Source: Lachnospiraceae bacterium
Lineage (GTDB): Bacteria; Bacillota; Clostridia; Lachnospirales; Lachnospiraceae
Reading direction: 5' to 3'
NCBI GenBank assembly: GCA_016287675.1
Contig: JAEFAR010000001.1
Span: 62,001-126,000 of the forward strand
DNA length: 64,000 bases
Both the position numbers and the translations under genes were made by a program. Below the pieces are notes generated by a model. The model was not told the DNA's origin. It did no database searches and was given only the letters and a program-made list of their open reading frames with translations. Positions 1 through 64,000 of this stretch are shown here, one piece after another; the first letter of the stretch is position 1; the number at the start of each line of letters is the position of its first letter.

Positions 1-390
1 TTTATTTTCGGCTGCGGGGATGCACTTTTTGAAAACTGTGAGATACGATCGAGAAAAGATGCCCGTGGAGGAGGATATGTGGCTGCGCCGGCTCATGCTC
101 TTGATCAAAAGACCGGATTTCTGTTCCTTAATTGCCGGCTGACTGCAGATGAAGGGGTGGGAGAGGACACCATCTTTCTGGCACGGCCCTGGAGGGACTA
201 CGGCCTTGTTACATTTGCTGGATGTACTTACGGAGATCACATTAAGACCGAAGGATTTAACAAATGGAACGATACCGAAAGAGATAAGACTGCGAGATTT
301 TACGAAGACAGATGCATAGAGGGCAGAGTGCCCTGGAGTAAAGTGGCGGCTCCCGAAAGGATCCGGGAACTGGTTTCTTATTTCAAATAA
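1..390 (+). CDS. Pectin methylesterase (CE8), C-terminal part
   Basis: The reading frame is open from the first base, so the 5' part of the gene lies before the window. The visible 129 residues contain the CE8 signatures FIFG near the left edge (residues 1-4 here) and a LARPWRDYG motif at about residues 64-72, which correspond to the catalytic aspartate region and the RPW motif of pectinesterases. The family removes methyl esters from homogalacturonan, yielding pectate and methanol. A GTG at 79 could look like a start, but the homology runs upstream of it without a break. Secretion cannot be judged because the N-terminus is missing. The pectin context of the following genes supports the call. 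Confidence 0.85.
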   Translation, partial: FIFGCGDALFENCEIRSRKDARGGGYVAAPAHALDQKTGFLFLNCRLTADEGVGEDTIFLARPWRDYGLVTFAGCTYGDHIKTEGFNKWNDTERDKTARFYEDRCIEGRVPWSKVAAPERIRELVSYFK

Positions 391-436
391 AAGAGCAGAT
401 GCCCTGTGTAGAAGCAGGGCATCTGCTTTGTTTTAT
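391..436 (+). terminator. Rho-independent terminator between convergent genes
   Basis: A perfect 12-bp stem (395-406 with 415-426, GCAGATGCCCTG paired with its complement, 8-base loop) follows the pectinesterase stop codon directly and is followed by a T-rich run. It lies between two convergent genes and probably serves the upstream one mainly. Confidence 0.85.
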
Positions 437-453
437 ATATTTGGCGCATAGAC

Positions 454-2706
454 TTATCTGAACCTGCCGCCTCTTCCGAAACCGCCCATTCCGGTATTGA
501 CACTTGATGCGTTCATTGTTCCGGAGGTCTGAGTCCATGACAGGATCGAGGTATTATCTTTATAAATGGTGTAGTCTGTTCCGGTCGTCAGTTTATCTGA
601 AGAGATCCAGCCGTTTGTGTAATCTGAGTTTAATGTAAAGGTTACAAGGATGTTTCCGGAAGCATCCCTTAAGGAGTAACTGCCTTTTCCGAAGGATGTT
701 GATGCTGCAACGTAGCCGTTCACGGAATCGGAAGGAACAGTGCATATGCCTCCCAAAGCGATAATGGTACCGCCGCTCACTTTAACGGTTCCGTCCACAT
801 CAACTGAGCCCGCCATGCCACCCATGGAGTTACCGCCCTTGATGAGGGCAAGGCCTCCGGTCATGGTAACGCTGCCGTTGGAATCCAAGGCATCCGTGTC
901 CCCGGACGGAGTTGTGACATCTATGTAACCGCCGTTAATGCTGATCATGGGGGTTACATTTCCCGCACAGGCGTTGATGCCGTCATCACTTGCATAAACA
1001 AAAATGCTGCCGCCGTTTAAGTTGACTATGTTTCCTTCGATACCTTCGTAAGAGGTTACTATATTTATGTTACCGCCGTTTATGGTGACTATGTTGTCAC
1101 CGTGTATGCCGTCGTCCGCCGCATTGATAGTGATCGAGCCGCTTTCTATGGTGACGTCACCCACTCCGTAGGATTTATTCTCAAGAAGATTGTCGTTGTT
1201 TGCATGGATACCGTCATCGGAACAGTAAATGTTGATCACGGCGTTGGACACGGTAATTGCGTTACCTGCGGCCATTCCCTTGGTTGAGTAAAGGCTCTTG
1301 GCATTGTTGCTGCCGGAATTTGCGGTGATCTGGATGTAATCTCCCGACATTACGGAACTTGATGAGTCAAGAGAGGTGATCATGAAGGCGTTCTTTGAGG
1401 TGTTAAGTATGTCTGCGGTGGTGACTCCCGTGTAGGATGCCGTGGAAGGATCGGAGCCCACTTTAAACCTGAAGAACTGTACATTTTCGTAGCCCGAGGG
1501 AACGGAAAGCTTCATTGCGTAGTATCTGGTCCTTCCTCCGGAAACCATTGAATCGTATGTGGCCTTTGCAAAAACACCTTTGTCATAGTCATCATTATAG
1601 AAGTAAGCGTAAAACTCCGAGGTGGAGGTGTAGATCGACGAAGGAACCACAATGTAGAGATCGGAGCCTGTGCCGATCTTGGCGGATGAGTAATCTGAGT
1701 ACTTGTCTGTGTAGATGTTGATGTTTCCTTCTGTTGAAACGTCGATATCGTACGCAGCGCTGATGCCGTCACAGCAGGCATATATGTCCACGTTTCCGCC
1801 GGAGATCGTGACGGTTCCTCTCTGGTTTCCTTTGGATGAAACGTCGCTGTTGGAAGTCTTGATGCCGTCACCGCCACGGGCTATCAGGATCAGGTTTCCG
1901 GATGCGATGTCAACGGAGTCGTTTCCGCGAAGAGCATTGTTTGTGGCAGTGATCTTCAGCGTGACATTCTTGATGTCGATGGAATCCTTTGACTGTATAC
2001 CGTTATTGTAAGTGGAAGAGACAAGAAGAGAACCTTTGCCTGTGAGATCCAGATCGCAATCCGTATAGATGGCTGCATTACCTTCATCATCGTCATCGTC
2101 GGATTTGGCGGGTCTTGAGTCGATGATCTCGTTGTAGGTGTTTTCAACGGATTTGATCTTAACCTTGTCTGCGTTTAAGGCCAGAATGGGAGCGGCAGAG
2201 GAATTTGTGATCTTTACGCCGTTCAGATCCAGGTTTACCTTGTCATCGTCATTTGCGTTTATTATGACGGAGCCTTCTTCCAAAAGACCTGAAAGTGTGT
2301 AGGTACCGGCTGCTGTGATGGTGTAGGTGCTGCCGCTTTTTGTGTACTTGCCGTCTTCTGTAGTGAGAGAAAAGGCTGTTTTAAAGGATTCTGCGTTTTC
2401 GGAAGCATCTTTGGCAGGTACGGGAGTTGTTGTGGGAGCAACCGTGGGAGCGGTTGCGGCAGTCTGTTGTGCCGGAGAGTCGGACTGAGCAGCGGATGCT
2501 GTGGGAGTTGCTGTTGTTTTCTGATCCGCAGGGGCAGCGGTGGGAGCAGCTGTCGCTTTTACGGCATTTGCTTCTCCGGACGCATCGGAAGCTGAGGAGG
2601 AAGGCGAAGTTACGGACGTGCTGTCCGTGTTTGCGGAAACTTTTCCGCAGCCTGCGATTACAAGCGAAACGCAGGCAATGATAGCAAATAAACTTGTTTT
2701 TCTCAT
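454..2706 (-). CDS. Cthe_2159-type carbohydrate-binding lipoprotein (DUF4353)
   Basis: A 750-residue secreted lipoprotein. The N-terminus has a basic start, a hydrophobic core and a lipobox ending IAGC at about residue 20. A Ser/Thr/Ala/Pro-rich linker of about 80 residues follows, with repeated TAAPTAAP-like stretches. The rest is made of short Asn/Asp/Gly-rich repeats of the type GGNINI, SDDGIHA and ADDGIHG, typical of a right-handed beta-helix. This matches the Cthe_2159 family (PF14262), whose founding member binds cellulose and polygalacturonate. The C-terminus is a Gly/Arg/Phe tail. The start at 2706 was chosen because AAGGA lies 9 bases upstream; in-frame ATGs at 2745 and 2715 are less well placed. 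It is probably a cell-surface pectin or cellulose binding protein, but catalysis cannot be excluded. Confidence 0.75.
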   Translation of the reverse strand: MRKTSLFAIIACVSLVIAGCGKVSANTDSTSVTSPSSSASDASGEANAVKATAAPTAAPADQKTTATPTASAAQSDSPAQQTAATAPTVAPTTTPVPAKDASENAESFKTAFSLTTEDGKYTKSGSTYTITAAGTYTLSGLLEEGSVIINANDDDKVNLDLNGVKITNSSAAPILALNADKVKIKSVENTYNEIIDSRPAKSDDDDDEGNAAIYTDCDLDLTGKGSLLVSSTYNNGIQSKDSIDIKNVTLKITATNNALRGNDSVDIASGNLILIARGGDGIKTSNSDVSSKGNQRGTVTISGGNVDIYACCDGISAAYDIDVSTEGNINIYTDKYSDYSSAKIGTGSDLYIVVPSSIYTSTSEFYAYFYNDDYDKGVFAKATYDSMVSGGRTRYYAMKLSVPSGYENVQFFRFKVGSDPSTASYTGVTTADILNTSKNAFMITSLDSSSSVMSGDYIQITANSGSNNAKSLYSTKGMAAGNAITVSNAVINIYCSDDGIHANNDNLLENKSYGVGDVTIESGSITINAADDGIHGDNIVTINGGNINIVTSYEGIEGNIVNLNGGSIFVYASDDGINACAGNVTPMISINGGYIDVTTPSGDTDALDSNGSVTMTGGLALIKGGNSMGGMAGSVDVDGTVKVSGGTIIALGGICTVPSDSVNGYVAASTSFGKGSYSLRDASGNILVTFTLNSDYTNGWISSDKLTTGTDYTIYKDNTSILSWTQTSGTMNASSVNTGMGGFGRGGRFR

Positions 2707-2771
2707 GGGCTCCATTCCTTTTCTTATAAAAATGTATAACAACAAATTGTCTGATTAATCTTACAATCGTG

Positions 2772-2780
2772 ATTATAGCA
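2772..2780 (-). promoter_or_regulatory. Extended -10 promoter for the Cthe_2159-type gene
   Basis: On the minus strand the sequence reads TGCTATAAT, an extended -10 element, about 65 bases before the chosen start codon. There is no convincing -35 box. This is the best promoter candidate in the 2707-2948 spacer. Confidence 0.5.
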
Positions 2781-2948
2781 TTTTTTTGTGATTTATCTAT
2801 GAAAAAAAGTTGATAATGTTGTGAAAAACAAAGGTTGGCAACGCATGAGAAACACAGTTGCACTTTTGGGGATTCGAGATTTCGGTTACTGATCAAACGG
2901 ATGCAATATCGAAGTCTTTACAATCCCTATAAAATAAGGTAAAATATC

Positions 2949-2977
2949 TTGCAAATTTTAAAGAATAGCTGTATCAT
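2949..2977 (+). promoter_or_regulatory. Sigma-A promoter of the lacI-type gene
   Basis: TTGCAA (2949-2954) and TATCAT (2972-2977) are separated by exactly 17 bases. The operator at 2984 begins 7 bases after the -10 box, so a repressor bound there would cover the transcription start. This indicates autoregulation. Confidence 0.75.
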
Positions 2978-2983
2978 AGAGTT

Positions 2984-2999
2984 ACGAAAACGATTTCGT
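2984..2999 (+). promoter_or_regulatory. LacI-family operator, copy 1 (autoregulatory)
   Basis: ACGAAAACGATTTCGT is a 16-bp palindrome with a central CG and one mismatched pair, the classic form of a LacI/GalR-family operator. The same core recurs at 7851-7866 and, with two changes, at 7593-7608 on the other strand, in front of the two other units of this locus. Confidence 0.85.
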
Positions 3000-3040
3000 T
3001 GCATATTTTACGGTATTTTTGTAGATACGGGGTGGCAAAA

Positions 3041-4057
3041 ATGGTTTCATTAAAAGACATAGCAAAAGCATGTAATGTCAGCCCCGCTACTGTTAGCAAA
3101 GCGCTGAACGACCAAAGCGATGTGAGTGAAGAGACAAAGGCGCTTGTCTGCAGCGTCGCAAAAAAAATGGGATACTTCCCGAATTCCATGGCCAGAGCAT
3201 TAAAGACGAACAGGACTAATAACATTGGAGTTCTTTTTGTAGACGAAGCACGGAGCGGGTTGACCCATGACTATTTTTCCTACGTTCTCGACAGCTTTAA
3301 AAGAGGTGCCGAAGCGAAGGGATATGATATTACGTTTATTAACAGTGACAAATCGAATCCGAATCGGATGACCTATCTTGAACACTGCAAGTACAGGGGA
3401 TTCGACGGCGCATTGATCGCCTGTGTGGATTTCTACGATCCGGAGATCTCGGAACTTGTAAACAGCGGACTTCCTGTGATCACCATAGACCATGCATTTT
3501 TCGGTCATTCTGCAGTGCTTTCGGACAATGTGAGAGGAATGAGGGATCTTGTTACCTTTGTTGTCAACAACGGACACAGAAGGATAGCGTACATCCACGG
3601 ATTGCCTTCCGCGGTTACGAACAGCCGTCTTTCTTCGTTTTATAAAACAATGGATGATTTCGGCATCAGCGTTCCCGATGAGTACATCAGAGAGGCTCCC
3701 TACAGAGACACTAAGATCGCCGCACTGGAGACGGAAAAACTTCTTGAACTTGATGTTCCACCCACCTGCATTTTCTATCCGGATGACTTTTCCTGCTTTG
3801 GCGGAGTGAACGTCATAAAGGAAAAAGGACTGAGGATACCGGAAGACATTTCCATAGTGGGATATGACGGCATCAGGATCGGCCGCCACATAGAGCCGCA
3901 GCTTACGACGCTGAGACAGGATACCGCAAGTATCGGACTTACCGCTGCGGAAAAACTGATCGACCGCATAGAACATCCAAGGACAACCATAGAAGAGCAG
4001 ACAATGATCGAAGGAACGGTTTTTGCCGGAAAGACTGTGAAAAATTTAAAAGCCTGA
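3041..4057 (+). CDS. LacI-family transcriptional repressor, probably cello-oligosaccharide responsive
   Basis: A 338-residue protein with an N-terminal LacI helix-turn-helix (residues 3-22, SLKDIAKACNVSPATVSKAL, then hinge helix to about 57) and a periplasmic-binding-protein-like effector domain (about 60-335). The start at 3041 follows a GGGGTGG ribosome site; an upstream in-frame ATG at 2999 overlaps the operator and is unlikely. The gene stands alone between its promoter and a terminator. The identical operators before the cellobiose phosphorylase gene and the importer operon indicate that it controls both, so the effector is probably cellobiose or a longer cellodextrin. That effector assignment is inference from context. 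Family and DNA-binding role are clear. Confidence 0.88.
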   Translation: MVSLKDIAKACNVSPATVSKALNDQSDVSEETKALVCSVAKKMGYFPNSMARALKTNRTNNIGVLFVDEARSGLTHDYFSYVLDSFKRGAEAKGYDITFINSDKSNPNRMTYLEHCKYRGFDGALIACVDFYDPEISELVNSGLPVITIDHAFFGHSAVLSDNVRGMRDLVTFVVNNGHRRIAYIHGLPSAVTNSRLSSFYKTMDDFGISVPDEYIREAPYRDTKIAALETEKLLELDVPPTCIFYPDDFSCFGGVNVIKEKGLRIPEDISIVGYDGIRIGRHIEPQLTTLRQDTASIGLTAAEKLIDRIEHPRTTIEEQTMIEGTVFAGKTVKNLKA

Positions 4058-4061
4058 ACAT

Positions 4062-4093
4062 AAAAAAGATCGGGATCGCCCCGATCTTTTTTT
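4062..4093. terminator. Bidirectional rho-independent terminator
   Basis: A hairpin of AGATCGGG (4067-4074) with CCGATCT-type complement (to 4087) is extended by an A-run on the left and a T-run on the right. It can therefore end transcription from both the repressor gene and the convergent binding-protein gene. Confidence 0.9.
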
Positions 4094-4104
4094 ATGTTCT
4101 TGGA

Positions 4105-5568
4105 TTATTTGTTCTTCTTCCAAGCCTCATACTGAGATGTGAACTCGTCGATAACCTTCTGAGCACCTGCATCCATGAGTGCTTTCTTGTACTCAGCGAT
4201 CTTGCCTGCTACATCAGCGGAAGCAACACCACCGGTCTCAAGGATAAATCCGTACTCTGCGAAGAGACCCTTACATGCTGTGTATTCAGCGGAAACCTTG
4301 GATTCATCAAATCTGAAACCTGCAGCTGATGAAGTCTTTGCAGAACCGTTGAACTGCTTGTAAGCACCTGCGAAATCCTTGGGAGATCCTGCTTCGGGAG
4401 TGATAACGAGAGCGGATACGGACTCCCACATGGAGTGGTTGTACTTCTTGCCCATCTTCTCTACCTGACCGTCAGCGTTAACCTTCCAGTCTTCACCCTC
4501 GATACCGTAGGTGAAAAGATCTGCAAGCTTTGTATCTGTGTAAAGGAGGCCGAGGAAATCTATGCATGCCTGAGCCTGCTTCTTGTTGCTGTTAGCTGTT
4601 ACGCAGTAGCAGGAACCGAGAGCGGAGTTGGAATGAGCCCATCTGTTTGTAAGAGCGTTGATGGTTACGTCCTGACCGTATCTGTTGTTTGCTTCTGCGT
4701 TGTTGGGTGTATCTGTCCACCATGAAACGCCCCAATCCTGAGACTGTGTTGTGGTGTCTGTAACAACCTTTGTGTATTCATCTTCATGGATATAGCCCTT
4801 AGCTCTCCAATCTGCGATGAGATCTGCGTATTCCTTGTACTGAGGTGTATCAAGTGTGAATACGACCTTGTCTGTGTTACGATCTACAGCTACGAAGTTG
4901 GATTCTGCTTCACTTGTGAAGAAATCGAACTGATCGATGTAGAAACGATAGAACATAGCTGTCTTCTGAAGAAGGAGAGGGTACTTGAGACCCTGCTTCT
5001 TGCAGTCTGCAAGATAGGATTCAAGATCCTTGAGGCTCTTAACCGATGCGGGATTGAAAGAGGTGTTCTTGAGAGCAGCTGTACGATACATAAGATCGTA
5101 GCCTTCTACGTTGTCCTTGTAAACGGGAACAAAGTAGTTCTTGCCGTCAAACTTTGTAGCTTCCCACTGACCCTGATCCATTGAACCGTAAAGAGCTGTG
5201 CCGGGAAGGAGAGAGGTGATGTCGTAAACCATGTCATTGGAAACGAGGTTGGATGTCTTGATCTTTCCCTCTTCCCATGATGCTGTCCAGAGAAGGTTTA
5301 CTTCCTTGTTTGCTACGGAGTTGCCTGCTTTGTCGGCGTATTCTCCGGATCCGATCTCGCGGATGGATACTTCTACATCGATCTTGTCCTTGATGTAATC
5401 GTTGACTGCTTTCTCCACCTTTTTAACCTGAGCTTCATCAACGGCTTCAAGGTTGAAGCATGCTCTTAAGATGTTGATCTTGGTCTTTCCGCCTTTGCCG
5501 CCGCAACCGCTGAAAACACCGGCTACCATTGCCATGACGAGTAACATGGCCATAACTCTTTTCTTCAT
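4105..5568 (-). CDS. Extracellular solute-binding lipoprotein of the cello-oligosaccharide importer
   Basis: A 487-residue family 1 solute-binding protein. It has a signal peptide with lipobox VFSGC at about residues 17-21, then a Gly/Lys linker and a two-lobed sugar-binding fold. Length and the C-terminal helix region resemble LplA/YtcQ-type proteins (DUF3502-like C-terminus). AGGAGG precedes the ATG. It is the last gene of the operon 7552 to 4105, after two permease genes, with a 63-base gap that may allow separate translation at a higher level. The shared operator with the GH94 phosphorylase gene suggests cellobiose or cellodextrins as ligand. The ligand is inferred, not visible. Confidence 0.85.
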   Translation of the reverse strand: MKKRVMAMLLVMAMVAGVFSGCGGKGGKTKINILRACFNLEAVDEAQVKKVEKAVNDYIKDKIDVEVSIREIGSGEYADKAGNSVANKEVNLLWTASWEEGKIKTSNLVSNDMVYDITSLLPGTALYGSMDQGQWEATKFDGKNYFVPVYKDNVEGYDLMYRTAALKNTSFNPASVKSLKDLESYLADCKKQGLKYPLLLQKTAMFYRFYIDQFDFFTSEAESNFVAVDRNTDKVVFTLDTPQYKEYADLIADWRAKGYIHEDEYTKVVTDTTTQSQDWGVSWWTDTPNNAEANNRYGQDVTINALTNRWAHSNSALGSCYCVTANSNKKQAQACIDFLGLLYTDTKLADLFTYGIEGEDWKVNADGQVEKMGKKYNHSMWESVSALVITPEAGSPKDFAGAYKQFNGSAKTSSAAGFRFDESKVSAEYTACKGLFAEYGFILETGGVASADVAGKIAEYKKALMDAGAQKVIDEFTSQYEAWKKNK

Positions 5569-5631
5569 AAAAAATCCTCCTGATAAAATTTGTTTTATAT
5601 TTTAAAGGTTTCCCTTAAAATATCGATCTGA

Positions 5632-6576
5632 TCATCCTTTTACGGAGCCCACCGTAAGACCTTTTTCGAAGTACTTCTGGAAGAAGGGGTAGGCGACCAT
5701 TATGGGGGCAATGACAACGACTACCGTAGCCATTGTTGCCGAATTCTTGGGGATCGCGCCGCCCATGGCGTCTCGGACTGCCTGGGGAACGTTGTTGCTG
5801 TTGAGCAGGAAGTCGATGTTCTTCTGAATGTTGTACAACAGAAGCTGCAAGGGCTTTTTGCTGTTCTTGTCGATGTAGAGCAGAGCGTTCTGCCAGTCGT
5901 TCCAATAGGCGGTTGCCATCATGAAACCTACAGCTGCGAGAGAGGGCTTCATGAGGGGGAGGCAGATGCCGAAGAAGGTGACGTACTCATTGGCGCCGTC
6001 GATCTTTGCGGCCTCCAGAAGCTCCGCGGGAATGCTGTTTACTATATAGGTCCTCAGTATCAGCACGTTCATTGTGGTGACGCAGAGAGGAAGTATCAGC
6101 AAAAGCAATGAGTTCTTAAGGTGATAGTAACTTGTGAATACGATATAGCCTGCCAGCTGACCGCCGTTAAAAAGCATGGGGATCAGAAGGTAGATCGAAA
6201 GGAATTTCGCAAGTCTGAAACCCGGCCGGCTGATTGCATAGGCGTACATACTCATGGTCAAAAGACCGAGTGCCGTTCCCACAACCACTACGAAGATGGT
6301 GACGCCGTAGGAGGTAATGAGCTGATTACCGTATTTTAAAACCGAGTGCATTCCGTCCAGTGACAACTCGTCCGGAAAAAAGCTGAAACCCTTGCGGGAA
6401 ATGGAATCCTCCGAAGAGAAGGCCGCAACAAAGACAAGGACTACGGGAAGTGCACAAAACAGTGTATAGATCATGAGGAAGAATGCCAGGACGTATTGCC
6501 CGAAAGTCTTCTTGCCGGGAGATGACATTTCCTCAGCTTCTTTCTTTTTTCTTTTGATTCTTAACTCTTTTTCCAT
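5632..6576 (-). CDS. Carbohydrate ABC transporter permease (LplC/MalG type)
   Basis: A 314-residue inner-membrane permease with about six hydrophobic segments and the EAA loop EAAKIDGANEYVTF that docks the ATPase. A 25-residue Lys/Glu-rich cytoplasmic N-terminus precedes the first membrane segment. The start at 6576 has GGAGG about 9 bases upstream; an internal ATG at about codon 17 is possible but lacks as good a site. It lies 16 bases after the partner permease gene and 63 bases before the binding-protein gene. No ATPase gene is nearby, as usual for Firmicute CUT1 systems served by a shared MsmK-type ATPase. Confidence 0.9.
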   Translation of the reverse strand: MEKELRIKRKKKEAEEMSSPGKKTFGQYVLAFFLMIYTLFCALPVVLVFVAAFSSEDSISRKGFSFFPDELSLDGMHSVLKYGNQLITSYGVTIFVVVVGTALGLLTMSMYAYAISRPGFRLAKFLSIYLLIPMLFNGGQLAGYIVFTSYYHLKNSLLLLILPLCVTTMNVLILRTYIVNSIPAELLEAAKIDGANEYVTFFGICLPLMKPSLAAVGFMMATAYWNDWQNALLYIDKNSKKPLQLLLYNIQKNIDFLLNSNNVPQAVRDAMGGAIPKNSATMATVVVVIAPIMVAYPFFQKYFEKGLTVGSVKG

Positions 6577-6592
6577 ATCAGTCTTTCCTCCG

Positions 6593-7552
6593 TCAGAACA
6601 GCGAATTTTCGGGTGAGATCTTTCTCACCGTACCGTTTGCCAAAAGCATCATCAGAAGGCCCACAACAGACTGGAAGAGGCTGGCAGCCGCGGTGAATCC
6701 GTACTCCGAACTTTTGTAGACCGCATCCAGTACGTAGGAATCGATAACCTGTGTTGTGTCGTACAGGGCGCCGCTGTTTCTGGTTACCTGATAGAAAAGA
6801 CCGGTATCCGATCTCATGATGTTTCCTACGGAAAGAAGGAGCATTACGGTGATCATGGGCACGAGAGAGGGCAGTGTGATGTGTACGATCTGCTGCCATT
6901 TGTTTGCACCGTCGATCTTAGCCGCTTCATAGAGTGCTGTGTCTATGCCTGCGAGTACAGACATATAAAGCACGGAACCGTAACCCACGGAGTTCCAGAT
7001 CTTAACTATCGTAAGTATGGTGATCCAAAAGCGGGATTCCGAATAATAGGAAACATTGGTACCCATGAGCTGGTTTATAAGACCGTTATCGCTTGCTATG
7101 AAAGCATAGACGATGAACTGTACTGCCGCGAAGGAGATGAAGATGGGAACGATCATCATGGTCTGCATGATCCTGCCCATTTTTTTGAAAACGAACTGAT
7201 CGAGAGAGATGGCCAGCACCACATTCAGAAATGTTCCCAATGCGGTGAAGATCACGTAGTAGATCAGTGTGTTTCTGGTCATGCGAAAGAATGTACTTTT
7301 GCTGGCAAACAGAAACTTGAAGTTGTCCAGTCCCACGAATTCGCTTCCGAAAAACCCTTTCATGGGTTTGAAGTCCTGAAAGGCCATGACGATACCGCCC
7401 ATGGGTACGTACATGATAAAAAACAGGATTAAAAACGCCGGGAGAGCGAAAACGACGTAGGGTACATTTTTACGGGTGTTTGCCCACAGACTTTCCCGCT
7501 TCTTTTTTGGAGCAGCCTTTGCAGAAACGGCTGTAACCGTTGATTTTGCCAT
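6593..7552 (-). CDS. Sugar ABC transporter permease (LplB/MalF type)
   Basis: A 319-residue membrane protein with about six transmembrane segments and the EAA motif EAAKIDGANKWQQIVHITLP near residue 220. It is the first gene of the three-gene importer operon. GGAGG lies about 10 bases before the ATG. The leader of about 100 bases contains a LacI-type operator, and a near-consensus promoter lies upstream of it. With the next permease it should form the heterodimeric channel of a CUT1-family importer, here probably for cellobiose or cellodextrins. Confidence 0.9.
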   Translation of the reverse strand: MAKSTVTAVSAKAAPKKKRESLWANTRKNVPYVVFALPAFLILFFIMYVPMGGIVMAFQDFKPMKGFFGSEFVGLDNFKFLFASKSTFFRMTRNTLIYYVIFTALGTFLNVVLAISLDQFVFKKMGRIMQTMMIVPIFISFAAVQFIVYAFIASDNGLINQLMGTNVSYYSESRFWITILTIVKIWNSVGYGSVLYMSVLAGIDTALYEAAKIDGANKWQQIVHITLPSLVPMITVMLLLSVGNIMRSDTGLFYQVTRNSGALYDTTQVIDSYVLDAVYKSSEYGFTAAASLFQSVVGLLMMLLANGTVRKISPENSLF

Positions 7553-7592
7553 CTTTTTGATTCCTCCGGGAATAATTCGGTTTGCTTAAAAT

Positions 7593-7608
7593 ACGCAAAC
7601 GTTTTCGT
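7593..7608 (-). promoter_or_regulatory. LacI-family operator, copy 3 (importer operon)
   Basis: Read on the minus strand this is ACGAAAACGTTTGCGT, differing from copy 1 at two positions. Unlike the other two copies it sits about 50 bases downstream of the predicted transcription start of the strong promoter at 7660-7688, so it would work as a roadblock. A weaker TATATT at 7622-7627 lies closer to it. Confidence 0.75.
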
Positions 7609-7659
7609 AAGACTCGAAAAAAATATAGCCTGATATCTTTTTCTCAGTCCTGCATTGTC

Positions 7660-7688
7660 ATAATATACAATTTTTGATACTCTGTCAA
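7660..7688 (-). promoter_or_regulatory. Near-consensus sigma-A promoter of the importer operon
   Basis: On the minus strand TTGACA (7688-7683) and TATTAT (7665-7660) are separated by 17 bases, an almost perfect sigma-A promoter. Transcription would start near 7653 and run into the operator at 7608-7593. Confidence 0.8.
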
Positions 7689-7815
7689 CAGTTTTTTGTG
7701 CAACTTTTACATGCCTGTTGCATATGATAAAATGGCAATTTTATACTAAAAACATGCTGAAACCCTTTAAATAAAAGGATTACATGCACGAATGACAAAT
7801 TTTTCAAAAAAACTA

Positions 7816-7844
7816 TTGTTAAATTCGGGATTTTAAAGTATACT
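7816..7844 (+). promoter_or_regulatory. Sigma-A promoter of the cellobiose phosphorylase gene
   Basis: TTGTTA (7816-7821) and TATACT (7839-7844) have a 17-base spacer. The operator begins 7 bases after the -10 box, exactly the geometry seen at the repressor's own promoter. Confidence 0.8.
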
Positions 7845-7850
7845 GATGCC

Positions 7851-7866
7851 ACGAAAACGATTTCGG
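7851..7866 (+). promoter_or_regulatory. LacI-family operator, copy 2 (phosphorylase gene)
   Basis: ACGAAAACGATTTCGG matches copy 1 at 15 of 16 positions and covers the predicted transcription start of the GH94 gene. Confidence 0.85.
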
Positions 7867-7923
7867 CAGATCCACGTCTGACGAAACCCTTGAATTACCT
7901 GTATTTTGTAGGAGGATCGATAA

Positions 7924-10359
7924 ATGAAATACGGATATTTTGACGATAAAGCCAGGGAATATGTCATTACGACACCCAAGACCCCCTTGCCCTGGATCAA
8001 CTATCTCGGTAACGAAGATTTTTTTTCACTGGTATCAAACACCTGCGGCGGCTACAGCTTCTATAAAGATGCCAAGCTTTTAAGACTTACAAGATACAGA
8101 TACAACAATGTCCCTTTCGACAACAACGGCAAGTACTATTACATTAACGACGGACATGGGATCTGGAATCCGGGATGGCAGCCGGTAAAGACTCCTCTGG
8201 ATTTTTACGAATGCCGTCACGGAGTCGGATACAGCAGATTTACCGGTAAGAAGCGGGGCCTTAAGGCTGAGGTCCTTGCCTTTGTTCCTTTGGGAGATAA
8301 CTGTGAGATAAACAGGGTCACCATTACCAATGAATCGGAGGATAAAAGGAGTTTTAAACTCTTTTCCTATGTGGAATGGTGTCTTTGGAATGCGGATGAC
8401 GATATGAAAAACTTCCAGCGACTTCTTTCCTGCGGAGAAGTTGAAGTTAAGGGATCCGCGATCTACCATAAGACGGAGTACAGAGAGAGAAGAGATCATT
8501 ACGCCTTTTTTTCGGTCAATGAAAAGATCGACGGTTTTGACACTGTAAGAGATGATTTCCTGGGAGCTTACAACAATAATGATGAGCCTGATTCGGTAGT
8601 TCTGCAGAGGTCGAACAATACGCTTGCAAGCGGCTGGTCACCCATAGCTTCCCATCAGATCTGTATCACTCTTGAACCGGGAGAGAGCAAGTCATTGATC
8701 TTTATCCTGGGCTACATTGAAAATCCCCGGGAAAACAAATGGGAAAGCTACGGAGTGATCAACAAAAAGCCTGCGGAGGAACTGCAGGAAAAATACTCGA
8801 CTGATGAGGCTGTGGACAAGGCTTTTTCGGCCCTGGGAGATTACTGGGATTCATTGCTTTCGCGGTATCATGTGGAATCTGCCGATGAAAAGGTCAACCG
8901 TATGGTGAATGTCTGGAATCAGTACCAGTGCATGGTGACTTTCAACATGTCCAGATCGGCTTCCTACTATGAATCGGGCATAGGCCGAGGCATGGGCTTC
9001 AGAGATTCGTGCCAGGATCTTCTGGGCTTTGTCCACCTGATCCCGGACAGAGCGCGGGAAAGGATACTTGATATCGCAGCCACGCAGTTTGAAGACGGAA
9101 GAGCGTATCACCAGTACCAGCCTTTGACAAAGAAAGGCAATTCCGACATAGGAAGCGGATTTAACGACGACCCTCTTTGGCTCATAGCATGTACAAGTGC
9201 TTACGTGCGTGAGACAGGAGACGTTTCCGTACTTAAGGAATCTGTTCCCTTTGATAATGATGATAGCAAGGCTGCACCCTTAATGGATCATCTTAAGAGA
9301 TCCTTTGATTTTACTGCTACTCACAAGGGACCTCATGGACTTCCTCTCATCGGCCGTGCGGACTGGAATGACTGCCTGAATCTGAACTGTTTTTCGGAGC
9401 ATCCCGGCGAATCTTTCCAGACCTTCGGACCCAGTGAGGGACCTGTGGCTGAATCGGTGTTTATTGCGGGAATGTTTGTAAAATACGGTAAAGAGTACGC
9501 TGAACTCTGCGAACTGACCGGAGACAAGGCAGAAGCAAAGCGTGCGCTCTCGGAAGTCGACAAGATGTACGACACAGTACTTAAAGAGGGCTGGGACGGC
9601 GACTGGTTCCTGAGGGCCTACGATGCTGAGAGTAAAAAGGTGGGCTCGAAGGAATGCGACGAAGGACAGATCTACATCGAACCCCAGGGCTTCTGCGTCA
9701 TGGCAGGTATCGGCCTAAAGGAAGGCAATGCCCTTAAGGCGCTGGATTCCGTAAAGGAAAAGCTGGACACGGAGTACGGCATTATGATCCTTCAGCCTGC
9801 TTACACAAGGTACCGGCTCGAGCTTGGTGAGATCTCCTCTTATCCCCCGGGGTACAAGGAGAATGCAGGCATATTCTGCCACAACAATCCCTGGGTTTCC
9901 ATTGCCGAAACGATCATCGGCCGCGGAGACAGGGCATTCGAGATCTACAAAAAAACATGTCCCGCCTTTATTGAAGACATCAGCGAGATACATCGCACAG
10001 AACCTTATGTTTACTCACAGATGGTAGCGGGCAGAGATGCAAGGTTCCACGGAGAAGCAAAGAACAGCTGGCTCACCGGAACTGCAGCCTGGACCTTTGT
10101 AAATATATCGCAATACATTTTGGGAGTTTACCCCACACATAAAGGACTCTCGGTAGATCCCTGCATCCCCAAGGGCTTCGGTGATTTCAGGATAACAAGG
10201 AGATTCCGCGGAGCGATCTACAACATCTCCGTTGAGAATCCCTCGGGAGTGGAAAAGGGAGTAAAAGAGCTCTTTTCTGATGATAAAAAGATCGAAGGGA
10301 ATGTGATCCCCTTCGAAGAAGGTAAAAAAGTCTACAACGTAAAAGTTATAATGGGTTAA
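7924..10359 (+). CDS. Cellobiose phosphorylase (GH94)
   Basis: An 811-residue cytoplasmic enzyme of the length typical for clostridial cellobiose phosphorylases, and collinear with them from the first residue ([15 protein letters not shown]) to the last. The family phosphorolyses cellobiose to alpha-glucose-1-phosphate and glucose. The catalytic region [12 protein letters not shown] is intact, with the general-acid aspartate at residue 483 by family alignment. Recognisable blocks include [13 protein letters not shown] and [16 protein letters not shown]. There is no signal peptide. GGAGG lies 8 bases before the ATG. It is a single-gene unit with its own operator-controlled promoter and terminator, divergent from the importer operon under the same operator type. 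This fits import followed by energy-saving phosphorolysis. Confidence 0.95.
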
Positions 10360-10382
10360 AAGCGTTCCTCTGTTATATGTGG

Positions 10383-10418
10383 AAAAGTCCCCGGGTGACC
10401 TGCCCGGGGACTTTTTTT
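10383..10418 (+). terminator. Rho-independent terminator after the phosphorylase gene
   Basis: A 13-bp stem, AAAAGTCCCCGGG (10383-10395) with its complement (10403-10415), 7-base loop, followed by a T-run. The A-run on the left could also serve the convergent lipid kinase gene. Confidence 0.92.
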
Positions 10419-10426
10419 GAGTATTT

Positions 10427-11275
10427 TCATGCTTTTACAGTGTATTCCGATACGTTCAGCACTGTTTCTCCGTCGATCTGGAGGGCGCAGGGGCTGTCAA
10501 ATCTGACGGTTACGCTGTGTCCTGTGATTACTTCCACCATCTCCTTGTGATCAACGTGCTTTCCTTTGAAGATGTTGGGGAAGACCATTAGGGTTTTGAG
10601 CTTTCCGGAGCCGTACATTATGACGGTTGTTACATCACCGGATTTTTCGAGCCTGTTCTGGGCAGGAGCGACCATCATTCCGCCGCCGTAAAAGCGTCCT
10701 TTCATTGTGGGAGCCAGCCAGACATGCTTGAAGACTTTTTCCGTACCATCAACGATCACTGTTGCGGTACGGGGCTTAAAGTGAAAGAGAAGTCCTTTGA
10801 TGGCTATGGCTGCGTAATTCACGGGTTTGTCGGAAGCAGCGCGGAGGCGGTCCCCCACTTCACAGCAGTAGCCGTCGATGCCGTAACCGATGCCGTTAAT
10901 GAAGAAGCTTGTTTTTCCGTTCACCGTTACGGTGGGGAGATCCGAAAGATATCTGTTTAAAGAGATGAATTTCTCACTTTCCGAAGGAGAAATGTCAGCC
11001 TTAAAGTCATTCCCTGTCCCCGCTGCATAGTAGAGTATCTCTTTCTTGGGGACACTGCCATTAAGATCGTTTGCCAGATGATTGATGGTTCCGTCCCCGC
11101 CTGCGAGGATCAGCTTGTCTTCTTCGGGTACGGATTCGATGAATGAAGCGATGTCCTTTATCTTTGTGATGTCTTCAAATGAGTTTTCTCCGGTTAGGAG
11201 TTTTTCTGCTTCTTTGGCTGTCTGCAATCCTCTTCCGTTGTTGGCATAGGGGTTGTACAAGATCAAGTTTTTCAT
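10427..11275 (-). CDS. Diacylglycerol kinase family lipid kinase (YegS/BmrU type)
   Basis: A 282-residue protein with the nucleotide-binding motif GGDGT (residues 59-63) and the N-terminal YNPYANNGRG loop typical of the DAGK catalytic family. The family phosphorylates diacylglycerol or related lipids at the membrane face. It lies 24 bases after a PlsC-type acyltransferase gene on the same strand, so the two probably form a small phospholipid operon. The exact lipid substrate cannot be told. There is no link to the surrounding sugar genes. Confidence 0.85.
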   Translation of the reverse strand: MKNLILYNPYANNGRGLQTAKEAEKLLTGENSFEDITKIKDIASFIESVPEEDKLILAGGDGTINHLANDLNGSVPKKEILYYAAGTGNDFKADISPSESEKFISLNRYLSDLPTVTVNGKTSFFINGIGYGIDGYCCEVGDRLRAASDKPVNYAAIAIKGLLFHFKPRTATVIVDGTEKVFKHVWLAPTMKGRFYGGGMMVAPAQNRLEKSGDVTTVIMYGSGKLKTLMVFPNIFKGKHVDHKEMVEVITGHSVTVRFDSPCALQIDGETVLNVSEYTVKA

Positions 11276-11299
11276 TTTAATTACCTCCGATCAAAGTAG

Positions 11300-12100
11300 T
11301 TATTGATTGTTCAGGATCACGTCCCGCCCGGTATATTCCTGCTCATTTCGTCCTCCTGAACTCAGTGCTCTTTCCATGTCTTCTCTTACACGTGCAGAGA
11401 TCACATGAGATGAATTGGATGTTATGAAGTCTGCGGGGATGGTCTCTATGAAATCCACATATACGTCCGTGTTTCTAAAAGGAAAATTGTGGGCGATGTT
11501 TTCGGTGCCTCTTGTTGTAACCACCACAATGGGTACTTTTGCCATCTGAGCCACTTTCATGGTACCGTCGTGGAAGGGCAGGAGTTCGGGTGTTTTGCTC
11601 CTGGTGCCTTCAGGGTAGATACCGATGGAGACCGTGTCGTTTTTCAGAAGATCAGCAGCCTTCATAAATGTCTTAAGGCTGTCTCTGGGATCTGTCCGAT
11701 TGATGGGAAGGAAGCAGCATTTCCGGATGATCCTTCCGAAACAAAAGACCTTGAAGTTTTCCGGCTTTGAAATGTAGGCTACATCCCTGTCCATGAGGAC
11801 TCGCCAGGTTACTATGGGATCGAACTTGGAGCGGTGATTTCCCATGAGGACGAAGCGGCCGTCCTTCGGGAGCTTGTCCAAGCCGGTAACATGGAGTCTG
11901 ACTCCCGCCCCGGGCAGAGCGGCCAGCGTAGAAAAATTCAGGAGAAAACGATGGTATTTTGAATGCTTTGTGTAGGTCTTTTTGGGACTTATCAGAATGG
12001 CGTTGATCATGAGAAAAACCACCCAGAGCGCCGCAAAAGCTATGCATGCGAGAACTGCTCCCGCAAGAAAAAGGATAATTCGGTATATGATATCCGGCAT
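11300..12100 (-). CDS. plsC: 1-acyl-sn-glycerol-3-phosphate acyltransferase (PlsC)
   Basis: A 266-residue membrane-associated acyltransferase. It has an N-terminal hydrophobic segment (about 5-37), the catalytic H-x4-D motif NHRSKFD (His89, Asp94) and the EGTRSK motif that binds the phosphate. It makes phosphatidic acid from lysophosphatidic acid. The start at 12100 is preceded by GGAGG at 8 bases; an upstream in-frame ATG at 12178 is poorly supported. It is followed by the lipid kinase gene, which fits a shared role in phospholipid turnover. Confidence 0.85.
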   Translation of the reverse strand: MPDIIYRIILFLAGAVLACIAFAALWVVFLMINAILISPKKTYTKHSKYHRFLLNFSTLAALPGAGVRLHVTGLDKLPKDGRFVLMGNHRSKFDPIVTWRVLMDRDVAYISKPENFKVFCFGRIIRKCCFLPINRTDPRDSLKTFMKAADLLKNDTVSIGIYPEGTRSKTPELLPFHDGTMKVAQMAKVPIVVVTTRGTENIAHNFPFRNTDVYVDFIETIPADFITSNSSHVISARVREDMERALSSGGRNEQEYTGRDVILNNQ

Positions 12101-12257
12101 GTCATTGACCTCCGAAGTAATGAATTTGATCATAAGGTTTTCTTTCAAAAGCCCCCTTTTATTATATATCACGGACATTAAAAAAAATATGGTGAATGAG
12201 GCCTTTTTATCCTAAAAAGAGAATTAATGATCATCCTTCGGGCAAATGAAAAGCGGA

Positions 12258-12286
12258 TTGCGTGTCTGTCCTTTTTTTGCTACAAT
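12258..12286 (+). promoter_or_regulatory. Sigma-A promoter of tcdA
   Basis: TTGCGT (12258-12263) and TACAAT (12281-12286) with a 17-base spacer lie just upstream of the AAGAGGTGAG ribosome site and ATG of tcdA. In the same spacer a TATAAT on the minus strand (12166-12161) is a weak candidate for the plsC promoter, without a good -35 box. Confidence 0.65.
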
Positions 12287-12313
12287 GATGTGGCTTTTAC
12301 AAGAGGTGAGAAA

Positions 12314-13081
12314 ATGGCAGATCAATTTCAAAGAACGCAGCTTCTTATAGGTAAAGAGAAGCTGGAAAAATTAAAGAAAGCCCGTGTGGCGATCTTCGGC
12401 GTAGGCGGAGTCGGGGGCTATGTAGCGGAAGCACTTGCCAGGAGCGGAGTCGGAACCCTGGATCTGATCGATGATGACAAGGTTTCCGTGACGAACCTGA
12501 ACCGCCAGATCATTGCGCTTCACAGTACCATCGGGCGTTATAAGGTGGATGTGGCCAAGGAAAGAGTGGCCGACATCAACCCTGATGCTATGGTCCACAC
12601 CTATAAGACTTTTTATATGCGTGAAACAAAAAATGAGTTTGACTTCACGAAATTTGATTATGTGGTGGATGCTATAGACACGGTTACGGGAAAGATCCAG
12701 CTGGTGATGCAGGCAAATGAAGCCGGAACTCCCATAATCAGCAGTATGGGGGCGGGAAACAAGATGAATCCCGAAATGTTCGAAGTGGCAGACATATACA
12801 AGACCAGCGTTTGCCCTTTGGCAAAGGTCATGAGAAGAGAGCTTAAGAAACGAGGGGTGAAGCACCTTAAAGTGGTTTACTCTAAGGAAAAGCCCCTGGT
12901 TCCCCAAACGGAGATCGATATGAGCTGCAGGAACAACTGCACCTGCCCTCCGGAAACAGCCGCAAACTGTGAAGTGAGAAGGGCTATTCCCGGAAGCATG
13001 GCCTTTACACCGGCTGTTGCGGGACTGATCATTGCGGCGGAAGTGGTTAAGGATCTTCTGGATTTTAAAAATCCGGATTGA
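12314..13081 (+). CDS. tcdA: tRNA threonylcarbamoyladenosine dehydratase (TcdA/CsdL)
   Basis: A 255-residue E1-like (ThiF/MoeB family) protein. The Rossmann nucleotide-binding motif GVGGVGG is at residues 29-35, followed by the DDDKVSVTNLNRQ block. Cysteines lie in the C-terminal part (CRNNCTCPP) and a C-terminal helix closes the domain. TcdA cyclises t6A37 of ANN-decoding tRNAs to ct6A using ATP. The start at 12314 follows a strong AGAGGTGAG site; the frame is open further upstream but without such a site. It opens a run of plus-strand genes to 18535, although it is functionally unrelated to the glycosidases. Confidence 0.88.
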   Translation: MADQFQRTQLLIGKEKLEKLKKARVAIFGVGGVGGYVAEALARSGVGTLDLIDDDKVSVTNLNRQIIALHSTIGRYKVDVAKERVADINPDAMVHTYKTFYMRETKNEFDFTKFDYVVDAIDTVTGKIQLVMQANEAGTPIISSMGAGNKMNPEMFEVADIYKTSVCPLAKVMRRELKKRGVKHLKVVYSKEKPLVPQTEIDMSCRNNCTCPPETAANCEVRRAIPGSMAFTPAVAGLIIAAEVVKDLLDFKNPD

Positions 13082-13110
13082 ACAGCTGATATAAAGAGAT
13101 AGGAAGAAGA

Positions 13111-13620
13111 ATGGAATTAACAAAGATATATTTTGATATGGACGGCGTCCTGGCAAATTTTGAAAAAGGGGTCAGAGAACTTTGCCACATAGAAGCCTAT
13201 TCGTTAAATGAAAAGAGGCCCAAGGGGTACGATGATCTGCTGTGGGAAAAAGTGAGAGGCGTGGAGCATTTCTATGACCGACTGGAGATCCTTCCCGGTG
13301 CAAAGGAGATGTTTGATGCGGTGAGGAAAGCCTGTGGCGACAGGTGTGAGATCCTTACGGGGATCCCGAAACCCTACAAGGGTGTTCCCACTGCGGCGGA
13401 AGACAAGATCTCCTGGATGAGAAGGCTCATGGATAGGGACATTGTCATGAACATCGTTTACAGGGCTCAGAAGGAAGAGTACTGCAAAGGACCGGGAGAC
13501 ATCCTGATAGATGACATGAAAAAGACCATAGACCGATGGAATGAGCTCGGCGGAACAGGCATTCTTCACGTGAGCCCGGAAGAGACGATGAAGGAACTGA
13601 AAAAACTCGGGATCGTCTGA
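13111..13620 (+). CDS. 5'-nucleotidase, NT5C-type HAD hydrolase
   Basis: A 169-residue HAD-superfamily protein. Motif I is FDMDGVLANF with the nucleophile Asp9 and acid/base Asp11; a threonine motif (ILTGIP) and the C-terminal acidic motif LIDDMKKTIDRW are also present. The pattern fits the 5'(3')-deoxyribonucleotidase (NT5C) group, which dephosphorylates nucleoside monophosphates. It starts 29 bases after tcdA. The substrate is not determined by sequence. Confidence 0.75.
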   Translation: MELTKIYFDMDGVLANFEKGVRELCHIEAYSLNEKRPKGYDDLLWEKVRGVEHFYDRLEILPGAKEMFDAVRKACGDRCEILTGIPKPYKGVPTAAEDKISWMRRLMDRDIVMNIVYRAQKEEYCKGPGDILIDDMKKTIDRWNELGGTGILHVSPEETMKELKKLGIV

Positions 13621-13641
13621 AGACACGGATGAGAGGATAAA

Positions 13642-14541
13642 ATGAACGCGGAAGACATAAAAGAAAAGACAGAAGAAAAAAAAGAACTGGCAAAGGCCCT
13701 GAGAGACGTTTCCGTAGAACTCTACAACAATGAGCATATGGTATCCAAAGCCCTTGAAGCTGTGGGAAAGGCCTGTGAACTGGATCCGGACAACAGTCAG
13801 TACCTGTTTGAACGGGATCTTCTCCTGGAAGAAGCGGGATCCGATCCCGTTGTAAGGCTTTCCCTTCTGGAAGAGAGAAAGGAACTGCTTTCGGAGAGAG
13901 ACGATCTGGCACTGAATTACGCTCATGTTCTGAATCTGAACGGTAAGATCGATGAGGCGGCAGACATCCTTCTGGGAAGAGACTTTAAACTTGACAGGGA
14001 AGGACAGATAAAGCTGGCGGAAGAGTACAGAAGGACTCTTCTGACAATGGCGGTGAGAGAAGTAACGGAAGGGAACAGAGACAGAGGCATAGTCATCGGA
14101 GAAATGTCCCTGACCTATCCGAAGAATCTTGGGATCGATCCCGACGCAGATCTCCCGGATAACATGGGATGGTACATGCTGGGTGAAATGCACAGGGAAG
14201 GCGGAAATGAAGAGGCAGCGGAGATAGCTTACAAAAAGGCAGCGGAGGGAGAAACAACACCCAGGCTTTTGACGTCATCTGCCGATATCCCTTCCGATCA
14301 CATTTACTGGTGCGCCCTTGCCAAAGCACGTCTGGGGCAGAAGAAGGAAGCACTGGATCTCATGAGAAAGCTCATTGATTTCGGAAACGAAAGCACGGAA
14401 AAGCTGAATGAGATACAGGAAGATACGAAAAAAGCGGATGATACAGGAAGCTTTAAAACAGATCTTAAAAAGAAAAATGAAAACTACTTAAAACGACTGA
14501 TATCACTCGGTGTAAGAGGTTTGGGAGAGATCAGCGGTTAA
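13642..14541 (+). CDS. TPR-like helical repeat protein of unknown function
   Basis: A 299-residue hydrophilic, strongly charged protein without signal peptide or membrane segment. Helical pairs with Ala/Gly/Leu spacing at about 20-60, 85-115, 170-225 and 230-265 (for example ALEAVGKACELDPDN and AKARLGQKKEALDLMRKL) look like tetratricopeptide repeats, so it is probably a scaffold. It lies 21 bases after the nucleotidase gene and 38 bases before the GH115 gene. I recognise no specific function. Confidence 0.6.
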   Translation: MNAEDIKEKTEEKKELAKALRDVSVELYNNEHMVSKALEAVGKACELDPDNSQYLFERDLLLEEAGSDPVVRLSLLEERKELLSERDDLALNYAHVLNLNGKIDEAADILLGRDFKLDREGQIKLAEEYRRTLLTMAVREVTEGNRDRGIVIGEMSLTYPKNLGIDPDADLPDNMGWYMLGEMHREGGNEEAAEIAYKKAAEGETTPRLLTSSADIPSDHIYWCALAKARLGQKKEALDLMRKLIDFGNESTEKLNEIQEDTKKADDTGSFKTDLKKKNENYLKRLISLGVRGLGEISG

Positions 14542-14579
14542 CCGGGGGTAAAATCTAATGGGGCTGAAGGGAGAAGTAC

Positions 14580-17500
14580 ATGGTAATCAAAAGATACTGT
14601 AAGATAGGCCTGCTTCTTGAGATCGGAACTGATGAAGCAGTCCGTATAGCGGCCAAAAACCTGATGCACGATTTTAATGCAGCTATGGATGTGACTGCCA
14701 CAGGACCCGATGATGCGGATGCCGTAATAGAGATCAAAAAGGATGTAACTCTTCCGAGAGAGGGCTTCATGATAAAGCCCAAGGGCAACAGGCTCCTGAT
14801 AAGGGGTGCGGACAGAAGGGGCATGATCTACGGGATCTACACCCTTTCGGAAATGATCGGGGTTTCCCCCTGGTACTTTATGGCAGATGTTCCGATCCTT
14901 AAAAAAGAAGAACTGACATTTGAGGATGACTTTGAGCTTGCTGACCATCCGATAGTGGAATACAGAGGTATTTTCATCAATGATGAAGAGGAACTTGAAA
15001 AATGGGTCACTCTTCACATGGGAGAAAGTACCATCGGCGTGAAAACATATGCACTGATCTTTGAGCTGCTGTTGAGGCTCAAGATGAACTACATCTGGCC
15101 TGCCATGCATGTGAATTCTTTTAATATGAAGAAAGAAAACGGAGAACTGGCGGACAGGATGGGCATAGTGGTGGGAACAAGCCACTGCGACATGCTGATG
15201 AGGAGCAACAACCGGGAATGGGTGCCCTGGCTTGAAAGAAAAGGCTATGCGGGGGCTGAGTACGATTTCTCGATCCCGGGAAAGAACCGGGAGATCCTTA
15301 CGGAGTATTGGGCAGAAAGCGTGGACCAGAACAAAAACTTTGAGGTGAGCTACACTCTCGGAATGAGAGGGATCCATGACTCCGGCTTTGAAGTGAGGGA
15401 CCTTTCCGGGCTTTCGGGTAAGGCACTTCTGAATGCAAAGAGGGATCTTTTGCAGACTGTTATCGAGACTCAGGAAAAGCTGATCTCGGAGAGAGTCCGC
15501 AAGGAGACTGTAAAGCTTTTTGTGCCCTATAAGGAAGTTCTGGAGCTCTATGATAACGGCCTCAGGGTTCCGGATGACGTGACTCTTGTCTGGGTGAACG
15601 ATAATTACGGCTATGTCAGAAGATATCCGAATTCGGACGAAAGGAAGAGGAAGGGCGGAAACGGGATCTATTACCACAATTCCTATTGGGCACCTCCCGG
15701 AAATTCCTACATGTTCCTTGACACCATTCCCCTTGCCCACACTGCAAACGAACTGAAAAAAGCCTTTAACGAAGGCATACAAAAGCTGTGGGTCACCAAT
15801 TTCGGAACAATCAAGCCTTTCGAAGAAGAGATGAGCTTTTTTGCTGATCTTGCCTGGGAGACAGGAAAGAAAGATCCTAAAACGGACGATGTGGACAGGT
15901 GGTTAAGACACTGGCTCAGAAAGACCTTCGGAACGAATCTGGACAAAAATTCCTCAGGCAGTCTCGCCATCCTTTTGAACGATCTTGACCAGATCACGAA
16001 TGTACGAAAGGTTGAGCACCTTGACATCGACATTTTCCCGTTAAAGGGTTATGGAGACGAGGGAGCTCACAGACTGCATTTCTATGAGAAGATCTTTAAA
16101 AAGGCAAACAAGATCCTGAAAACTCTGCCCAAAGAGCAGCAGGACGCTTTTTTTGAACTTGTTTTGATGAAGATACATGCGGTCTACTACTCCAATGCCA
16201 TGTTTTACTATGCTGACAGAAGTAATCTCTGCATGAGGCAGGGAAAACGGGCCGCAGCACAAAAGTACACCCTGCTTTCTTTAAAATTTGAGAGATTAAG
16301 AAAACAGCTGCTGGTTTTCTACAATACAGAGCTTGCAGGAGGAAAATGGGACGGGATACTCACACCGGAAGATTTTCCTCCGCCGAGGACAGCATGCTGC
16401 CCGGCGTGTATGCCTCCGTTTAATTACGATGAGAACAAGCTGATCGTAACCACCTGGAGCGGAGACGGCCAACTTGAGTTTTCGGGATGCAGGACCAAGT
16501 GGATAGAAGTCGCAAATGCAGGTATGGGAGAGATCGGTTTTGAGATCCTTGCACCCGAATGGCTTTCCCTGTCATGCACCAAGGGAACTGTGGCTGAGGA
16601 AAAGAGGATCCTGGTGGAAAACACTTCCCGTAAGGAACAGACCGGTGTTATCTCGGTCAGATGTCCCGAAACCGATGAGAAATTCAGGATACCCGTGACG
16701 GTGAAGAAGTGCGATAAACGGGAGGATGACGGACGTTTTGTGATCGAAGCTTCTGATTTTGACAGGGAAGAGGGAAGAGTGTCAGTCATCGCCCGTCTCG
16801 GAAGGGATCATGGAAGTCTTGTGCAGTTGGATGATGACAGCGCCAAGGTGATCTACAGGTTTGAGATCTTTGAGGAAAGAGTCTGCGAAAAGCTGGTGAT
16901 CCATCGTTTTCCGACCTTGAACTCCGTCGGGAGGATCAGAGCAAGGATCACCGTGGACGGAAAAGAGAGCTTTCTGTATGAGGCGGAAGCCCGGGATGAG
17001 CACATGGCGAACTGGAAGGACAACGTGCAGAACAACGTTGATGTGAGCGGTGCGGTTTCCTTCACTTTGAAAAAAGGCGTTCACGAGATCGAGATAGCGG
17101 GAGTGGACAGGTACTTTTCGTTTTCAAGGCTGTTCCTCATAAAAGATGGAGGAAAGCGGTTTAATACCGGCGCTCCCTGTTACGGAGAAGATCTACCTGC
17201 AGAATTTGACACTGAAGAGACAGCGGAAAAGCTCTATGGCAAGATCCTTCCGGAGCCTGACAGAGAGATCTTCACGACTCTTGAAAAGGTGAAAAACGCA
17301 AATGAGGATTACGACGAGTACAGAGCGGGAGAGCCGGGAGTGCCTTTGGCGGAATGGAGAAGGGAGAGCCTTAAAACTATCGCTGATATCTTTAGGTCCG
17401 CTCAAAAGCCCTTTGAACGGGATATCGATGCCGCTGCGGCAATGGCCGGGACAGCCTTCGCCTTTGTAAAGGATGAGGGAAGAAGGCTCACCTATTGCAA

Positions 17501-17882
17501 TTCCCCCTCTCACGGCGGCTGCGGACTTGCCATGTACGTGCGGAAGAAAGGCCCCCGTTTTGATCCGGACAATGCACCCGTATTAAACTATATTTTTGAA
17601 ACCATAGTTCCCGACAGGTACACTGTCTGGCTGAAACTCTTTATGTGGGGCAGGGACACCTCCGGGTTTGAAGTGACTGTTGACGGTCAGCATTTTGAAA
17701 GCAAGGACTTTTTGAAGCCGGATCTTTGGAGCTACTCATCCGAAAACACATGGAAATGGTATCCTGTCTGCGAAAAAGAACTTTCGCCCCGCAGGCATAT
17801 GCTTTCTATACACATTCTTGATCCGAGATTAAGGATCGATCAAATACACATTGAGGCAGGAAGATTTATATGGAAAGACTGA
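14580..17882 (+). CDS. GH115 family alpha-glucuronidase
   Basis: A 1100-residue enzyme collinear with GH115 xylan alpha-1,2-glucuronidases. It has an N-terminal domain (to about 110), a catalytic barrel with blocks such as MGIVVGTSHCDML, GMRGIHDSGFEV and PDDVTLVWVNDNYGYVRR, a helical part, and beta-rich C-terminal domains of the GH115_C kind (about 740-1100). There is no signal peptide, so it should act on imported oligosaccharides. GH115 removes (4-O-methyl)glucuronic acid from xylan; a glucuronylated pectin or arabinogalactan side chain is possible in this neighbourhood. The gene overlaps the next one by 13 bases, so the two are translationally linked. Confidence 0.9.
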   Translation: MVIKRYCKIGLLLEIGTDEAVRIAAKNLMHDFNAAMDVTATGPDDADAVIEIKKDVTLPREGFMIKPKGNRLLIRGADRRGMIYGIYTLSEMIGVSPWYFMADVPILKKEELTFEDDFELADHPIVEYRGIFINDEEELEKWVTLHMGESTIGVKTYALIFELLLRLKMNYIWPAMHVNSFNMKKENGELADRMGIVVGTSHCDMLMRSNNREWVPWLERKGYAGAEYDFSIPGKNREILTEYWAESVDQNKNFEVSYTLGMRGIHDSGFEVRDLSGLSGKALLNAKRDLLQTVIETQEKLISERVRKETVKLFVPYKEVLELYDNGLRVPDDVTLVWVNDNYGYVRRYPNSDERKRKGGNGIYYHNSYWAPPGNSYMFLDTIPLAHTANELKKAFNEGIQKLWVTNFGTIKPFEEEMSFFADLAWETGKKDPKTDDVDRWLRHWLRKTFGTNLDKNSSGSLAILLNDLDQITNVRKVEHLDIDIFPLKGYGDEGAHRLHFYEKIFKKANKILKTLPKEQQDAFFELVLMKIHAVYYSNAMFYYADRSNLCMRQGKRAAAQKYTLLSLKFERLRKQLLVFYNTELAGGKWDGILTPEDFPPPRTACCPACMPPFNYDENKLIVTTWSGDGQLEFSGCRTKWIEVANAGMGEIGFEILAPEWLSLSCTKGTVAEEKRILVENTSRKEQTGVISVRCPETDEKFRIPVTVKKCDKREDDGRFVIEASDFDREEGRVSVIARLGRDHGSLVQLDDDSAKVIYRFEIFEERVCEKLVIHRFPTLNSVGRIRARITVDGKESFLYEAEARDEHMANWKDNVQNNVDVSGAVSFTLKKGVHEIEIAGVDRYFSFSRLFLIKDGGKRFNTGAPCYGEDLPAEFDTEETAEKLYGKILPEPDREIFTTLEKVKNANEDYDEYRAGEPGVPLAEWRRESLKTIADIFRSAQKPFERDIDAAAAMAGTAFAFVKDEGRRLTYCNSPSHGGCGLAMYVRKKGPRFDPDNAPVLNYIFETIVPDRYTVWLKLFMWGRDTSGFEVTVDGQHFESKDFLKPDLWSYSSENTWKWYPVCEKELSPRRHMLSIHILDPRLRIDQIHIEAGRFIWKD

Positions 17883-18535
17883 TATACGAAAACCATCTGG
17901 CATCGGAAGAAGATGTAAGAGGATGGACACTTGAAGGACAGGCTAAGATCAGTTTCGATACGGGCTCTATGAGGCTGGAAAATGCCATGTCTGCGGAAAA
18001 CGGACAGAAGGCCAATTACGTTTTCTGGTGTGACAGGGAATTTCCGGACAACATCAAGATCACGTGGAAATTTAAACCCGTGAGGGAGCCGGGGCTTGCA
18101 ATCATGTTCTTTGCGGCAAAAGGAAGAAACGGATCGGACATTTTTGACAAAAAGCTGCAAAAGCGGACGGGGGAGTATCCTCTTTACCATCACGGAGACA
18201 TCGATGCCTTCCATGTTTCCTATTTCAGAAGAAAAGAACCGGATGAAAGACAGTTCCACACCTGTAATCTCAGAAAGAGCTACGGCTTCAATCTGGTGGC
18301 GCAGGGGGCGGATCCCATTCCTGATGTTTCGGACTGTGCGGACTTTTACAACATGAAGATCGTTAAGAGGACAAACCGTGTGGAGTTTTATGTGAACGAT
18401 CTCATGAGCTTTGCATACGATGATGATGAAAAGACTTACGGAAAAGCATTAAAAGAGGGCAAGATCGGCTTTCGCCAGCTTGCCCCTATGATCGGTGAGT
18501 ACTCTGATCTTAAAGTGTTTGCGCTTGAGGACTGA
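17870..18535 (+). CDS. DUF1961 (YesU-like) protein
   Basis: A 221-residue beta-rich protein resembling YesU of the Bacillus subtilis rhamnogalacturonan cluster (DUF1961, concanavalin-like jelly-roll fold). It has no signal peptide. Visible features are an Asp/His-rich central block (HHGDIDAFHVSYFRR) and a C-terminal stretch with aromatic residues typical of carbohydrate-binding jelly rolls. Its start lies inside the end of the GH115 gene (13-base overlap). The stop codon is only one base from the stop of the convergent CE12 gene. It may be a lectin-like or catalytic partner of GH115; the family has no proven reaction that I know of. Confidence 0.75.
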   Translation: MERLIYENHLASEEDVRGWTLEGQAKISFDTGSMRLENAMSAENGQKANYVFWCDREFPDNIKITWKFKPVREPGLAIMFFAAKGRNGSDIFDKKLQKRTGEYPLYHHGDIDAFHVSYFRRKEPDERQFHTCNLRKSYGFNLVAQGADPIPDVSDCADFYNMKIVKRTNRVEFYVNDLMSFAYDDDEKTYGKALKEGKIGFRQLAPMIGEYSDLKVFALED

Positions 18536-18536
18536 A

Positions 18537-20165
18537 TCAAGCTCTGAACTCGATGATACGACTTTGCGCACCCTCGCTGCCGTCGGCAAATTTTGCGGCG
18601 ACGTAGACCTGATAAACGTCTGAAGCGGGGATCGTGAAAGGAAGTACCGGCGAGTTCTTTTTTTCCTCCACAGTCACTGTCTTCAAAGGGAAGAACTGGA
18701 AATCCACAGAACCCTTTCTGTAAACAGTGTAGGATACCGCACCTTCCACATCGTTCCAGATCAGCAGGAAATTTGCGACTCCGTCGGCAATGTGAAGCTC
18801 CTGAAGAGCAAAGCCTGCGGGCTTTGTGGAATCCGCGGGAGCGGGATTTGCAACGGGATTCGGCTTCTTGATCTTGAAATCCGTCGTGATGGCGGGTTTA
18901 AGAGGTGCAAGTTCAGGCCTGTCGGAATCAAGAATGGCCTGTGCGACAAGCTTTGCAAACATTGTTGCGCCGTATTCCTGAAGATGTGTGTTGTCATGAA
19001 CACCATCGGCGTAAGCACCTTCGGGATAAGCGCCGGGAGCGGCCCAAAGGTAGATGAGCTTTGATTCTTCGCTTCCGATGGAATTCAGGTAATCAACCGT
19101 GAGATTGCAGAGATCTATGCAGGGAACGTTTTCTTCTTCCGCAACCTTCACCATAGCGTCTCTGTATTTTCCGAAGGAAGCGATGAAATTGCCTTCATGA
19201 TCGTCGCAGTTTCTTCTTGCGATGGGAGTTACGAGAACGAGAGTGACTTTCCTCGCACGGCAGGAAGCAATGTATTTTTTTAGCCAGAAACCGAAATCGT
19301 CGGGCGCAACCCAACGATTGGGGCGGACAGCCGTCGCATCGTTGTGACCCCACTGGATGAAGCAGTAATCTCCGGGAGCGGAGAGAGCGAGAAGTCTGTC
19401 CCACTTGCCTTCGTTAATGAAGGAACGTGAGCTTCTGGCTCCGATGGAACGATTCTCTATGTTGAACATGGGAGTCTCGTAGATGTGATTCTGGGGGTAG
19501 CAAAGATCGGGAGACTGGATCTCGGGAGTGTCTTTACCGCCGTTAAAAAATCTGTACAGAACCTGTCCCCAGCCTGTCTGAGGATAGTAGAACTTTTCAT
19601 AGGACTGTACCGTTGAATCCGAAGCGAGGAAGACGGTGGGTTTTGCCTTGGGAGCCTTTAAGGGGAGCTCTTCGTAGGTGATGTCGAGTATTTCAAAAGA
19701 AGAAGGGACTGCTTCTTCTTTGGCCTTCGCTGCGGAAGGAACAAAAAACTGAAGCAGGGTGTCCTCTTCAACGGAACATAGAGTGAAATCTGCCGTTACC
19801 GTCTCATTTGCGGGCACCTGCACACCGTTTAATTTCAGGATATTGTTTGCAAAACAGCTGACCTTTATCTCTTCCGATGTTCTGTTTGCAAACGTTACTG
19901 TCCATTTACCGTCCCTGAGGCCGGTGTTTTTTTTGAATCCGAGTCCTTCCGCGTAGTTGTAAACGCCAAAACCGGATACTTCCGTTTCTGTCCAGTTAAG
20001 GGAAGTGAGTGTCAGGCCCTTGTCCGTTTTGGAAAAGAACTTCGATGTTGTATTAAGATCCGTTTCCCGAACAACAGGTTTCCTTTCGGTGTACACACCG
20101 TTACTCCAGCCTGCGGCTTCATTTGGGTAGGTAACGAGAACGGGGGTGAGATTTTCGTAAAACAT
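18537..20165 (-). CDS. CE12-type rhamnogalacturonan acetylesterase with flanking beta-domains
   Basis: A 542-residue protein in three parts: an N-terminal beta-sandwich (about 1-170), an SGNH/GDSL esterase of the RhgT/YesT type (about 175-425) and a C-terminal fibronectin III-like domain (about 445-542). The nucleophile is Ser184 in ASDSTVQSY, where the usual glycine of GDS is serine. The QWGHND block and the DNTHLQEYGA block carry the remaining catalytic residues. It would remove acetyl groups from the galacturonate of RG-I. It lacks a signal peptide. An extended -10 promoter lies upstream. There is no terminator between it and the convergent DUF1961 gene. Confidence 0.85.
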   Translation of the reverse strand: MFYENLTPVLVTYPNEAAGWSNGVYTERKPVVRETDLNTTSKFFSKTDKGLTLTSLNWTETEVSGFGVYNYAEGLGFKKNTGLRDGKWTVTFANRTSEEIKVSCFANNILKLNGVQVPANETVTADFTLCSVEEDTLLQFFVPSAAKAKEEAVPSSFEILDITYEELPLKAPKAKPTVFLASDSTVQSYEKFYYPQTGWGQVLYRFFNGGKDTPEIQSPDLCYPQNHIYETPMFNIENRSIGARSSRSFINEGKWDRLLALSAPGDYCFIQWGHNDATAVRPNRWVAPDDFGFWLKKYIASCRARKVTLVLVTPIARRNCDDHEGNFIASFGKYRDAMVKVAEEENVPCIDLCNLTVDYLNSIGSEESKLIYLWAAPGAYPEGAYADGVHDNTHLQEYGATMFAKLVAQAILDSDRPELAPLKPAITTDFKIKKPNPVANPAPADSTKPAGFALQELHIADGVANFLLIWNDVEGAVSYTVYRKGSVDFQFFPLKTVTVEEKKNSPVLPFTIPASDVYQVYVAAKFADGSEGAQSRIIEFRA

Positions 20166-20205
20166 AGATTATACCTCGTTAGTTAGTCATTTTAATTTAG
20201 CTCGG

Positions 20206-20214
20206 ATTATAACA
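20206..20214 (-). promoter_or_regulatory. Extended -10 promoter of the CE12 gene
   Basis: On the minus strand the sequence reads TGTTATAAT, a perfect -10 box with the TGn extension, 40-50 bases before the ATG. No clear -35 box is present, as is common for extended -10 promoters. Confidence 0.6.
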
Positions 20215-20257
20215 TTTCAGAAAATGAAAAAAAAGTCTAAAAGCGGGAATTAAGGAA

Positions 20258-20286
20258 TTGACACTTTTTGGAAAAGATGATACTTT
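20258..20286 (+). promoter_or_regulatory. Sigma-A promoter of the YesL pair
   Basis: A consensus -35 TTGACA (20258-20263), a 17-base spacer and TACTTT (20281-20286) lie just before the first YesL-family gene. The spacer is shared with the divergent CE12 gene. Confidence 0.75.
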
Positions 20287-20316
20287 CCTGTAAGAAATAT
20301 GAAAGGAACTGATCTC

Positions 20317-20970
20317 ATGGCAACTACTCGATCAAACATCTTCGATCCGGAAGGACCTTTGTCCGTGAGTTTTAACACGGTTAAGGACCTTATAACTTTA
20401 AACCTGATAACCATCCTCTGCTGCCTTCCGGTTGTTACTATCGGGGCGTCCTTTACAGCTATGCACTATACAGCTCTTAAAATGGTACGTGATGAGGAAG
20501 GCTACATCACCAAAACATTTTTCAGATCTTTTAAAGAAAACCTGAAACAGGGGATCGGAGCCACCTTCATCCTGGCTGCGGCTCTTGGGTTTATCGGACT
20601 TGATTTCTGGGCTATTCAATGGTTTCAGGATGATCCGGGCTTTGTAAAGGCAGCGGCCGTACTATTGGCGTTACTTGCTGCGGTGACTGTCCTTACTGCA
20701 ACTTTTTTCTTTCCTGTACAGGCAAAACTCTGCGCAACCCTCAGACAGAACATTTCAAATGCTTTTAAAATGGCACTTTCACATTTTCCGATGACGCTCC
20801 TTATGGTGGTGTTCAATCTTCTTCCTTTTGTGATCTGCTACTTTGTTCATGTATTGATCCCGCTGCTTTTCATTTTCGGCTTTTCATTGCCTGCTTTTTG
20901 GGATGCAAAACTTTATAACGGTATATTCAAAAAACTGGAGGAGAGAGCAGATGCCGGGGAAGATCTTTAA
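20317..20970 (+). CDS. YesL family (DUF624) membrane protein, first copy
   Basis: A 217-residue membrane protein with about five hydrophobic segments. It carries the YesL signature: an N-terminal FDPEGPL block, NLITILCCLPVVTIGAS in the first membrane segment and KMVRDEEGYITKTFFRSF in the following loop. YesL proteins are encoded next to CUT1 sugar importers in Firmicutes, but their role is not established. The start at 20317 has AAAGGA 9-10 bases upstream; the ATG at 20299 lies inside that site and is less likely. It overlaps the second YesL gene by 20 bases. Confidence 0.82.
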   Translation: MATTRSNIFDPEGPLSVSFNTVKDLITLNLITILCCLPVVTIGASFTAMHYTALKMVRDEEGYITKTFFRSFKENLKQGIGATFILAAALGFIGLDFWAIQWFQDDPGFVKAAAVLLALLAAVTVLTATFFFPVQAKLCATLRQNISNAFKMALSHFPMTLLMVVFNLLPFVICYFVHVLIPLLFIFGFSLPAFWDAKLYNGIFKKLEERADAGEDL

Positions 20971-21592
20971 TTACGAGGGACCGTTTTTTAAATTCTTGAA
21001 TACATTTGCAAACATAGTGATACTCAGTGTGATCACGGTTGTCTGCTGTCTGCCGGTGTTTACCTTCGGACCGGCGGTGAGAGCTTTGTATGTTGTCTGC
21101 CTCAAGATGGTGAGAAATGAGGAAGGATACGTCACAAAGGATTATTTCCGCAGTTTCAGATCCAACTTTGGTCAAAACGTTGTCCTTGGACTCCTGGTGC
21201 TTCTTGTTCTCGCTCTCTTCGGAGGGGGAGTGTATTCCTTTATAATGATCGGAAGTGCTTATCACATCATCATAAAGATTGGATTCGGGTTCGCCGCCCT
21301 TATCGTGATCTCCACGGTTCTTTGGATCTTTCCGATGCAGAGCCGTTTCACGAATCCCATCAGACAGACTGTGAAGTTGTCCTTTTGGCTCGCGGTCACG
21401 AAATTTCCAAAGACGCTTTTGATGCTGGTTATCTGGCTTTTTATCCCCGCCTGTGTTCTTTTTATCTCAGGGAACTTTTTCCCGCTGATCGTGCTTGCGG
21501 AGTTCGGTACAGCCGCCTACTTCAGTGCGGAAGTGTACGACGGATTGTTCAGAGAGCTTGAAGACAGGATTAACGAAAACAAAGAAAATTAA
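20951..21592 (+). CDS. YesL family (DUF624) membrane protein, second copy
   Basis: A 213-residue paralogue of the preceding protein, with the same FNYEGPF start, VCCLPVFTFGP membrane segment and KMVRNEEGYVTKDYFRSF loop, and again about five membrane segments. Its start at 20951 lies within the end of the first gene, preceded by GGAGGAGAG, so translation is coupled. The tandem overlapping arrangement suggests that the two products are made in equal amounts and might form a heteromer; this is inference. No transporter gene is adjacent here. Confidence 0.82.
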   Translation: MPGKIFNYEGPFFKFLNTFANIVILSVITVVCCLPVFTFGPAVRALYVVCLKMVRNEEGYVTKDYFRSFRSNFGQNVVLGLLVLLVLALFGGGVYSFIMIGSAYHIIIKIGFGFAALIVISTVLWIFPMQSRFTNPIRQTVKLSFWLAVTKFPKTLLMLVIWLFIPACVLFISGNFFPLIVLAEFGTAAYFSAEVYDGLFRELEDRINENKEN

Positions 21593-21646
21593 GCGGCAGG
21601 AGTGCAAAGCAATCGTGCCGCTGCATATTATACAGGAGGTAATTAA

Positions 21647-22039
21647 ATGAAGAGAGTAGAAGAGTTTTTAAAGAAGGCAGGAACCTATTATCTTGCTACT
21701 GTAGAAGGGGATCAGCCCCGCGTCCGTCCTTTCGGAACCGTCAACATTTTTGACGGGAAGCTTTACATCCAGACAGGAAAAGTAAAGCCTGTATCCAAGC
21801 AGCTTCATGCAAATCCCAAGGCTGAGATCTGTGCATTCGTGGACGGAACCTGGCTCAGAGTTGCGGGAGAACTGATCTCTGATGACAACAGAGAAGCAAA
21901 GAAATCCATGCTTGATGCTTATCCTTCACTTCGCGGCATGTACAATGAAGACGACGACAATACGGAAGTTTTTTACATAAAAAATGCTACCGCAACCTTC
22001 TCATCCTTTACAGGCGCTCCGGAAACGATAACATTCTGA
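21647..22039 (+). CDS. Pyridoxamine 5'-phosphate oxidase family (FMN-binding split barrel) protein
   Basis: A 130-residue protein with the fold signature of the PNPOx-like flavin-binding family: a YYLATVEGDQPRVRPFGTV strand-turn-strand at residues 13-31, then NIFDGKLYIQTG and a C-terminal strand with FTGAPETITF. Members bind FMN or F420 and reduce or sense small molecules; the substrate is unknown here. A perfect AGGAGG precedes the ATG. The spacer before it holds a 7-bp hairpin (21592-21598 with 21616-21622) without a T-run. No functional link to neighbours is seen. Confidence 0.8.
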   Translation: MKRVEEFLKKAGTYYLATVEGDQPRVRPFGTVNIFDGKLYIQTGKVKPVSKQLHANPKAEICAFVDGTWLRVAGELISDDNREAKKSMLDAYPSLRGMYNEDDDNTEVFYIKNATATFSSFTGAPETITF

Positions 22040-22053
22040 TACATATTTTTAGT

Positions 22054-22305
22054 CTAATCTATCTTTGTGCCATATTCAAGCAAAGTGTCGCTTGGGAGAT
22101 CGATGCGATCATTCCAAAAAACACACGTTCGGCTTTCATCTAACTGAACATTGTTAAAGAGACATCTCTGGGTTTTCAGATCTGAAAACTCGGGGATGTT
22201 TTTTATATCTTCGCTGACGTCGTAGATGACTTTCTCACCGCTGTCGAAGACAACGTAAAGCTTATAATCCTGTTCTGCTTTAAGATTTTTTATTCTTGGG
22301 ATCAT
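22054..22305 (-). CDS. DUF2442 domain protein
   Basis: An 83-residue protein with the DUF2442 pattern: an N-terminal beta-hairpin with LYVVFDSGEKVIYDVS and a C-terminal WNDRIDLPSDTLLEYG block. DUF2442 genes are commonly found paired with DUF4160 genes, as here, and the pairs have the size and overlap expected of toxin-antitoxin modules, though function is unproven. It starts 20 bases after the DUF4160 gene. Confidence 0.8.
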   Translation of the reverse strand: MIPRIKNLKAEQDYKLYVVFDSGEKVIYDVSEDIKNIPEFSDLKTQRCLFNNVQLDESRTCVFWNDRIDLPSDTLLEYGTKID

Positions 22306-22325
22306 TTCGTTCTCCTATAATCAGA

Positions 22326-22580
22326 TTACTGCAGTGGAGGAAGCTTTGTGATTACTTGCGTTTCCCACATTCTTAATAATTCATCTTTTGTGAGTGTGAT
22401 CCATTCGGTTACCAAATCCTGGGCTTTTACCGGAAAATCTCCCTCGAACATTTTTCCGGTTTTTAGATCGAATAAACCTACGTATTCACCATATAAGGCA
22501 TGAATATGTGGTGGTTCATGTTCCTTCGGCTTAAAAAACATTTTGATGACAATACCATAGAATCTTGATATTTCGGGCAT
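22326..22580 (-). CDS. DUF4160 domain protein
   Basis: An 84-residue protein with the diagnostic DUF4160 block: ISRFYGIVIKMFF followed by EHEPPHIHALYGEY, where the two histidines in PPHIH are conserved. The start at 22580 follows GGAGGCTATA; the frame stays open upstream, but that extension has no ribosome site and a non-homologous sequence. It is the first gene of the DUF4160-DUF2442 pair. The pair may be a small toxin-antitoxin module; this is inference from size and arrangement. Confidence 0.8.
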   Translation of the reverse strand: MPEISRFYGIVIKMFFKPKEHEPPHIHALYGEYVGLFDLKTGKMFEGDFPVKAQDLVTEWITLTKDELLRMWETQVITKLPPLQ

Positions 22581-22925
22581 TATAGCCTCCTTTCTTTGGT
22601 GGTGCAGGAGGCCGATCAAAACTTGAGAACTCCTGCATTTTATGTAGGGATGATTAAGCAGGAACTTCAAAAGAATGATCTTGATTATTTGTAGAAATAA
22701 TAGAATATTGAATGTACTGCTCGATGGAATGATAACATCTTTGAAAAACTTATTCAACAGTATTTTGGGATTTTATTTTATTTTTTTATGCCTGGCTCAT
22801 AGTTTTATATTTTTGCAAAAACAAAACGTGATTCTTGGTATTATCAGCCATACTCTTCTTTGTTGAAGTTACAGGAAACTGTGCGCCTATTTGTATTATT
22901 GGAATAAATAACAAATAGAGGCGCG
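22581..22925. other. AT-rich intergenic region without a clear gene
   Basis: This spacer of 345 bases separates the DUF4160 gene from the AraC gene. A short open stretch from 22599 to the stop at 22694 on the plus strand has protein-like composition (ending MIKQELQKNDLDYL) but no start signal, and may be a gene remnant. An inverted repeat TGCAGGAG/CTCCTGCA lies at about 22603-22638. Near 22883-22924 an imperfect stem (GCGCCTATTTGT with ACAAATAGAGGCGC) sits at the end of the AraC gene and may form its terminator, though no T-run follows. Confidence 0.5.
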
Positions 22926-24059
22926 TTACAGATACTTCTCACTGTTGATCCTGTATCTTCGGCGGTATTCTTCGGGGGTTATCCCGTATTTACTTTTAAA
23001 TAAGTTTTGAAAATAAGACTGGCTCTTGATCCCCACAGCTTGTGAAATGGCGGAGACGGTCTTTTTTTCGTTGCCCTGAAGGAGGAGGAGGGCTGCTTCA
23101 AGCTTTTTTTCTTTAATGTAGTCGGTGAAATTAACCTCCATGTTTTTCTTGAAAAGCCGGCAGAGGTAGGCATCGGTAATTCCAAAGTGAGATGCTGTGC
23201 CGGAGAGCGAGACGGTGGAAAGGTTATCTTCTATGTATTTTAGAATCTCCTGCATATTTCTGTTCTCACGTTCTGACACGGGTACGGAACGGAAATTGGC
23301 GCAGTATTTAAGGAGGCAGTTGCAAATCTGTCTGATCACACCGGCACATCCGTTGCTTTTGTAAAGAGAGGTGAGAAGGTTCTCATCCATGAAAGGATAA
23401 TGATAATTCTGCTTTGCGAAAAAAAGCTTCATTACCACACAGACTTCCGAAATGTAGTTCATCATTTCTGAAAAAGAGTAAACCATTTCTTCTCCCGGCA
23501 TGTCTATAAATCTTCCTTCCGCTTCCCGGAAGAGTTCTATCACCTCATCATAATTCTTATCATCAAGTTTTTTCATTATAGTTGCGGCTATCCCTGCAGG
23601 AAGCATATGATCGCTGCATTCCATAGAGTGGAGCAGCCTTCCGGTCAAAGGCCTGTAGCTTCCCAGAAGCATTCCGTATCTCACCGAATCGGTAAGGAAA
23701 ATGAATTCGTCAATGAGCTGCTTTCTGTCCTGCAATCCTTCGGAGTAGCAGACTGTGGAATGCTTTGACTGGGAAAGAGAGTACATGGTCTGACGCAGTG
23801 AACCGACAAAGGACCGGATACTGAACACGGAAGCATTGTAATTAAGGAAACAGATTATGAGATTTCCGCTCCGTTCGCAATAATGTGCCACAAGGGATGC
23901 GGTCATCAGATTGATACTGGCATTCAGAACTTCTGCAAGATAATCATCTTGTGCAATTTCACCGTTTTCTTCTCTGATTTCTGTTACTATCACCGAATAA
24001 TCAGGCAGATTTTCCCCTGAAAACAACTCATTTAAGCTTTTCTTGGTAAATGTGTACAA
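22926..24059 (-). CDS. AraC-family transcriptional regulator
   Basis: A 377-residue protein with a C-terminal AraC double helix-turn-helix (about 270-370; motifs VSLSGTASHFGITDAYLCRLFKK and ISQAVGIKSQSYFQNLFK). The first 260 residues form an unrecognised sensory domain, probably helical. Translation starts at a TTG, seven bases after a perfect AGGAGG, so it is a true start despite the rare codon. It is divergent from the large transporter operon beginning at 24298. A direct repeat in the spacer is the likely binding site, which points to local activation of that operon. The effector is unknown. Confidence 0.85.
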   Translation of the reverse strand: MYTFTKKSLNELFSGENLPDYSVIVTEIREENGEIAQDDYLAEVLNASINLMTASLVAHYCERSGNLIICFLNYNASVFSIRSFVGSLRQTMYSLSQSKHSTVCYSEGLQDRKQLIDEFIFLTDSVRYGMLLGSYRPLTGRLLHSMECSDHMLPAGIAATIMKKLDDKNYDEVIELFREAEGRFIDMPGEEMVYSFSEMMNYISEVCVVMKLFFAKQNYHYPFMDENLLTSLYKSNGCAGVIRQICNCLLKYCANFRSVPVSERENRNMQEILKYIEDNLSTVSLSGTASHFGITDAYLCRLFKKNMEVNFTDYIKEKKLEAALLLLQGNEKKTVSAISQAVGIKSQSYFQNLFKSKYGITPEEYRRRYRINSEKYL

Positions 24060-24100
24060 AAATGAACCTCCTGAAAGAAAATAATCATGTTATTACAATA

Positions 24101-24223
24101 TGTGCAAAATATAGCACAAAAATCAAAACTACACAATGTTTTTTAGGGGCGATAATAAAATGATTATTGTGGAACATCAATAAACAGTTAAAATATCAAA
24201 AAAGCGCAATTGTGCAAAATGTA
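24101..24223 (+). repeat. Direct repeat TGTGCAAAATRTA, candidate AraC binding sites
   Basis: TGTGCAAAATATA (24101-24113) and TGTGCAAAATGTA (24211-24223) match at 12 of 13 positions and lie 110 bases apart, close to a whole number of helical turns. The second copy overlaps the -35 box of the transporter operon. The first copy lies beside the AraC gene start and is part of GTGCAAAATATAGCAC, a short inverted repeat. Such spaced direct repeats are typical for AraC-type regulators. Confidence 0.6.
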
Positions 24224-24238
24224 CAACTATGTTAGCAT
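24210..24238 (+). promoter_or_regulatory. Promoter of the dual-transporter operon
   Basis: TTGTGC (24210-24215) and TAGCAT (24233-24238) have a 17-base spacer, and the -10 box is 60 bases before the start codon. The boxes are weak, in line with a need for an activator, and the -35 box lies inside a copy of the direct repeat. Confidence 0.6.
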
Positions 24239-24297
24239 CAATGCGAATAGTAAAGATTTTACTGAAATAAATGCACCGTTTTTTGGAGGATATTTTT

Positions 24298-27243
24298 ATG
24301 AAGAAGAACAGAGGCTGTTTTTCCGCAAAAGTCAAAAAAGCCATCGGGCTTACGCTTGTTACGGCGCTCGCTGTTACAGGCGTACCTTCATCTGTTTTAC
24401 CTGCTTTTGCTGCGGAAGGTCAGGCTTTGAAAGATAAATACACTGAATTTGACGGTCGTGACATTGACTGGAAGTATAACGTGGATGAAAACATACCCAC
24501 TTATTCCGAGACAACTGAGAGATTCGACCTTGTAGGCTTTCCTGATAAAGCGATCGATGTGGATCTGAAAAAGATCGACGATATTAACGGCAAAGTGACT
24601 GTTTCCGAATTTGACGGAAAAAAAGTCGTTTTGAACAGTCTTGACGGAGAATATATCGAATTTAAGATAAATGTTCCTGCCGATGCGGTTTACGGCTTTG
24701 AGATTGATTACCATATGGTCGGTTCCGATTCCGATTCCGCAAAAAGAAATCTTCTCATAGACAATGCTTATCCTTTTTCCGAAGCATCGGATCTGGTTTA
24801 CTACAGATACTTCTGCGACGAGGGCGAGCCTGTTCTGAACAGCATCGGAGATGAGACAAGACCCAAACAGAAGGAAGTTACAGGCTGGAGAACACAGGGG
24901 CTCAAGGATACAACAGGTATTGCTGATGAGGATTTTAAAGTGATCCTTACAAAGGGAACTCACACAGTACGTTTTGTAGTCTCCAGAGGCGACATGTACA
25001 TCTCCGGTATCCGCTTCACAGTTCCGAAAGTAATAAAGACCTATGCCGAGATGGAAGAAGAATACAAGGCAAAAGGTTATAAGAATGTTAATTGTGAAAA
25101 GATCACATTTCAGGCTGAGTCCACAGCAATAGAAAAGAATGCGACGACACTGAGACGTGAAAATGACGGTGATCCCCTGGTGGAACCCGAATCCGGAACT
25201 TCCAGAAGATTGAACGTTATCGGCGGATCAAGATGGAGATACGGAAACCAGAGTATCACCTGGGAATTTGAAGTTCCTGAAGACGGACTTTACAAGATCG
25301 GAATGTACGAAAAACAGACCTGGAACGACGGACTTCCTTCCTACAGACAGATCCTGATCGACGGAGAAGTTCCTTTTAAAGAACTCAGTGCATACAAGTT
25401 TGAATACACTTCCAAATGGATCGTAAATCAATTGGGACCTGAAAATGGTGAGCCTTACAGATTCTATCTTACAAAGGGCAGACACACCATAACCATGAGT
25501 GTTAAAATGGGAGCTTTCGGTCCCATCCTTGAATCCTTAAAAAACGATATATCGATCCTTTCGGACGTTATCCTGAATATTACCATGATCGCCGGCGCCA
25601 GCCCCGATCCCAACTATGATTACGGATTCTTTGAGAAGATCCCTGATCTTGAGGAAAAACTGAACTTCCTCATCGACAGTCTTCAGTATAAGTATGAACT
25701 TGCCAACAGTATGTCTGCGAAGACCTCTGCCATGGCCAACAACTTTATTGCTGTTCAGGAAGACATTAAGGCTATGGTAGAAGATCCTTTTATCATCGCC
25801 AAGAGGTTTTCTTCTCTTGAAGACAATCAGACAAAGCTTTCCGAGTACTATCAGTCGATCCAGTATCTGATGCTTGTTATCGATGAGTTTTATGTCGGAG
25901 ATCCCGGTGAAAAATGGAAGAGTGTTTCTTCCAATTTCTTCCAGCGCTTTGCTGTAACAGTCAAACAGTTTTTGCTGTCATTTACCAAGGACTATGATAA
26001 TGTGGGCAGCGTGCTTTCGGAAGAGACGGAAGTCAAAGAGACCATAAATGTGTGGATCGCAAGAAGCACCGAGTATGCTGAAGTAATTAAGCAATTGGCG
26101 GATGAAAGCTTCACTCCCGAAAAGGGAATAGCAATAAATGTTAATGTCCTTCCTTCGTCACAGTTGGATGCTGGTCAGGTGAATGCCATCATGCTTGCGA
26201 TCACATCCGGTAAAGCTCCTGACGTAGCTCTCGGTGTTGACATCAAGTCTCCCGTAGAATTTGCCATCCGAGATCAGGTTTACGATCTTTCGCAGATGGA
26301 AGGCTTTGACGATGTAAAGAAGAATTTTGTTGATGCGATCTTCACACCGTACAAGTACCGGGACGGTGTTTACGCTTTGCCCGAAACAATGAATTTCAAT
26401 GTTCTTTTCTACAGAAAGGACATACTCAATAAGATAGGTATCGATCTTCCGGACACCTGGGAAGACCTCTATGAATATGTGCTTCCGGCACTTTACCAGA
26501 ATGGTCTGGAGTTTTACTTCGGACGTGAGTTCAGTCAGTTCCTTTTCCAGAACGGAGGGGAGTACTACACTGAGGATGGACTCAGAACCGCTCTTGATAC
26601 GCCCGAAGCATACAGAGCATTTAAGGAGTATACGGAACTTTTCACAAACTACGGAGTTGACAAGACTGCCAATTTCTATCAGTACTTCAGGTCGGGACTT
26701 ATGCCTCTGGGTGTCGGAGACTTTAATGTGTTTATGCAGCTTTCGGCTGCTGCTCCCGAGCTTGCGGGTAAATGGGGCATAGTTTCTCTTCCCGGACATC
26801 GTAAAACTGACGGAACCATTGACAGAACTGCAGGCGCAATAACTCAGTCGGGTGATATCATTCTCAAGCAGTCGAAGAAACCCAATGAGAGCTGGGAGTT
26901 CCTTAAGTGGTGGACAAGCACAGAGACACAGACCCAGTTCGCAAAAGAAGTGGAATCTCTGATCGGTGCGGAGGCAAGATGGAACACCGCAAACAAGGAT
27001 GCTTTTCTTTCTCTTTCATGGAGCAGAGATGACATTGCGGCTCTTAATGAAGAATGGAGCTTTGCAAAAGAAACACCGTATGTTCTCGGAGGATATATGA
27101 CCGAGCGTCATCTTACCAACGCATGGACAAGCGTTGTAATGAGCGGAATGGATGTACGAGAAGCATTGGAAAGAGCCGTAAAAGAAATAAACAGAGAATT
27201 ACGTATGAAACAGGAAGAGTACGGGGTAAAGACCAATGAGTAA
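24298..27243 (+). CDS. Large multidomain solute-binding protein with two N-terminal carbohydrate-binding-like repeats
   Basis: A 981-residue exported protein. Its signal peptide ends in AFA-AEG near residue 39, so it lacks the lipobox of ordinary binding proteins. Two related beta-sandwich domains follow (about 100-245 and 270-410), sharing the series LLIDNAYPF / ILIDGEVPF and LTKGTHTVRF / LTKGRHTITM; they resemble CBM6/35-type modules. A helical segment (about 415-575) leads into a family 1 solute-binding domain (about 580-981). GGAGGA precedes the start at 24298. It is the first gene of the operon and overlaps the next by 8 bases. It presumably captures a complex polysaccharide fragment. 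How it is held at the surface is unclear. Confidence 0.82.
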   Translation: MKKNRGCFSAKVKKAIGLTLVTALAVTGVPSSVLPAFAAEGQALKDKYTEFDGRDIDWKYNVDENIPTYSETTERFDLVGFPDKAIDVDLKKIDDINGKVTVSEFDGKKVVLNSLDGEYIEFKINVPADAVYGFEIDYHMVGSDSDSAKRNLLIDNAYPFSEASDLVYYRYFCDEGEPVLNSIGDETRPKQKEVTGWRTQGLKDTTGIADEDFKVILTKGTHTVRFVVSRGDMYISGIRFTVPKVIKTYAEMEEEYKAKGYKNVNCEKITFQAESTAIEKNATTLRRENDGDPLVEPESGTSRRLNVIGGSRWRYGNQSITWEFEVPEDGLYKIGMYEKQTWNDGLPSYRQILIDGEVPFKELSAYKFEYTSKWIVNQLGPENGEPYRFYLTKGRHTITMSVKMGAFGPILESLKNDISILSDVILNITMIAGASPDPNYDYGFFEKIPDLEEKLNFLIDSLQYKYELANSMSAKTSAMANNFIAVQEDIKAMVEDPFIIAKRFSSLEDNQTKLSEYYQSIQYLMLVIDEFYVGDPGEKWKSVSSNFFQRFAVTVKQFLLSFTKDYDNVGSVLSEETEVKETINVWIARSTEYAEVIKQLADESFTPEKGIAINVNVLPSSQLDAGQVNAIMLAITSGKAPDVALGVDIKSPVEFAIRDQVYDLSQMEGFDDVKKNFVDAIFTPYKYRDGVYALPETMNFNVLFYRKDILNKIGIDLPDTWEDLYEYVLPALYQNGLEFYFGREFSQFLFQNGGEYYTEDGLRTALDTPEAYRAFKEYTELFTNYGVDKTANFYQYFRSGLMPLGVGDFNVFMQLSAAAPELAGKWGIVSLPGHRKTDGTIDRTAGAITQSGDIILKQSKKPNESWEFLKWWTSTETQTQFAKEVESLIGAEARWNTANKDAFLSLSWSRDDIAALNEEWSFAKETPYVLGGYMTERHLTNAWTSVVMSGMDVREALERAVKEINRELRMKQEEYGVKTNE

Positions 27244-28186
27244 GAAAAAAGTGGTTATAGCCGAAAACAGCATCTACAGGAACTATACGAAGTGGGATCG
27301 TTTCAAACGCTTTTGGCATAAGAACTGGATGGGTTATGTCTTTATGGCACCCTTTGTTGTACTTTTCTCCATTTTCGTTGTTGCTCCTGTTTTTACGGCT
27401 ATCGGTCTCAGCTTTACCGATTACAACATGATGCAGAAGCCTGACTTTGTCGGCTTTAACAATTACAAGCTTCTGTTCCTTGATGATGATGTGTTTAAGA
27501 TTTCAATTTCAAATACAGTGAAGTTCGCGATAATTACAGGCCCTGCGGGATATCTTCTTTCCTTTTTCGCTGCTTGGGTTATAAATCAGCTTAAAGCGAA
27601 GAGAGCGTTTGCGCTTGCTTTCTATGCACCTTCGATCCTTTCGGGTGTTGCGATGTCGAATGTGTGGCTGGTCATCTTCTCGGGTGATAAACGAGGCATT
27701 ATAAACTACTGGCTCATACAGTGGGGCATTATAGACGAGCCTATCCTCTGGAATACGGATCCCAATCACATCATGTTCGTTGTCATGTTTATTCAGTTGT
27801 GGATGAGCATGGGTACAGGCTTCCTTGTATTCCTGGCGGGACTTCAGAACATGGATCGTTCCCTTTATGAGGCCGGTGCTTTGGACGGTGTTAAGAACAA
27901 ATTTCAGGAACTGTTTTACATTACACTTCCCGCAATGAAGCCTCAGCTTCTCTTCGGTGCGATCAATACGATTACCGGATCGTTTGCGGTTTTCGATATT
28001 GCGGTAAACGTTGCAGGTATGCCGAGCCCGAACTATTCGGCACATACTATTGTTGCCCATCTTTATGATTACGCATTTATTCGCTTCCAGATGGGTTACG
28101 CTTCGGCGGTTGCGGTTGTTCTCTTCCTTATCACTTTTATTCTCGGTAAGGTTGTAATGAAGGCACTTTCGTCCAAGGGAGAGTAA
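27236..28186 (+). CDS. Sugar ABC transporter permease (MalF type), first set
   Basis: A 316-residue membrane protein with about six transmembrane segments after a 30-residue cytoplasmic N-terminus. The EAA-loop region is SLYEAGALDGVKNKFQELFY, where the family's EAAKIDGA is altered to EAGALDGV. It overlaps the binding-protein gene by 8 bases, indicating coupled translation, and is followed by its partner permease after 45 bases. It should pair with that permease and the 981-residue binding protein. Confidence 0.9.
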   Translation: MSKKKVVIAENSIYRNYTKWDRFKRFWHKNWMGYVFMAPFVVLFSIFVVAPVFTAIGLSFTDYNMMQKPDFVGFNNYKLLFLDDDVFKISISNTVKFAIITGPAGYLLSFFAAWVINQLKAKRAFALAFYAPSILSGVAMSNVWLVIFSGDKRGIINYWLIQWGIIDEPILWNTDPNHIMFVVMFIQLWMSMGTGFLVFLAGLQNMDRSLYEAGALDGVKNKFQELFYITLPAMKPQLLFGAINTITGSFAVFDIAVNVAGMPSPNYSAHTIVAHLYDYAFIRFQMGYASAVAVVLFLITFILGKVVMKALSSKGE

Positions 28187-28231
28187 ATCGTTTTAAAGTG
28201 ACAAAACCGATATGACAGAGAGGAACATGTA

Positions 28232-29098
28232 ATGATTAAAATAAAATGGTTTAAGGGACAATGGTTGCATATAACCTTCAGTAAGACACTGCTGTATCTC
28301 GTGATGCTGGCACTTGTCGCTTTTACTGCACTGCCGCTGGTCTACGTTGTTGTTACCGCTTTTAAACCTTTGGATGAACTGTTTGTTTATCCTCCAAGGT
28401 TTTATGTGAAGCATCCCACAACACAGAATTTTTCGGATCTGGTGGTTTCCCTCGGAAGCTCCACAGTCCCTTTTACAAGATATATCTTCAACAGTATACT
28501 CGTTACAATCGCGACGGTTGTACTCACAGTCATTGTTTGCTCGCTGGCGGCATATGCGCTTGTTAAGTTCAAACCCAAGGGCGGAAAGCTGCTGTTCGAC
28601 CTGATCCTTATAGCTCTCATGTTTTCGCCGCATGTTACGAAGATACCGAGCTATTTGATCATTAACAAACTGAATCTTGTAAATACGTATGGCGCGTTGG
28701 TTCTGCCCAGTATTGCTGTGGCTTACAACTGCTTTCTTATGAGGCAGTTCATCCAGCAGTACCCCGATGAACTTATTGAAGCTGCAAGGATCGACGGAGC
28801 GGGAGAGTTCAGGATCTTTATACAGATGGTAATGCCTGCGCTTGCACCTGCCTGGTCCACACTCGTTGTTTTCTCCTTTGTAAGCAGCTGGAATGACTAC
28901 TTCTCACCTCTTATTTACATAACCAGCCAGGCAATGAAAACCCTTCCCCTCGCCTTAAAGACGATCGGGTCGGGTATTGCCCGTGCGGGAGCGATGAATG
29001 CAGCTTCGCTGCTTACTGCTGCACCTACGATCATTATCTTCACGATCATGCAGGGACATGTAATGGAAACAATGACCTATTCAGGTATTAAAGGTTGA
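28232..29098 (+). CDS. Carbohydrate ABC transporter permease (MalG type), first set
   Basis: A 288-residue membrane protein with about six transmembrane segments and a canonical EAA loop, EAARIDGAGEFRIFIQMVMP. It completes the first permease pair of this operon. Its end lies 17 bases before the chosen start of the NHL/Yip1 gene (the open frame of that gene overlaps by 4 bases). No ATPase gene accompanies it. Confidence 0.9.
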   Translation: MIKIKWFKGQWLHITFSKTLLYLVMLALVAFTALPLVYVVVTAFKPLDELFVYPPRFYVKHPTTQNFSDLVVSLGSSTVPFTRYIFNSILVTIATVVLTVIVCSLAAYALVKFKPKGGKLLFDLILIALMFSPHVTKIPSYLIINKLNLVNTYGALVLPSIAVAYNCFLMRQFIQQYPDELIEAARIDGAGEFRIFIQMVMPALAPAWSTLVVFSFVSSWNDYFSPLIYITSQAMKTLPLALKTIGSGIARAGAMNAASLLTAAPTIIIFTIMQGHVMETMTYSGIKG

Positions 29099-29115
29099 TT
29101 GGCTTGGAGGAAAGT

Positions 29116-31305
29116 ATGAGATCGATAAAAAAAATAGGTATTTGCCTGCTGGCTGCGGTAATAAGCTTTTCTTCATTCTCGGCAAGGGTAGCCTATGCAT
29201 CCGAAAACAGCGCCGACAATTACGTTACAAGAGACGGGAACGGAAGGCAACCCGTACCGGATTGCTATGTGGTTTCCAAGACAATCTACAATCTCGGGAA
29301 TTTTGAGGATCCAAATCCGGATGCCAAGAAAAAGACTTCAGTTTTTAAGGGCCCCAGAGATCTTTTTATAGACGATAATGACAATGTTTTTATTGCAGAC
29401 ACCGGCAATAACAGAATTGTAATGCTTAATTCCGACCTTGAGACGGTCAATGTTTTTTACGGACCGGAAGGCGCAGGTGCCTTCAAGACACCGCAGGGGA
29501 TCTTCGTGGATAACGACGGAGATATGTACGTCGCGGATACTGAAAACCACAGGATCGTTCACATGGGCTCCGAGGGTGAACTTGTCGAGATCTTTTCAAA
29601 TCCCGAAAGTGATCTTGCAACAGGTGAGGTTTTTTCACCTTCCAAATTGATCGTAAACGATACCGGGTACATTTATGTGGTGCGCGGTGAAAACATAATG
29701 GCGATCGACGGAAACGGTACATTCAGAGGTTATTACGGACAGACAAATATCGGTTTCAATCTTTCGGATGTTCTTATCAGAATGTTTGCATCCGATCAGC
29801 AGAAACTGTTTGCAACAAAAAGACTTGCTTCTTCCTACATCAATGTTGCCTATGGCAGCGATGGAAAGATCTATGCCACAAGCCTTGAAAGAGAAGAGGG
29901 CGAGATCAAAAAACTCAACTCTGTCGGTACAAACACCTATCGTAAGTACAAAACAGTCGGAAACAGCTTCCAGAACCCCATTAAAAAATGGTGGAACAAG
30001 GCCATGAAGTCTGTCGTTGCAGGTCAGTCTTTTAAATTCGGTGAGTACTTTGACGACGATTTCAACTACATTGAGCCTATCTTCACTGACATCTGCGTTG
30101 ACAACAACGGGATCGTCACAGTCATAGAACAGCTGAACGGCAAGGTTTATCAATATGACCAGGACGGAAGAATGCTTGTTGCATTTGGCGGACTCGGCGA
30201 GAAAAAAGGGACTTTTTCAAGAAGCAGTTCCATCGAAGTTGACAGCAAGGGCAGGATCTATGTCCTCGATCAGATAAACAACAACATACAGATCTTTGAA
30301 CCCACGGAATTTATCCAAAACATCCATGATGCAACATCTACTTACAATAACGGTAACTATCAGGAATCCTATGAGCTTTGGAAAAAAGTTCTGGCTACAG
30401 ACGAAAACTATGACCTTGCACACATCGGTATAGCGAGAGCTCTTTACAAACAGGGAAAGTATAAGGAAGCCATGAAAGAAGCCAAGATCGTAGGAGACAG
30501 AGACACCTACACAATGGCTTTCGATGAATACAAGTACGAAGTGCTCCGTGCACATTTCCTTCCCATAGTGCTCTTGGCACTTGCCATAGTGATCGCAGTC
30601 ATTTTCCTTATCAAAATGTTTGCGAAAAAGGCAAATAAAGGTTATTGGAAGTTTTTAACCGAAAAGAACAAGAAGATGTCCGTAGGATCAGGCATCATGT
30701 ATGCTTTCAATGTGATACTTCACCCCGTTGATGCTTACGCGGGAATTAAATACAACAGAGACAGGATCAATCCCCTGGTGCCTGTTATAATCCTTGGACT
30801 TGCCTATGTTGTCAGAGTGGCGTACCTCTATGTGGTTCATTTCCCTCTGGCATCCATTGAAACAAAGAACATCAATCTCTGGCTTGAGCTTGTCAAACTC
30901 TGGATCGTTCCGGTGTCCTGGATACCGGCGTCCTTTATGGCAACCAGTATTTCGGGCGGCGAAAGCAAGATGAAGGAGATCGCATTTGCCTCTGTTTCAT
31001 CACTTACACCTTACATCGTGATCACGACTCCTCTCATGTTCCTCTCGAACATTATGTCGAAGAGCCAGCAATCCTGGTACGGTGTGTTTGAAGTTCTTGC
31101 ATATGTCGGAATGTTCCTTCTTTTGTTCGCTGCAATGATGACTCTGAACAATTACTCTTTCGGAAAGACCGTGGGTATGATGTTCATGTCGGCATTCCTT
31201 ATGGCAGTAATGTGGCTGGTAATTCTTTTATGTTATGTATTGACCGGCAGAATGATACAATTTGTAATTTCACTCATTGAAGAGTTCAGACTGAATTTCC
31301 TGTAA
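29116..31305 (+). CDS. NHL-repeat / TPR / Yip1-domain membrane protein
   Basis: A 729-residue protein in four parts: a signal peptide (to about residue 29, ending AYASE), an extracellular NHL-type beta-propeller (about 75-400, motifs such as DLFIDDNDNVFIADTGNNRI and GIFVDNDGDMYVADTENHRI), one TPR pair (about 405-460) and a membrane part. The membrane part has one segment at 481-502 and then a Yip1-like domain with four or five segments (about 525-715). The start at 29116 follows TTGGAGGAAAG. It is encoded between two ABC permease sets. NHL propellers bind carbohydrate or protein ligands, and bacterial Yip1 proteins have no settled function. A role as a membrane receptor or coupling factor for the transporters is inference. 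Confidence 0.75.
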   Translation: MRSIKKIGICLLAAVISFSSFSARVAYASENSADNYVTRDGNGRQPVPDCYVVSKTIYNLGNFEDPNPDAKKKTSVFKGPRDLFIDDNDNVFIADTGNNRIVMLNSDLETVNVFYGPEGAGAFKTPQGIFVDNDGDMYVADTENHRIVHMGSEGELVEIFSNPESDLATGEVFSPSKLIVNDTGYIYVVRGENIMAIDGNGTFRGYYGQTNIGFNLSDVLIRMFASDQQKLFATKRLASSYINVAYGSDGKIYATSLEREEGEIKKLNSVGTNTYRKYKTVGNSFQNPIKKWWNKAMKSVVAGQSFKFGEYFDDDFNYIEPIFTDICVDNNGIVTVIEQLNGKVYQYDQDGRMLVAFGGLGEKKGTFSRSSSIEVDSKGRIYVLDQINNNIQIFEPTEFIQNIHDATSTYNNGNYQESYELWKKVLATDENYDLAHIGIARALYKQGKYKEAMKEAKIVGDRDTYTMAFDEYKYEVLRAHFLPIVLLALAIVIAVIFLIKMFAKKANKGYWKFLTEKNKKMSVGSGIMYAFNVILHPVDAYAGIKYNRDRINPLVPVIILGLAYVVRVAYLYVVHFPLASIETKNINLWLELVKLWIVPVSWIPASFMATSISGGESKMKEIAFASVSSLTPYIVITTPLMFLSNIMSKSQQSWYGVFEVLAYVGMFLLLFAAMMTLNNYSFGKTVGMMFMSAFLMAVMWLVILLCYVLTGRMIQFVISLIEEFRLNFL

Positions 31306-31333
31306 TGACCGGTATTGAAAGGAGAAAAGCTTT

Positions 31334-33742
31334 ATGTCAAAGCGATTTTTTAAGAATATGGGAGAGAGCATAAGCGCTTTCTTCAAAGGCCTGCCGGGAA
31401 AAACAGCCAGATGGTGGCAATTTGAAAAGATACAGCTGGGAAGAAAGATTAAAAACTTTCCGGGTGAGTTTAAGACATGGGCTAAGAGCAAGATCGGAAC
31501 AGCGATAGTCTTTGCTCTTGTGATCATAATGGTAATTGTCGGATCGTTAAGCATTAAGAAGGCTAAAGAGAATGCCATTACTTACACGGATGACTATGAA
31601 GCTCCGGAAAAGACCGCAGATCTTCTTTCGGAAGGTGAGTACCAAAGCGTTGCTAAAAATGACAGGTTTGAGCTGTTCTTCTGCCCCGAAAAAGGGACTG
31701 TGAGTGTTCTGAACCGTGAAAGTGGTAAGCTTTGGGAGTCGGTCCCGAACAAAGAAGTTTGTGAAGCCAACGGGATGACAATGAAGAAGGTGGCGGAAAA
31801 GAGAACACAGTCTGCGCTTGTCATTTCCTATTGCGATCTGAAAAAGAAAAATGCTGAGCAGGTGACTTTATACAGCGCCGTGGATTGCGGATTTCTTGAA
31901 TACAGCCCGATAGATAACGGTGTTTCGGTCACCTACGGGTTCCTTAAGCCGGGCATATATGTAACCGTTGAGTACACTCTGCAGGACGATGGCCTTGTGA
32001 CGAGGATACCTTGGGAAAGCATCAGAGAGGATTGGAAGTACGCATTAAAGAATCTTGAGATCCTTCCCTATTTCGGAGCATGCGGAAACACTGAAGGCGG
32101 TTACATGTTCTATCCTGACGGAAGCGGTGCTGTCACCGCATTTGACAAGGTGGGAGAGAGAAGCACAAATGTTAAGGCTGCGGTATATTACACCTACACC
32201 AACAGGAAGGTTACTTTCGAGAATCTTTACGAAGACAACATGATGCGCTATACTGCTGCGCTTCCCGTATACGGGCTCAAGGACGGTAACGATGCGCTGT
32301 TCGCTTATGCGATCGAGGGCGAAGAGTACGCGGGAGTAAAAGTATCCCCGTACGGATGCCTGAACCTTAGTCTCAATCGTATCGGATTTGATTTCGCCAT
32401 AAGAAATGTATTTGACGCGAGTCTTTACAATATGACATCCGGAGAGAACACGAAGGCTACCGGAGGTTCCATACAAAGAGTTGACAAGGAAAAGATCCAT
32501 AAGGACAAGGTTGTGATCTACACATTTTTAAGCGGTGATGATGCGGATTATTCAGGCATGGCTAAGATCTACAGAAGCTATCTTGAGAAAAACGGACTCA
32601 TCGCGGACAGGATCGATGATGACAATTATTCACTTGCCTTAAAGATGCTTATGGGGACCACTAAGAGCGGTGTGATCTTTGATGAATACATTGCAATGAC
32701 AACCTTCGGTCAGGTAAGGGACATCCTTGAAGAACTTGCTGAACTTGGCATTACAAATGAGAAATTGGTCCTTTCAGACTGGGTTAAAAACAGCGGTGAT
32801 TACAACTATTGGGGACCGGAGTTCAGACTCGGCGGAAAGAGCGGATTGAACAGCCTCAGTAAATACGCTGCAGAAAGACCGGGCTTGGATGTTTTTCTTG
32901 AAACTTCCTTTGCACAGTGTAATTCGTCCACAAAGGGTATAAATGAGGATGAAGACGTTGTTTATGACGGATTGGGCATAGAGATCGCCGAGCTTTACAT
33001 GGATGGCTCCATCAGTTACCTTACCAATCCGCTTACGATATTCAAGAGAAACGGAAAATTCCTGAATAAGCTTAAGAAGTACGACGGTGTGGGCATTGCT
33101 TATGAAGATCTCGGAAGAATTGCTTACTACGATTACAATGATCTGCATCCTTTTACCAAGGATGAGACCGTTCAGGAGTTCAGAAAGGTATTTGCGGAGA
33201 CGGAAGATGCCGGAAAGGGCATATCTGTCAACGGAGCCAACCAGTATTCCTATTCCTTTGCGGATTACATTTACAATCTGACTGAGGAGAATTACGGACT
33301 TTCTATAACGGATTATTCCGTACCATTTGTACAGATGGTGATTTCCGGCTATATTCCCTATTCCACATCGGGAGCCGGAAACCTGTCTTACGATCTTGAA
33401 ACTCAGAAATTAAAGTGGATCGAGTACGGTTCGCTTCCTTACTTCTATGTGACCTATGAGTCGGCGCTGAATCTTCGCGAGACTCCGAACGACACACTTT
33501 TCAGTTCCACATGGTCCGACTGGAAGCCGATCATCACTGACACTTACAATGAGTTTAAGGAAAATTTCTCATGCATATACGGAAAACAGATGACCGAGCA
33601 CAGGATACTGAGTGACAAGGTGTCAAGGATCACTTACGAGAACGGTGTCAGCATATATGTAAACTATGATGAGAATGAAACTATGGCGGATGGGATTAAG
33701 ATCCCCGGAAAAGGTTACGTGGTTACCGGAGGCATCAAATGA
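31334..33742 (+). CDS. DUF5696 membrane-anchored protein
   Basis: An 802-residue protein with a basic cytoplasmic N-terminus, a single membrane segment (about 54-73) and a large extracellular part of about 725 residues. I assign it to DUF5696 from its overall pattern (YYTYTNRKVTFENLYEDNMM, a central region with barrel-like alternation such as LSDWVKNSGDYNYWGPEF, and a conserved tail). The central part may be a glycosidase-like barrel, but no catalytic residues can be named. It follows the NHL/Yip1 gene by 28 bases and overlaps the next permease gene by 4 bases, so it belongs to the transport unit. It could bind or trim the polysaccharide at the cell surface. Confidence 0.7.
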   Translation: MSKRFFKNMGESISAFFKGLPGKTARWWQFEKIQLGRKIKNFPGEFKTWAKSKIGTAIVFALVIIMVIVGSLSIKKAKENAITYTDDYEAPEKTADLLSEGEYQSVAKNDRFELFFCPEKGTVSVLNRESGKLWESVPNKEVCEANGMTMKKVAEKRTQSALVISYCDLKKKNAEQVTLYSAVDCGFLEYSPIDNGVSVTYGFLKPGIYVTVEYTLQDDGLVTRIPWESIREDWKYALKNLEILPYFGACGNTEGGYMFYPDGSGAVTAFDKVGERSTNVKAAVYYTYTNRKVTFENLYEDNMMRYTAALPVYGLKDGNDALFAYAIEGEEYAGVKVSPYGCLNLSLNRIGFDFAIRNVFDASLYNMTSGENTKATGGSIQRVDKEKIHKDKVVIYTFLSGDDADYSGMAKIYRSYLEKNGLIADRIDDDNYSLALKMLMGTTKSGVIFDEYIAMTTFGQVRDILEELAELGITNEKLVLSDWVKNSGDYNYWGPEFRLGGKSGLNSLSKYAAERPGLDVFLETSFAQCNSSTKGINEDEDVVYDGLGIEIAELYMDGSISYLTNPLTIFKRNGKFLNKLKKYDGVGIAYEDLGRIAYYDYNDLHPFTKDETVQEFRKVFAETEDAGKGISVNGANQYSYSFADYIYNLTEENYGLSITDYSVPFVQMVISGYIPYSTSGAGNLSYDLETQKLKWIEYGSLPYFYVTYESALNLRETPNDTLFSSTWSDWKPIITDTYNEFKENFSCIYGKQMTEHRILSDKVSRITYENGVSIYVNYDENETMADGIKIPGKGYVVTGGIK

Positions 33743-34695
33743 TGAAAAAAACTAAAAAATTTAAAATGACGCTGGAAAGACGGAATCAGCTTAAAGGCCT
33801 GGTTTTTGTACTTCCTTTTATCATCGGAGTGCTGGCGTTCTTCCTTTATCCCATCCTGTTCTCTTTGAGGATCAGTATTGCTTCACAGATAAAGGTTGTC
33901 GGAATGAAGCTTTCGGGCTGGTCGTTTGAACAGTACAAACGTGCTTTCATCGTTGACACGAGCTTTCTTCCCGAGTTTAAGGATACAGTGATCTTTACAC
34001 TTACAAGGTTTCCGCTGACGATAATCCTCTCATTGATCATTGCGATCCTCTTAAATAAAGACATTAAGGGAAGAGGACTTTTCAGAGTCATTTTCTTCAT
34101 CCCTTTCCTTCTCGGAAGCGGAGAAGTAATGCAGCAGATCGTCAATCAGGGCGTTGCTAAAGCGGTGCTGAATGTTCAGGACGGAAGGATCATTCCGTAC
34201 AATGTCCTTATGTATTTCGGAAATTCGGTCATGAACACTGTTCAGAGTGTGTTCGGATCGCTGGTCACCATCCTGTGGGGAAGCGGAGTTCAGATACTTC
34301 TTTTCCTTGCCGGACTTCAGAGCATTTCGCCTTCACTCTACGAAGCAGCAAAGATCGACGGAGCAACGGAATGGGAGATCTTCTGGAAGGTAACGATTCC
34401 CATGATATCGCCCATGATGCTCCTGAACATCGTTTACACTCTTGTGGATTCGTTTACGAGTGTGGATAACAAGCTTCTGGAGTATATAAGAGGGTACGGA
34501 TTCTCAAACATGGAATTTTCCTATGCCGCGGCTATGAGCTGGATCTATTTCCTGTTTATTGCTCTTGTGGTAGCTGTGGTATTCGGAATAATGAAAAAGT
34601 ATATGCATACAAATGAGATCGAGGAGGTAAGAAAGCGTGAGCACAAGCACAGAGTCTTTACAATCGAAAAAGCACGCAGAAGGACTTTTGAATAA
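33739..34695 (+). CDS. Sugar ABC transporter permease (LplB type), second set
   Basis: A 318-residue membrane protein with about six transmembrane segments and the EAA loop SLYEAAKIDGATEWEIFWKV. It starts within the stop of the DUF5696 gene (ATGA overlap) and its 3' end overlaps the next permease gene by 59 bases. It forms the first half of the second permease pair in this operon, presumably working with the lipoprotein at 35762. Confidence 0.9.
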   Translation: MMKKTKKFKMTLERRNQLKGLVFVLPFIIGVLAFFLYPILFSLRISIASQIKVVGMKLSGWSFEQYKRAFIVDTSFLPEFKDTVIFTLTRFPLTIILSLIIAILLNKDIKGRGLFRVIFFIPFLLGSGEVMQQIVNQGVAKAVLNVQDGRIIPYNVLMYFGNSVMNTVQSVFGSLVTILWGSGVQILLFLAGLQSISPSLYEAAKIDGATEWEIFWKVTIPMISPMMLLNIVYTLVDSFTSVDNKLLEYIRGYGFSNMEFSYAAAMSWIYFLFIALVVAVVFGIMKKYMHTNEIEEVRKREHKHRVFTIEKARRRTFE

Positions 34696-35665
34696 TCTTG
34701 CCTTAAGATGGCACCTTTTTAAAAGAAAGTATTCTACCTACTCGGGTATCAAGCAGTTGCTGATAAGGATCGTGATGTATCTTCTGATCATCGGTCTGGC
34801 ATTTGTATTCATTTATCCCTTCCTGTACATGATCGTGAATTCAGTCATGTCGAATGCTGATCTTAACAGCAGATCCGTCAACTGGTTACCTACGGAGTTT
34901 AAATTTGAAAACTACTCTCTGGCTCTTGATCTGTTGAACGGAAAGAAGTTCGCAATTAATTCCGCAAAGGTTACGATCATTGCCACCATCGGACATGTTA
35001 TCGCCTGCTCCTTCATCGGTTACGGCTTTGCAAGATACAATTTCCCGGGAAAGAAGATACTTTTCGCCCTTGTTATCCTTGCATTCATCGTGCCTACACA
35101 GACATTGATAATACCGTCCTACCTTACCTATTCCAATATCTCATTCAAGGGACAGAATTGCCTGGATACATACATTCCTTTGCTCGTTCCGACTTTCTTC
35201 GGATTCGGACTGAGAGGTGCTCTCTACATCTTCCTTTTCAGACAGTTTTACCTGACTGTTCCGAAAAGCTTGGAAGAGGCAGCAAGGATCGACGGATGCG
35301 GTTTCATGAAGACCTACTGGAAGATCGTTTTCCCTCTTGCAAAGGCCACTCTGGTCGTAGCAGTCGTTCTTTCAATAGTTTGGCATTGGAACGATTCATA
35401 TGAGCCGAGTATTTACATAAACTCTACCGCAAAATCATTCCTGCCCCCGAGGCTTAAGGAGATCATCGCCGTAGCCAATGCTCTTCCCGATGCACAGGAG
35501 GAACGAATGAGGCAGCTCGGTCTTGAAGGCGGTGAGGATACTTTGAACGATGCCGTTGTTATGGCGGGAGCCACTGTCATCAGTGCTCCGATACTTCTCT
35601 TCTTTGCATTTGCTCAAAGTCAGTTCATGCAGGGAATCGAGAGAAGCGGTATCACCGGAGAATAA
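34637..35665 (+). CDS. Carbohydrate ABC transporter permease (LplC type), second set
   Basis: A 342-residue membrane protein with about six transmembrane segments and the EAA loop SLEEAARIDGCGFMKTYWKI. It starts with GTG at 34637, preceded by GAGGAGG, deep inside the preceding gene (59-base overlap). Compared with other LplC proteins it has an insertion between the last two membrane segments (about 275-310, DAQEERMRQLGLEGGEDT). It is followed by a hairpin and the binding-protein gene. Confidence 0.88.
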   Translation: MSTSTESLQSKKHAEGLLNNLALRWHLFKRKYSTYSGIKQLLIRIVMYLLIIGLAFVFIYPFLYMIVNSVMSNADLNSRSVNWLPTEFKFENYSLALDLLNGKKFAINSAKVTIIATIGHVIACSFIGYGFARYNFPGKKILFALVILAFIVPTQTLIIPSYLTYSNISFKGQNCLDTYIPLLVPTFFGFGLRGALYIFLFRQFYLTVPKSLEEAARIDGCGFMKTYWKIVFPLAKATLVVAVVLSIVWHWNDSYEPSIYINSTAKSFLPPRLKEIIAVANALPDAQEERMRQLGLEGGEDTLNDAVVMAGATVISAPILLFFAFAQSQFMQGIERSGITGE

Positions 35666-35688
35666 CCGAAAAATGCGGGATTTTTCGG
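35666..35688 (+). promoter_or_regulatory. Intercistronic hairpin before the binding-protein gene
   Basis: CCGAAAAA (35666-35673) pairs with TTTTTCGG (35681-35688) around a 7-base loop, directly after the permease stop codon. No T-run follows. Such a structure may stabilise the downstream mRNA or reduce read-through, so that the lipoprotein is made in a different amount from the permeases. Confidence 0.5.
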
Positions 35689-35761
35689 AAAAACAACCTG
35701 ATAGTAGCGCGAGTGCGTTATTATATATAATTCATTAATTATGAATGGAGGAAAAAGAATT

Positions 35762-37411
35762 ATGAAGAAACTCAACAAAGTTCTTGCATTCGCTCTTGCA
35801 GCATCTCTCGTTGTAGGCCTTGCTGCTTGCGGCGACAAGAAACCTGCTGAAGAAAAGCAGACTGCACAGAACACACCTGCTGCTTCCGGAACAAAGACGG
35901 AAACAAAGGCAACTGCAACACCCACACCCACACTTGCTCCCCTTAAGATCAGCGTATTGCTTCCTTCCGATGATGAGCATACGGAAGAGAACAAGTTCTA
36001 CGATCAGATGGTAGCTGAGATCAACAAGTACACCAACATGGATATCACATGGAAGTGGGCTGATACAACAACCTACTATACAGATGAAAACCTTGGCTTA
36101 AAGCTTACAACCGGTGACGTTGAAGACGTTCTGGTAGTTGGTAACAACGCTACATTCTATCAGGCTGCGGAAGAAGGTCTCTTCTGGGATCTTGCTCCCT
36201 ACCTTGATGATTACGACAACCTTGCAACGATCCCCGAGGCATATCGTGCAGCTGCTTCCAAGAACGGAAAGCTCTACGGACTTCCTCGCGGACGTGAGAT
36301 CGGACGTAACGGTATGGGATATCGTCTTGACTGGCTTGAGAACCTCGGACTTGATGAGCCCACTAACTGGGAAGCTTATCATGAGATGCTCTATCAGTTC
36401 ACATACGGCGATCCCGACGGAAACGGACTTGATGATACAGTAGGTCTCGGACTTGACTCCTGGGGCGGTGTATTTGACATCATGTTCCCTTGGTTCGGAG
36501 TTCCCAACATCTGGGGCATCGATGCAAAGGGTGATCTGATCAACAGATACATGACCGAAGAATACAAGGATGCACTTAAGAAGATCAGACAGCTCTATGA
36601 AGAAGGTCTTATTAACAACGGTTCAAACGGTATCGCTGATTTCAGAGATCTTGGCGCAGGTGCGGCACAGAAGTCTCTTCTCAGAACACAGCTCGCAGGT
36701 TCCGGCGTACAGGTTGTTGACGATCAGAGAAAGGTTCAGGAGTACTTCCAGAACGAAGGTCTTACAACAGAAGATGAGATCATGTACACAGTCCGCGGTT
36801 ACGTAGATTGCGGTTTCGGACCTCGTGTTCAGCCTTTCATCGGTATCTCTAACATGATCGCTGTTTCCAAGGTAAACATTAAGACAGAAGCTCAGCTTCG
36901 TCAGGTACTTCAGTTCCTTAACGATATCAATGACGGTGAAATGCTTCTTCTCATCGACAGCGGTCTCCGCGGTGTTACATGGGATCTTAACGAAGAAGGT
37001 TATGTAACATATTACACAGGCGATGAAGCAACAGAAAAGCTTGAAGGCCTTTCCGGAAAGTACAGGAACGGTTTCAACCAGGTACCTGTTTACTTCACAG
37101 CTGAAGCTAACGAAAGACCTTATGTAGTTGCTCCCGCAACATCAGCTATCAAGGTTCTTGAAGCAGAAGTATATGCTGACAACAGACTGCACCTTGTTCC
37201 CAACTATGGTCTTTCCTATGAGTCTTCAACACCTTCTGCTTCAAATGCAGAAACATTCAATGCACTCAACAAGATTATGACAGATGCTCAGCTTGCTTAC
37301 ATCGTAGGCGAGATCGATGACACAGGTCTTGAGGCTGCAATCAACCAGTGGTCCAAGGCAGGCGGAGCTCAGCTCACCAAGGAGATCAACGAACTCTATC
37401 ACGCAAAATAG
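35762..37411 (+). CDS. Solute-binding lipoprotein, second set
   Basis: A 549-residue family 1 binding protein. It has a signal peptide with lipobox GLAAC (about residues 18-22), a Thr/Pro/Lys linker of about 35 residues, and the two-lobe domain. It contains a calcium-loop-like DPDGNGLDDT (about residue 219) also present in the orphan binding protein at 42466. The start at 35762 follows ATGGAGGAAAAAG. Codon use is heavily biased towards GCT, CTT and AAG-type codons, suggesting high expression. It is the last gene of the dual-transporter operon and is closed by a strong terminator. The ligand is unknown; the RG lyase gene just downstream suggests RG-I oligosaccharides. Confidence 0.87.
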   Translation: MKKLNKVLAFALAASLVVGLAACGDKKPAEEKQTAQNTPAASGTKTETKATATPTPTLAPLKISVLLPSDDEHTEENKFYDQMVAEINKYTNMDITWKWADTTTYYTDENLGLKLTTGDVEDVLVVGNNATFYQAAEEGLFWDLAPYLDDYDNLATIPEAYRAAASKNGKLYGLPRGREIGRNGMGYRLDWLENLGLDEPTNWEAYHEMLYQFTYGDPDGNGLDDTVGLGLDSWGGVFDIMFPWFGVPNIWGIDAKGDLINRYMTEEYKDALKKIRQLYEEGLINNGSNGIADFRDLGAGAAQKSLLRTQLAGSGVQVVDDQRKVQEYFQNEGLTTEDEIMYTVRGYVDCGFGPRVQPFIGISNMIAVSKVNIKTEAQLRQVLQFLNDINDGEMLLLIDSGLRGVTWDLNEEGYVTYYTGDEATEKLEGLSGKYRNGFNQVPVYFTAEANERPYVVAPATSAIKVLEAEVYADNRLHLVPNYGLSYESSTPSASNAETFNALNKIMTDAQLAYIVGEIDDTGLEAAINQWSKAGGAQLTKEINELYHAK

Positions 37412-37459
37412 TTTTTAACAGCATAACGGCGTTTTACACGACAGAGTGCTAAAAGTACC

Positions 37460-37502
37460 ACATACCCGCGGACTTTTACAGTCCGCGGGTATGTATTTTT
37501 AA
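37460..37502 (+). terminator. Rho-independent terminator of the dual-transporter operon
   Basis: A 13-bp GC-rich stem, CATACCCGCGGAC (37461-37473) with its complement (37481-37493), a 7-base loop, and a T-run at 37496-37500. Confidence 0.93.
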
Positions 37503-37561
37503 AAAGAAAACAATTTAAAAAGTATACCATCCCTCTTACTTTTCGAAAAAGGAAAAAACTG

Positions 37562-39982
37562 ATGAAAATTACAGTTAAAAACATAACAAAAGATCAAATT
37601 TGCATGGAATGGGACAAGATAACAGGTGCGGATGAATATGCCCTGTTTTATTCCGATCATGACTCGAAAACAGTAGTTTACTCTGAAAAATACAGAGGAA
37701 AAGACAATTCATTTACCATTAAAAGATCTACACATGTGCCTCACTGGTTTTACGCAGAGGCCTATTCAAACGGAAAATTACTTGAAAGAAGCGAAAAGCT
37801 TTGCACAAGTGTAACATATAAAAAACAGGAACAGAGAGAAAAGCTGAACAGAGGTCTTATCGCAGTAAAGACCGATGAAGGAGTTTTTCTTGGCTGGAGA
37901 CTTTTCATGGATGAGGTTTCCGGAAGCAACGAAACGGGACTTACGGGTACCGACTTTAATGTGTACAGAAACGGCGAAAAGATCGCGTTTGTAACAGACA
38001 GTACCAACTATCTTGATATAAAAGGAAAGAGCGAAGACGAGTACAGCGTGGCTGCGGTCAGGGACGGCAAAGAAACTGCTGCCTGTGCTGCGGTCAAGGC
38101 TTGGAAGAACGATAAGAATTACATCGAGATCCCCATGCAGATCCCCGAAGGCGGTGTTACCCCTGCGGGACAGGAGTACACCTACTCCGTAAACGACATG
38201 AGCATAGGAGATGTGGACGGAGACGGAGAACTTGAGTACTTTGTCAAATGGGATCCTTCAAACTCCCACGATGTTTCTCACAGGGGCTACACCGGAAACT
38301 GCTACATCGATTGCTACAAGCTTTCCGGACGTCTTCTCTGGAGACTGGACATGGGAAAGAACATCCGTGCGGGAGCACATTATACTCAGTTTATCGTCTA
38401 CGATTTTGACGGAGACGGCAAGGCGGAGATGTCCGTAAAGACAGCTCCCGGAACAAAGATGACTGTTTTCGGCGAAAACGGAGAGACGATCAGCGAAAAA
38501 TACATCACCATCCCCGAGAAGGACAGGGCAAACGGTGTTACCGACGATGACAATTACGTTTGCTCCGCTGCGGATTTCTACGATTACACCGTAAACCGTT
38601 TCAGAAGCTGGCACAAGCATCCGGAGGTTGTGAACGGACATTGGCCCAAGACACTTGAGGAATGTTTCGGAATCGAGAAAAAGTACGATTATCCTCTTTC
38701 TCTTGAAGATGCCTGTGAACTTACGGACTACTTCATGGATGTTTTTGCTCCCTCAAGGAGCGACAAGAACAAGCTCAGAGAATTTGAGGGCTTTATCTAC
38801 GAAGGCCCCGAGTATCTGACAATGTTCGAGGGAATGGGAAAAGAGATCGAGACGATTGATTTCCCCGTGCCCAGAGATGATGACGGAATGCTCTGGGGAG
38901 ACTATGCATGGAAGAGGATCGAGCCCTGCAACAGAGTCGACCGCTTCAATTCTGCCGTAGGCTATCTTGACGGAAAACATCCTTACCTCATCATCTGCAG
39001 AGGCTACTATACAAGAGCGACCATCACGGCTTACGATTTTTCGAAACGCAAACATGAAGAATATTTTAAGATCGATTCGGGTTACGTCCTTATGGACAAC
39101 CCCTTCATGCATCACTGTGCGGTGGACGGAACGGATCCCGTTTACGGATGCATCGCGGGACAGGGCGATCACAGCCTGTCCGTGGCGGATGTTGACGGAG
39201 ACGGCTGTCATGAGATCATCTACGGTGCCTGCACTATAGATCATGACGGAACTGTCCTCTATTCATCGGCAGATAAGATGGAAGACGGCCGCGTGGTAAA
39301 GCTGGGACACGGAGATGCCATGCATGTGGCAAAGATCGATCCGGATGCACCGGGCTTCAGGATCTTTAACGTTTTTGAAGGCGGTACGTCTGTACCCTGG
39401 GGCTTTGCATACAGAGATGCGGAAACCGGAAAAGTCATCTTCGGCGAAAGAGGAGACAGAGATCTGGGTCGTTGCATGATCGGAGACATTTGTCCCGGCG
39501 TTCGCGGACTTCAGATGTGGGTTTACGATGTGCGTGACGTTAAAGGAAACATTCTTCCCGTAAAGCCGTTGGGAACCAATTTCAACATCAAGTGGGCTGC
39601 GGATCTCACGACTCAGGTGACTGACGGTGTTGATTACGTGGGCGGACATCACATCGGAGTCATCGGAGATCATACCCACGGGGTGATGCTGGCTCCGGAA
39701 AACACTTCCACGAACAACGGGACCAAGGGTAATCCCTGTCTGGTGGCCGACATTTTCGGAGATTTCCGGGAGGAGCTGGTTCTCAGAACCGAGGACAGCA
39801 GCGCAGTAAGGATCTACACCAATACAGACATTACGAAGCACAAGCTCTTTACTCTTTTACATGACACCATGTACAGATGCGGAGTGGCTTGGCAGAACAA
39901 TGTTTACAACCAGCCCTGCTACACATCCTTCTATTATGCGGATGACATGGACTTTGAAGAAGTATTGAGATCAATCTCATAA
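37562..39982 (+). CDS. Rhamnogalacturonan lyase (PL11, YesW/YesX type)
   Basis: An 806-residue protein with a fibronectin-like N-terminus (about 1-90) and a PL11 beta-propeller. Calcium-binding motifs characteristic of the family are visible: DVDGDGELEYFVKW (from residue 217), DFDGDGKAEMSVKTAPG and DVDGDGCHEIIYGA. PL11 enzymes cut the RG-I backbone between rhamnose and galacturonate by beta-elimination. There is no signal peptide, which places it in the cytoplasm and argues for an enzyme acting on imported fragments, like the exo-type YesX. It lies after the terminator of the transporter operon, with only a weak TATACC box upstream, so its promoter is uncertain. The ribosome site is AAGGA. 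Confidence 0.92.
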   Translation: MKITVKNITKDQICMEWDKITGADEYALFYSDHDSKTVVYSEKYRGKDNSFTIKRSTHVPHWFYAEAYSNGKLLERSEKLCTSVTYKKQEQREKLNRGLIAVKTDEGVFLGWRLFMDEVSGSNETGLTGTDFNVYRNGEKIAFVTDSTNYLDIKGKSEDEYSVAAVRDGKETAACAAVKAWKNDKNYIEIPMQIPEGGVTPAGQEYTYSVNDMSIGDVDGDGELEYFVKWDPSNSHDVSHRGYTGNCYIDCYKLSGRLLWRLDMGKNIRAGAHYTQFIVYDFDGDGKAEMSVKTAPGTKMTVFGENGETISEKYITIPEKDRANGVTDDDNYVCSAADFYDYTVNRFRSWHKHPEVVNGHWPKTLEECFGIEKKYDYPLSLEDACELTDYFMDVFAPSRSDKNKLREFEGFIYEGPEYLTMFEGMGKEIETIDFPVPRDDDGMLWGDYAWKRIEPCNRVDRFNSAVGYLDGKHPYLIICRGYYTRATITAYDFSKRKHEEYFKIDSGYVLMDNPFMHHCAVDGTDPVYGCIAGQGDHSLSVADVDGDGCHEIIYGACTIDHDGTVLYSSADKMEDGRVVKLGHGDAMHVAKIDPDAPGFRIFNVFEGGTSVPWGFAYRDAETGKVIFGERGDRDLGRCMIGDICPGVRGLQMWVYDVRDVKGNILPVKPLGTNFNIKWAADLTTQVTDGVDYVGGHHIGVIGDHTHGVMLAPENTSTNNGTKGNPCLVADIFGDFREELVLRTEDSSAVRIYTNTDITKHKLFTLLHDTMYRCGVAWQNNVYNQPCYTSFYYADDMDFEEVLRSIS

Positions 39983-40007
39983 AGCAGGCATATGCATGCC
40001 GGATCAG

Positions 40008-40033
40008 TCCCGCCTCTTATTTTGGAGGCGGGA
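40008..40033 (+). terminator. GC-rich hairpin between the PL11 gene and the AraC sensor gene
   Basis: TCCCGCCTC (40008-40016) pairs with GAGGCGGGA (40025-40033) around an 8-base loop. The run after it is only weakly T-rich, so it may be a leaky terminator. It is preceded by a palindromic GGCATATGCATGCC. Confidence 0.55.
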
Positions 40034-40119
40034 TGAATTTGGTTAGACAATACGGAAAAATTGTGCTACTCTCTTTAGAGATGAAGACAGGAAGATCTGT
40101 AAAGAGATGGGAGGATTTA

Positions 40120-42450
40120 ATGGCACGGCGTTTTAGAGAAAGACTTTCCGGATTATCCTATAGATATATGCTTATCATGGGAAGTATTATTTTTATCTTT
40201 ATTCTGGCGGCCGTTTTTTTCGGATACACTGCAAGATCGAATCTTATGCAGTACCGTGAGGAGACCGGACAAAGAACAGAATTTTTGTCAAAACAAATGG
40301 TGGAGCAGGTCAATGACCGTCTCGCTATTTTTGAAAAGTATTACATCGCATCCATGGATGATGAGGAAGTGGACTGGGTACTGCAAAATGATTTTACTTA
40401 CGCGGATTACAGTCGCTACAAGTCGGTCATGGATATTTTGAGTACAAAGAAGATGTTTCTGGATTATGTGGACAGTTACACCCTTGTACTCTACAAAACA
40501 GGCTGGGTGATCAGTAACAAAGGTCTCATGAGACTGACCGAATTAAATGACAGAGCGAAGCTCTCAGAGTTTTACAGGAAGAGCAGATCGGAAGGTCTGA
40601 GACACTTCTGGAATTACGGGGAAAAGGAAGAGGAGAAGGCCACAACGGCTGTGGATGCAGATGAAAGATTCAGCGTCGACACCTCCGAACTGACCCTTGT
40701 AATGCGTCTCCCTTTTGACTCCATAAATACCAATGCACTTGCGGTGATCAAGGTCAATATGCACACGTTGAAGAGCTGGATCGATGACATGATCGAAGAG
40801 AACGAGACAGTGGTGATCACCGATAAAAACGGTAATATAGTCTATTCCCGGGATGACAGATTTAATGAAATGGCCGGAACACTTTTGTATGAAGACATTC
40901 AGGGATACAAGCCCGTAAAGATCAAGGGGATGGATACGGCTGTTGTTGCAAAATGCGTTTCGGAAACAAACGGGTGGAACTATTTTGTCTTCACAACCCT
41001 TGAAGAAAACGGAGTTTTCGGGGCCGGAGGGTTCAGGAGCTGGATAGGACCTGCTGCGCTTCTGCTTGTTGTGGTATTCATGATCGCAGTAATGGTCTAT
41101 ATGATCTACAAGCCTGTAGGCGGACTTGTCAGGGAAGTGGCCAAAACCGAGGGAGAGATCAGGGGAAATGAATTTGAACTGATCTCCGGACATCTGTCAA
41201 ACCTTATGAATGACAGGAGCCTTCTGGAAAAGATGGTTGCGGGGCAGGAAAACAAGATCCGTGAAATGTTTGAAAGAAGACTGATCAACGAAGGCATTAA
41301 ATCCGAAGACGAGTGGGATGACTACTTCCATGGTCTTCGTCTTCCCAATTACCCCTGTTTTGCCACCGGCGTCCTGGTTTTGGACCTTAGAAAGTATCCG
41401 GATCCTCAAAGCACCATAAACGAGGATGCCATCTGTCTTCAGATCATCGATTCCATGCCCGACAGCATAAGGAACCTCATGTGGATGCCCGCTATCTACA
41501 ATTCATGCGCCATTGTGACTTTCTTTGGCGCCGAGAACGAAGATCTTCTTTTGGAAAAGATATTGAAATTCCATGATGAGATACAGAAATTCACTTACGA
41601 ACACACCGGTTACCATATGCTTGAGGGTATCAGCAGCACCTGCCATGACCACAGACATTTCAGAAGAGCTTACAGAGAAAGCGTAAGGGCACTCACCAAG
41701 CAGGGCTACGAAGACTACACCACCGCAGGAGAGACCGCCGGAGAGGACGAAACGCCGGAACTCAGGTTCTACACGGCTTCCAAGCCTTCCATTAAAGGGG
41801 AATCCTACAGCAATGATTTTGAAAACGATGTACGGGTGGCTGTTAAGGAAGCGGACAAGCACAAGGCTTACCAGCTCACTGACCGTTTTGCGGAGCATCT
41901 TGCCACTGTCTCCCACAGTGATATTTCCGTGCTCTATATAATGAGATATGTAAACAGCATAGTATTGACCGGTATGGAAGCCGGGATACCTCTGGATGAA
42001 GTCTTTACGGAAGGCATCCGTCAGGCCTATGCAGAGCTCATGTCGGAGATAGAGCCCAGAAAAGTAAGAAGGAAGATAAAGAAGTATTTTATAGATCCCA
42101 TTGTGGACAAGCTCTCCGAAAAGATGCAGAACGATTCCTACAATGTCATGGAGTCCATCGACAAACTGATGGATAAGACCAAAGGAAACATCCTGCTTTC
42201 GGAATGTGCGGATGAACTGGGAGTTCATCAGACCTATATCTGGAAGATACTTAAGATGGAAAAGGGCAAATCCTTTACGGAATATGCCGAGAAATACAAG
42301 ATCGAAGAAGCAAAGAAACTTCTTCTGCAGACAAATATGTCCGTGCAGGAGATCGCTGCTTCTCTGGACTATGCAAATGCCCAGAATTTTATCAGATTTT
42401 TCAGCAAAGTGACGGGAGTTACACCCGGAAAATTCAGGAAATTATATTAG
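40120..42450 (+). CDS. Membrane-bound AraC-family sensor-regulator
   Basis: A 776-residue one-component sensor. It has a first membrane segment (about 17-38), an extracellular sensing domain of about 265 residues (Cache-like), a second membrane segment (about 308-332), a short linker helix, a degenerate GGDEF-like domain (about 390-545, as in YesN-type regulators), a helical part and a C-terminal AraC helix-turn-helix (about 680-776, motifs CADELGVHQTYIWKILK and IAASLDYANAQNFIRFF). The start at 40120 follows GGGAGG; the frame is open further up but without such a site. A TAGACA...TACTCT promoter candidate lies about 50 bases upstream. It is the first gene of the run ending with rhaM, and an orphan binding-protein gene starts 15 bases after it, so the pair may sense RG-I fragments outside the cell. 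Confidence 0.85.
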   Translation: MARRFRERLSGLSYRYMLIMGSIIFIFILAAVFFGYTARSNLMQYREETGQRTEFLSKQMVEQVNDRLAIFEKYYIASMDDEEVDWVLQNDFTYADYSRYKSVMDILSTKKMFLDYVDSYTLVLYKTGWVISNKGLMRLTELNDRAKLSEFYRKSRSEGLRHFWNYGEKEEEKATTAVDADERFSVDTSELTLVMRLPFDSINTNALAVIKVNMHTLKSWIDDMIEENETVVITDKNGNIVYSRDDRFNEMAGTLLYEDIQGYKPVKIKGMDTAVVAKCVSETNGWNYFVFTTLEENGVFGAGGFRSWIGPAALLLVVVFMIAVMVYMIYKPVGGLVREVAKTEGEIRGNEFELISGHLSNLMNDRSLLEKMVAGQENKIREMFERRLINEGIKSEDEWDDYFHGLRLPNYPCFATGVLVLDLRKYPDPQSTINEDAICLQIIDSMPDSIRNLMWMPAIYNSCAIVTFFGAENEDLLLEKILKFHDEIQKFTYEHTGYHMLEGISSTCHDHRHFRRAYRESVRALTKQGYEDYTTAGETAGEDETPELRFYTASKPSIKGESYSNDFENDVRVAVKEADKHKAYQLTDRFAEHLATVSHSDISVLYIMRYVNSIVLTGMEAGIPLDEVFTEGIRQAYAELMSEIEPRKVRRKIKKYFIDPIVDKLSEKMQNDSYNVMESIDKLMDKTKGNILLSECADELGVHQTYIWKILKMEKGKSFTEYAEKYKIEEAKKLLLQTNMSVQEIAASLDYANAQNFIRFFSKVTGVTPGKFRKLY

Positions 42451-42465
42451 AGGGAGGCTGCCGGA

Positions 42466-44007
42466 ATGAAAAGCATCATTAAAAAATCTATGGCTTTGCT
42501 TTTGGTTACTTCCTTAAGCTTTGGAGTGCTGGGCTGTTCCGAAAAGGAAAACATCGAAGACAAGAGCAGAGAAACAGTCACATTTATGACCATCAGCTTC
42601 AATCCTGCAAAATCAAATACCGGAGAGTATGCAGAAGAGATCCGCAAAAGGATCGAGGATTATTGCGGCTGTAATCTTAACATTATCTGGGTGCAGAACG
42701 ATCTTATGGAAGAAAAAACGGATCTTGCTGTCGCTTCTCCCGCTACCATGCCCATGATCATGACCTACGGGGGACCTGTTACCGCTAAGACCGTCTCCGC
42801 CGCGAAAAACGGATTTTTTGTGGATCTGAACGATTACATCTGGGACAGTGAAAAGTACCCCAATCTTTCCAAGATCCTGCCTTCTGTTGCGGAAAGTCTG
42901 AGCGTTGACGGAAAACTCATTGCGATCCCCAGAGCAAGGGCGGTGGGAAGATACGGCCTCTGCTACAGGACTGACTGGGCGGAGAAGCTGGGGCTTAAAG
43001 AACCGAAATCACCAAAGGATGTTTACGACATGCTTTATGCCTTCACCTACGGGGATCCCGACGGGAATGGCAAGGATGATACCATAGGCCTTGAAATGAC
43101 ATGCTACACGGGCCCCTTTGACATTATCCAGACGTGGTTCGGCTGCGGGAACGGATGGATCGAATCCAACGGATATCTGGTACCTGTCCACATGCAGCCG
43201 GAATACATTACGGCCCTTGATTATATTAAAAAGCTCTATGATGACGGACTCATGGCCCCCGACTGGGCCGCAAGACCTACAGAAAACTGGTCGGATGGCT
43301 GCAAAACCGGAAAGAACGGAGTCTTTATCGATGTTATGGACTCCGGAAGAAGAATATGGGACTATTTTGTCTCGGATTCCACTTTTACGCCCTCCGTTAC
43401 AGATCCCAAGCAGCCTGCGTCCATGACTCTCTACGGAGCGGTGAACGGAAGGACTCTCGCCACATCCGGCTACAACGGCTACTTTACACTTTCCGCATCC
43501 ACCTGTGATACGAAAGAAAAGATCGAAGCCGCCCTTACACTTCTTGACAGATTGTGTGACGATGAGATGCTTGTCCTCACCCAGTACGGAATAGAGGGTG
43601 TGAACTACACGGTCAAGGATGACATTATAGAAATGCTGGATGCGGGAAATCCCGCACTTATAAACAATTATCTGGACCTTAACCAGATGTTGGCCTATCT
43701 CCCTTCAACCGAACATGTGACTTCACCTCACGTTAAGGACACGGAAAGGATGACGGCACAGAAGCAGGCCTATGAAAAAGCGCTTTCTTCCGCTGTTTCA
43801 AATCCCGCGTTGGTCTATCTCGCGAACTCTGCCACTTACGCCGAGGTGGGGGCAAGTCTTCAGGAAAGCATAGATCTTGCCAGAACGCGCTACATTTACG
43901 GCGAGATCACAAAAGATGAGCTTTTGGAAGTAAACAGGGAATGGCTGACAAGGGGCGGACAAAGCATTATCAACGAAGTCAATTCACAATACAGAGCCAA
44001 GCATTGA
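42466..44007 (+). CDS. Orphan solute-binding lipoprotein
   Basis: A 513-residue family 1 binding protein with signal peptide and lipobox GVLGC (about residue 24). It is a paralogue of the lipoprotein at 35762: both have an IPRxRxVGR-type segment, FTYGDPDGNG, and the same C-terminal arrangement. No permease gene is adjacent; its neighbours are the AraC sensor (15 bases upstream) and a glycosidase (16 bases downstream). It may supply ligands to a permease pair encoded elsewhere in the window, or serve the sensor directly. Which of the two cannot be told from sequence. Confidence 0.85.
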   Translation: MKSIIKKSMALLLVTSLSFGVLGCSEKENIEDKSRETVTFMTISFNPAKSNTGEYAEEIRKRIEDYCGCNLNIIWVQNDLMEEKTDLAVASPATMPMIMTYGGPVTAKTVSAAKNGFFVDLNDYIWDSEKYPNLSKILPSVAESLSVDGKLIAIPRARAVGRYGLCYRTDWAEKLGLKEPKSPKDVYDMLYAFTYGDPDGNGKDDTIGLEMTCYTGPFDIIQTWFGCGNGWIESNGYLVPVHMQPEYITALDYIKKLYDDGLMAPDWAARPTENWSDGCKTGKNGVFIDVMDSGRRIWDYFVSDSTFTPSVTDPKQPASMTLYGAVNGRTLATSGYNGYFTLSASTCDTKEKIEAALTLLDRLCDDEMLVLTQYGIEGVNYTVKDDIIEMLDAGNPALINNYLDLNQMLAYLPSTEHVTSPHVKDTERMTAQKQAYEKALSSAVSNPALVYLANSATYAEVGASLQESIDLARTRYIYGEITKDELLEVNREWLTRGGQSIINEVNSQYRAKH

Positions 44008-44023
44008 CAAACAGAGGTAAATT

Positions 44024-46990
44024 ATGATTAATCTTGCAGGAAATTGGCATGTAAACACCGGAAAACAAAAGGGAAACGTTGTTCTGCCGGGAATCCTTCA
44101 GATGCAGGGATTCGGTGATAAGGTGGACATTAACACGGAATTTATGAGCGGATTACACAATCCTTTCTGGTACGAGAGGGAAGAGTACTCCTTTGCTCAG
44201 GAAAACGGATGCAAAGTGCCCTTTCTTTCACAGCCCGAAAGGGTTTTCAGAGGAGAGGCGGTTTACAGCAGATCAATTGAGGTAACGGAATCCGGAAACT
44301 ACAGGCTGTTTATCGAGATCACCAGATGGAAAGTGACAGCTTTTATCGACGGTAGGAAACTGGGAGAAAAGACAGCACTTTTTACACCCTTTGTTTTTGA
44401 GACCGGTATTCTGGAAGCCGGAGCACACGAATTAAAGGTGGTAGTGGACAATTCCATGCAGTACCCCTATCGTCCCGACGGACACGGGGTGTCGGATGCA
44501 CTGGGAGCCACATGGAACGGTATGGGCGGTGAGATCCTCCTTTTATCCGAGGAGGAGTTCAGGGAAAGAGAAGAGGCCAAGAAGGCATATGCCTTAAGGA
44601 AGGAAAGAAAGGTCGAGGTCAAAGACGGCAAGTTTGTGATCGACGGACGGATCGAGTACATGAGAGGCGTGCACTTCGGCGGAGATTATCCCCACACCGG
44701 GATTCCGGAAACGGGGGACCTTTTCTGGGATCGCATTATGAAAACAGTAAAGGAGTGGGGCTTCAATTTTATACGCTGCCATTCCTATTGTCCTCCGGAC
44801 GCGGCATTTATGGCAGCGGACAGGGAGGGCGTTTTCCTTCAGATAGAATGCGGCATGTGGAATGTCTTTAACGACGGTATTCCCATGCTGGATGTACTCA
44901 GGGAGGAAACGGTAAACATCCTGAAAGCCTTCGGACATCATCCCTCCTTCGTGCTGTTTTCTTCGGGAAACGAACCAAGTGGGAAATGGTACAAATGCTT
45001 AAGGGAATGGGTGGATTTTGCCAGAGAAGAAGACAGGAAACTGGGCTTTGAAGGCAGAAGAGTCTACACGGCGGAATCCGGATGGTTCTACGATGTCCCC
45101 CCTGCAGAGATCACGGGAACGGACTACATCTACTTCCACCGTTCGGGCTATGGTCCCTTGCCCGGCGGAGCCATCAGGAATTTTAAGGGATGGAAGGGCA
45201 AGGACTATGATGTGTCACTGGTGGACTGCAAACTTCCTGTCATCAGCCATGAAATGGGACAATGGTGTTCTTACCCCGATTTCGATGTTATCGGCAAGTT
45301 TTCGGGATACATGACTCCCGGCAACTACGAGATCTTTAAGGCCTGCGCCGAGGACAGAGGTGTGCTGCAACACAATAAGGCCTTCGCCTATTGTTCCGGA
45401 AGAAATCAGGTCCGCTTCCTGAAAGAAGATATCGAAGCCAATTACAGGACAAAAGCCATTCAGGGCTTTGAGTACCTTGACCTGCATGATTACCTGGGAC
45501 AGGGCGGAGCATTTGTGGGTGTTCTGGATGCTTTCTGGGACAACAAGGGATACATTACCCCGGGAGAAGCCAGGGAATTCATTAATGACACCGTTATCCT
45601 GACCCGCATCCCTTCATATGTTCTGAAAGCCGGCGACAGGCTGAAAACAAGCGTGGAGATCTGTCATTACGGAGACAGGGACATAGAAGACGCAACGCTC
45701 TTTGTACGTCTGATCCTGAACGGAAAAAAGGTCTATGCGATGGACTACGAGGGCATCAGTGCGAAAAAGGGCGGCAACAGCTATTTACTTGATCTGGACA
45801 TCCCTCTTGATGATATTACGGAAAACTCAGGCGGAAAGCTCCTTCTGGGGCTGGGAAAGAACAATCGCTGCATAGCGGAGAACCAGTGGGAGATCTACGT
45901 CTTTAAGAAAGATGAAGAAAAGTACGACGATGTGCTTTATACGAGGAAAAAGGAGGAAGCCATCAATGCTCTTCTGGAGGGGAAAAAGGTGATCTACAGC
46001 CCCCATCTCACGGAACTGGGCTACGAGTGCCCGGCTCTCGGAATGAGGAACATCTTCTGGAACGACCAGATGGGACCGAACTGGTCAAGACCGCTCGGCA
46101 TCGTGTGCGATGAAAAGCATCCCCTTTTCAGATACTTCCCTACGGATGTTTCCGGCGGCTGGCAATGGGAGAACATTCTTGACAATGCCAGAGGCTTTGT
46201 CCTCGATCCGAACCGCAGGAACATTGTGCGTGCCATAGACTGCTGGAACAGAAATCAGCCTCTTTCACTGATCTTTGAAGCAAAGCTGGAGCAGGGAAAG
46301 CTGCTCTTCGTTTCCGCGGATCTTGACGGAGAATTTGAGGACAGACCCGCTGCATATGCACTAAAGCACGCTTTGATGGCCTACGCCGCTTCGGACGATT
46401 TTAATCCCAAGAACGAGATACTTTTGGAAGAACTCCTGGCCCATCATAATTCCGTGACAAAAGGAAACGAGATCATAGAAAGCATATCCGTAAAGAACTG
46501 CACCGTTGATACGACCGGGCTTTCGGACATCAATCCCAACACCACATGGGAAATGGAGGATTTTGAAAGTTTCCCCGTTGAGATCACTCTGAAGCTAAAG
46601 AAACAGGTAAAGGTTTACGGTCTGGGCTATCTGCCGCCGCAAAACGACAGGGATTTCAGAGGCTGCATTAAGGATTACAGGATAGTTGTAAAAAACAAAG
46701 AGCTCACAAAGGGCAGGATGAAAAACAAACTCCTGGGAGAGATCATTCAGATCCCGGAAACGGCTACAGATGAGCTGACCCTTGTCTGTGACAGCGTTTA
46801 CGGAAGCGGAGTTGCCACCAGATGGGATGAAAACAGCGAAGGCTGGTTCAAGACCACGGCCATGGAAAAGAACTGCCTTGCCATCGCAGGATTACAGGTT
46901 ATCTTTAACAATGAGTTTGAAGCTGAAGAGAGTGACCGCAGATTCTGGGCGGGAGAACCCAAGAACAGGCGCAAGGAGATCGAGGCATAG
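44024..46990 (+). CDS. GH2-like glycoside hydrolase with C-terminal beta-domain
   Basis: A 988-residue cytoplasmic protein. It opens with a sugar-binding jelly roll (about 1-170, WHVNTGKQKGNVVLPG and a ring of Trp/Tyr residues). A short insert follows, then a TIM barrel of the GH2 kind (about 210-530) with the acid/base glutamate Glu317 in SSGNEPSG and a probable nucleophile Glu410 in ISHEMGQW. The last 150 residues look like a discoidin-type beta-sandwich. It resembles beta-galactosidases or beta-glucuronidases of RG-I clusters, but the exact sugar is unclear; beta-galactosyl residues on rhamnose are the plausible target. No signal peptide. It is followed after 3 bases by the PL26-like gene. 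Confidence 0.75.
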   Translation: MINLAGNWHVNTGKQKGNVVLPGILQMQGFGDKVDINTEFMSGLHNPFWYEREEYSFAQENGCKVPFLSQPERVFRGEAVYSRSIEVTESGNYRLFIEITRWKVTAFIDGRKLGEKTALFTPFVFETGILEAGAHELKVVVDNSMQYPYRPDGHGVSDALGATWNGMGGEILLLSEEEFREREEAKKAYALRKERKVEVKDGKFVIDGRIEYMRGVHFGGDYPHTGIPETGDLFWDRIMKTVKEWGFNFIRCHSYCPPDAAFMAADREGVFLQIECGMWNVFNDGIPMLDVLREETVNILKAFGHHPSFVLFSSGNEPSGKWYKCLREWVDFAREEDRKLGFEGRRVYTAESGWFYDVPPAEITGTDYIYFHRSGYGPLPGGAIRNFKGWKGKDYDVSLVDCKLPVISHEMGQWCSYPDFDVIGKFSGYMTPGNYEIFKACAEDRGVLQHNKAFAYCSGRNQVRFLKEDIEANYRTKAIQGFEYLDLHDYLGQGGAFVGVLDAFWDNKGYITPGEAREFINDTVILTRIPSYVLKAGDRLKTSVEICHYGDRDIEDATLFVRLILNGKKVYAMDYEGISAKKGGNSYLLDLDIPLDDITENSGGKLLLGLGKNNRCIAENQWEIYVFKKDEEKYDDVLYTRKKEEAINALLEGKKVIYSPHLTELGYECPALGMRNIFWNDQMGPNWSRPLGIVCDEKHPLFRYFPTDVSGGWQWENILDNARGFVLDPNRRNIVRAIDCWNRNQPLSLIFEAKLEQGKLLFVSADLDGEFEDRPAAYALKHALMAYAASDDFNPKNEILLEELLAHHNSVTKGNEIIESISVKNCTVDTTGLSDINPNTTWEMEDFESFPVEITLKLKKQVKVYGLGYLPPQNDRDFRGCIKDYRIVVKNKELTKGRMKNKLLGEIIQIPETATDELTLVCDSVYGSGVATRWDENSEGWFKTTAMEKNCLAIAGLQVIFNNEFEAEESDRRFWAGEPKNRRKEIEA

Positions 46991-46993
46991 GAT

Positions 46994-49615
46994 ATGAAAC
47001 TTACAAAGCTTAAAGGCGGAAAAGGTTACACTACCTTCGGATGCATGTGGAAAAAGGGCGAATGCAAAAAAGAGGATTCCTTCACCTGCATCGGAGACTC
47101 GGGAAATGCAGTCCCGGTACAGTCAAGGATCACAGCCTTCTGGCCTGACGGGTCGGTGAAATGGACAGCACACACCGCAGATTCTGATCTTCTGGGAGAT
47201 TTTACCGAGGTCAGGATCGGACAGGCATCAAAGAAAGCCGACAGCAAAATGGCAGTGCTGGATAAGGGCGATGCTTACGAAGTACTTAACGGCAAAATGA
47301 AGCTTTTGATACCCAAGAGCGGGGATTTCCTTTTTACCGAGATTACAAGAGGCGGCAATTCGGTTGCCATGAACTGCAGACCCGAGCTGATCCTGCAGCA
47401 GCCCGTTGAGATCGATGGAAATCCGGGAACGGTTGACAGAAACTACCTCGGAAAGATAGAACGGGCAGAGCTGGAAGAAGAAGGCGACCTGCAGTGCATC
47501 TTTAAATACACCGGCACCCACAAAGACAGTAAGGGTGATGAAAAACTGCAGTTCGTGATCCGTCTGAAACTGGACCTTGATTCGGACGAACTTAATTTCA
47601 CGCATACATTCATCTACGACGGTGATGAAGACAGAGACTTCCTTAAAGGACTGGGTCTCTCCTTTGAAAGTCCCCTTAATGGTGAACCCTACAACAGACA
47701 CATTAAGTTCATGGGAGACAGGGGCGTCTTTCATGAGTCGGTAATGACCATGGTGAGCTGGAGACCCAGAACTCCGGAAGGATACGACAGAGCGCAGATG
47801 CGGGGAGAGATCCTTGATCCGAAGGACAAAGAAAAAGAGATCATGGATAAGATCCTTGAAGATGTTCCGTTTTGGGACACTTACGATTTCTGCCAGGACA
47901 GTGCGACCCATTTTGAGATCAGAAAGAAGCTTTCAGGAGAAGGACTCTGCTTCGTTGATGCGCTTCAGGGCGAGAGGGCAAAGGGAGCCCTTGCTTTCGG
48001 AAGCCCCGCGGGCTCAGTGAGTGTGGGCATACGGGATTTTTGGGAAAAGTATCCAAGCGGTTACACTGTCACGGGACTTACAAAAGATAGTGCAAAGTGC
48101 TTTGTCTGGCTTTGGAGCCCGGAAGCACGGCCCATGGATTTCAGACACTACGCAACCCGTGGCTACAATCAGGTCTGCTACGAAGGTTACGATTACAAGG
48201 GAGCGGATCCCTACGGCATCGCCTGCACCAATGAGATAGCTCTTCGTTTTTCGGATGAGATGATCCCTTCCGATGAAGAGATGGAGAACTTTGCGGAAAG
48301 CTACACCAACCCTCCTGTCTACACAGGATCTCCGGAGTACTATCATGACCTTCACGCTTTCGGCTACTGGTCACTTCCTTCAGATGAGACAGAGACGGAA
48401 AAGTGGCTTGAAAGACAGCTGGAAAAGGCTTTTGAATTCTATAAAAAAGAAGTTGAACAGAGAAACTGGTACGGAATGTTCAACTACGGCGACTTTATGC
48501 ACACCTACGATCCTGCCAGACATGTATGGAGGTACGACGTGGGAGGATATGCCTGGGACAACACGGAGCTTGTTCCCACCCTCTGGCTCTGGCTCTACTT
48601 CATGAGAACCGGCAGGGCAGACGTGTTCGAACTGGCTGAGAAACTCTCCAGACATGCGTCGGAAGTGGATGTTTACCACATCGGAAAATACAAAGGCATG
48701 GGATCGAGACACAATGTCCGTCATTGGGGCTGCCCCTGCAAAGAAGCAAGGATCGCCATGGCGGGACACCACAGGTACTATTACTACCTGACAGGTGACA
48801 GAAGACTTGAGGACATTTTTGAAGAACTTAAGGACAACGAAACAACCTTCCTGAACAGGGATCCTCTGGGAGATTTTTACGATAAGAAGGATATGAAGAT
48901 GCCTTCTCATGCAAGATCCGGTCCCGACTGGTCATCACTTTGCTACAACTGGCTCACGGAGTGGGAAAGAAAGAACGATCCCGCCTACAGGCACAAGATC
49001 GAGATCGGCTCCGAAGACATTAAGAAAGCACCCCTCAAACTGGTTTCCGGACCTGATTTTGAGTTCGATCCCGAAACACTGCATCTGGGGTACATCGGTG
49101 AAAGGACTACGGGAGGCACGCATCTGCAGATCTGCATGGGAGCTCCTTCCGTATGGACGGAAATGGCGGATCTTCTCGAAGATGAAGAATGGAAGGACAT
49201 GATCGCGGAATACGGCAGGATCTATTTCCTTTCTTCGGAAGAGAGAGCAAAGGTGACGAAGGGACTTGTGGGAAAGAGAGAGTTTTCACTTCCCATGTTT
49301 GCATGCTGCATGGGCGGCTACGGAGCGGAACGTTTAAAGGACAGGGAACTGGCTGACAATGTCTGGCGGATCCTTTTGAATTCACTGATCGGTCTTGACA
49401 ATACGGAAGGATTTTCGGTCAAGGAACTGGCAGACACCGCCAACAGAGCGGTCCTTGAGGAGATTCCCTGGATCAGCACGAATTTTGTCGCACAGTTCTG
49501 CCTGAATGTCATTATGACACTGGAGTTTATCAGAGATTCGCTGCCCAAGACCCTTAAGGAAGTTCAGAATGTGATAGATGCTGCGGGAACTGCGGAGATT
49601 TTCAGAAAAGCATGA
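46994..49615 (+). CDS. YetA/PcRGLX-like exo-rhamnogalacturonan lyase (PL26 type)
   Basis: An 873-residue protein of the length and pattern of Bacillus YetA and the Penicillium exo-rhamnogalacturonan lyase PcRGLX: an N-terminal RIFT barrel (about 1-90, QSRITAFWPDGSVKWTAHTA), a central beta-sandwich (to about 400) and a C-terminal alpha/alpha toroid rich in Trp, Tyr and His (about 440-870; MGSRHNVRHWGCPCKEARIAM and YIGERTTGGTH). It would remove disaccharides from RG-I ends by beta-elimination. There is no signal peptide, so it acts on imported substrate. It starts 3 bases after the GH2-like gene. Confidence is high for the family and moderate for the reaction. Confidence 0.8.
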   Translation: MKLTKLKGGKGYTTFGCMWKKGECKKEDSFTCIGDSGNAVPVQSRITAFWPDGSVKWTAHTADSDLLGDFTEVRIGQASKKADSKMAVLDKGDAYEVLNGKMKLLIPKSGDFLFTEITRGGNSVAMNCRPELILQQPVEIDGNPGTVDRNYLGKIERAELEEEGDLQCIFKYTGTHKDSKGDEKLQFVIRLKLDLDSDELNFTHTFIYDGDEDRDFLKGLGLSFESPLNGEPYNRHIKFMGDRGVFHESVMTMVSWRPRTPEGYDRAQMRGEILDPKDKEKEIMDKILEDVPFWDTYDFCQDSATHFEIRKKLSGEGLCFVDALQGERAKGALAFGSPAGSVSVGIRDFWEKYPSGYTVTGLTKDSAKCFVWLWSPEARPMDFRHYATRGYNQVCYEGYDYKGADPYGIACTNEIALRFSDEMIPSDEEMENFAESYTNPPVYTGSPEYYHDLHAFGYWSLPSDETETEKWLERQLEKAFEFYKKEVEQRNWYGMFNYGDFMHTYDPARHVWRYDVGGYAWDNTELVPTLWLWLYFMRTGRADVFELAEKLSRHASEVDVYHIGKYKGMGSRHNVRHWGCPCKEARIAMAGHHRYYYYLTGDRRLEDIFEELKDNETTFLNRDPLGDFYDKKDMKMPSHARSGPDWSSLCYNWLTEWERKNDPAYRHKIEIGSEDIKKAPLKLVSGPDFEFDPETLHLGYIGERTTGGTHLQICMGAPSVWTEMADLLEDEEWKDMIAEYGRIYFLSSEERAKVTKGLVGKREFSLPMFACCMGGYGAERLKDRELADNVWRILLNSLIGLDNTEGFSVKELADTANRAVLEEIPWISTNFVAQFCLNVIMTLEFIRDSLPKTLKEVQNVIDAAGTAEIFRKA

Positions 49616-49650
49616 TGAGTTCCCGAAAAAAACATATGGAGGATAGAAAA

Positions 49651-49962
49651 ATGATAAAAGGTTTTAAAATGAAGCTGTTTCCCGGACAGGAAGAAGAGTA
49701 TGAGAGAAGACACAATCTCCTCTGGCCGGAAATGAAGGACATGATCCACGAGCACGGAGGAAAGAATTACACTATTTTCCTCGATAAGGAGACCCTCACA
49801 CTTTTCGGATACATCGAGATCGAGAACGAGGAGCTCTGGGCTAAAGGCGCTGATACTGCCATCAACCGTAAATGGTGGGATTTCATGGCAGACATCATGG
49901 AAACCAATCCGGACAACAGTCCCGTTGCCATCGATCTTAAAAATGTTTTCCATTTAGACTGA
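49651..49962 (+). CDS. rhaM: L-rhamnose mutarotase
   Basis: A 103-residue protein that interconverts alpha and beta L-rhamnose. The family signature is complete: FKMKLFPGQEEEYERRHNLL, with His21 and the following WPEM, and WWDFMADIM near the C-terminus. The start at 49651 follows TGGAGGATAG; an in-frame ATG at 49612 overlaps the preceding stop and is not needed. It ends the 40120-49962 gene run and supplies the correct anomer to RhaA, encoded at 61385. Confidence 0.92.
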   Translation: MIKGFKMKLFPGQEEEYERRHNLLWPEMKDMIHEHGGKNYTIFLDKETLTLFGYIEIENEELWAKGADTAINRKWWDFMADIMETNPDNSPVAIDLKNVFHLD

Positions 49963-49970
49963 AAAAACAG

Positions 49971-50032
49971 CAAGGGCTGCTGTATCCCGGGATCATTTCT
50001 CGGGATACATCCAGCCCTTGTATTGTTTTATC
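49971..50032. terminator. Two-part terminator hairpin between convergent rhaM and AraC genes
   Basis: An outer stem CAAGGGCT (49971-49978) with AGCCCTTG (50013-50020) and an inner stem GTATCCCG (49982-49989) with CGGGATAC (50001-50008) form one long hairpin. On the minus strand it is followed by a T-run (49963-49968 region), so it mainly terminates the AraC gene. That gene's stop codon (49993-49995) lies in the loop. Confidence 0.85.
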
Positions 50033-50955
50033 TGCATTTTTTCGGTGTTTTCTTTTTGCATCAGCGTCTCGTAACGGTAGTTACGGGGCGTTGTTTTTGT
50101 GTTTTCCGCAAAATGACGGTTAAAGCTTGAGACCGAATGAAAGCCCACTGCTTCGGAAATGTCGAGGATGGAATCTTCCGTACTCCTCAGCAGATCGCAG
50201 GCTTTTGTAATGCGGGTGTTGTTGATGAAATCAAGAGGATTTGTTCCGATGATGGAACGGAACAGTCTTCTGAAATGGGTGGGGCTTAAGTGGCAGATCT
50301 CCGCAAGATAATCCACATCGATCTGTTTCGAGTAATTGTCTTCGATGTAGTCTAAAACGGGAGAGAGCACCATTGCATTTTCGGGCGGGTTGTCGGAGGA
50401 AGTGGCCAGCTCTCCCCCCTCACTCTGAAGACGTGTCAGCATTATTATGAGAGACATGATGAGACCGGCGGCGCAGGTACGATAATGAGGCTTCTGGTTC
50501 TCAAGTTCCCGCACCGCTTCTACAGCCAGATGGTAGATCTCAGGGTGTTCGGCGCGGCTGAAGATGTACTTGTAATCTTTGTAAGCCGAGACCGAAAGGT
50601 CGTAGTTTCGGATGGCGGAATTGGGAAGCATGTTCTTCATGAATTCCGAAACATCAATAAAAAGGTAGGACCAATGGCTTTCCGTTCCTTCCGTTGACCA
50701 GGTGGTGTGGGGGATGTTTCGGGGGACGCAGGTGACATCCCCGGCTTTAAAGAAAAGCGGTTCGCTCTTGCCGTTAAAAGCCATATATCCGCTGTCCGAG
50801 TGGCAGATGCCGATCTCCAGACAGTTGTGGAAATGCAGGTTTGGACTGGGCTGGCTGGATATCCTCCAGTACTCTCCGGAAAGCAGAAGGACGGGGAAAT
50901 CGTGAGGAAGAAAATAGTTTCTGTATTCAGCCACAGCACTTTTTGATTTGGACAT
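49993..50955 (-). CDS. AraC-family regulator with cupin domain
   Basis: A 320-residue protein with an N-terminal cupin effector domain (about 20-110; LHFHNCLEIGICHSDSG, VPRNIPHTTW) and a C-terminal AraC helix-turn-helix (about 210-305; VDYLAEICHLSPTHFRRLFR and ISEAVGFHSVSSFNRHFAE). This is the RhaS/RhaR-like architecture of sugar-responsive regulators. It is divergent from the YteP/YtcP/YtcQ-like importer operon, with a 310-base spacer holding a 9-bp inverted repeat, and convergent with rhaM. It probably activates the importer and perhaps the rhamnose genes; the effector may be rhamnose or an RG-I oligosaccharide. These links are inference. Confidence 0.88.
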   Translation of the reverse strand: MSKSKSAVAEYRNYFLPHDFPVLLLSGEYWRISSQPSPNLHFHNCLEIGICHSDSGYMAFNGKSEPLFFKAGDVTCVPRNIPHTTWSTEGTESHWSYLFIDVSEFMKNMLPNSAIRNYDLSVSAYKDYKYIFSRAEHPEIYHLAVEAVRELENQKPHYRTCAAGLIMSLIIMLTRLQSEGGELATSSDNPPENAMVLSPVLDYIEDNYSKQIDVDYLAEICHLSPTHFRRLFRSIIGTNPLDFINNTRITKACDLLRSTEDSILDISEAVGFHSVSSFNRHFAENTKTTPRNYRYETLMQKENTEKMQIKQYKGWMYPEK

Positions 50956-51265
50956 TTTTTACCTCTTTTTTGTGATGAAAATTATATATTTTGACCTTTT
51001 ATTATAAAATTTAAAAACTACAGTCAAAAAAACACGTAAATTTTTGGCGCTATTAACGGGGCACTTGTCAAAAATGCCTAAAAAGAAGGGAAATATATGG
51101 GTTACTTTAGTTGAAATTACCCATATACAACGATATTCATTTTAACATAAATGGTTGAAAATGCATAGTTTTATTTTCGCGATGATTAGAAAAACATAAA
51201 AAAAAGAGCAATAATGAAGCAAAGATAAATTTTCAAGTTAATGTGAAACTTAAGGAGCATTTGCA
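50956..51265. promoter_or_regulatory. Divergent regulatory region with a 9-bp inverted repeat
   Basis: This AT-rich spacer of 310 bases holds TATATGGGT (51094-51102) and ACCCATATA (51119-51127), a perfect inverted repeat with a 16-base centre that could bind a dimeric regulator. On the minus strand TTGACT with TATAAT (about 15-base spacer, near 50990-51030) may drive the AraC gene. No gene lies here. Confidence 0.6.
51111..51139 (+). promoter_or_regulatory. Candidate promoter of the third importer operon
   Basis: TTGAAA (51111-51116) and TATTCA (51134-51139) with a 17-base spacer overlap the right half of the inverted repeat. This would leave a leader of about 120 bases. Other weak boxes exist in this AT-rich stretch, so the assignment is tentative. 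Confidence 0.45.
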
Positions 51266-52210
51266 ATGGCAAGAAATAAAGAGCATTCGATGATTGCAAA
51301 AAAAGAAACCAAGAAGGCTGTCAAACGTGACTGGCAGCTTTATCTTATGCTGCTGATACCTGTAGCTTTTGTGGCCGTTTTCAGCTATGCGGCCTATCCC
51401 GGATTACGCATGGCTTTCATGAACTATAAACCGGCAAAGGGATATTCCGGAAGTGAGTGGGTTGGCCTCGGAATGTTTCAGAAGATCTTCAGTGATTCCG
51501 ATTTCCTCAGAGCTTTACGGAATTCCCTTTGCTTTAACCTCCTGGATCTGCTTGTGGGCTTTCCGGTTCCCATCATCCTGGCACTCATGCTGAATGAACT
51601 GAGGCTTATGAGATTTAAAAAGGTATCCCAGACGATCCTTTATCTCCCTCATTTCCTTTCCTGGGCCATCATCGGATCCGTTGCCTACACGATGTTCCGC
51701 CCCTCCTCGGGTCTTGTGAACATGATGCTTTTGAAGACAGGAGCCATAGCGGAAGGTATCCCTTTTCTGACAGAAAAGTGGCATTGGGCTGTCAGTTACC
51801 TTCTGATCGGTGTCTGGCAGGGAATGGGCTGGGGCACGATCCTTTACCTTGCAGCCATTACAAGCATTAACGGAGAACTCTATGAAGCTGCGATGATCGA
51901 CGGCGCCGGAAGATGGAAGAGGATGTGGCACATCACTTTGCCCGGCATAAAAGGAACCATTGTTACTCTGCTCATTATGAACCTCGGAAGAGTCATGGGA
52001 AGTAACCTGGAAAGGCTCACCGCTTTGGACAATACACAGGTAAGAGATTTCGAGTATCAGCTGGCTGTGTACATTTACGAAAAGGGTCTCGGAAGCGGTA
52101 AGTTCTCTCAGGGAACCGCGGTAGGACTTTTCCAGTCCCTGGTGGGACTGATCCTTGTTCTGGTTGCCGACAGAGTGGCCAAGTGGCTTGGAGAAGAAGG
52201 TTTATTATAA
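51266..52210 (+). CDS. Sugar ABC transporter permease (YteP/LplB type)
   Basis: A 314-residue membrane protein with about six transmembrane segments and the EAA loop LYEAAMIDGAGRWKRMWHI. It resembles YteP of the Bacillus subtilis rhamnogalacturonan importer. AAGGAG precedes the ATG. It is first in a three-gene operon (permease, permease, lipoprotein) under the divergent cupin-AraC regulator. Together with GH105, CE12 and GH112 downstream, this points to import of RG-I oligosaccharides. Confidence 0.9.
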   Translation: MARNKEHSMIAKKETKKAVKRDWQLYLMLLIPVAFVAVFSYAAYPGLRMAFMNYKPAKGYSGSEWVGLGMFQKIFSDSDFLRALRNSLCFNLLDLLVGFPVPIILALMLNELRLMRFKKVSQTILYLPHFLSWAIIGSVAYTMFRPSSGLVNMMLLKTGAIAEGIPFLTEKWHWAVSYLLIGVWQGMGWGTILYLAAITSINGELYEAAMIDGAGRWKRMWHITLPGIKGTIVTLLIMNLGRVMGSNLERLTALDNTQVRDFEYQLAVYIYEKGLGSGKFSQGTAVGLFQSLVGLILVLVADRVAKWLGEEGLL

Positions 52211-52228
52211 CGGAGCGAAGAGTTTAAG

Positions 52229-53158
52229 ATGAGCATATTTAAGAAAAAAGAAGAAACGACAACAACATCGGACGGAAGCAGGGCTATCGTCAAGCTTCAC
52301 GTCAGTGATTTCGTAATAGTTCTGGTACTTATACTTCTGTGTGCGACCTGCATCATTCCTTTCTGGCATGTTCTTGTTAAGTCTGTTTCCGGAAACGGTG
52401 CGGTCATGGCCAAGGAAGTTTACTTCTGGCCCAAGGATTTTTCATTTGATGCCTACAATCTGGTCTTCAAGGACGCTACAATGACAAGATCCATGGGATA
52501 CAGCGCCTTTGTAACGGCACTTTTCACACTGATAGGTATGGTGGTCTGCACCTGTGCGGCCTATCCCCTTTCAAAGAAGAGACTTAAGGGAAAGAGGATC
52601 TTTACTTTCATCCTCATGGTACCCATGTATTTCTCGGCCGGAATGATCCCTGCCTATCTTCTCATGAACGATCTGCATCTCATCGATTCGATGTGGGTTC
52701 TGATCCTGCCTCTGGTTTACTCGCCGTACAATATGCTTGTTATGAAGACCTACTTCCAGAGCTCGATCCCCGATTCCCTCGAAGAGTCGGCCTTTCTTGA
52801 CGGAGCCACGAACTTTCAGATCCTCGGTAAGATCGTACTTCCTTTAAGCAAGCCCATTATCGCCACCCTTTCGTTGTTCTATGCCGTAGGACGCTGGAAT
52901 TCCTATGCAGATAACATGTACTACATTACATCGGACAAGCTGAGACTGATCCAGTACAAGCTCTATCTCCTTGTAAAGGGTGCGGAAGCTTCCATCAACA
53001 CATCTCTCGGAGACGTGGGCGGAGCTTCGAATACTGCAACTCCTGAAGTGCTTCAGGCTGCATGTATAATGTTCGTTACCGTTCCCATTATCATCATCTA
53101 TCCTTTCTTACAGAAGTATTTTGTGAAGGGAGCAATGATCGGAGCAGTCAAAGGTTGA
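52229..53158 (+). CDS. Carbohydrate ABC transporter permease (YtcP/LplC type)
   Basis: A 309-residue membrane protein with about six transmembrane segments. Its EAA loop is altered to LEESAFLDGATNFQILGKI. It follows the first permease gene by 18 bases and precedes the lipoprotein gene by 51 bases. It should form the heterodimeric channel with that partner. Confidence 0.9.
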   Translation: MSIFKKKEETTTTSDGSRAIVKLHVSDFVIVLVLILLCATCIIPFWHVLVKSVSGNGAVMAKEVYFWPKDFSFDAYNLVFKDATMTRSMGYSAFVTALFTLIGMVVCTCAAYPLSKKRLKGKRIFTFILMVPMYFSAGMIPAYLLMNDLHLIDSMWVLILPLVYSPYNMLVMKTYFQSSIPDSLEESAFLDGATNFQILGKIVLPLSKPIIATLSLFYAVGRWNSYADNMYYITSDKLRLIQYKLYLLVKGAEASINTSLGDVGGASNTATPEVLQAACIMFVTVPIIIIYPFLQKYFVKGAMIGAVKG

Positions 53159-53209
53159 TGTTTACCTGCAATAGTGCGGGTTTACATAATATAAACGGAG
53201 GAAAATTTT

Positions 53210-54892
53210 ATGAAAAAAGGTTTCAAAAGACTCCTTACCGTAGCTCTCACCGGAGCATTGGCAGTTTCTGTTCTTGCAGGCTGTGGCGGTAAGACCGGTA
53301 CCGGAAGCAAAGCATCCGGCGGATTCACGGAGAACATCTCCAAGACAGTAGCTGGTGTTGACGGCTGGTCAGCATTCAAGAATCAGGTAACTCTTAAGGT
53401 TCCTGTTTATCAGCGTGCCACACCCAACGGTGCACCCGATGCTGCAAACAACTACTGGACCAAGTGGGTACAGAAGGAATTCGGTGACAAGTACAACATC
53501 AAAGTTGAATACGTAGCTCTTGCACGTGGTCAGGAGAACGAGCTGTATGCTCTTAAGGCAGCTTCCAAGCAGCTTCCTGTTTGCTGCTTCGAGTACGACT
53601 ATCCCGATGTTACTCTTTATCAGAGTGAGGGATACTTCGCAGAGTATGACAAGGACTGGTTTGCTCACATTGCTCCCACCTACTGGAAGGCAATGACAGA
53701 CAACGGCCTTGACAAGTACACCGATATCAACGGAGAAACAGTTCTTCTCATCGGTACAAGACCTTACGGTAAGACCAATTACCAGTTCGTTACATTCTAT
53801 CGTGCAGACTGGGTAAAGGCAGCAGGTTACGATGAGTATCCCGAAGATCCCGATGAACTTCTCAAGATGTATGAGAAGATCAAGAAGCTCGGTCTCGGCG
53901 GAGAGCATCTTCTCGGCGGTACAAAGATCGAGGGTAACGGCGTTGACCAGAACTATCCTTACAGAAAGTATCCTCAGGACAAGGAACTCTGGGCTACAAC
54001 AGGCGATTACTCCATCCCCGCTCTTTCCACAGAAGCACAGAAGGCTTTCCTCAAGTGGCAGAACAAGCTCTACAATCTGGGCTACATTGATGATGAGTAC
54101 AATACAAGAACATCCGATTATGCTATCAGCGATTTCGTAAGCGGAAAGACACTTACCTACAGCTGCTACGCTACAAACAACGTAGATGTTCTTAACCAGT
54201 TCTATGCAGCAAATCCCAATGCATCTCTCGGTATTGCTGTAAACCACGGACCTAAGACATTTGCAAACGGCACATGCAACGCATTCCGTCCCAACGGTAT
54301 CTTCGGTGAATACATCGGCTTCTCATCTCAGGCAACTGAAGAGGAAAAGACAGCATTCGCTATGTACCTCGAGTGGATGAGCCAGCCCGATGTTCTCTTC
54401 ACATTACAGTGGGGCTTCGAAGGCATCAACTTCAATTACGACGCTAACGGAACACCCGTATCCGTTGCAGATCAGTCAGGTGTTGCTGAGCAGCAGAGCC
54501 ACAACAACAACGTTGATATGTGGTGCCTTGTTACAGCTACAAGATCACTCGGAAACGTTGATAAGGACATTCAGGCTATCACTCCTTTAGGATACAAGGA
54601 TTCCGATGCATTCAGCAAGCAGATCAAGGCTAACTACGAAGGACAGCTCGCTTGCTATGATGCAGGCCTTGCTTCTCCCGACTGCATGTTCCAGGTTTCC
54701 ATCGCATCTTCCGATGAATACAAGAACACACTTCTTTCCAAGTATGCAGAGCTTCGTGACAAGATCGTTATGGGCTCCGAAGCAGACTTCGAAAAGAACT
54801 ACAAGGCTGCAAGTGATGAGTACCTGAAGGCAGGTTATCAGGCTATCATCGACGAGAAAGCAAAAGCTTTCAAGGCAGGCAAGTACAACTAA
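53210..54892 (+). CDS. Solute-binding lipoprotein (YtcQ type)
   Basis: A 560-residue family 1 binding protein with signal peptide and lipobox VLAGC (about residue 24), followed by a Gly/Ser linker and a two-lobe domain rich in aromatic residues. Its length fits the YtcQ group that binds RG-I oligosaccharides. Codon use is strongly biased, as expected for an abundant lipoprotein. A GGAGGA ribosome site precedes the ATG. It is last in the operon and followed by a hairpin. The ligand is inferred from the neighbours. Confidence 0.88.
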   Translation: MKKGFKRLLTVALTGALAVSVLAGCGGKTGTGSKASGGFTENISKTVAGVDGWSAFKNQVTLKVPVYQRATPNGAPDAANNYWTKWVQKEFGDKYNIKVEYVALARGQENELYALKAASKQLPVCCFEYDYPDVTLYQSEGYFAEYDKDWFAHIAPTYWKAMTDNGLDKYTDINGETVLLIGTRPYGKTNYQFVTFYRADWVKAAGYDEYPEDPDELLKMYEKIKKLGLGGEHLLGGTKIEGNGVDQNYPYRKYPQDKELWATTGDYSIPALSTEAQKAFLKWQNKLYNLGYIDDEYNTRTSDYAISDFVSGKTLTYSCYATNNVDVLNQFYAANPNASLGIAVNHGPKTFANGTCNAFRPNGIFGEYIGFSSQATEEEKTAFAMYLEWMSQPDVLFTLQWGFEGINFNYDANGTPVSVADQSGVAEQQSHNNNVDMWCLVTATRSLGNVDKDIQAITPLGYKDSDAFSKQIKANYEGQLACYDAGLASPDCMFQVSIASSDEYKNTLLSKYAELRDKIVMGSEADFEKNYKAASDEYLKAGYQAIIDEKAKAFKAGKYN

Positions 54893-54916
54893 GCTTTATA
54901 TCCCTTAGGTTTTTTG

Positions 54917-54945
54917 CAGACCTCCCTATGCCATTGGGAGGTCTG
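54917..54945 (+). terminator. Terminator-like hairpin after the third importer operon
   Basis: CAGACCTCCC (54917-54926) pairs with GGGAGGTCTG (54936-54945) around a 9-base loop. Only a weak T-rich run follows, so partial read-through into the GH105 operon is likely. The rest of the spacer has a TGATATAAA extended -10 candidate at 55061-55069 for that operon. Confidence 0.7.
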
Positions 54946-55111
54946 TGTTGTAAATGGGAGAATTCTTCGGCATTCTCTCATTCAGAGCACAGGAAAATTT
55001 TAAGTAAAGCAGTAAGCTTAAGCGGAAGTAATGAGATGATTATTTTAATTATTATCCCGTTGATATAAAATATCATCAGCAAAAGCCCCAAGAGGCGGAA
55101 TGGAGAAGCAT

Positions 55112-56161
55112 ATGAAATTAGAAATGAATGAACAGGAAATCAGGGACGTCATTGACAGGATCGTTAAGCGTACCATGAAAATGGATCTTACATGGGACTG
55201 GCCCTGCGGCGTTGCCTACTACGGCATTGCGGATGCCTATGAAAAAACCGGAAACGAGGAGTACTTAAAACTCCTTAAAGACAGAATAGATGAACTCATC
55301 GACCTTGGCCTTCCCAAGGTGTGGACTGTAAATGCCTGCGCTATGGGACATTGCCTTGTGAGCCTTTACAAGGCCACCGGAGAGCAGAAGTACTGGGACA
55401 TCGTTATGAGTAAGATCGAGTACCTCAGAAAGGATGCCCTCAGATTCGGAGAAAACGTTTTGCAGCACACTGTTTCCGCTAACAATGATTTCCCGGAGCA
55501 GTGCTGGGCTGACACTCTTTTCATGGCAGCATTCCTGCTTCTTCGCGTGGGTGTTGAACTCAAGGACGAAGACATCATCAATGATGCATTGAATCAATGG
55601 TACTGGCACATCAAGTTCCTTCAGGATCCCGAAACCGGCCTTTACTATCACGGCTGGGACAATATAGCCGGCAATCATATGTCCGGATTCTACTGGGGAA
55701 GAGCCAATGCATGGGCTGCCTTCACCATGTCTCAGGTAGGAGAGATCCTTCCCAAGTGTTACCTTTACCCCAGGTATATGGATGTGGCAGGTTCTTTGAA
55801 CGAGCAGTTGGGATCCTTAAAGCTTCTTCAGACTGAGAACGGTCTTTGGAGAACGATACTGGACGATCCCGATTCCTACGAGGAGGTTTCCGCTTCCGCA
55901 GGCATAGGCGCAGCCTTCGTTTCCAGAGGAAATCCGCTCCACATTAAGTACATCAATAAGACCATCAAGGGTATGCTTGCTAACATCAGCCCCGACGGAA
56001 GAGTTCTGAACGTTTCCGGAGGAACTGCTGTAATGAATGACAGAGACGGCTACAGAAACATTTCCAAGGACTGGATCCAGGGCTGGGGACAGGGACTTGC
56101 ACTGGCCTTCTTTGACAGAGTACTTGTTTCTGCAACCATCGCAAAGGACGGAGCACTGTAA
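55112..56161 (+). CDS. Unsaturated rhamnogalacturonyl hydrolase (GH105, YteR/YesR type)
   Basis: A 349-residue cytoplasmic (alpha/alpha)6-barrel enzyme. It removes the 4,5-unsaturated galacturonate left at the non-reducing end by RG lyases, exposing rhamnose. The catalytic aspartate is Asp134 in WADTLFMA. The family blocks FYWGRANAWAAF, VSASAGIGAAF and GWGQGLALAFFDRV are intact. The start at 55112 has GGAG six bases upstream; an ATG at 55100 is a close alternative that adds four residues. It is the first gene of the GH105-CE12-GH112-rhaB-rhaA operon, and the next gene begins one base after its stop. Its substrate would come from the PL11 and PL26-like lyases in this window. Confidence 0.93.
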   Translation: MKLEMNEQEIRDVIDRIVKRTMKMDLTWDWPCGVAYYGIADAYEKTGNEEYLKLLKDRIDELIDLGLPKVWTVNACAMGHCLVSLYKATGEQKYWDIVMSKIEYLRKDALRFGENVLQHTVSANNDFPEQCWADTLFMAAFLLLRVGVELKDEDIINDALNQWYWHIKFLQDPETGLYYHGWDNIAGNHMSGFYWGRANAWAAFTMSQVGEILPKCYLYPRYMDVAGSLNEQLGSLKLLQTENGLWRTILDDPDSYEEVSASAGIGAAFVSRGNPLHIKYINKTIKGMLANISPDGRVLNVSGGTAVMNDRDGYRNISKDWIQGWGQGLALAFFDRVLVSATIAKDGAL

Positions 56162-56162
56162 G

Positions 56163-57872
56163 ATGTTATTTTCATTTGATGAAAAGGGAAAAGGGACTTT
56201 TGTAAAGCCCTGTGATCTTTACGATAAGAAAAAGGGCTACGGATTTATCACGGAAAAGAATCCGCCTGTGTCAGGCTTGGGAAATCATTTCGTTTTCCCG
56301 GCATATTATGGGGATGAGGATGCGGTTAAGCCTGAACAATGCGAAAAAGGGATTTTTGTTGACAACGAGTCGGCTCTTAAAAACCTGGAAGCCCCCAATG
56401 GCGGCTTGATCCCCCTTTGCTTTGCGGCTGATGTTCCTGAATACGGAAATTACAAGGTAAACCTTGAATTCAATGCTACGGGAGAGGCACTTGTTTTTGC
56501 AGGGAGCAGAAGACTCTTTTTCAGAGGCCGGATGACAGTGGGCACCACGGTTAAACTGAGTTTTGATCTTAATGTGAGCCGCATCATCCCCAGAGGAAGC
56601 ACGGAAGCAGCGGATAGAAGAACGGTTTATGTGACGGTCCTCGGTGAAAATGCGGTACTTTCCTTCGTGGAAATAGAAAAAAGCGATGCAAAGACGGTTT
56701 TTATCTGCGGCGATTCAACAGTTACCGATCAGCCCGCAGATTATCCCTACTATCCCGGAAGCAGCTACTCCGGCTGGGGACAGATGCTGTCGGATCATTT
56801 AAAAGGCGTGGCTGTTTCAAACCATGCTCACTCGGGACTTACCACCGAATCCTTCAGGAATGAGGGACATTACGCTATAGTGCGGGAGATGCTTTCGGCA
56901 GGGGATTATGTAATGTTTCAGTTCGCTCACAACGATCAGAAACTTCCACATCTCAAAGCAAAAGAAGGCTACAGGAACAATCTTTTAAGATACATTGAGG
57001 AGACACGGGAAGCAGGAGCCTTTCCCATCATCGTGACTCCTCTTGCAAGAAACACATGGAAACCGGATAACGGCGGCTACAACGATCTTTTGAAGGAATA
57101 TGCCGATGAGTGTATTCTGATCGGAAGGGAGTTTGACGTTCCCGTTGTCGATCTTCATGATTTCAGTATGCAGGAAATACTTAAGGACGGACTGGAATCT
57201 TCAAAGAGATTCTATTTCCCCAAGGACTACACTCATACAAATGATTACGGTGCTTACAAAATGGCCCGTTTCATTTCAAAGGAACTGGAGAAGCTCACGG
57301 GAGATTATGCACCCATTGCAGAAGCTGCTCACTACGACGAGACAGACTGGGATGTGAATGAGATCCCGAAGGTTCCCGAAATATCGGAAAAATTCAAGAA
57401 AACTCAAAATGGTACTTCGACTTCGGATAAGGCATCGGAAATCGAGAGACCCGGGGACGATCTTCTCAGAGCAGAAGCCCTTGACATGGTGATAAAGGCC
57501 GCCAAGTTCTTTCCCACCAATGTCTTTAATGATATCTATGATGACATCGTGGGACATGAATGGTACGCGGGAACTGTGCAGTGTGCATTCCAGAACGGCA
57601 TCATCCCGAAAGAGATGATCGCAGATAAGAAGTTTCGTCCCGAGGAACCGGTGACTCTTGAAGATTTCATATGCTTTACGGTGGCAGCCTGCGGCAGCAG
57701 AAAGAAACTGCCCGAGGGAAAGGCGACAGCCTATGACGGAGTCTGCAAAGAATATGCCCGGGAGAGCATGAGGATCGCTGTGGCTTTGGGGCTGATCGGT
57801 GAAAACAGGGATCCGAAAGAGAAGATGAAGAGAAAAGAAGGGGCTGCCATCTGCGCAGGCCTGGGACTATAG
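56163..57872 (+). CDS. CE12 rhamnogalacturonan acetylesterase with SLH-like C-terminal module
   Basis: A 569-residue protein with an N-terminal beta-sandwich (about 1-172), a CE12 SGNH esterase (about 177-380; Ser185 in CGDSTVTDQ, FQFAHNDQK, and the Asp/His block KDYTHTNDYGAYKMA) and a linker. A C-terminal region (about 428-569) reads like S-layer-homology repeats, with LLRAEALDMVIKAA, then GHEWYAGTVQCAFQNGII and FRPEEPVTLEDF. There is no signal peptide, so a cell-wall role for the SLH-like module is unlikely. The esterase would deacetylate RG-I galacturonate inside the cell so that GH105 and the lyases can act. The gene starts one base after the GH105 stop. Confidence 0.88.
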   Translation: MLFSFDEKGKGTFVKPCDLYDKKKGYGFITEKNPPVSGLGNHFVFPAYYGDEDAVKPEQCEKGIFVDNESALKNLEAPNGGLIPLCFAADVPEYGNYKVNLEFNATGEALVFAGSRRLFFRGRMTVGTTVKLSFDLNVSRIIPRGSTEAADRRTVYVTVLGENAVLSFVEIEKSDAKTVFICGDSTVTDQPADYPYYPGSSYSGWGQMLSDHLKGVAVSNHAHSGLTTESFRNEGHYAIVREMLSAGDYVMFQFAHNDQKLPHLKAKEGYRNNLLRYIEETREAGAFPIIVTPLARNTWKPDNGGYNDLLKEYADECILIGREFDVPVVDLHDFSMQEILKDGLESSKRFYFPKDYTHTNDYGAYKMARFISKELEKLTGDYAPIAEAAHYDETDWDVNEIPKVPEISEKFKKTQNGTSTSDKASEIERPGDDLLRAEALDMVIKAAKFFPTNVFNDIYDDIVGHEWYAGTVQCAFQNGIIPKEMIADKKFRPEEPVTLEDFICFTVAACGSRKKLPEGKATAYDGVCKEYARESMRIAVALGLIGENRDPKEKMKRKEGAAICAGLGL

Positions 57873-57893
57873 ACTGGGAGAGGATAGAGGAAA

Positions 57894-60044
57894 ATGAAAA
57901 ACGGAAGTTTTACGCTGCCCGGAGAGGCAGGATTTGAAAAATTAACGCTGGAGCTGGCAAAAAGATGGGGCGCTGATGTGATCAGAGACAGTGACGGAAC
58001 AAAGCTTTCCGATGAGATCACAAACGCGGGCTACGGGATCTACTCCACCATCTGCATCATCAGAGAGCACAACGAATGGGCTAAGAAGAACACTGACAAA
58101 CTGCAGCAGACTTTTTTGTGCACGGAACCTGTGATCGCTGCAGACAGCACCCTTGAGATCAGTCTCATGAAGGATTTCTTTGCCGAGCAGTTTAAGATCA
58201 ACGATTCCGAGAGAGCCATGAAATACTGGCAGGTTTTTGACCGCACGGAAGACAGGGAGATCGGAAAAGACTCATGGAGCTACGATGCTTCAAAGGGAAC
58301 AGTAACTCTTAAGGGCATCGCACCCTGGCATGAGTACACGGTCAGCTTCCTGGCCTACAGGATCTGGGAAGAGATCTCCATGTACAACCACACAACCAAC
58401 AACTGGACCAAAGAGCATCTCATGCAGATCGATCCCATCTGGCCCGAAACAAGGGAGTACTTAAGAAACTGGATGGACACATGGTGCAAAGAGCATCCCA
58501 CAACCACGGTTGTACGCTTTACATCCATGTTTTACAATTTTGTATGGATCTGGGGCAGCAGCGAGAGGAACAGACATCTTTTCTCCGACTGGGCTTCCTA
58601 CGATTTCACGGTGAGCGACCTTGCGCTGGATCTTTTTAAGGAACAGTTCGGCTACTCAATGACTGCTGAGGACTTCATCAACAAGGGCAAACTCCATGTG
58701 ACCCACACACCCGGAAATAAGAGAAAAGCCGACTGGATGAAGTTTGTAAACAACAACGTTATCGACTTTGGACGTGAGCTTGTGGATCTGGTCCACAGCT
58801 ACGGCAAGAAAGCATATATGTTCTACGACGACAGCTGGGTAGGAACGGAGCCTTACAGCGATCGTTTCACGGAATTCGGCTTTGACGGCATCATCAAGTG
58901 CATCTTCTCCGGCTTCGAGATCCGTCTTTGCGCAGGAGTAAAGGCAGAGACCCACGAGATCCGTCTTCATCCCTACCTTTTCCCTGTGGGACTTGGCGGA
59001 CTTCCCACCTTCGCTCCCGGCGGAGACCCTGCGAGGGATGCGAGAAAGTACTGGATCAGCGCAAGACGTGCGCTTCTCCGTGCCAAGATCGATCGCCTCG
59101 GACTCGGCGGATACCTCCATCTGGTTCAGGATTATCCCGACTTTGTTCAGTGCATAGAGGACATCGCAGATGAATTCAGGACCATTAAGGAACTCCATGA
59201 GGCGGGAGCACCCTATGTGATCAAAACAAAGGTTGCTGTTCTTCATTACTGGGGCAGCCTTCGTTCCTGGACTTTGTCCGGCCATTTCCATGAGACCTAC
59301 ATGAATGACCTGATCCATGTGAACGAGGCACTTTCCGGACTTCCCGTAGATGTTTCCTTTATCAGCTTTGAAGACGTGAAAAAGGGATGCCTTAAGGATT
59401 ACGATGTTGTGATCAATGCAGGCGCCATGAACAGTGCATGGAGCGGCGGAAGCGCCTGGAACGATACGGATCTTGTGAGCAGGATCACGGAATGGGTTTA
59501 CAACGGCGGAACCTTCATCGGAGTAAACGAGCCTTCAGCCACCCCTGAGGGACAGCATGTGTTCAAAACAGCTGGACTTCTCGGTGTTGATGAAGACACT
59601 ATCGATGAAATCTGTCACGGAAAATGGAAATTTGACATTGACAAAAAGGGCGCGGAAAAGTATATTCCCAATGGTGCCTTTATTAAACTGCGTTCAAAAG
59701 CTCATCTTACTGACGGTGATGCATCTGTGTTTGCGGAAGAGGACGGACATCCCGTTTTCACTGAGCACAGGTTTGGAAAGGGAAGGGCTTTCTGGCTTTC
59801 TTCCTTCGAAACAACACCGGAAAACAACCGTATGCTTTTGAACATCCTGGCAGATTGCCAAAAGGACGGCTCCGACAGGTACATCACAGACAATCTTAAC
59901 ACCGAATGCGCTTTCTATCCTGCAGGAAATGTTCTTGTTGTGATCAACAATACGGAAGAGGAGCAGACAACTGCCGTTAAAACGGACTTCGGAATCAGGA
60001 GCTTTGAATTAAAGCCCTGCGAAACGAGGATCGTAAAGCTGTAG
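57894..60044 (+). CDS. GH112 phosphorylase, probably D-galactosyl-beta-1,4-L-rhamnose phosphorylase
   Basis: A 716-residue cytoplasmic enzyme of family GH112, full length and collinear with lacto-N-biose / galactosyl-rhamnose phosphorylases. The catalytic aspartate falls at residue 313 in FYDDSWVG, the same number as in the bifidobacterial enzyme. Other blocks are TSMFYNFVWIWG and HLVQDYPDF. GH112 members release galactose-1-phosphate from a beta-galactoside. Here the gene lies directly before rhaB and rhaA, and the substrate is expected to be galactosyl-rhamnose from RG-I side chains. That choice within the family rests on context, since specificity residues cannot be read with certainty. 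Confidence 0.88.
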   Translation: MKNGSFTLPGEAGFEKLTLELAKRWGADVIRDSDGTKLSDEITNAGYGIYSTICIIREHNEWAKKNTDKLQQTFLCTEPVIAADSTLEISLMKDFFAEQFKINDSERAMKYWQVFDRTEDREIGKDSWSYDASKGTVTLKGIAPWHEYTVSFLAYRIWEEISMYNHTTNNWTKEHLMQIDPIWPETREYLRNWMDTWCKEHPTTTVVRFTSMFYNFVWIWGSSERNRHLFSDWASYDFTVSDLALDLFKEQFGYSMTAEDFINKGKLHVTHTPGNKRKADWMKFVNNNVIDFGRELVDLVHSYGKKAYMFYDDSWVGTEPYSDRFTEFGFDGIIKCIFSGFEIRLCAGVKAETHEIRLHPYLFPVGLGGLPTFAPGGDPARDARKYWISARRALLRAKIDRLGLGGYLHLVQDYPDFVQCIEDIADEFRTIKELHEAGAPYVIKTKVAVLHYWGSLRSWTLSGHFHETYMNDLIHVNEALSGLPVDVSFISFEDVKKGCLKDYDVVINAGAMNSAWSGGSAWNDTDLVSRITEWVYNGGTFIGVNEPSATPEGQHVFKTAGLLGVDEDTIDEICHGKWKFDIDKKGAEKYIPNGAFIKLRSKAHLTDGDASVFAEEDGHPVFTEHRFGKGRAFWLSSFETTPENNRMLLNILADCQKDGSDRYITDNLNTECAFYPAGNVLVVINNTEEEQTTAVKTDFGIRSFELKPCETRIVKL

Positions 60045-60066
60045 ATAAGGAAGAGAGGGAGAAGAA

Positions 60067-61395
60067 ATGACACATCTTGCCATTGACATTGGCGCATCCT
60101 CCGGCAGGCATATAGTTGCCCGACGTGAAAACGGTGAAATCGTCATGAAGGAGGTTTACCGTTTCAAGAACGGTCCGGTAAAAAAGGAGGGCCGTTTGAC
60201 CTGGGATCTTGAGAGCCTTTGCAGTGAAGTGGTGAACGGACTTGCAGAAGCGAAGAAAGCCGGGTTTGAACCTGACTCCGTGGGAATCGATACATGGGGC
60301 GTGGATTACGTTTTACTTGATGAGAAGGATGAGCCCATTCTTCCGGTTTTCTGTTACAGAGACGAAAGAGGTGCGGAAGCTGCAGAAAAAGTGCATGGTA
60401 TCGTGCCCTTTAAGGAACTGTACAGCCGCACCGGGATACAGTTCCAGCCCTTTAACACCGTTTATCAGATGTTCTGGGACAAAGAGTCGGGGAGACTGGA
60501 TAAGGCAAAGGACTTCCTTCTTTTACCCGAGTACCTCGGATTTTACCTTACAGGGGTAAAGGCTCACGAGTACACCAATTGCAGTACAACAGGACTGGTA
60601 AATGCGGAAACCGGAAAGTGGGATGAAGAGATCTTGAAGCGATTAAATCTTCCTTTAACTTTCTTTGAAAAGCAGCCTGTGACTGCTCCCATACGTCTTG
60701 GAAAACTGAAAGCAGATGTGGCAAAAAAAGTCGGATTTAATTGCGACTTGATACTTCCCGCCACTCATGATACAGGATCTGCCGTTGCATCCCTGAGAGA
60801 AACAAAGGCTGAAAATGCCATCTTCATTTCCAGCGGAACATGGAGCCTCATGGGAGTGGAACTTAACAGACCCGTTACCGGCGAAAAAGCTCTGGCAGCC
60901 AATTTCTCAAATGAGGGCGGTATCGGAACCATCCGCTTCCTCAAAAACATTATGGGACTCTGGCTTGTACAGTGCCTCAAGAAAGAATTAAATGACGATT
61001 TTACTTTTGCGGAGCTGGCGAAAATGGCTTCGGAAGAGAATAAATTTGATTACAGGTTAGACGTAAATGCCGAGAAATACATGGCACCTGAGTCTATGAC
61101 AGAAACCATCAAAGCGGAATGCAGAGAGAAGAACTGGCCCGTTCCCGAAACACCCGGAGAGCTGGCAAATGCCATCTATGTGAGCCTTGCCCATTGCTAT
61201 GACGAAGCTGCGAAGGAACTTGAAAACATCACCGGAGAGCATTTTGCAAACATCTGCATTATCGGCGGCGGTTCAAATAATAAATATCTGAACGAACTTA
61301 CAGAGAAGATCACAGGGAAAAAGGTGGTTTTGGGAAGCCCCGAAGCTACGGCCCTGGGAAATATATTAATTCAGGAGGAATGCTATGTACAGTGA
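60067..61395 (+). CDS. rhaB: Rhamnulokinase
   Basis: A 442-residue FGGY-family sugar kinase, slightly shorter than enterobacterial RhaB. The phosphate-1 loop DIGASSGRHI is at residues 7-16, and GIDTWGVDYVLLDE, PATHDTGSAVAS, SSGTWSLMGVE and CIIGGGSNNKYLNEL follow. It phosphorylates L-rhamnulose at O-1. GGAGA-type bases precede the ATG. The gene overlaps rhaA by 11 bases, so the two are translationally coupled. It follows GH112, whose rhamnose product feeds this branch. Confidence 0.95.
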   Translation: MTHLAIDIGASSGRHIVARRENGEIVMKEVYRFKNGPVKKEGRLTWDLESLCSEVVNGLAEAKKAGFEPDSVGIDTWGVDYVLLDEKDEPILPVFCYRDERGAEAAEKVHGIVPFKELYSRTGIQFQPFNTVYQMFWDKESGRLDKAKDFLLLPEYLGFYLTGVKAHEYTNCSTTGLVNAETGKWDEEILKRLNLPLTFFEKQPVTAPIRLGKLKADVAKKVGFNCDLILPATHDTGSAVASLRETKAENAIFISSGTWSLMGVELNRPVTGEKALAANFSNEGGIGTIRFLKNIMGLWLVQCLKKELNDDFTFAELAKMASEENKFDYRLDVNAEKYMAPESMTETIKAECREKNWPVPETPGELANAIYVSLAHCYDEAAKELENITGEHFANICIIGGGSNNKYLNELTEKITGKKVVLGSPEATALGNILIQEECYVQ

Positions 61396-62617
61396 AGCAA
61401 AGGATCTATATGCTAAGCTTGGCGTCGACACAGAGAAGGCGCTTGAAACATTAAAGAACATCACGATTTCCGTTCATTGCTGGCAGGGTGATGATGTTGT
61501 GGGTTTTGACTCCAAGGAATCTCTTTCCGGAGGTATCCAGACAACAGGTAATTATCCCGGCAAAGCAAGGACTCCCGAAGAGCTTATGGCTGATTTTGAC
61601 AAGGTTCTGGAACTTACACCCGGTAAGAAGAAACTGAATCTTCATGCCTGCTACGCCATCTTCGGAAACGGTGAACATGCAGACCGTGATTCCATTGAGC
61701 CCAAGCATTTTGAAGCATGGGTAAAGTACGCAAAGGAAAGAAAGATCGGCATCGATTTTAACCCTACTTTCTTCTCACATCCCATGGTCAAGGACGGTCT
61801 CACCCTCACTTCCCCCGATGACAGCGTAAGAAAGTTCTGGATCAGACACGGACAGCAGTGCCTTAAGATCTCGGAGTACTTCGCAAACGAGACCGGTATC
61901 CCCTGCGTTATGAACATCTGGATCCCCGACGGTTTCAAGGATTATCCCGCCGATCGTCTCGGCCCCCGCAAGCGTTACATGGAATCTCTTGATGAGATCC
62001 TGTCGATCCCCTTCGACAGAAGCAAGGTTTTCGTAACTCTTGAATCAAAAGTTTTCGGTATCGGACTTGAAGCATACACTGCCGGATCTGCGGAATTCTG
62101 CATGAATTACGTAAATTCCAGACATATAACTCCTCTCATGGATAATGGACATTATCATCCTACAGAGATGGTTTCAGACAAGATTTCTTCCATGCTCCTG
62201 TTCAATGACAGAATTGCTCTCCATGTAACGAGACCCATGAGATGGGATTCGGACCATGTAGTTCTTTTTGACGATGAGACAAAGGAGATCATGAAGGAGA
62301 TCGTTCGCGCAAAGGCTACGGACAGAGTCTTCATCGCAACGGATTACTTCGATGCTTCCATCAACCGCATCAGTGCATGGGTTACCGGACTTCGCTCCGT
62401 ACAGAAGGCACTTCTCTATGCACTTCTTGAGCCCGCCTGCCTTAAGGAACTGCAGGATAAGGCGGATTTCACCCAGCTCATGGTGCGTCAGGAAGAACTT
62501 AAGACCATGCCTTTCGGAACAGTCTGGGAAGAGTACTTAAAGCGTGAGAACGTGACTTCGGATTACTACAGTGTGATCAGGAAGTACGAGGATGAGGTTC
62601 TCACAAAGAGAAATTAA
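61385..62617 (+). CDS. rhaA: L-rhamnose isomerase
   Basis: A 410-residue metal-dependent isomerase converting L-rhamnose to L-rhamnulose. The signature regions are complete: SVHCWQGDDVVGFD, LHACYAIF, the metal-site block VTLESKVFGIG, DNGHYHPTE and the MRWDSDHVV segment. The start codon lies inside rhaB after an AGGAGG site, giving the 11-base overlap. It is the last gene of the GH105-to-rhaA operon and is closed by a terminator. The next pathway enzyme, rhamnulose-1-phosphate aldolase, is not encoded in this window. Confidence 0.96.
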   Translation: MYSEAKDLYAKLGVDTEKALETLKNITISVHCWQGDDVVGFDSKESLSGGIQTTGNYPGKARTPEELMADFDKVLELTPGKKKLNLHACYAIFGNGEHADRDSIEPKHFEAWVKYAKERKIGIDFNPTFFSHPMVKDGLTLTSPDDSVRKFWIRHGQQCLKISEYFANETGIPCVMNIWIPDGFKDYPADRLGPRKRYMESLDEILSIPFDRSKVFVTLESKVFGIGLEAYTAGSAEFCMNYVNSRHITPLMDNGHYHPTEMVSDKISSMLLFNDRIALHVTRPMRWDSDHVVLFDDETKEIMKEIVRAKATDRVFIATDYFDASINRISAWVTGLRSVQKALLYALLEPACLKELQDKADFTQLMVRQEELKTMPFGTVWEEYLKRENVTSDYYSVIRKYEDEVLTKRN

Positions 62618-62630
62618 AAATGTTTTTTGG

Positions 62631-62662
62631 GGATGCCCTTGCTTAAAGGGCATTCTTTTTTT
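62631..62662 (+). terminator. Rho-independent terminator after rhaA
   Basis: An 8-bp core stem ATGCCCTT (62633-62640) with AAGGGCAT (62646-62653), extended by a G-T and a G-C pair, a 5-base loop, and a 7-base T-run. Confidence 0.92.
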
Positions 62663-62693
62663 ATAATTCAATGGTAGTATTAACTGTATTTGA

Positions 62694-62721
62694 TTGCAAA
62701 TCTGACAAAATGTGATACAAT
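62694..62721 (+). promoter_or_regulatory. Promoter of the alcohol dehydrogenase gene
   Basis: TTGCAA (62694-62699) and TACAAT (62716-62721) have a 16-base spacer, and TGA directly before the -10 box makes it an extended -10 promoter. A CGTGAA/TTCACG inverted repeat with a 6-base centre (62730-62747) sits at the expected transcription start and may be an operator. Confidence 0.65.
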
Positions 62722-62727
62722 TGTGTA

Positions 62728-62820
62728 GACGTGAACAATCATTCACGACAAGGGCGTAGAGACAGGATATGCCTCATCAAGGATCTTGAACTGCCGTACC
62801 TGTCCCGGCGGTTCATTATA
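62728..62820 (+). other. Possibly structured 5' leader of the alcohol dehydrogenase mRNA
   Basis: Two pairings compete in this leader: GACAGG (62761-62766) with CCTGTC (62799-62804), enclosing a TCAAG/CTTGA hairpin, and an 8-bp hairpin of 62789-62796 with 62806-62813. They share bases, so only one can form at a time. I match it to no known riboswitch class. This is a hand-drawn structure and could be chance. Confidence 0.35.
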
Positions 62821-62831
62821 GGAGAAGATTT

Positions 62832-64000
62832 ATGAATGTATTCAGAAAAGCATGGTGCAGAACATTTCAGATGGGCATGAACATCGTTTTACCTCTCATG
62901 CCTTACAGAGAGCCGAAATTACTGGAGGGCATCAACGGTATTGTAAAATGCCTTAAGGAACACGACACGGACAATTGCATCCTGGTAACGGATAAGGGTA
63001 TCCGCGGTCTCGGACTCACAAAGCCTCTGGAAGATCTTTTGGAAAAAGAAGGGATCAAATGCTGCGTTTTTGATGATACGGTAGCAAATCCCACAATAGC
63101 AAATGTTGAAGCCGCAAGAGAAATGTATCTTTCAAACGGATGCAAGGCCATCATCGCCTTCGGCGGCGGTTCATCCATGGACTGCGCAAAGGGACTTGGA
63201 GCAAGGATCACACGTCCCGGCACATCTTTAAAGAAGATGAGAGGACTCATGAAAGTAAGAAAGAAGCTGCCTCTCCTTATTGCGGTTCCCACAACTGCAG
63301 GAACCGGAAGTGAGACCACCGTAAGTGCGGTCATCACCGACGGAGAGACACATTTTAAATACGTTATCAATGATTTTCCACTGATCCCGGAATACGCTGC
63401 TCTTGAGCCTGATGTGACTCTCGGACTTCCCGGGGGACTCACCGCTACTACGGGAATGGATGCCATGACCCATTCCGTTGAAGCCTTTATCGGTCATGCG
63501 ACAACAAAGAAAACAAGGGCTGCGGCCATCGAATCCGTGAAGCTCATTCTCGAAAACCTTGAGAAGGTCTATGCAAACGGGCAGGACAGAGAAGGAAGGG
63601 CAAAGATGCTGAGAGCTTCCTATCTCGGCGGCTGTGCTTTTACAAGAAGCTATGTGGGTTACGTTCATGCAGTGGCTCACAGCCTCGGAGGACAGTACGG
63701 GATCCCTCACGGTCTCGCAAATGCCGTTCTGCTTCCTCATGTGCTTGAAATGTACGGCTCTTCCGCTCACAAAAAGCTTTCAGAGCTGGCAAAGGCAGTG
63801 GGACTGGTTCCGGAATCCACCGAAACTGCGGAAGCGGCTCATGCCTTTATTGAAAAGATCAAACAGATGAATGCGAACATGAACATTCCCACTACCCTTA
63901 AAGGCATTAAGGAAGAGGATATTCCCATGATGGCAGAGCATGCGGATAAGGAAGGAAATCCTCTGTATCCCGTTCCCGTTCTCTGGGATAAGAATGAGCT
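62832..64000 (+). CDS. Iron-containing alcohol dehydrogenase (5' part)
   Basis: The visible 389 residues run to the window edge without a stop. They show the group III alcohol dehydrogenase pattern: AFGGGSSMDCAKG for NAD binding, PTTAGTGSETT, and the metal-binding residues in GMDAMTHSVEAF and YVHAVAHSLGGQYGIPHGLANA. GGAGA precedes the ATG at 62832. It has its own promoter behind the rhaA terminator. Since L-rhamnose breakdown yields lactaldehyde, a lactaldehyde reductase (propanediol-forming) role is attractive, but a general aldehyde or alcohol dehydrogenase is equally possible. The substrate is not visible in the sequence. Confidence 0.9.
   Translation, partial: MNVFRKAWCRTFQMGMNIVLPLMPYREPKLLEGINGIVKCLKEHDTDNCILVTDKGIRGLGLTKPLEDLLEKEGIKCCVFDDTVANPTIANVEAAREMYLSNGCKAIIAFGGGSSMDCAKGLGARITRPGTSLKKMRGLMKVRKKLPLLIAVPTTAGTGSETTVSAVITDGETHFKYVINDFPLIPEYAALEPDVTLGLPGGLTATTGMDAMTHSVEAFIGHATTKKTRAAAIESVKLILENLEKVYANGQDREGRAKMLRASYLGGCAFTRSYVGYVHAVAHSLGGQYGIPHGLANAVLLPHVLEMYGSSAHKKLSELAKAVGLVPESTETAEAAHAFIEKIKQMNANMNIPTTLKGIKEEDIPMMAEHADKEGNPLYPVPVLWDKNE

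Follow-up and report, generated by a model that had tools for sequence, protein, structure and literature searches.

What brings an exported NHL-propeller protein with a Yip1-like membrane domain and a membrane-anchored DUF5696 protein into one operon with two sugar importers of the ABC type, and what might these proteins do there? The question is raised by a locus in a 64,000-nucleotide stretch of a Lachnospiraceae genome (hereafter the window). An earlier note, made from the sequence letters, had described an operon of eight genes comprising two sets of a binding protein and a permease pair, with the two other membrane proteins between them, and had envisaged a specialised machine for the capture and import of large polysaccharide fragments. 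The gene complement was confirmed at window 24298-37411, with all eight genes on the plus strand of one operon, in the order SBP_A, permA1, permA2, NHL-TPR-Yip1, DUF5696, permB1, permB2 and SBP_B (Table 1). Pfam agrees with the domain calls that had been read from motifs (SBP_bac_1 twice, BPD_transp_1 four times, NHL, TPR_19 and DUF5696). The overlaps of 4-59 bases claimed for the genes exist at three of the seven junctions (8, 4 and 59 bp), whereas at the other four the genes are separated by 45, 17, 28 and 75 bp or more.

Table 1. Features of the operon and its immediate flanks in the window
Feature	Coordinates	Strand	Evidence
AraC-family regulator, divergent	22926-24059	-	HTH_18 63 bits
SBP_A, exported, 981 aa	24298-27243	+	SBP_bac_1 87 bits; CUT1 solute-binding domain, residues ~594-878
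permA1, CUT1 permease, UgpA/MalF-like	27236-28186	+	BPD_transp_1 43 bits; UgpA model 89 bits; EAA loop EAGALDG
permA2, CUT1 permease, UgpE/MalG-like	28232-29098	+	BPD_transp_1 59 bits; UgpE model 131 bits; EAA loop EAARIDG
NHL-TPR-TM-Yip1 fusion, 729 aa	29116-31305	+	NHL 51.5 bits (cut-off 20); TPR_19 27 bits (cut-off 25)
DUF5696 protein, 802 aa; N-terminal TM anchor, GH129-like β-sandwich/barrel ectodomain	31334-33742	+	PF18952 474 bits
permB1, CUT1 permease	33739-34695	+	BPD_transp_1 31 bits; EAA loop EAAKIDG; beside DUF5696 in 52/53 loci
permB2, CUT1 permease	34637-35665	+	BPD_transp_1 53 bits; GGAGG before GTG start 34637; overlaps permB1 by 59 bp
SBP_B, lipoprotein solute-binding protein, AlgQ-like	35759-37411	+	SBP_bac_1 42 bits; lipobox LAAC
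Intrinsic terminator, operon end	37460-37494	+	15-pair stem, T-tail; works in both directions
Rhamnogalacturonan lyase PL11	37562-39982	+	RGL11_C 531 bits; RGI_lyase 94 bits

The two importers and candidate shared ATPases

A ribosome-binding site (GGAGG) precedes the ATG of the first gene at 24298, and the NHL-Yip1 gene most likely starts at ATG 29116, likewise preceded by GGAGG, so that it does not overlap its neighbour. The divergent AraC-type gene upstream is a candidate local regulator of the operon; upstream of it lie two overlapping DUF624 (YesL-like) membrane proteins (window 20299-21592). BPD_transp_1 pairs together with a CUT1-type binding protein (Pfam, NCBIfam), and EAA loops in all four permeases, identify CUT1 importers, which are predicted from these features to carry out CUT1-type sugar uptake. 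A recent tandem duplication as the origin of the A and B importers was ruled out, as their permeases are only ~22-28% alike. The N-terminal half of SBP_A holds a region resembling sugar-binding modules: its profile matches the sugar-binding region of 5x7g at residues 310-409, the C-terminus matches 5ysb, and a paralog (L010) matches CBM_35. SBP_B recovers 3omb, AlgQ2 and AlgQ1 in PDB profile searches (E 3e-13 to 2e-10); the AlgQ1/AlgQ2 matches (E ~2e-11 to 2e-10) cover part of the N-terminal half and do not imply alginate binding. AlgQ-type binding proteins bind oligo- or polysaccharide chains. The permB1 of locus L085 (L085:12321-14189) bears a 300-residue N-terminal extension, which is charged and coiled-coil-like.

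No MalK-type ATPase gene is present in the operon or in any comparable module of the genome. Three ATPase genes exceed the OB_MalK cut-off and one falls below it, all on contig C79 and outside the modules, a placement consistent with shared ATPases for the module importers. The system resembles the lone CUT1 importers with a shared MsmX/MsiK-type ATPase (UgpABE, MalEFG and the YtcQ-YteP-YtcP type) in its binding protein, its EAA-loop permease pair and an ATPase encoded elsewhere, but differs from them in that a single operon joins two distinct importers to two additional conserved membrane proteins. SBP_B also recalls the Sphingomonas alginate importer (AlgQ1/AlgQ2-AlgM1-AlgM2-AlgS); unlike that system, the window operon includes no dedicated ATPase, and we know of no counterpart of DUF5696 or NHL-Yip1 in the alginate importer.

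Conservation of the module within and between genomes

The genome (2.66 Mb in 90 contigs) encodes six DUF5696 proteins, and all six copies of the module share the order SBP_A, permA1, permA2, NHL-TPR, Yip1, DUF5696, permB1, permB2, with an SBP-type gene following in most; four of these copies encode NHL-TPR and Yip1 in distinct genes. The window DUF5696 shows 22-25% identity to the other five, and the six modules together carry 24 of the 63 BPD-type permeases of the genome (38%). In the copy on contig C69 the contig edge cuts off SBP_A, which is present on the overlapping contig C1 (97.6% over 1357 bp). These overlapping ends (L099:1-1357 on C1 and L008:1-1357 on C69) indicate either that the assembly breaks within the second module or that strain variants were assembled separately. 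The window DUF5696 is 100% identical to a protein of the Lachnospiraceae MAG RUI274, and a single-protein scan returned only two near relatives.

The earlier note had named rarity of NHL-Yip1 and DUF5696 genes beside importers in other genomes as the outcome that would tell against its idea; we found the opposite, their co-occurrence being essentially complete. Among 199 phylum genomes sampled in a single draw, DUF5696 exceeded its cut-off in 16, and full-length NHL-Yip1 (>180 bits) occurred in the identical 16, all other matches to the NHL-Yip1 profile being partial propellers of 88 bits or less. SBP_A (>600 bits) was found in the same 16 and in three more, there on small contigs that end nearby. 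At the level of loci, chosen mostly by a DUF5696 match with a limited number scored per genome, an NHL partner on the same strand accompanied DUF5696 in 51/51 with enough flank, Yip1 in 51/51 (that of L008 was found by hand), permB1 and permB2 each in 52/53, and SBP_A in 33/46; the converse, NHL without DUF5696, was assessed per genome only. Among Lachnospiraceae, 43 of 150 genomes exceed the DUF5696 cut-off, a minority of these having soluble GH129-like barrels instead. Weak DUF5696 matches in further genomes were rejected as module members, being GH13 or GH129-type barrels, and an apparent DUF5696 fusion of 2554 aa in L073 is spurious, caused by a run of N. The module order is preserved on complete plasmids of Butyrivibrio fibrisolvens (D1) and Paenibacillus cellulosilyticus, where the genes bear separate automatic names. 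Contamination of metagenome-assembled genomes was ruled out, as the order recurs on complete named plasmids and in single-contig genomes. No relatives of the module were found in viral contigs.

The two halves of the module are separable. Blocks of SBP_A, permA1 and permA2 stand without NHL or DUF5696 in five loci (L072, L076, L077, L078 and L082), from which it follows that NHL-Yip1, DUF5696 and permB1-permB2 form the minimal unit, to which the A importer is often added. The genomes concerned also hold DUF5696 modules lacking SBP_A, and a partnership in trans is possible. Given these stand-alone blocks and the many modules without SBP_A, the notion of two importers acting as one machine is not universal; the near-complete co-occurrence sustains the idea of a specialised machine in part, and the absence or isolation of SBP_A blocks weakens it. 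The same observations, with the many DUF5696 units that lack SBP_A-permA, could be taken to mean that two independent importers and two unrelated membrane proteins share an operon for one growth condition and form no complex. We regard this as very unlikely, because the order NHL, Yip1, DUF5696, permB1, permB2 is kept in essentially every locus at ~25% identity, and because 44 of 59 loci encode NHL and Yip1 as one fused protein (the other 15 as separate adjacent genes). Gene order that survives such divergence is usually a sign that the products interact.

For 30 complete modules, all eight proteins gave congruent trees (Spearman 0.71-0.89 on patristic distances, against a permuted maximum of 0.37 obtained from five protein pairs). 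DUF5696 is closest to permB1 (0.89) and permB2 (0.88), and permA1 pairs best with permA2; the fastest-diverging protein is DUF5696, the slowest permA1. This pattern of divergence fits a B half that would bear specificity and an A half that would be more general. The correlated distances can also be explained by plain co-inheritance of a linked operon.

A GH129-like barrel and a propeller on a membrane anchor

Neither Pfam nor NCBIfam gives a function for DUF5696. The 725 residues that the earlier note had assigned to its ectodomain correspond to the length of the exported part, whereas the profile itself spans ~610 (residues 189-795). Searched against solved structures, a profile of 47 DUF5696 sequences matches DagB (5opq, E 4.9e-12) and the GH129 enzyme NagBb (5wzq, E 9.1e-9), the E values of such matches running from 4.9e-12 to 1.2e-8. 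A search of 119 genomes of the phylum found no GH129, and the references were therefore drawn from Paenibacillaceae; against these, hhalign gave a probability of 98 (E 1.4e-13, 417 columns). The alignment with GH129 (NagBb, 5wzn) and the GH129-like DagB covers the β-sandwich, the barrel and the C-terminal domain, which is the GH129 architecture, and on these profile comparisons DUF5696 proves to be a distant relative of the GH129 glycosidases.

The window protein does not have the GH129 catalytic pair. D435 and E478, which we take to be the catalytic residues of NagBb, correspond, in a mapping through NagBb and in a joint alignment, to D592 (the nucleophile position) and N633 (the acid/base position); D600, considered as the nucleophile position before this mapping, was replaced by D592. 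The D+E pair is kept in 12/12 GH129 proteins and in two of two soluble intermediates (L090, L091), but in only 2/58 module copies. Counted alone, the nucleophile D is present in 31/58 copies, including that of the window, the other 27 having S, T, Y, A, H, F, Q or C. Other positions are near-invariant in DUF5696, namely E697 (46/47), D600 (43/47), D262 (43/47), N683 and W483, the last aligning with the Trp of the NagBb DGW motif. DUF5696 further differs from GH129 and DagB in being membrane-tethered, with an N-terminal TM or signal segment in 59/60 copies, and in being tied to importer operons. As judged from the alignments, the family looks like GH129-type enzymes that became tethered to the membrane, with the catalytic pair mostly gone and the barrel conserved, and its ectodomain is predicted to be catalysis-deficient in most copies. 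An AlphaFold2 model of DUF5696 built from two input sequences (window and L013) had a mean pLDDT of 30, too low for use.

The soluble relatives L090 (L090:7676-9358, 560 aa) and L091 (L091:7227-8981, 584 aa), the former standing immediately before two permeases and an AlgQ-like SBP, are possible active ancestors of the module DUF5696. In seven Lachnospiraceae loci (L092-L098) we observed NagBb-type GH129 proteins without a signal peptide, mostly adjoining plain CUT1 importers; these exceed the Pfam DUF5696 cut-off, which thus picks up GH129 as well.

It is possible, if rather doubtful, that DUF5696 is instead a membrane-bound exo-glycosidase that remains active with a modified active site and trims fragments at the membrane to fit the neighbouring importers. 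D435 is named as one of the two catalytic residues of NagBb, and the GH129-like DagB is active though only D435 is conserved in it and its acid/base differs from that of GH129 [PMC5698469]; such folds tolerate a changed acid/base, so that its loss is no proof of lost catalysis in DUF5696. The D at the nucleophile position in over half of the copies and the other near-invariant acids are in keeping with such an enzyme. Against it, the nucleophile D has been replaced in 27/58 copies, and the pair kept in 2/58 is kept in 14/14 soluble relatives. With the catalytic pair lost in most copies, DUF5696 most likely binds glycan.

The partner protein consists of a signal peptide, an exported NHL propeller, a TPR (~400-460), a TM segment (~480-500) and a C-terminal multi-TM domain that is probably Yip1-like. 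The Yip1 call of the earlier note has no direct Pfam match in the window C-terminus; it is supported by similarity (25.6% identity, 77 bits) to L009, the product of a stand-alone Yip1 gene in a paralogous module, and L009 in turn matches PF04893 at 51 bits. The AlphaFold2 model from the same two inputs reached a mean pLDDT of 47, values of 70-80 being confined to the propeller and the TPR, and no conclusion here is based on it. As far as we know, Yip1 domains do not themselves perform any transport chemistry, which, together with the AraC, LacI or two-component genes that adjoin the modules, might suggest that NHL-Yip1 and DUF5696 form a glycan-sensing pair, gating the importers or signalling to a regulator and not delivering cargo. 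We consider this unlikely, since the type of regulator varies between modules while the permeases are constant, and since DUF5696 co-diverges most with permB1 and permB2.

A proposed receptor and scaffold for glycan import

We propose that the module is a conserved Gram-positive set for glycan capture and import, in which a tethered glycan receptor and a membrane scaffold would serve two CUT1 importers, and we judge the chances of this reading being right to be about even. DUF5696, as an extracytoplasmic tethered barrel of apparent GH129 descent, would most likely bind a specific glycan end or branch, and NHL-TPR-Yip1, whose multi-TM anchor carries the propeller and TPR on the outer side of the membrane, would most likely be a scaffold holding the receptor near the permeases. 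Glycans caught by DUF5696, by SBP_B and by the sugar-binding region of SBP_A would then be handed to the B and A importers, powered by general MalK/MsmX-type ATPases encoded elsewhere. These roles, the physical contact and the hand-over are what we infer from the same order in six divergent copies, the matching sets of 16 genomes, the locus counts, the order on plasmids and the co-divergence, and from a GH129-like DUF5696 without the catalytic pair, the TM anchors, the AlgQ-like SBP_B and ATPases outside the modules. The earlier note's picture of surface receptors joined to importers is favoured by the membrane-anchored, mostly catalysis-deficient barrel and by the AlgQ-like SBP_B.

The likely cargo of the window copy would be rhamnogalacturonan-I (RG-I) fragments. 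Besides PL11, its neighbours in the window include PcRGLX, a GDSL esterase, GH115, GH88 and a protein of the lacto-N-biose-phosphorylase family, which point to RG-I and related acidic chains. The rest of this large pectin/RG-I locus (window 42466-62617) comprises another SBP, a GH2-like protein, a PcRGLX lyase-like protein, GH88, the lacto-N-biose-phosphorylase-family enzyme, and a lone permease pair followed by a 560-aa protein. RG-I, which the earlier note had put forward as a substrate, is indicated by the PL11, PcRGLX, GH88 and lacto-N-biose-phosphorylase-family neighbours for this copy only, whereas others adjoin other enzymes (GH130, GH43, GH31 and GH35), and the copies thus probably differ in the glycan to which they are tuned. 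In Paenibacillus cellulosilyticus (L089:3552-25175) the module stands after a ugpC ATPase and before several LLM flavin-dependent oxidoreductases and additional SBPs. These surroundings suggest a sulfonated or otherwise non-polysaccharide substrate, and the cargo need not always be a polysaccharide.

With the SusC/SusD systems of Bacteroidota, in which a surface glycan receptor is coupled to uptake, the likeness is one of functional analogy only: the module has ABC importers, and the Pfam hits of the operon include no TonB porin or SusD-type match. A bolder version of the receptor-scaffold proposal, which we advance as a tentative possibility, is that NHL-Yip1 and DUF5696, a retired glycosidase, form an obligatory complex that physically links one or two ABC importers. 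Such a complex would be a Gram-positive analogue of SusCD assembled from unrelated parts, and it would have been duplicated within one genome and adjusted to different glycans. Gram-positive polysaccharide utilisation loci likewise unite enzymes, a regulator and an ABC importer, but the eight-gene core with NHL-Yip1 and DUF5696 was not found named in the literature. A search that covered few subscription journals found no mention of DUF5696 or PF18952 and nothing relevant on NHL or Yip1 with sugar importers. ABC glycan import is of a known kind; its obligatory partners appear to be undescribed as a unit.

For gut and rumen Firmicutes, the usual description of glycan uptake comprises a binding protein and its permeases. 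The importer of this module has an unvarying set of partners in families as distant as Lachnospiraceae and Paenibacillaceae, with six or more copies in some genomes. If these partners are receptors and scaffolds, models of how these bacteria capture plant cell-wall fragments need an extra layer. The proposal also offers a testable role for DUF5696, for bacterial Yip1 proteins and for an apparently retired glycosidase family.
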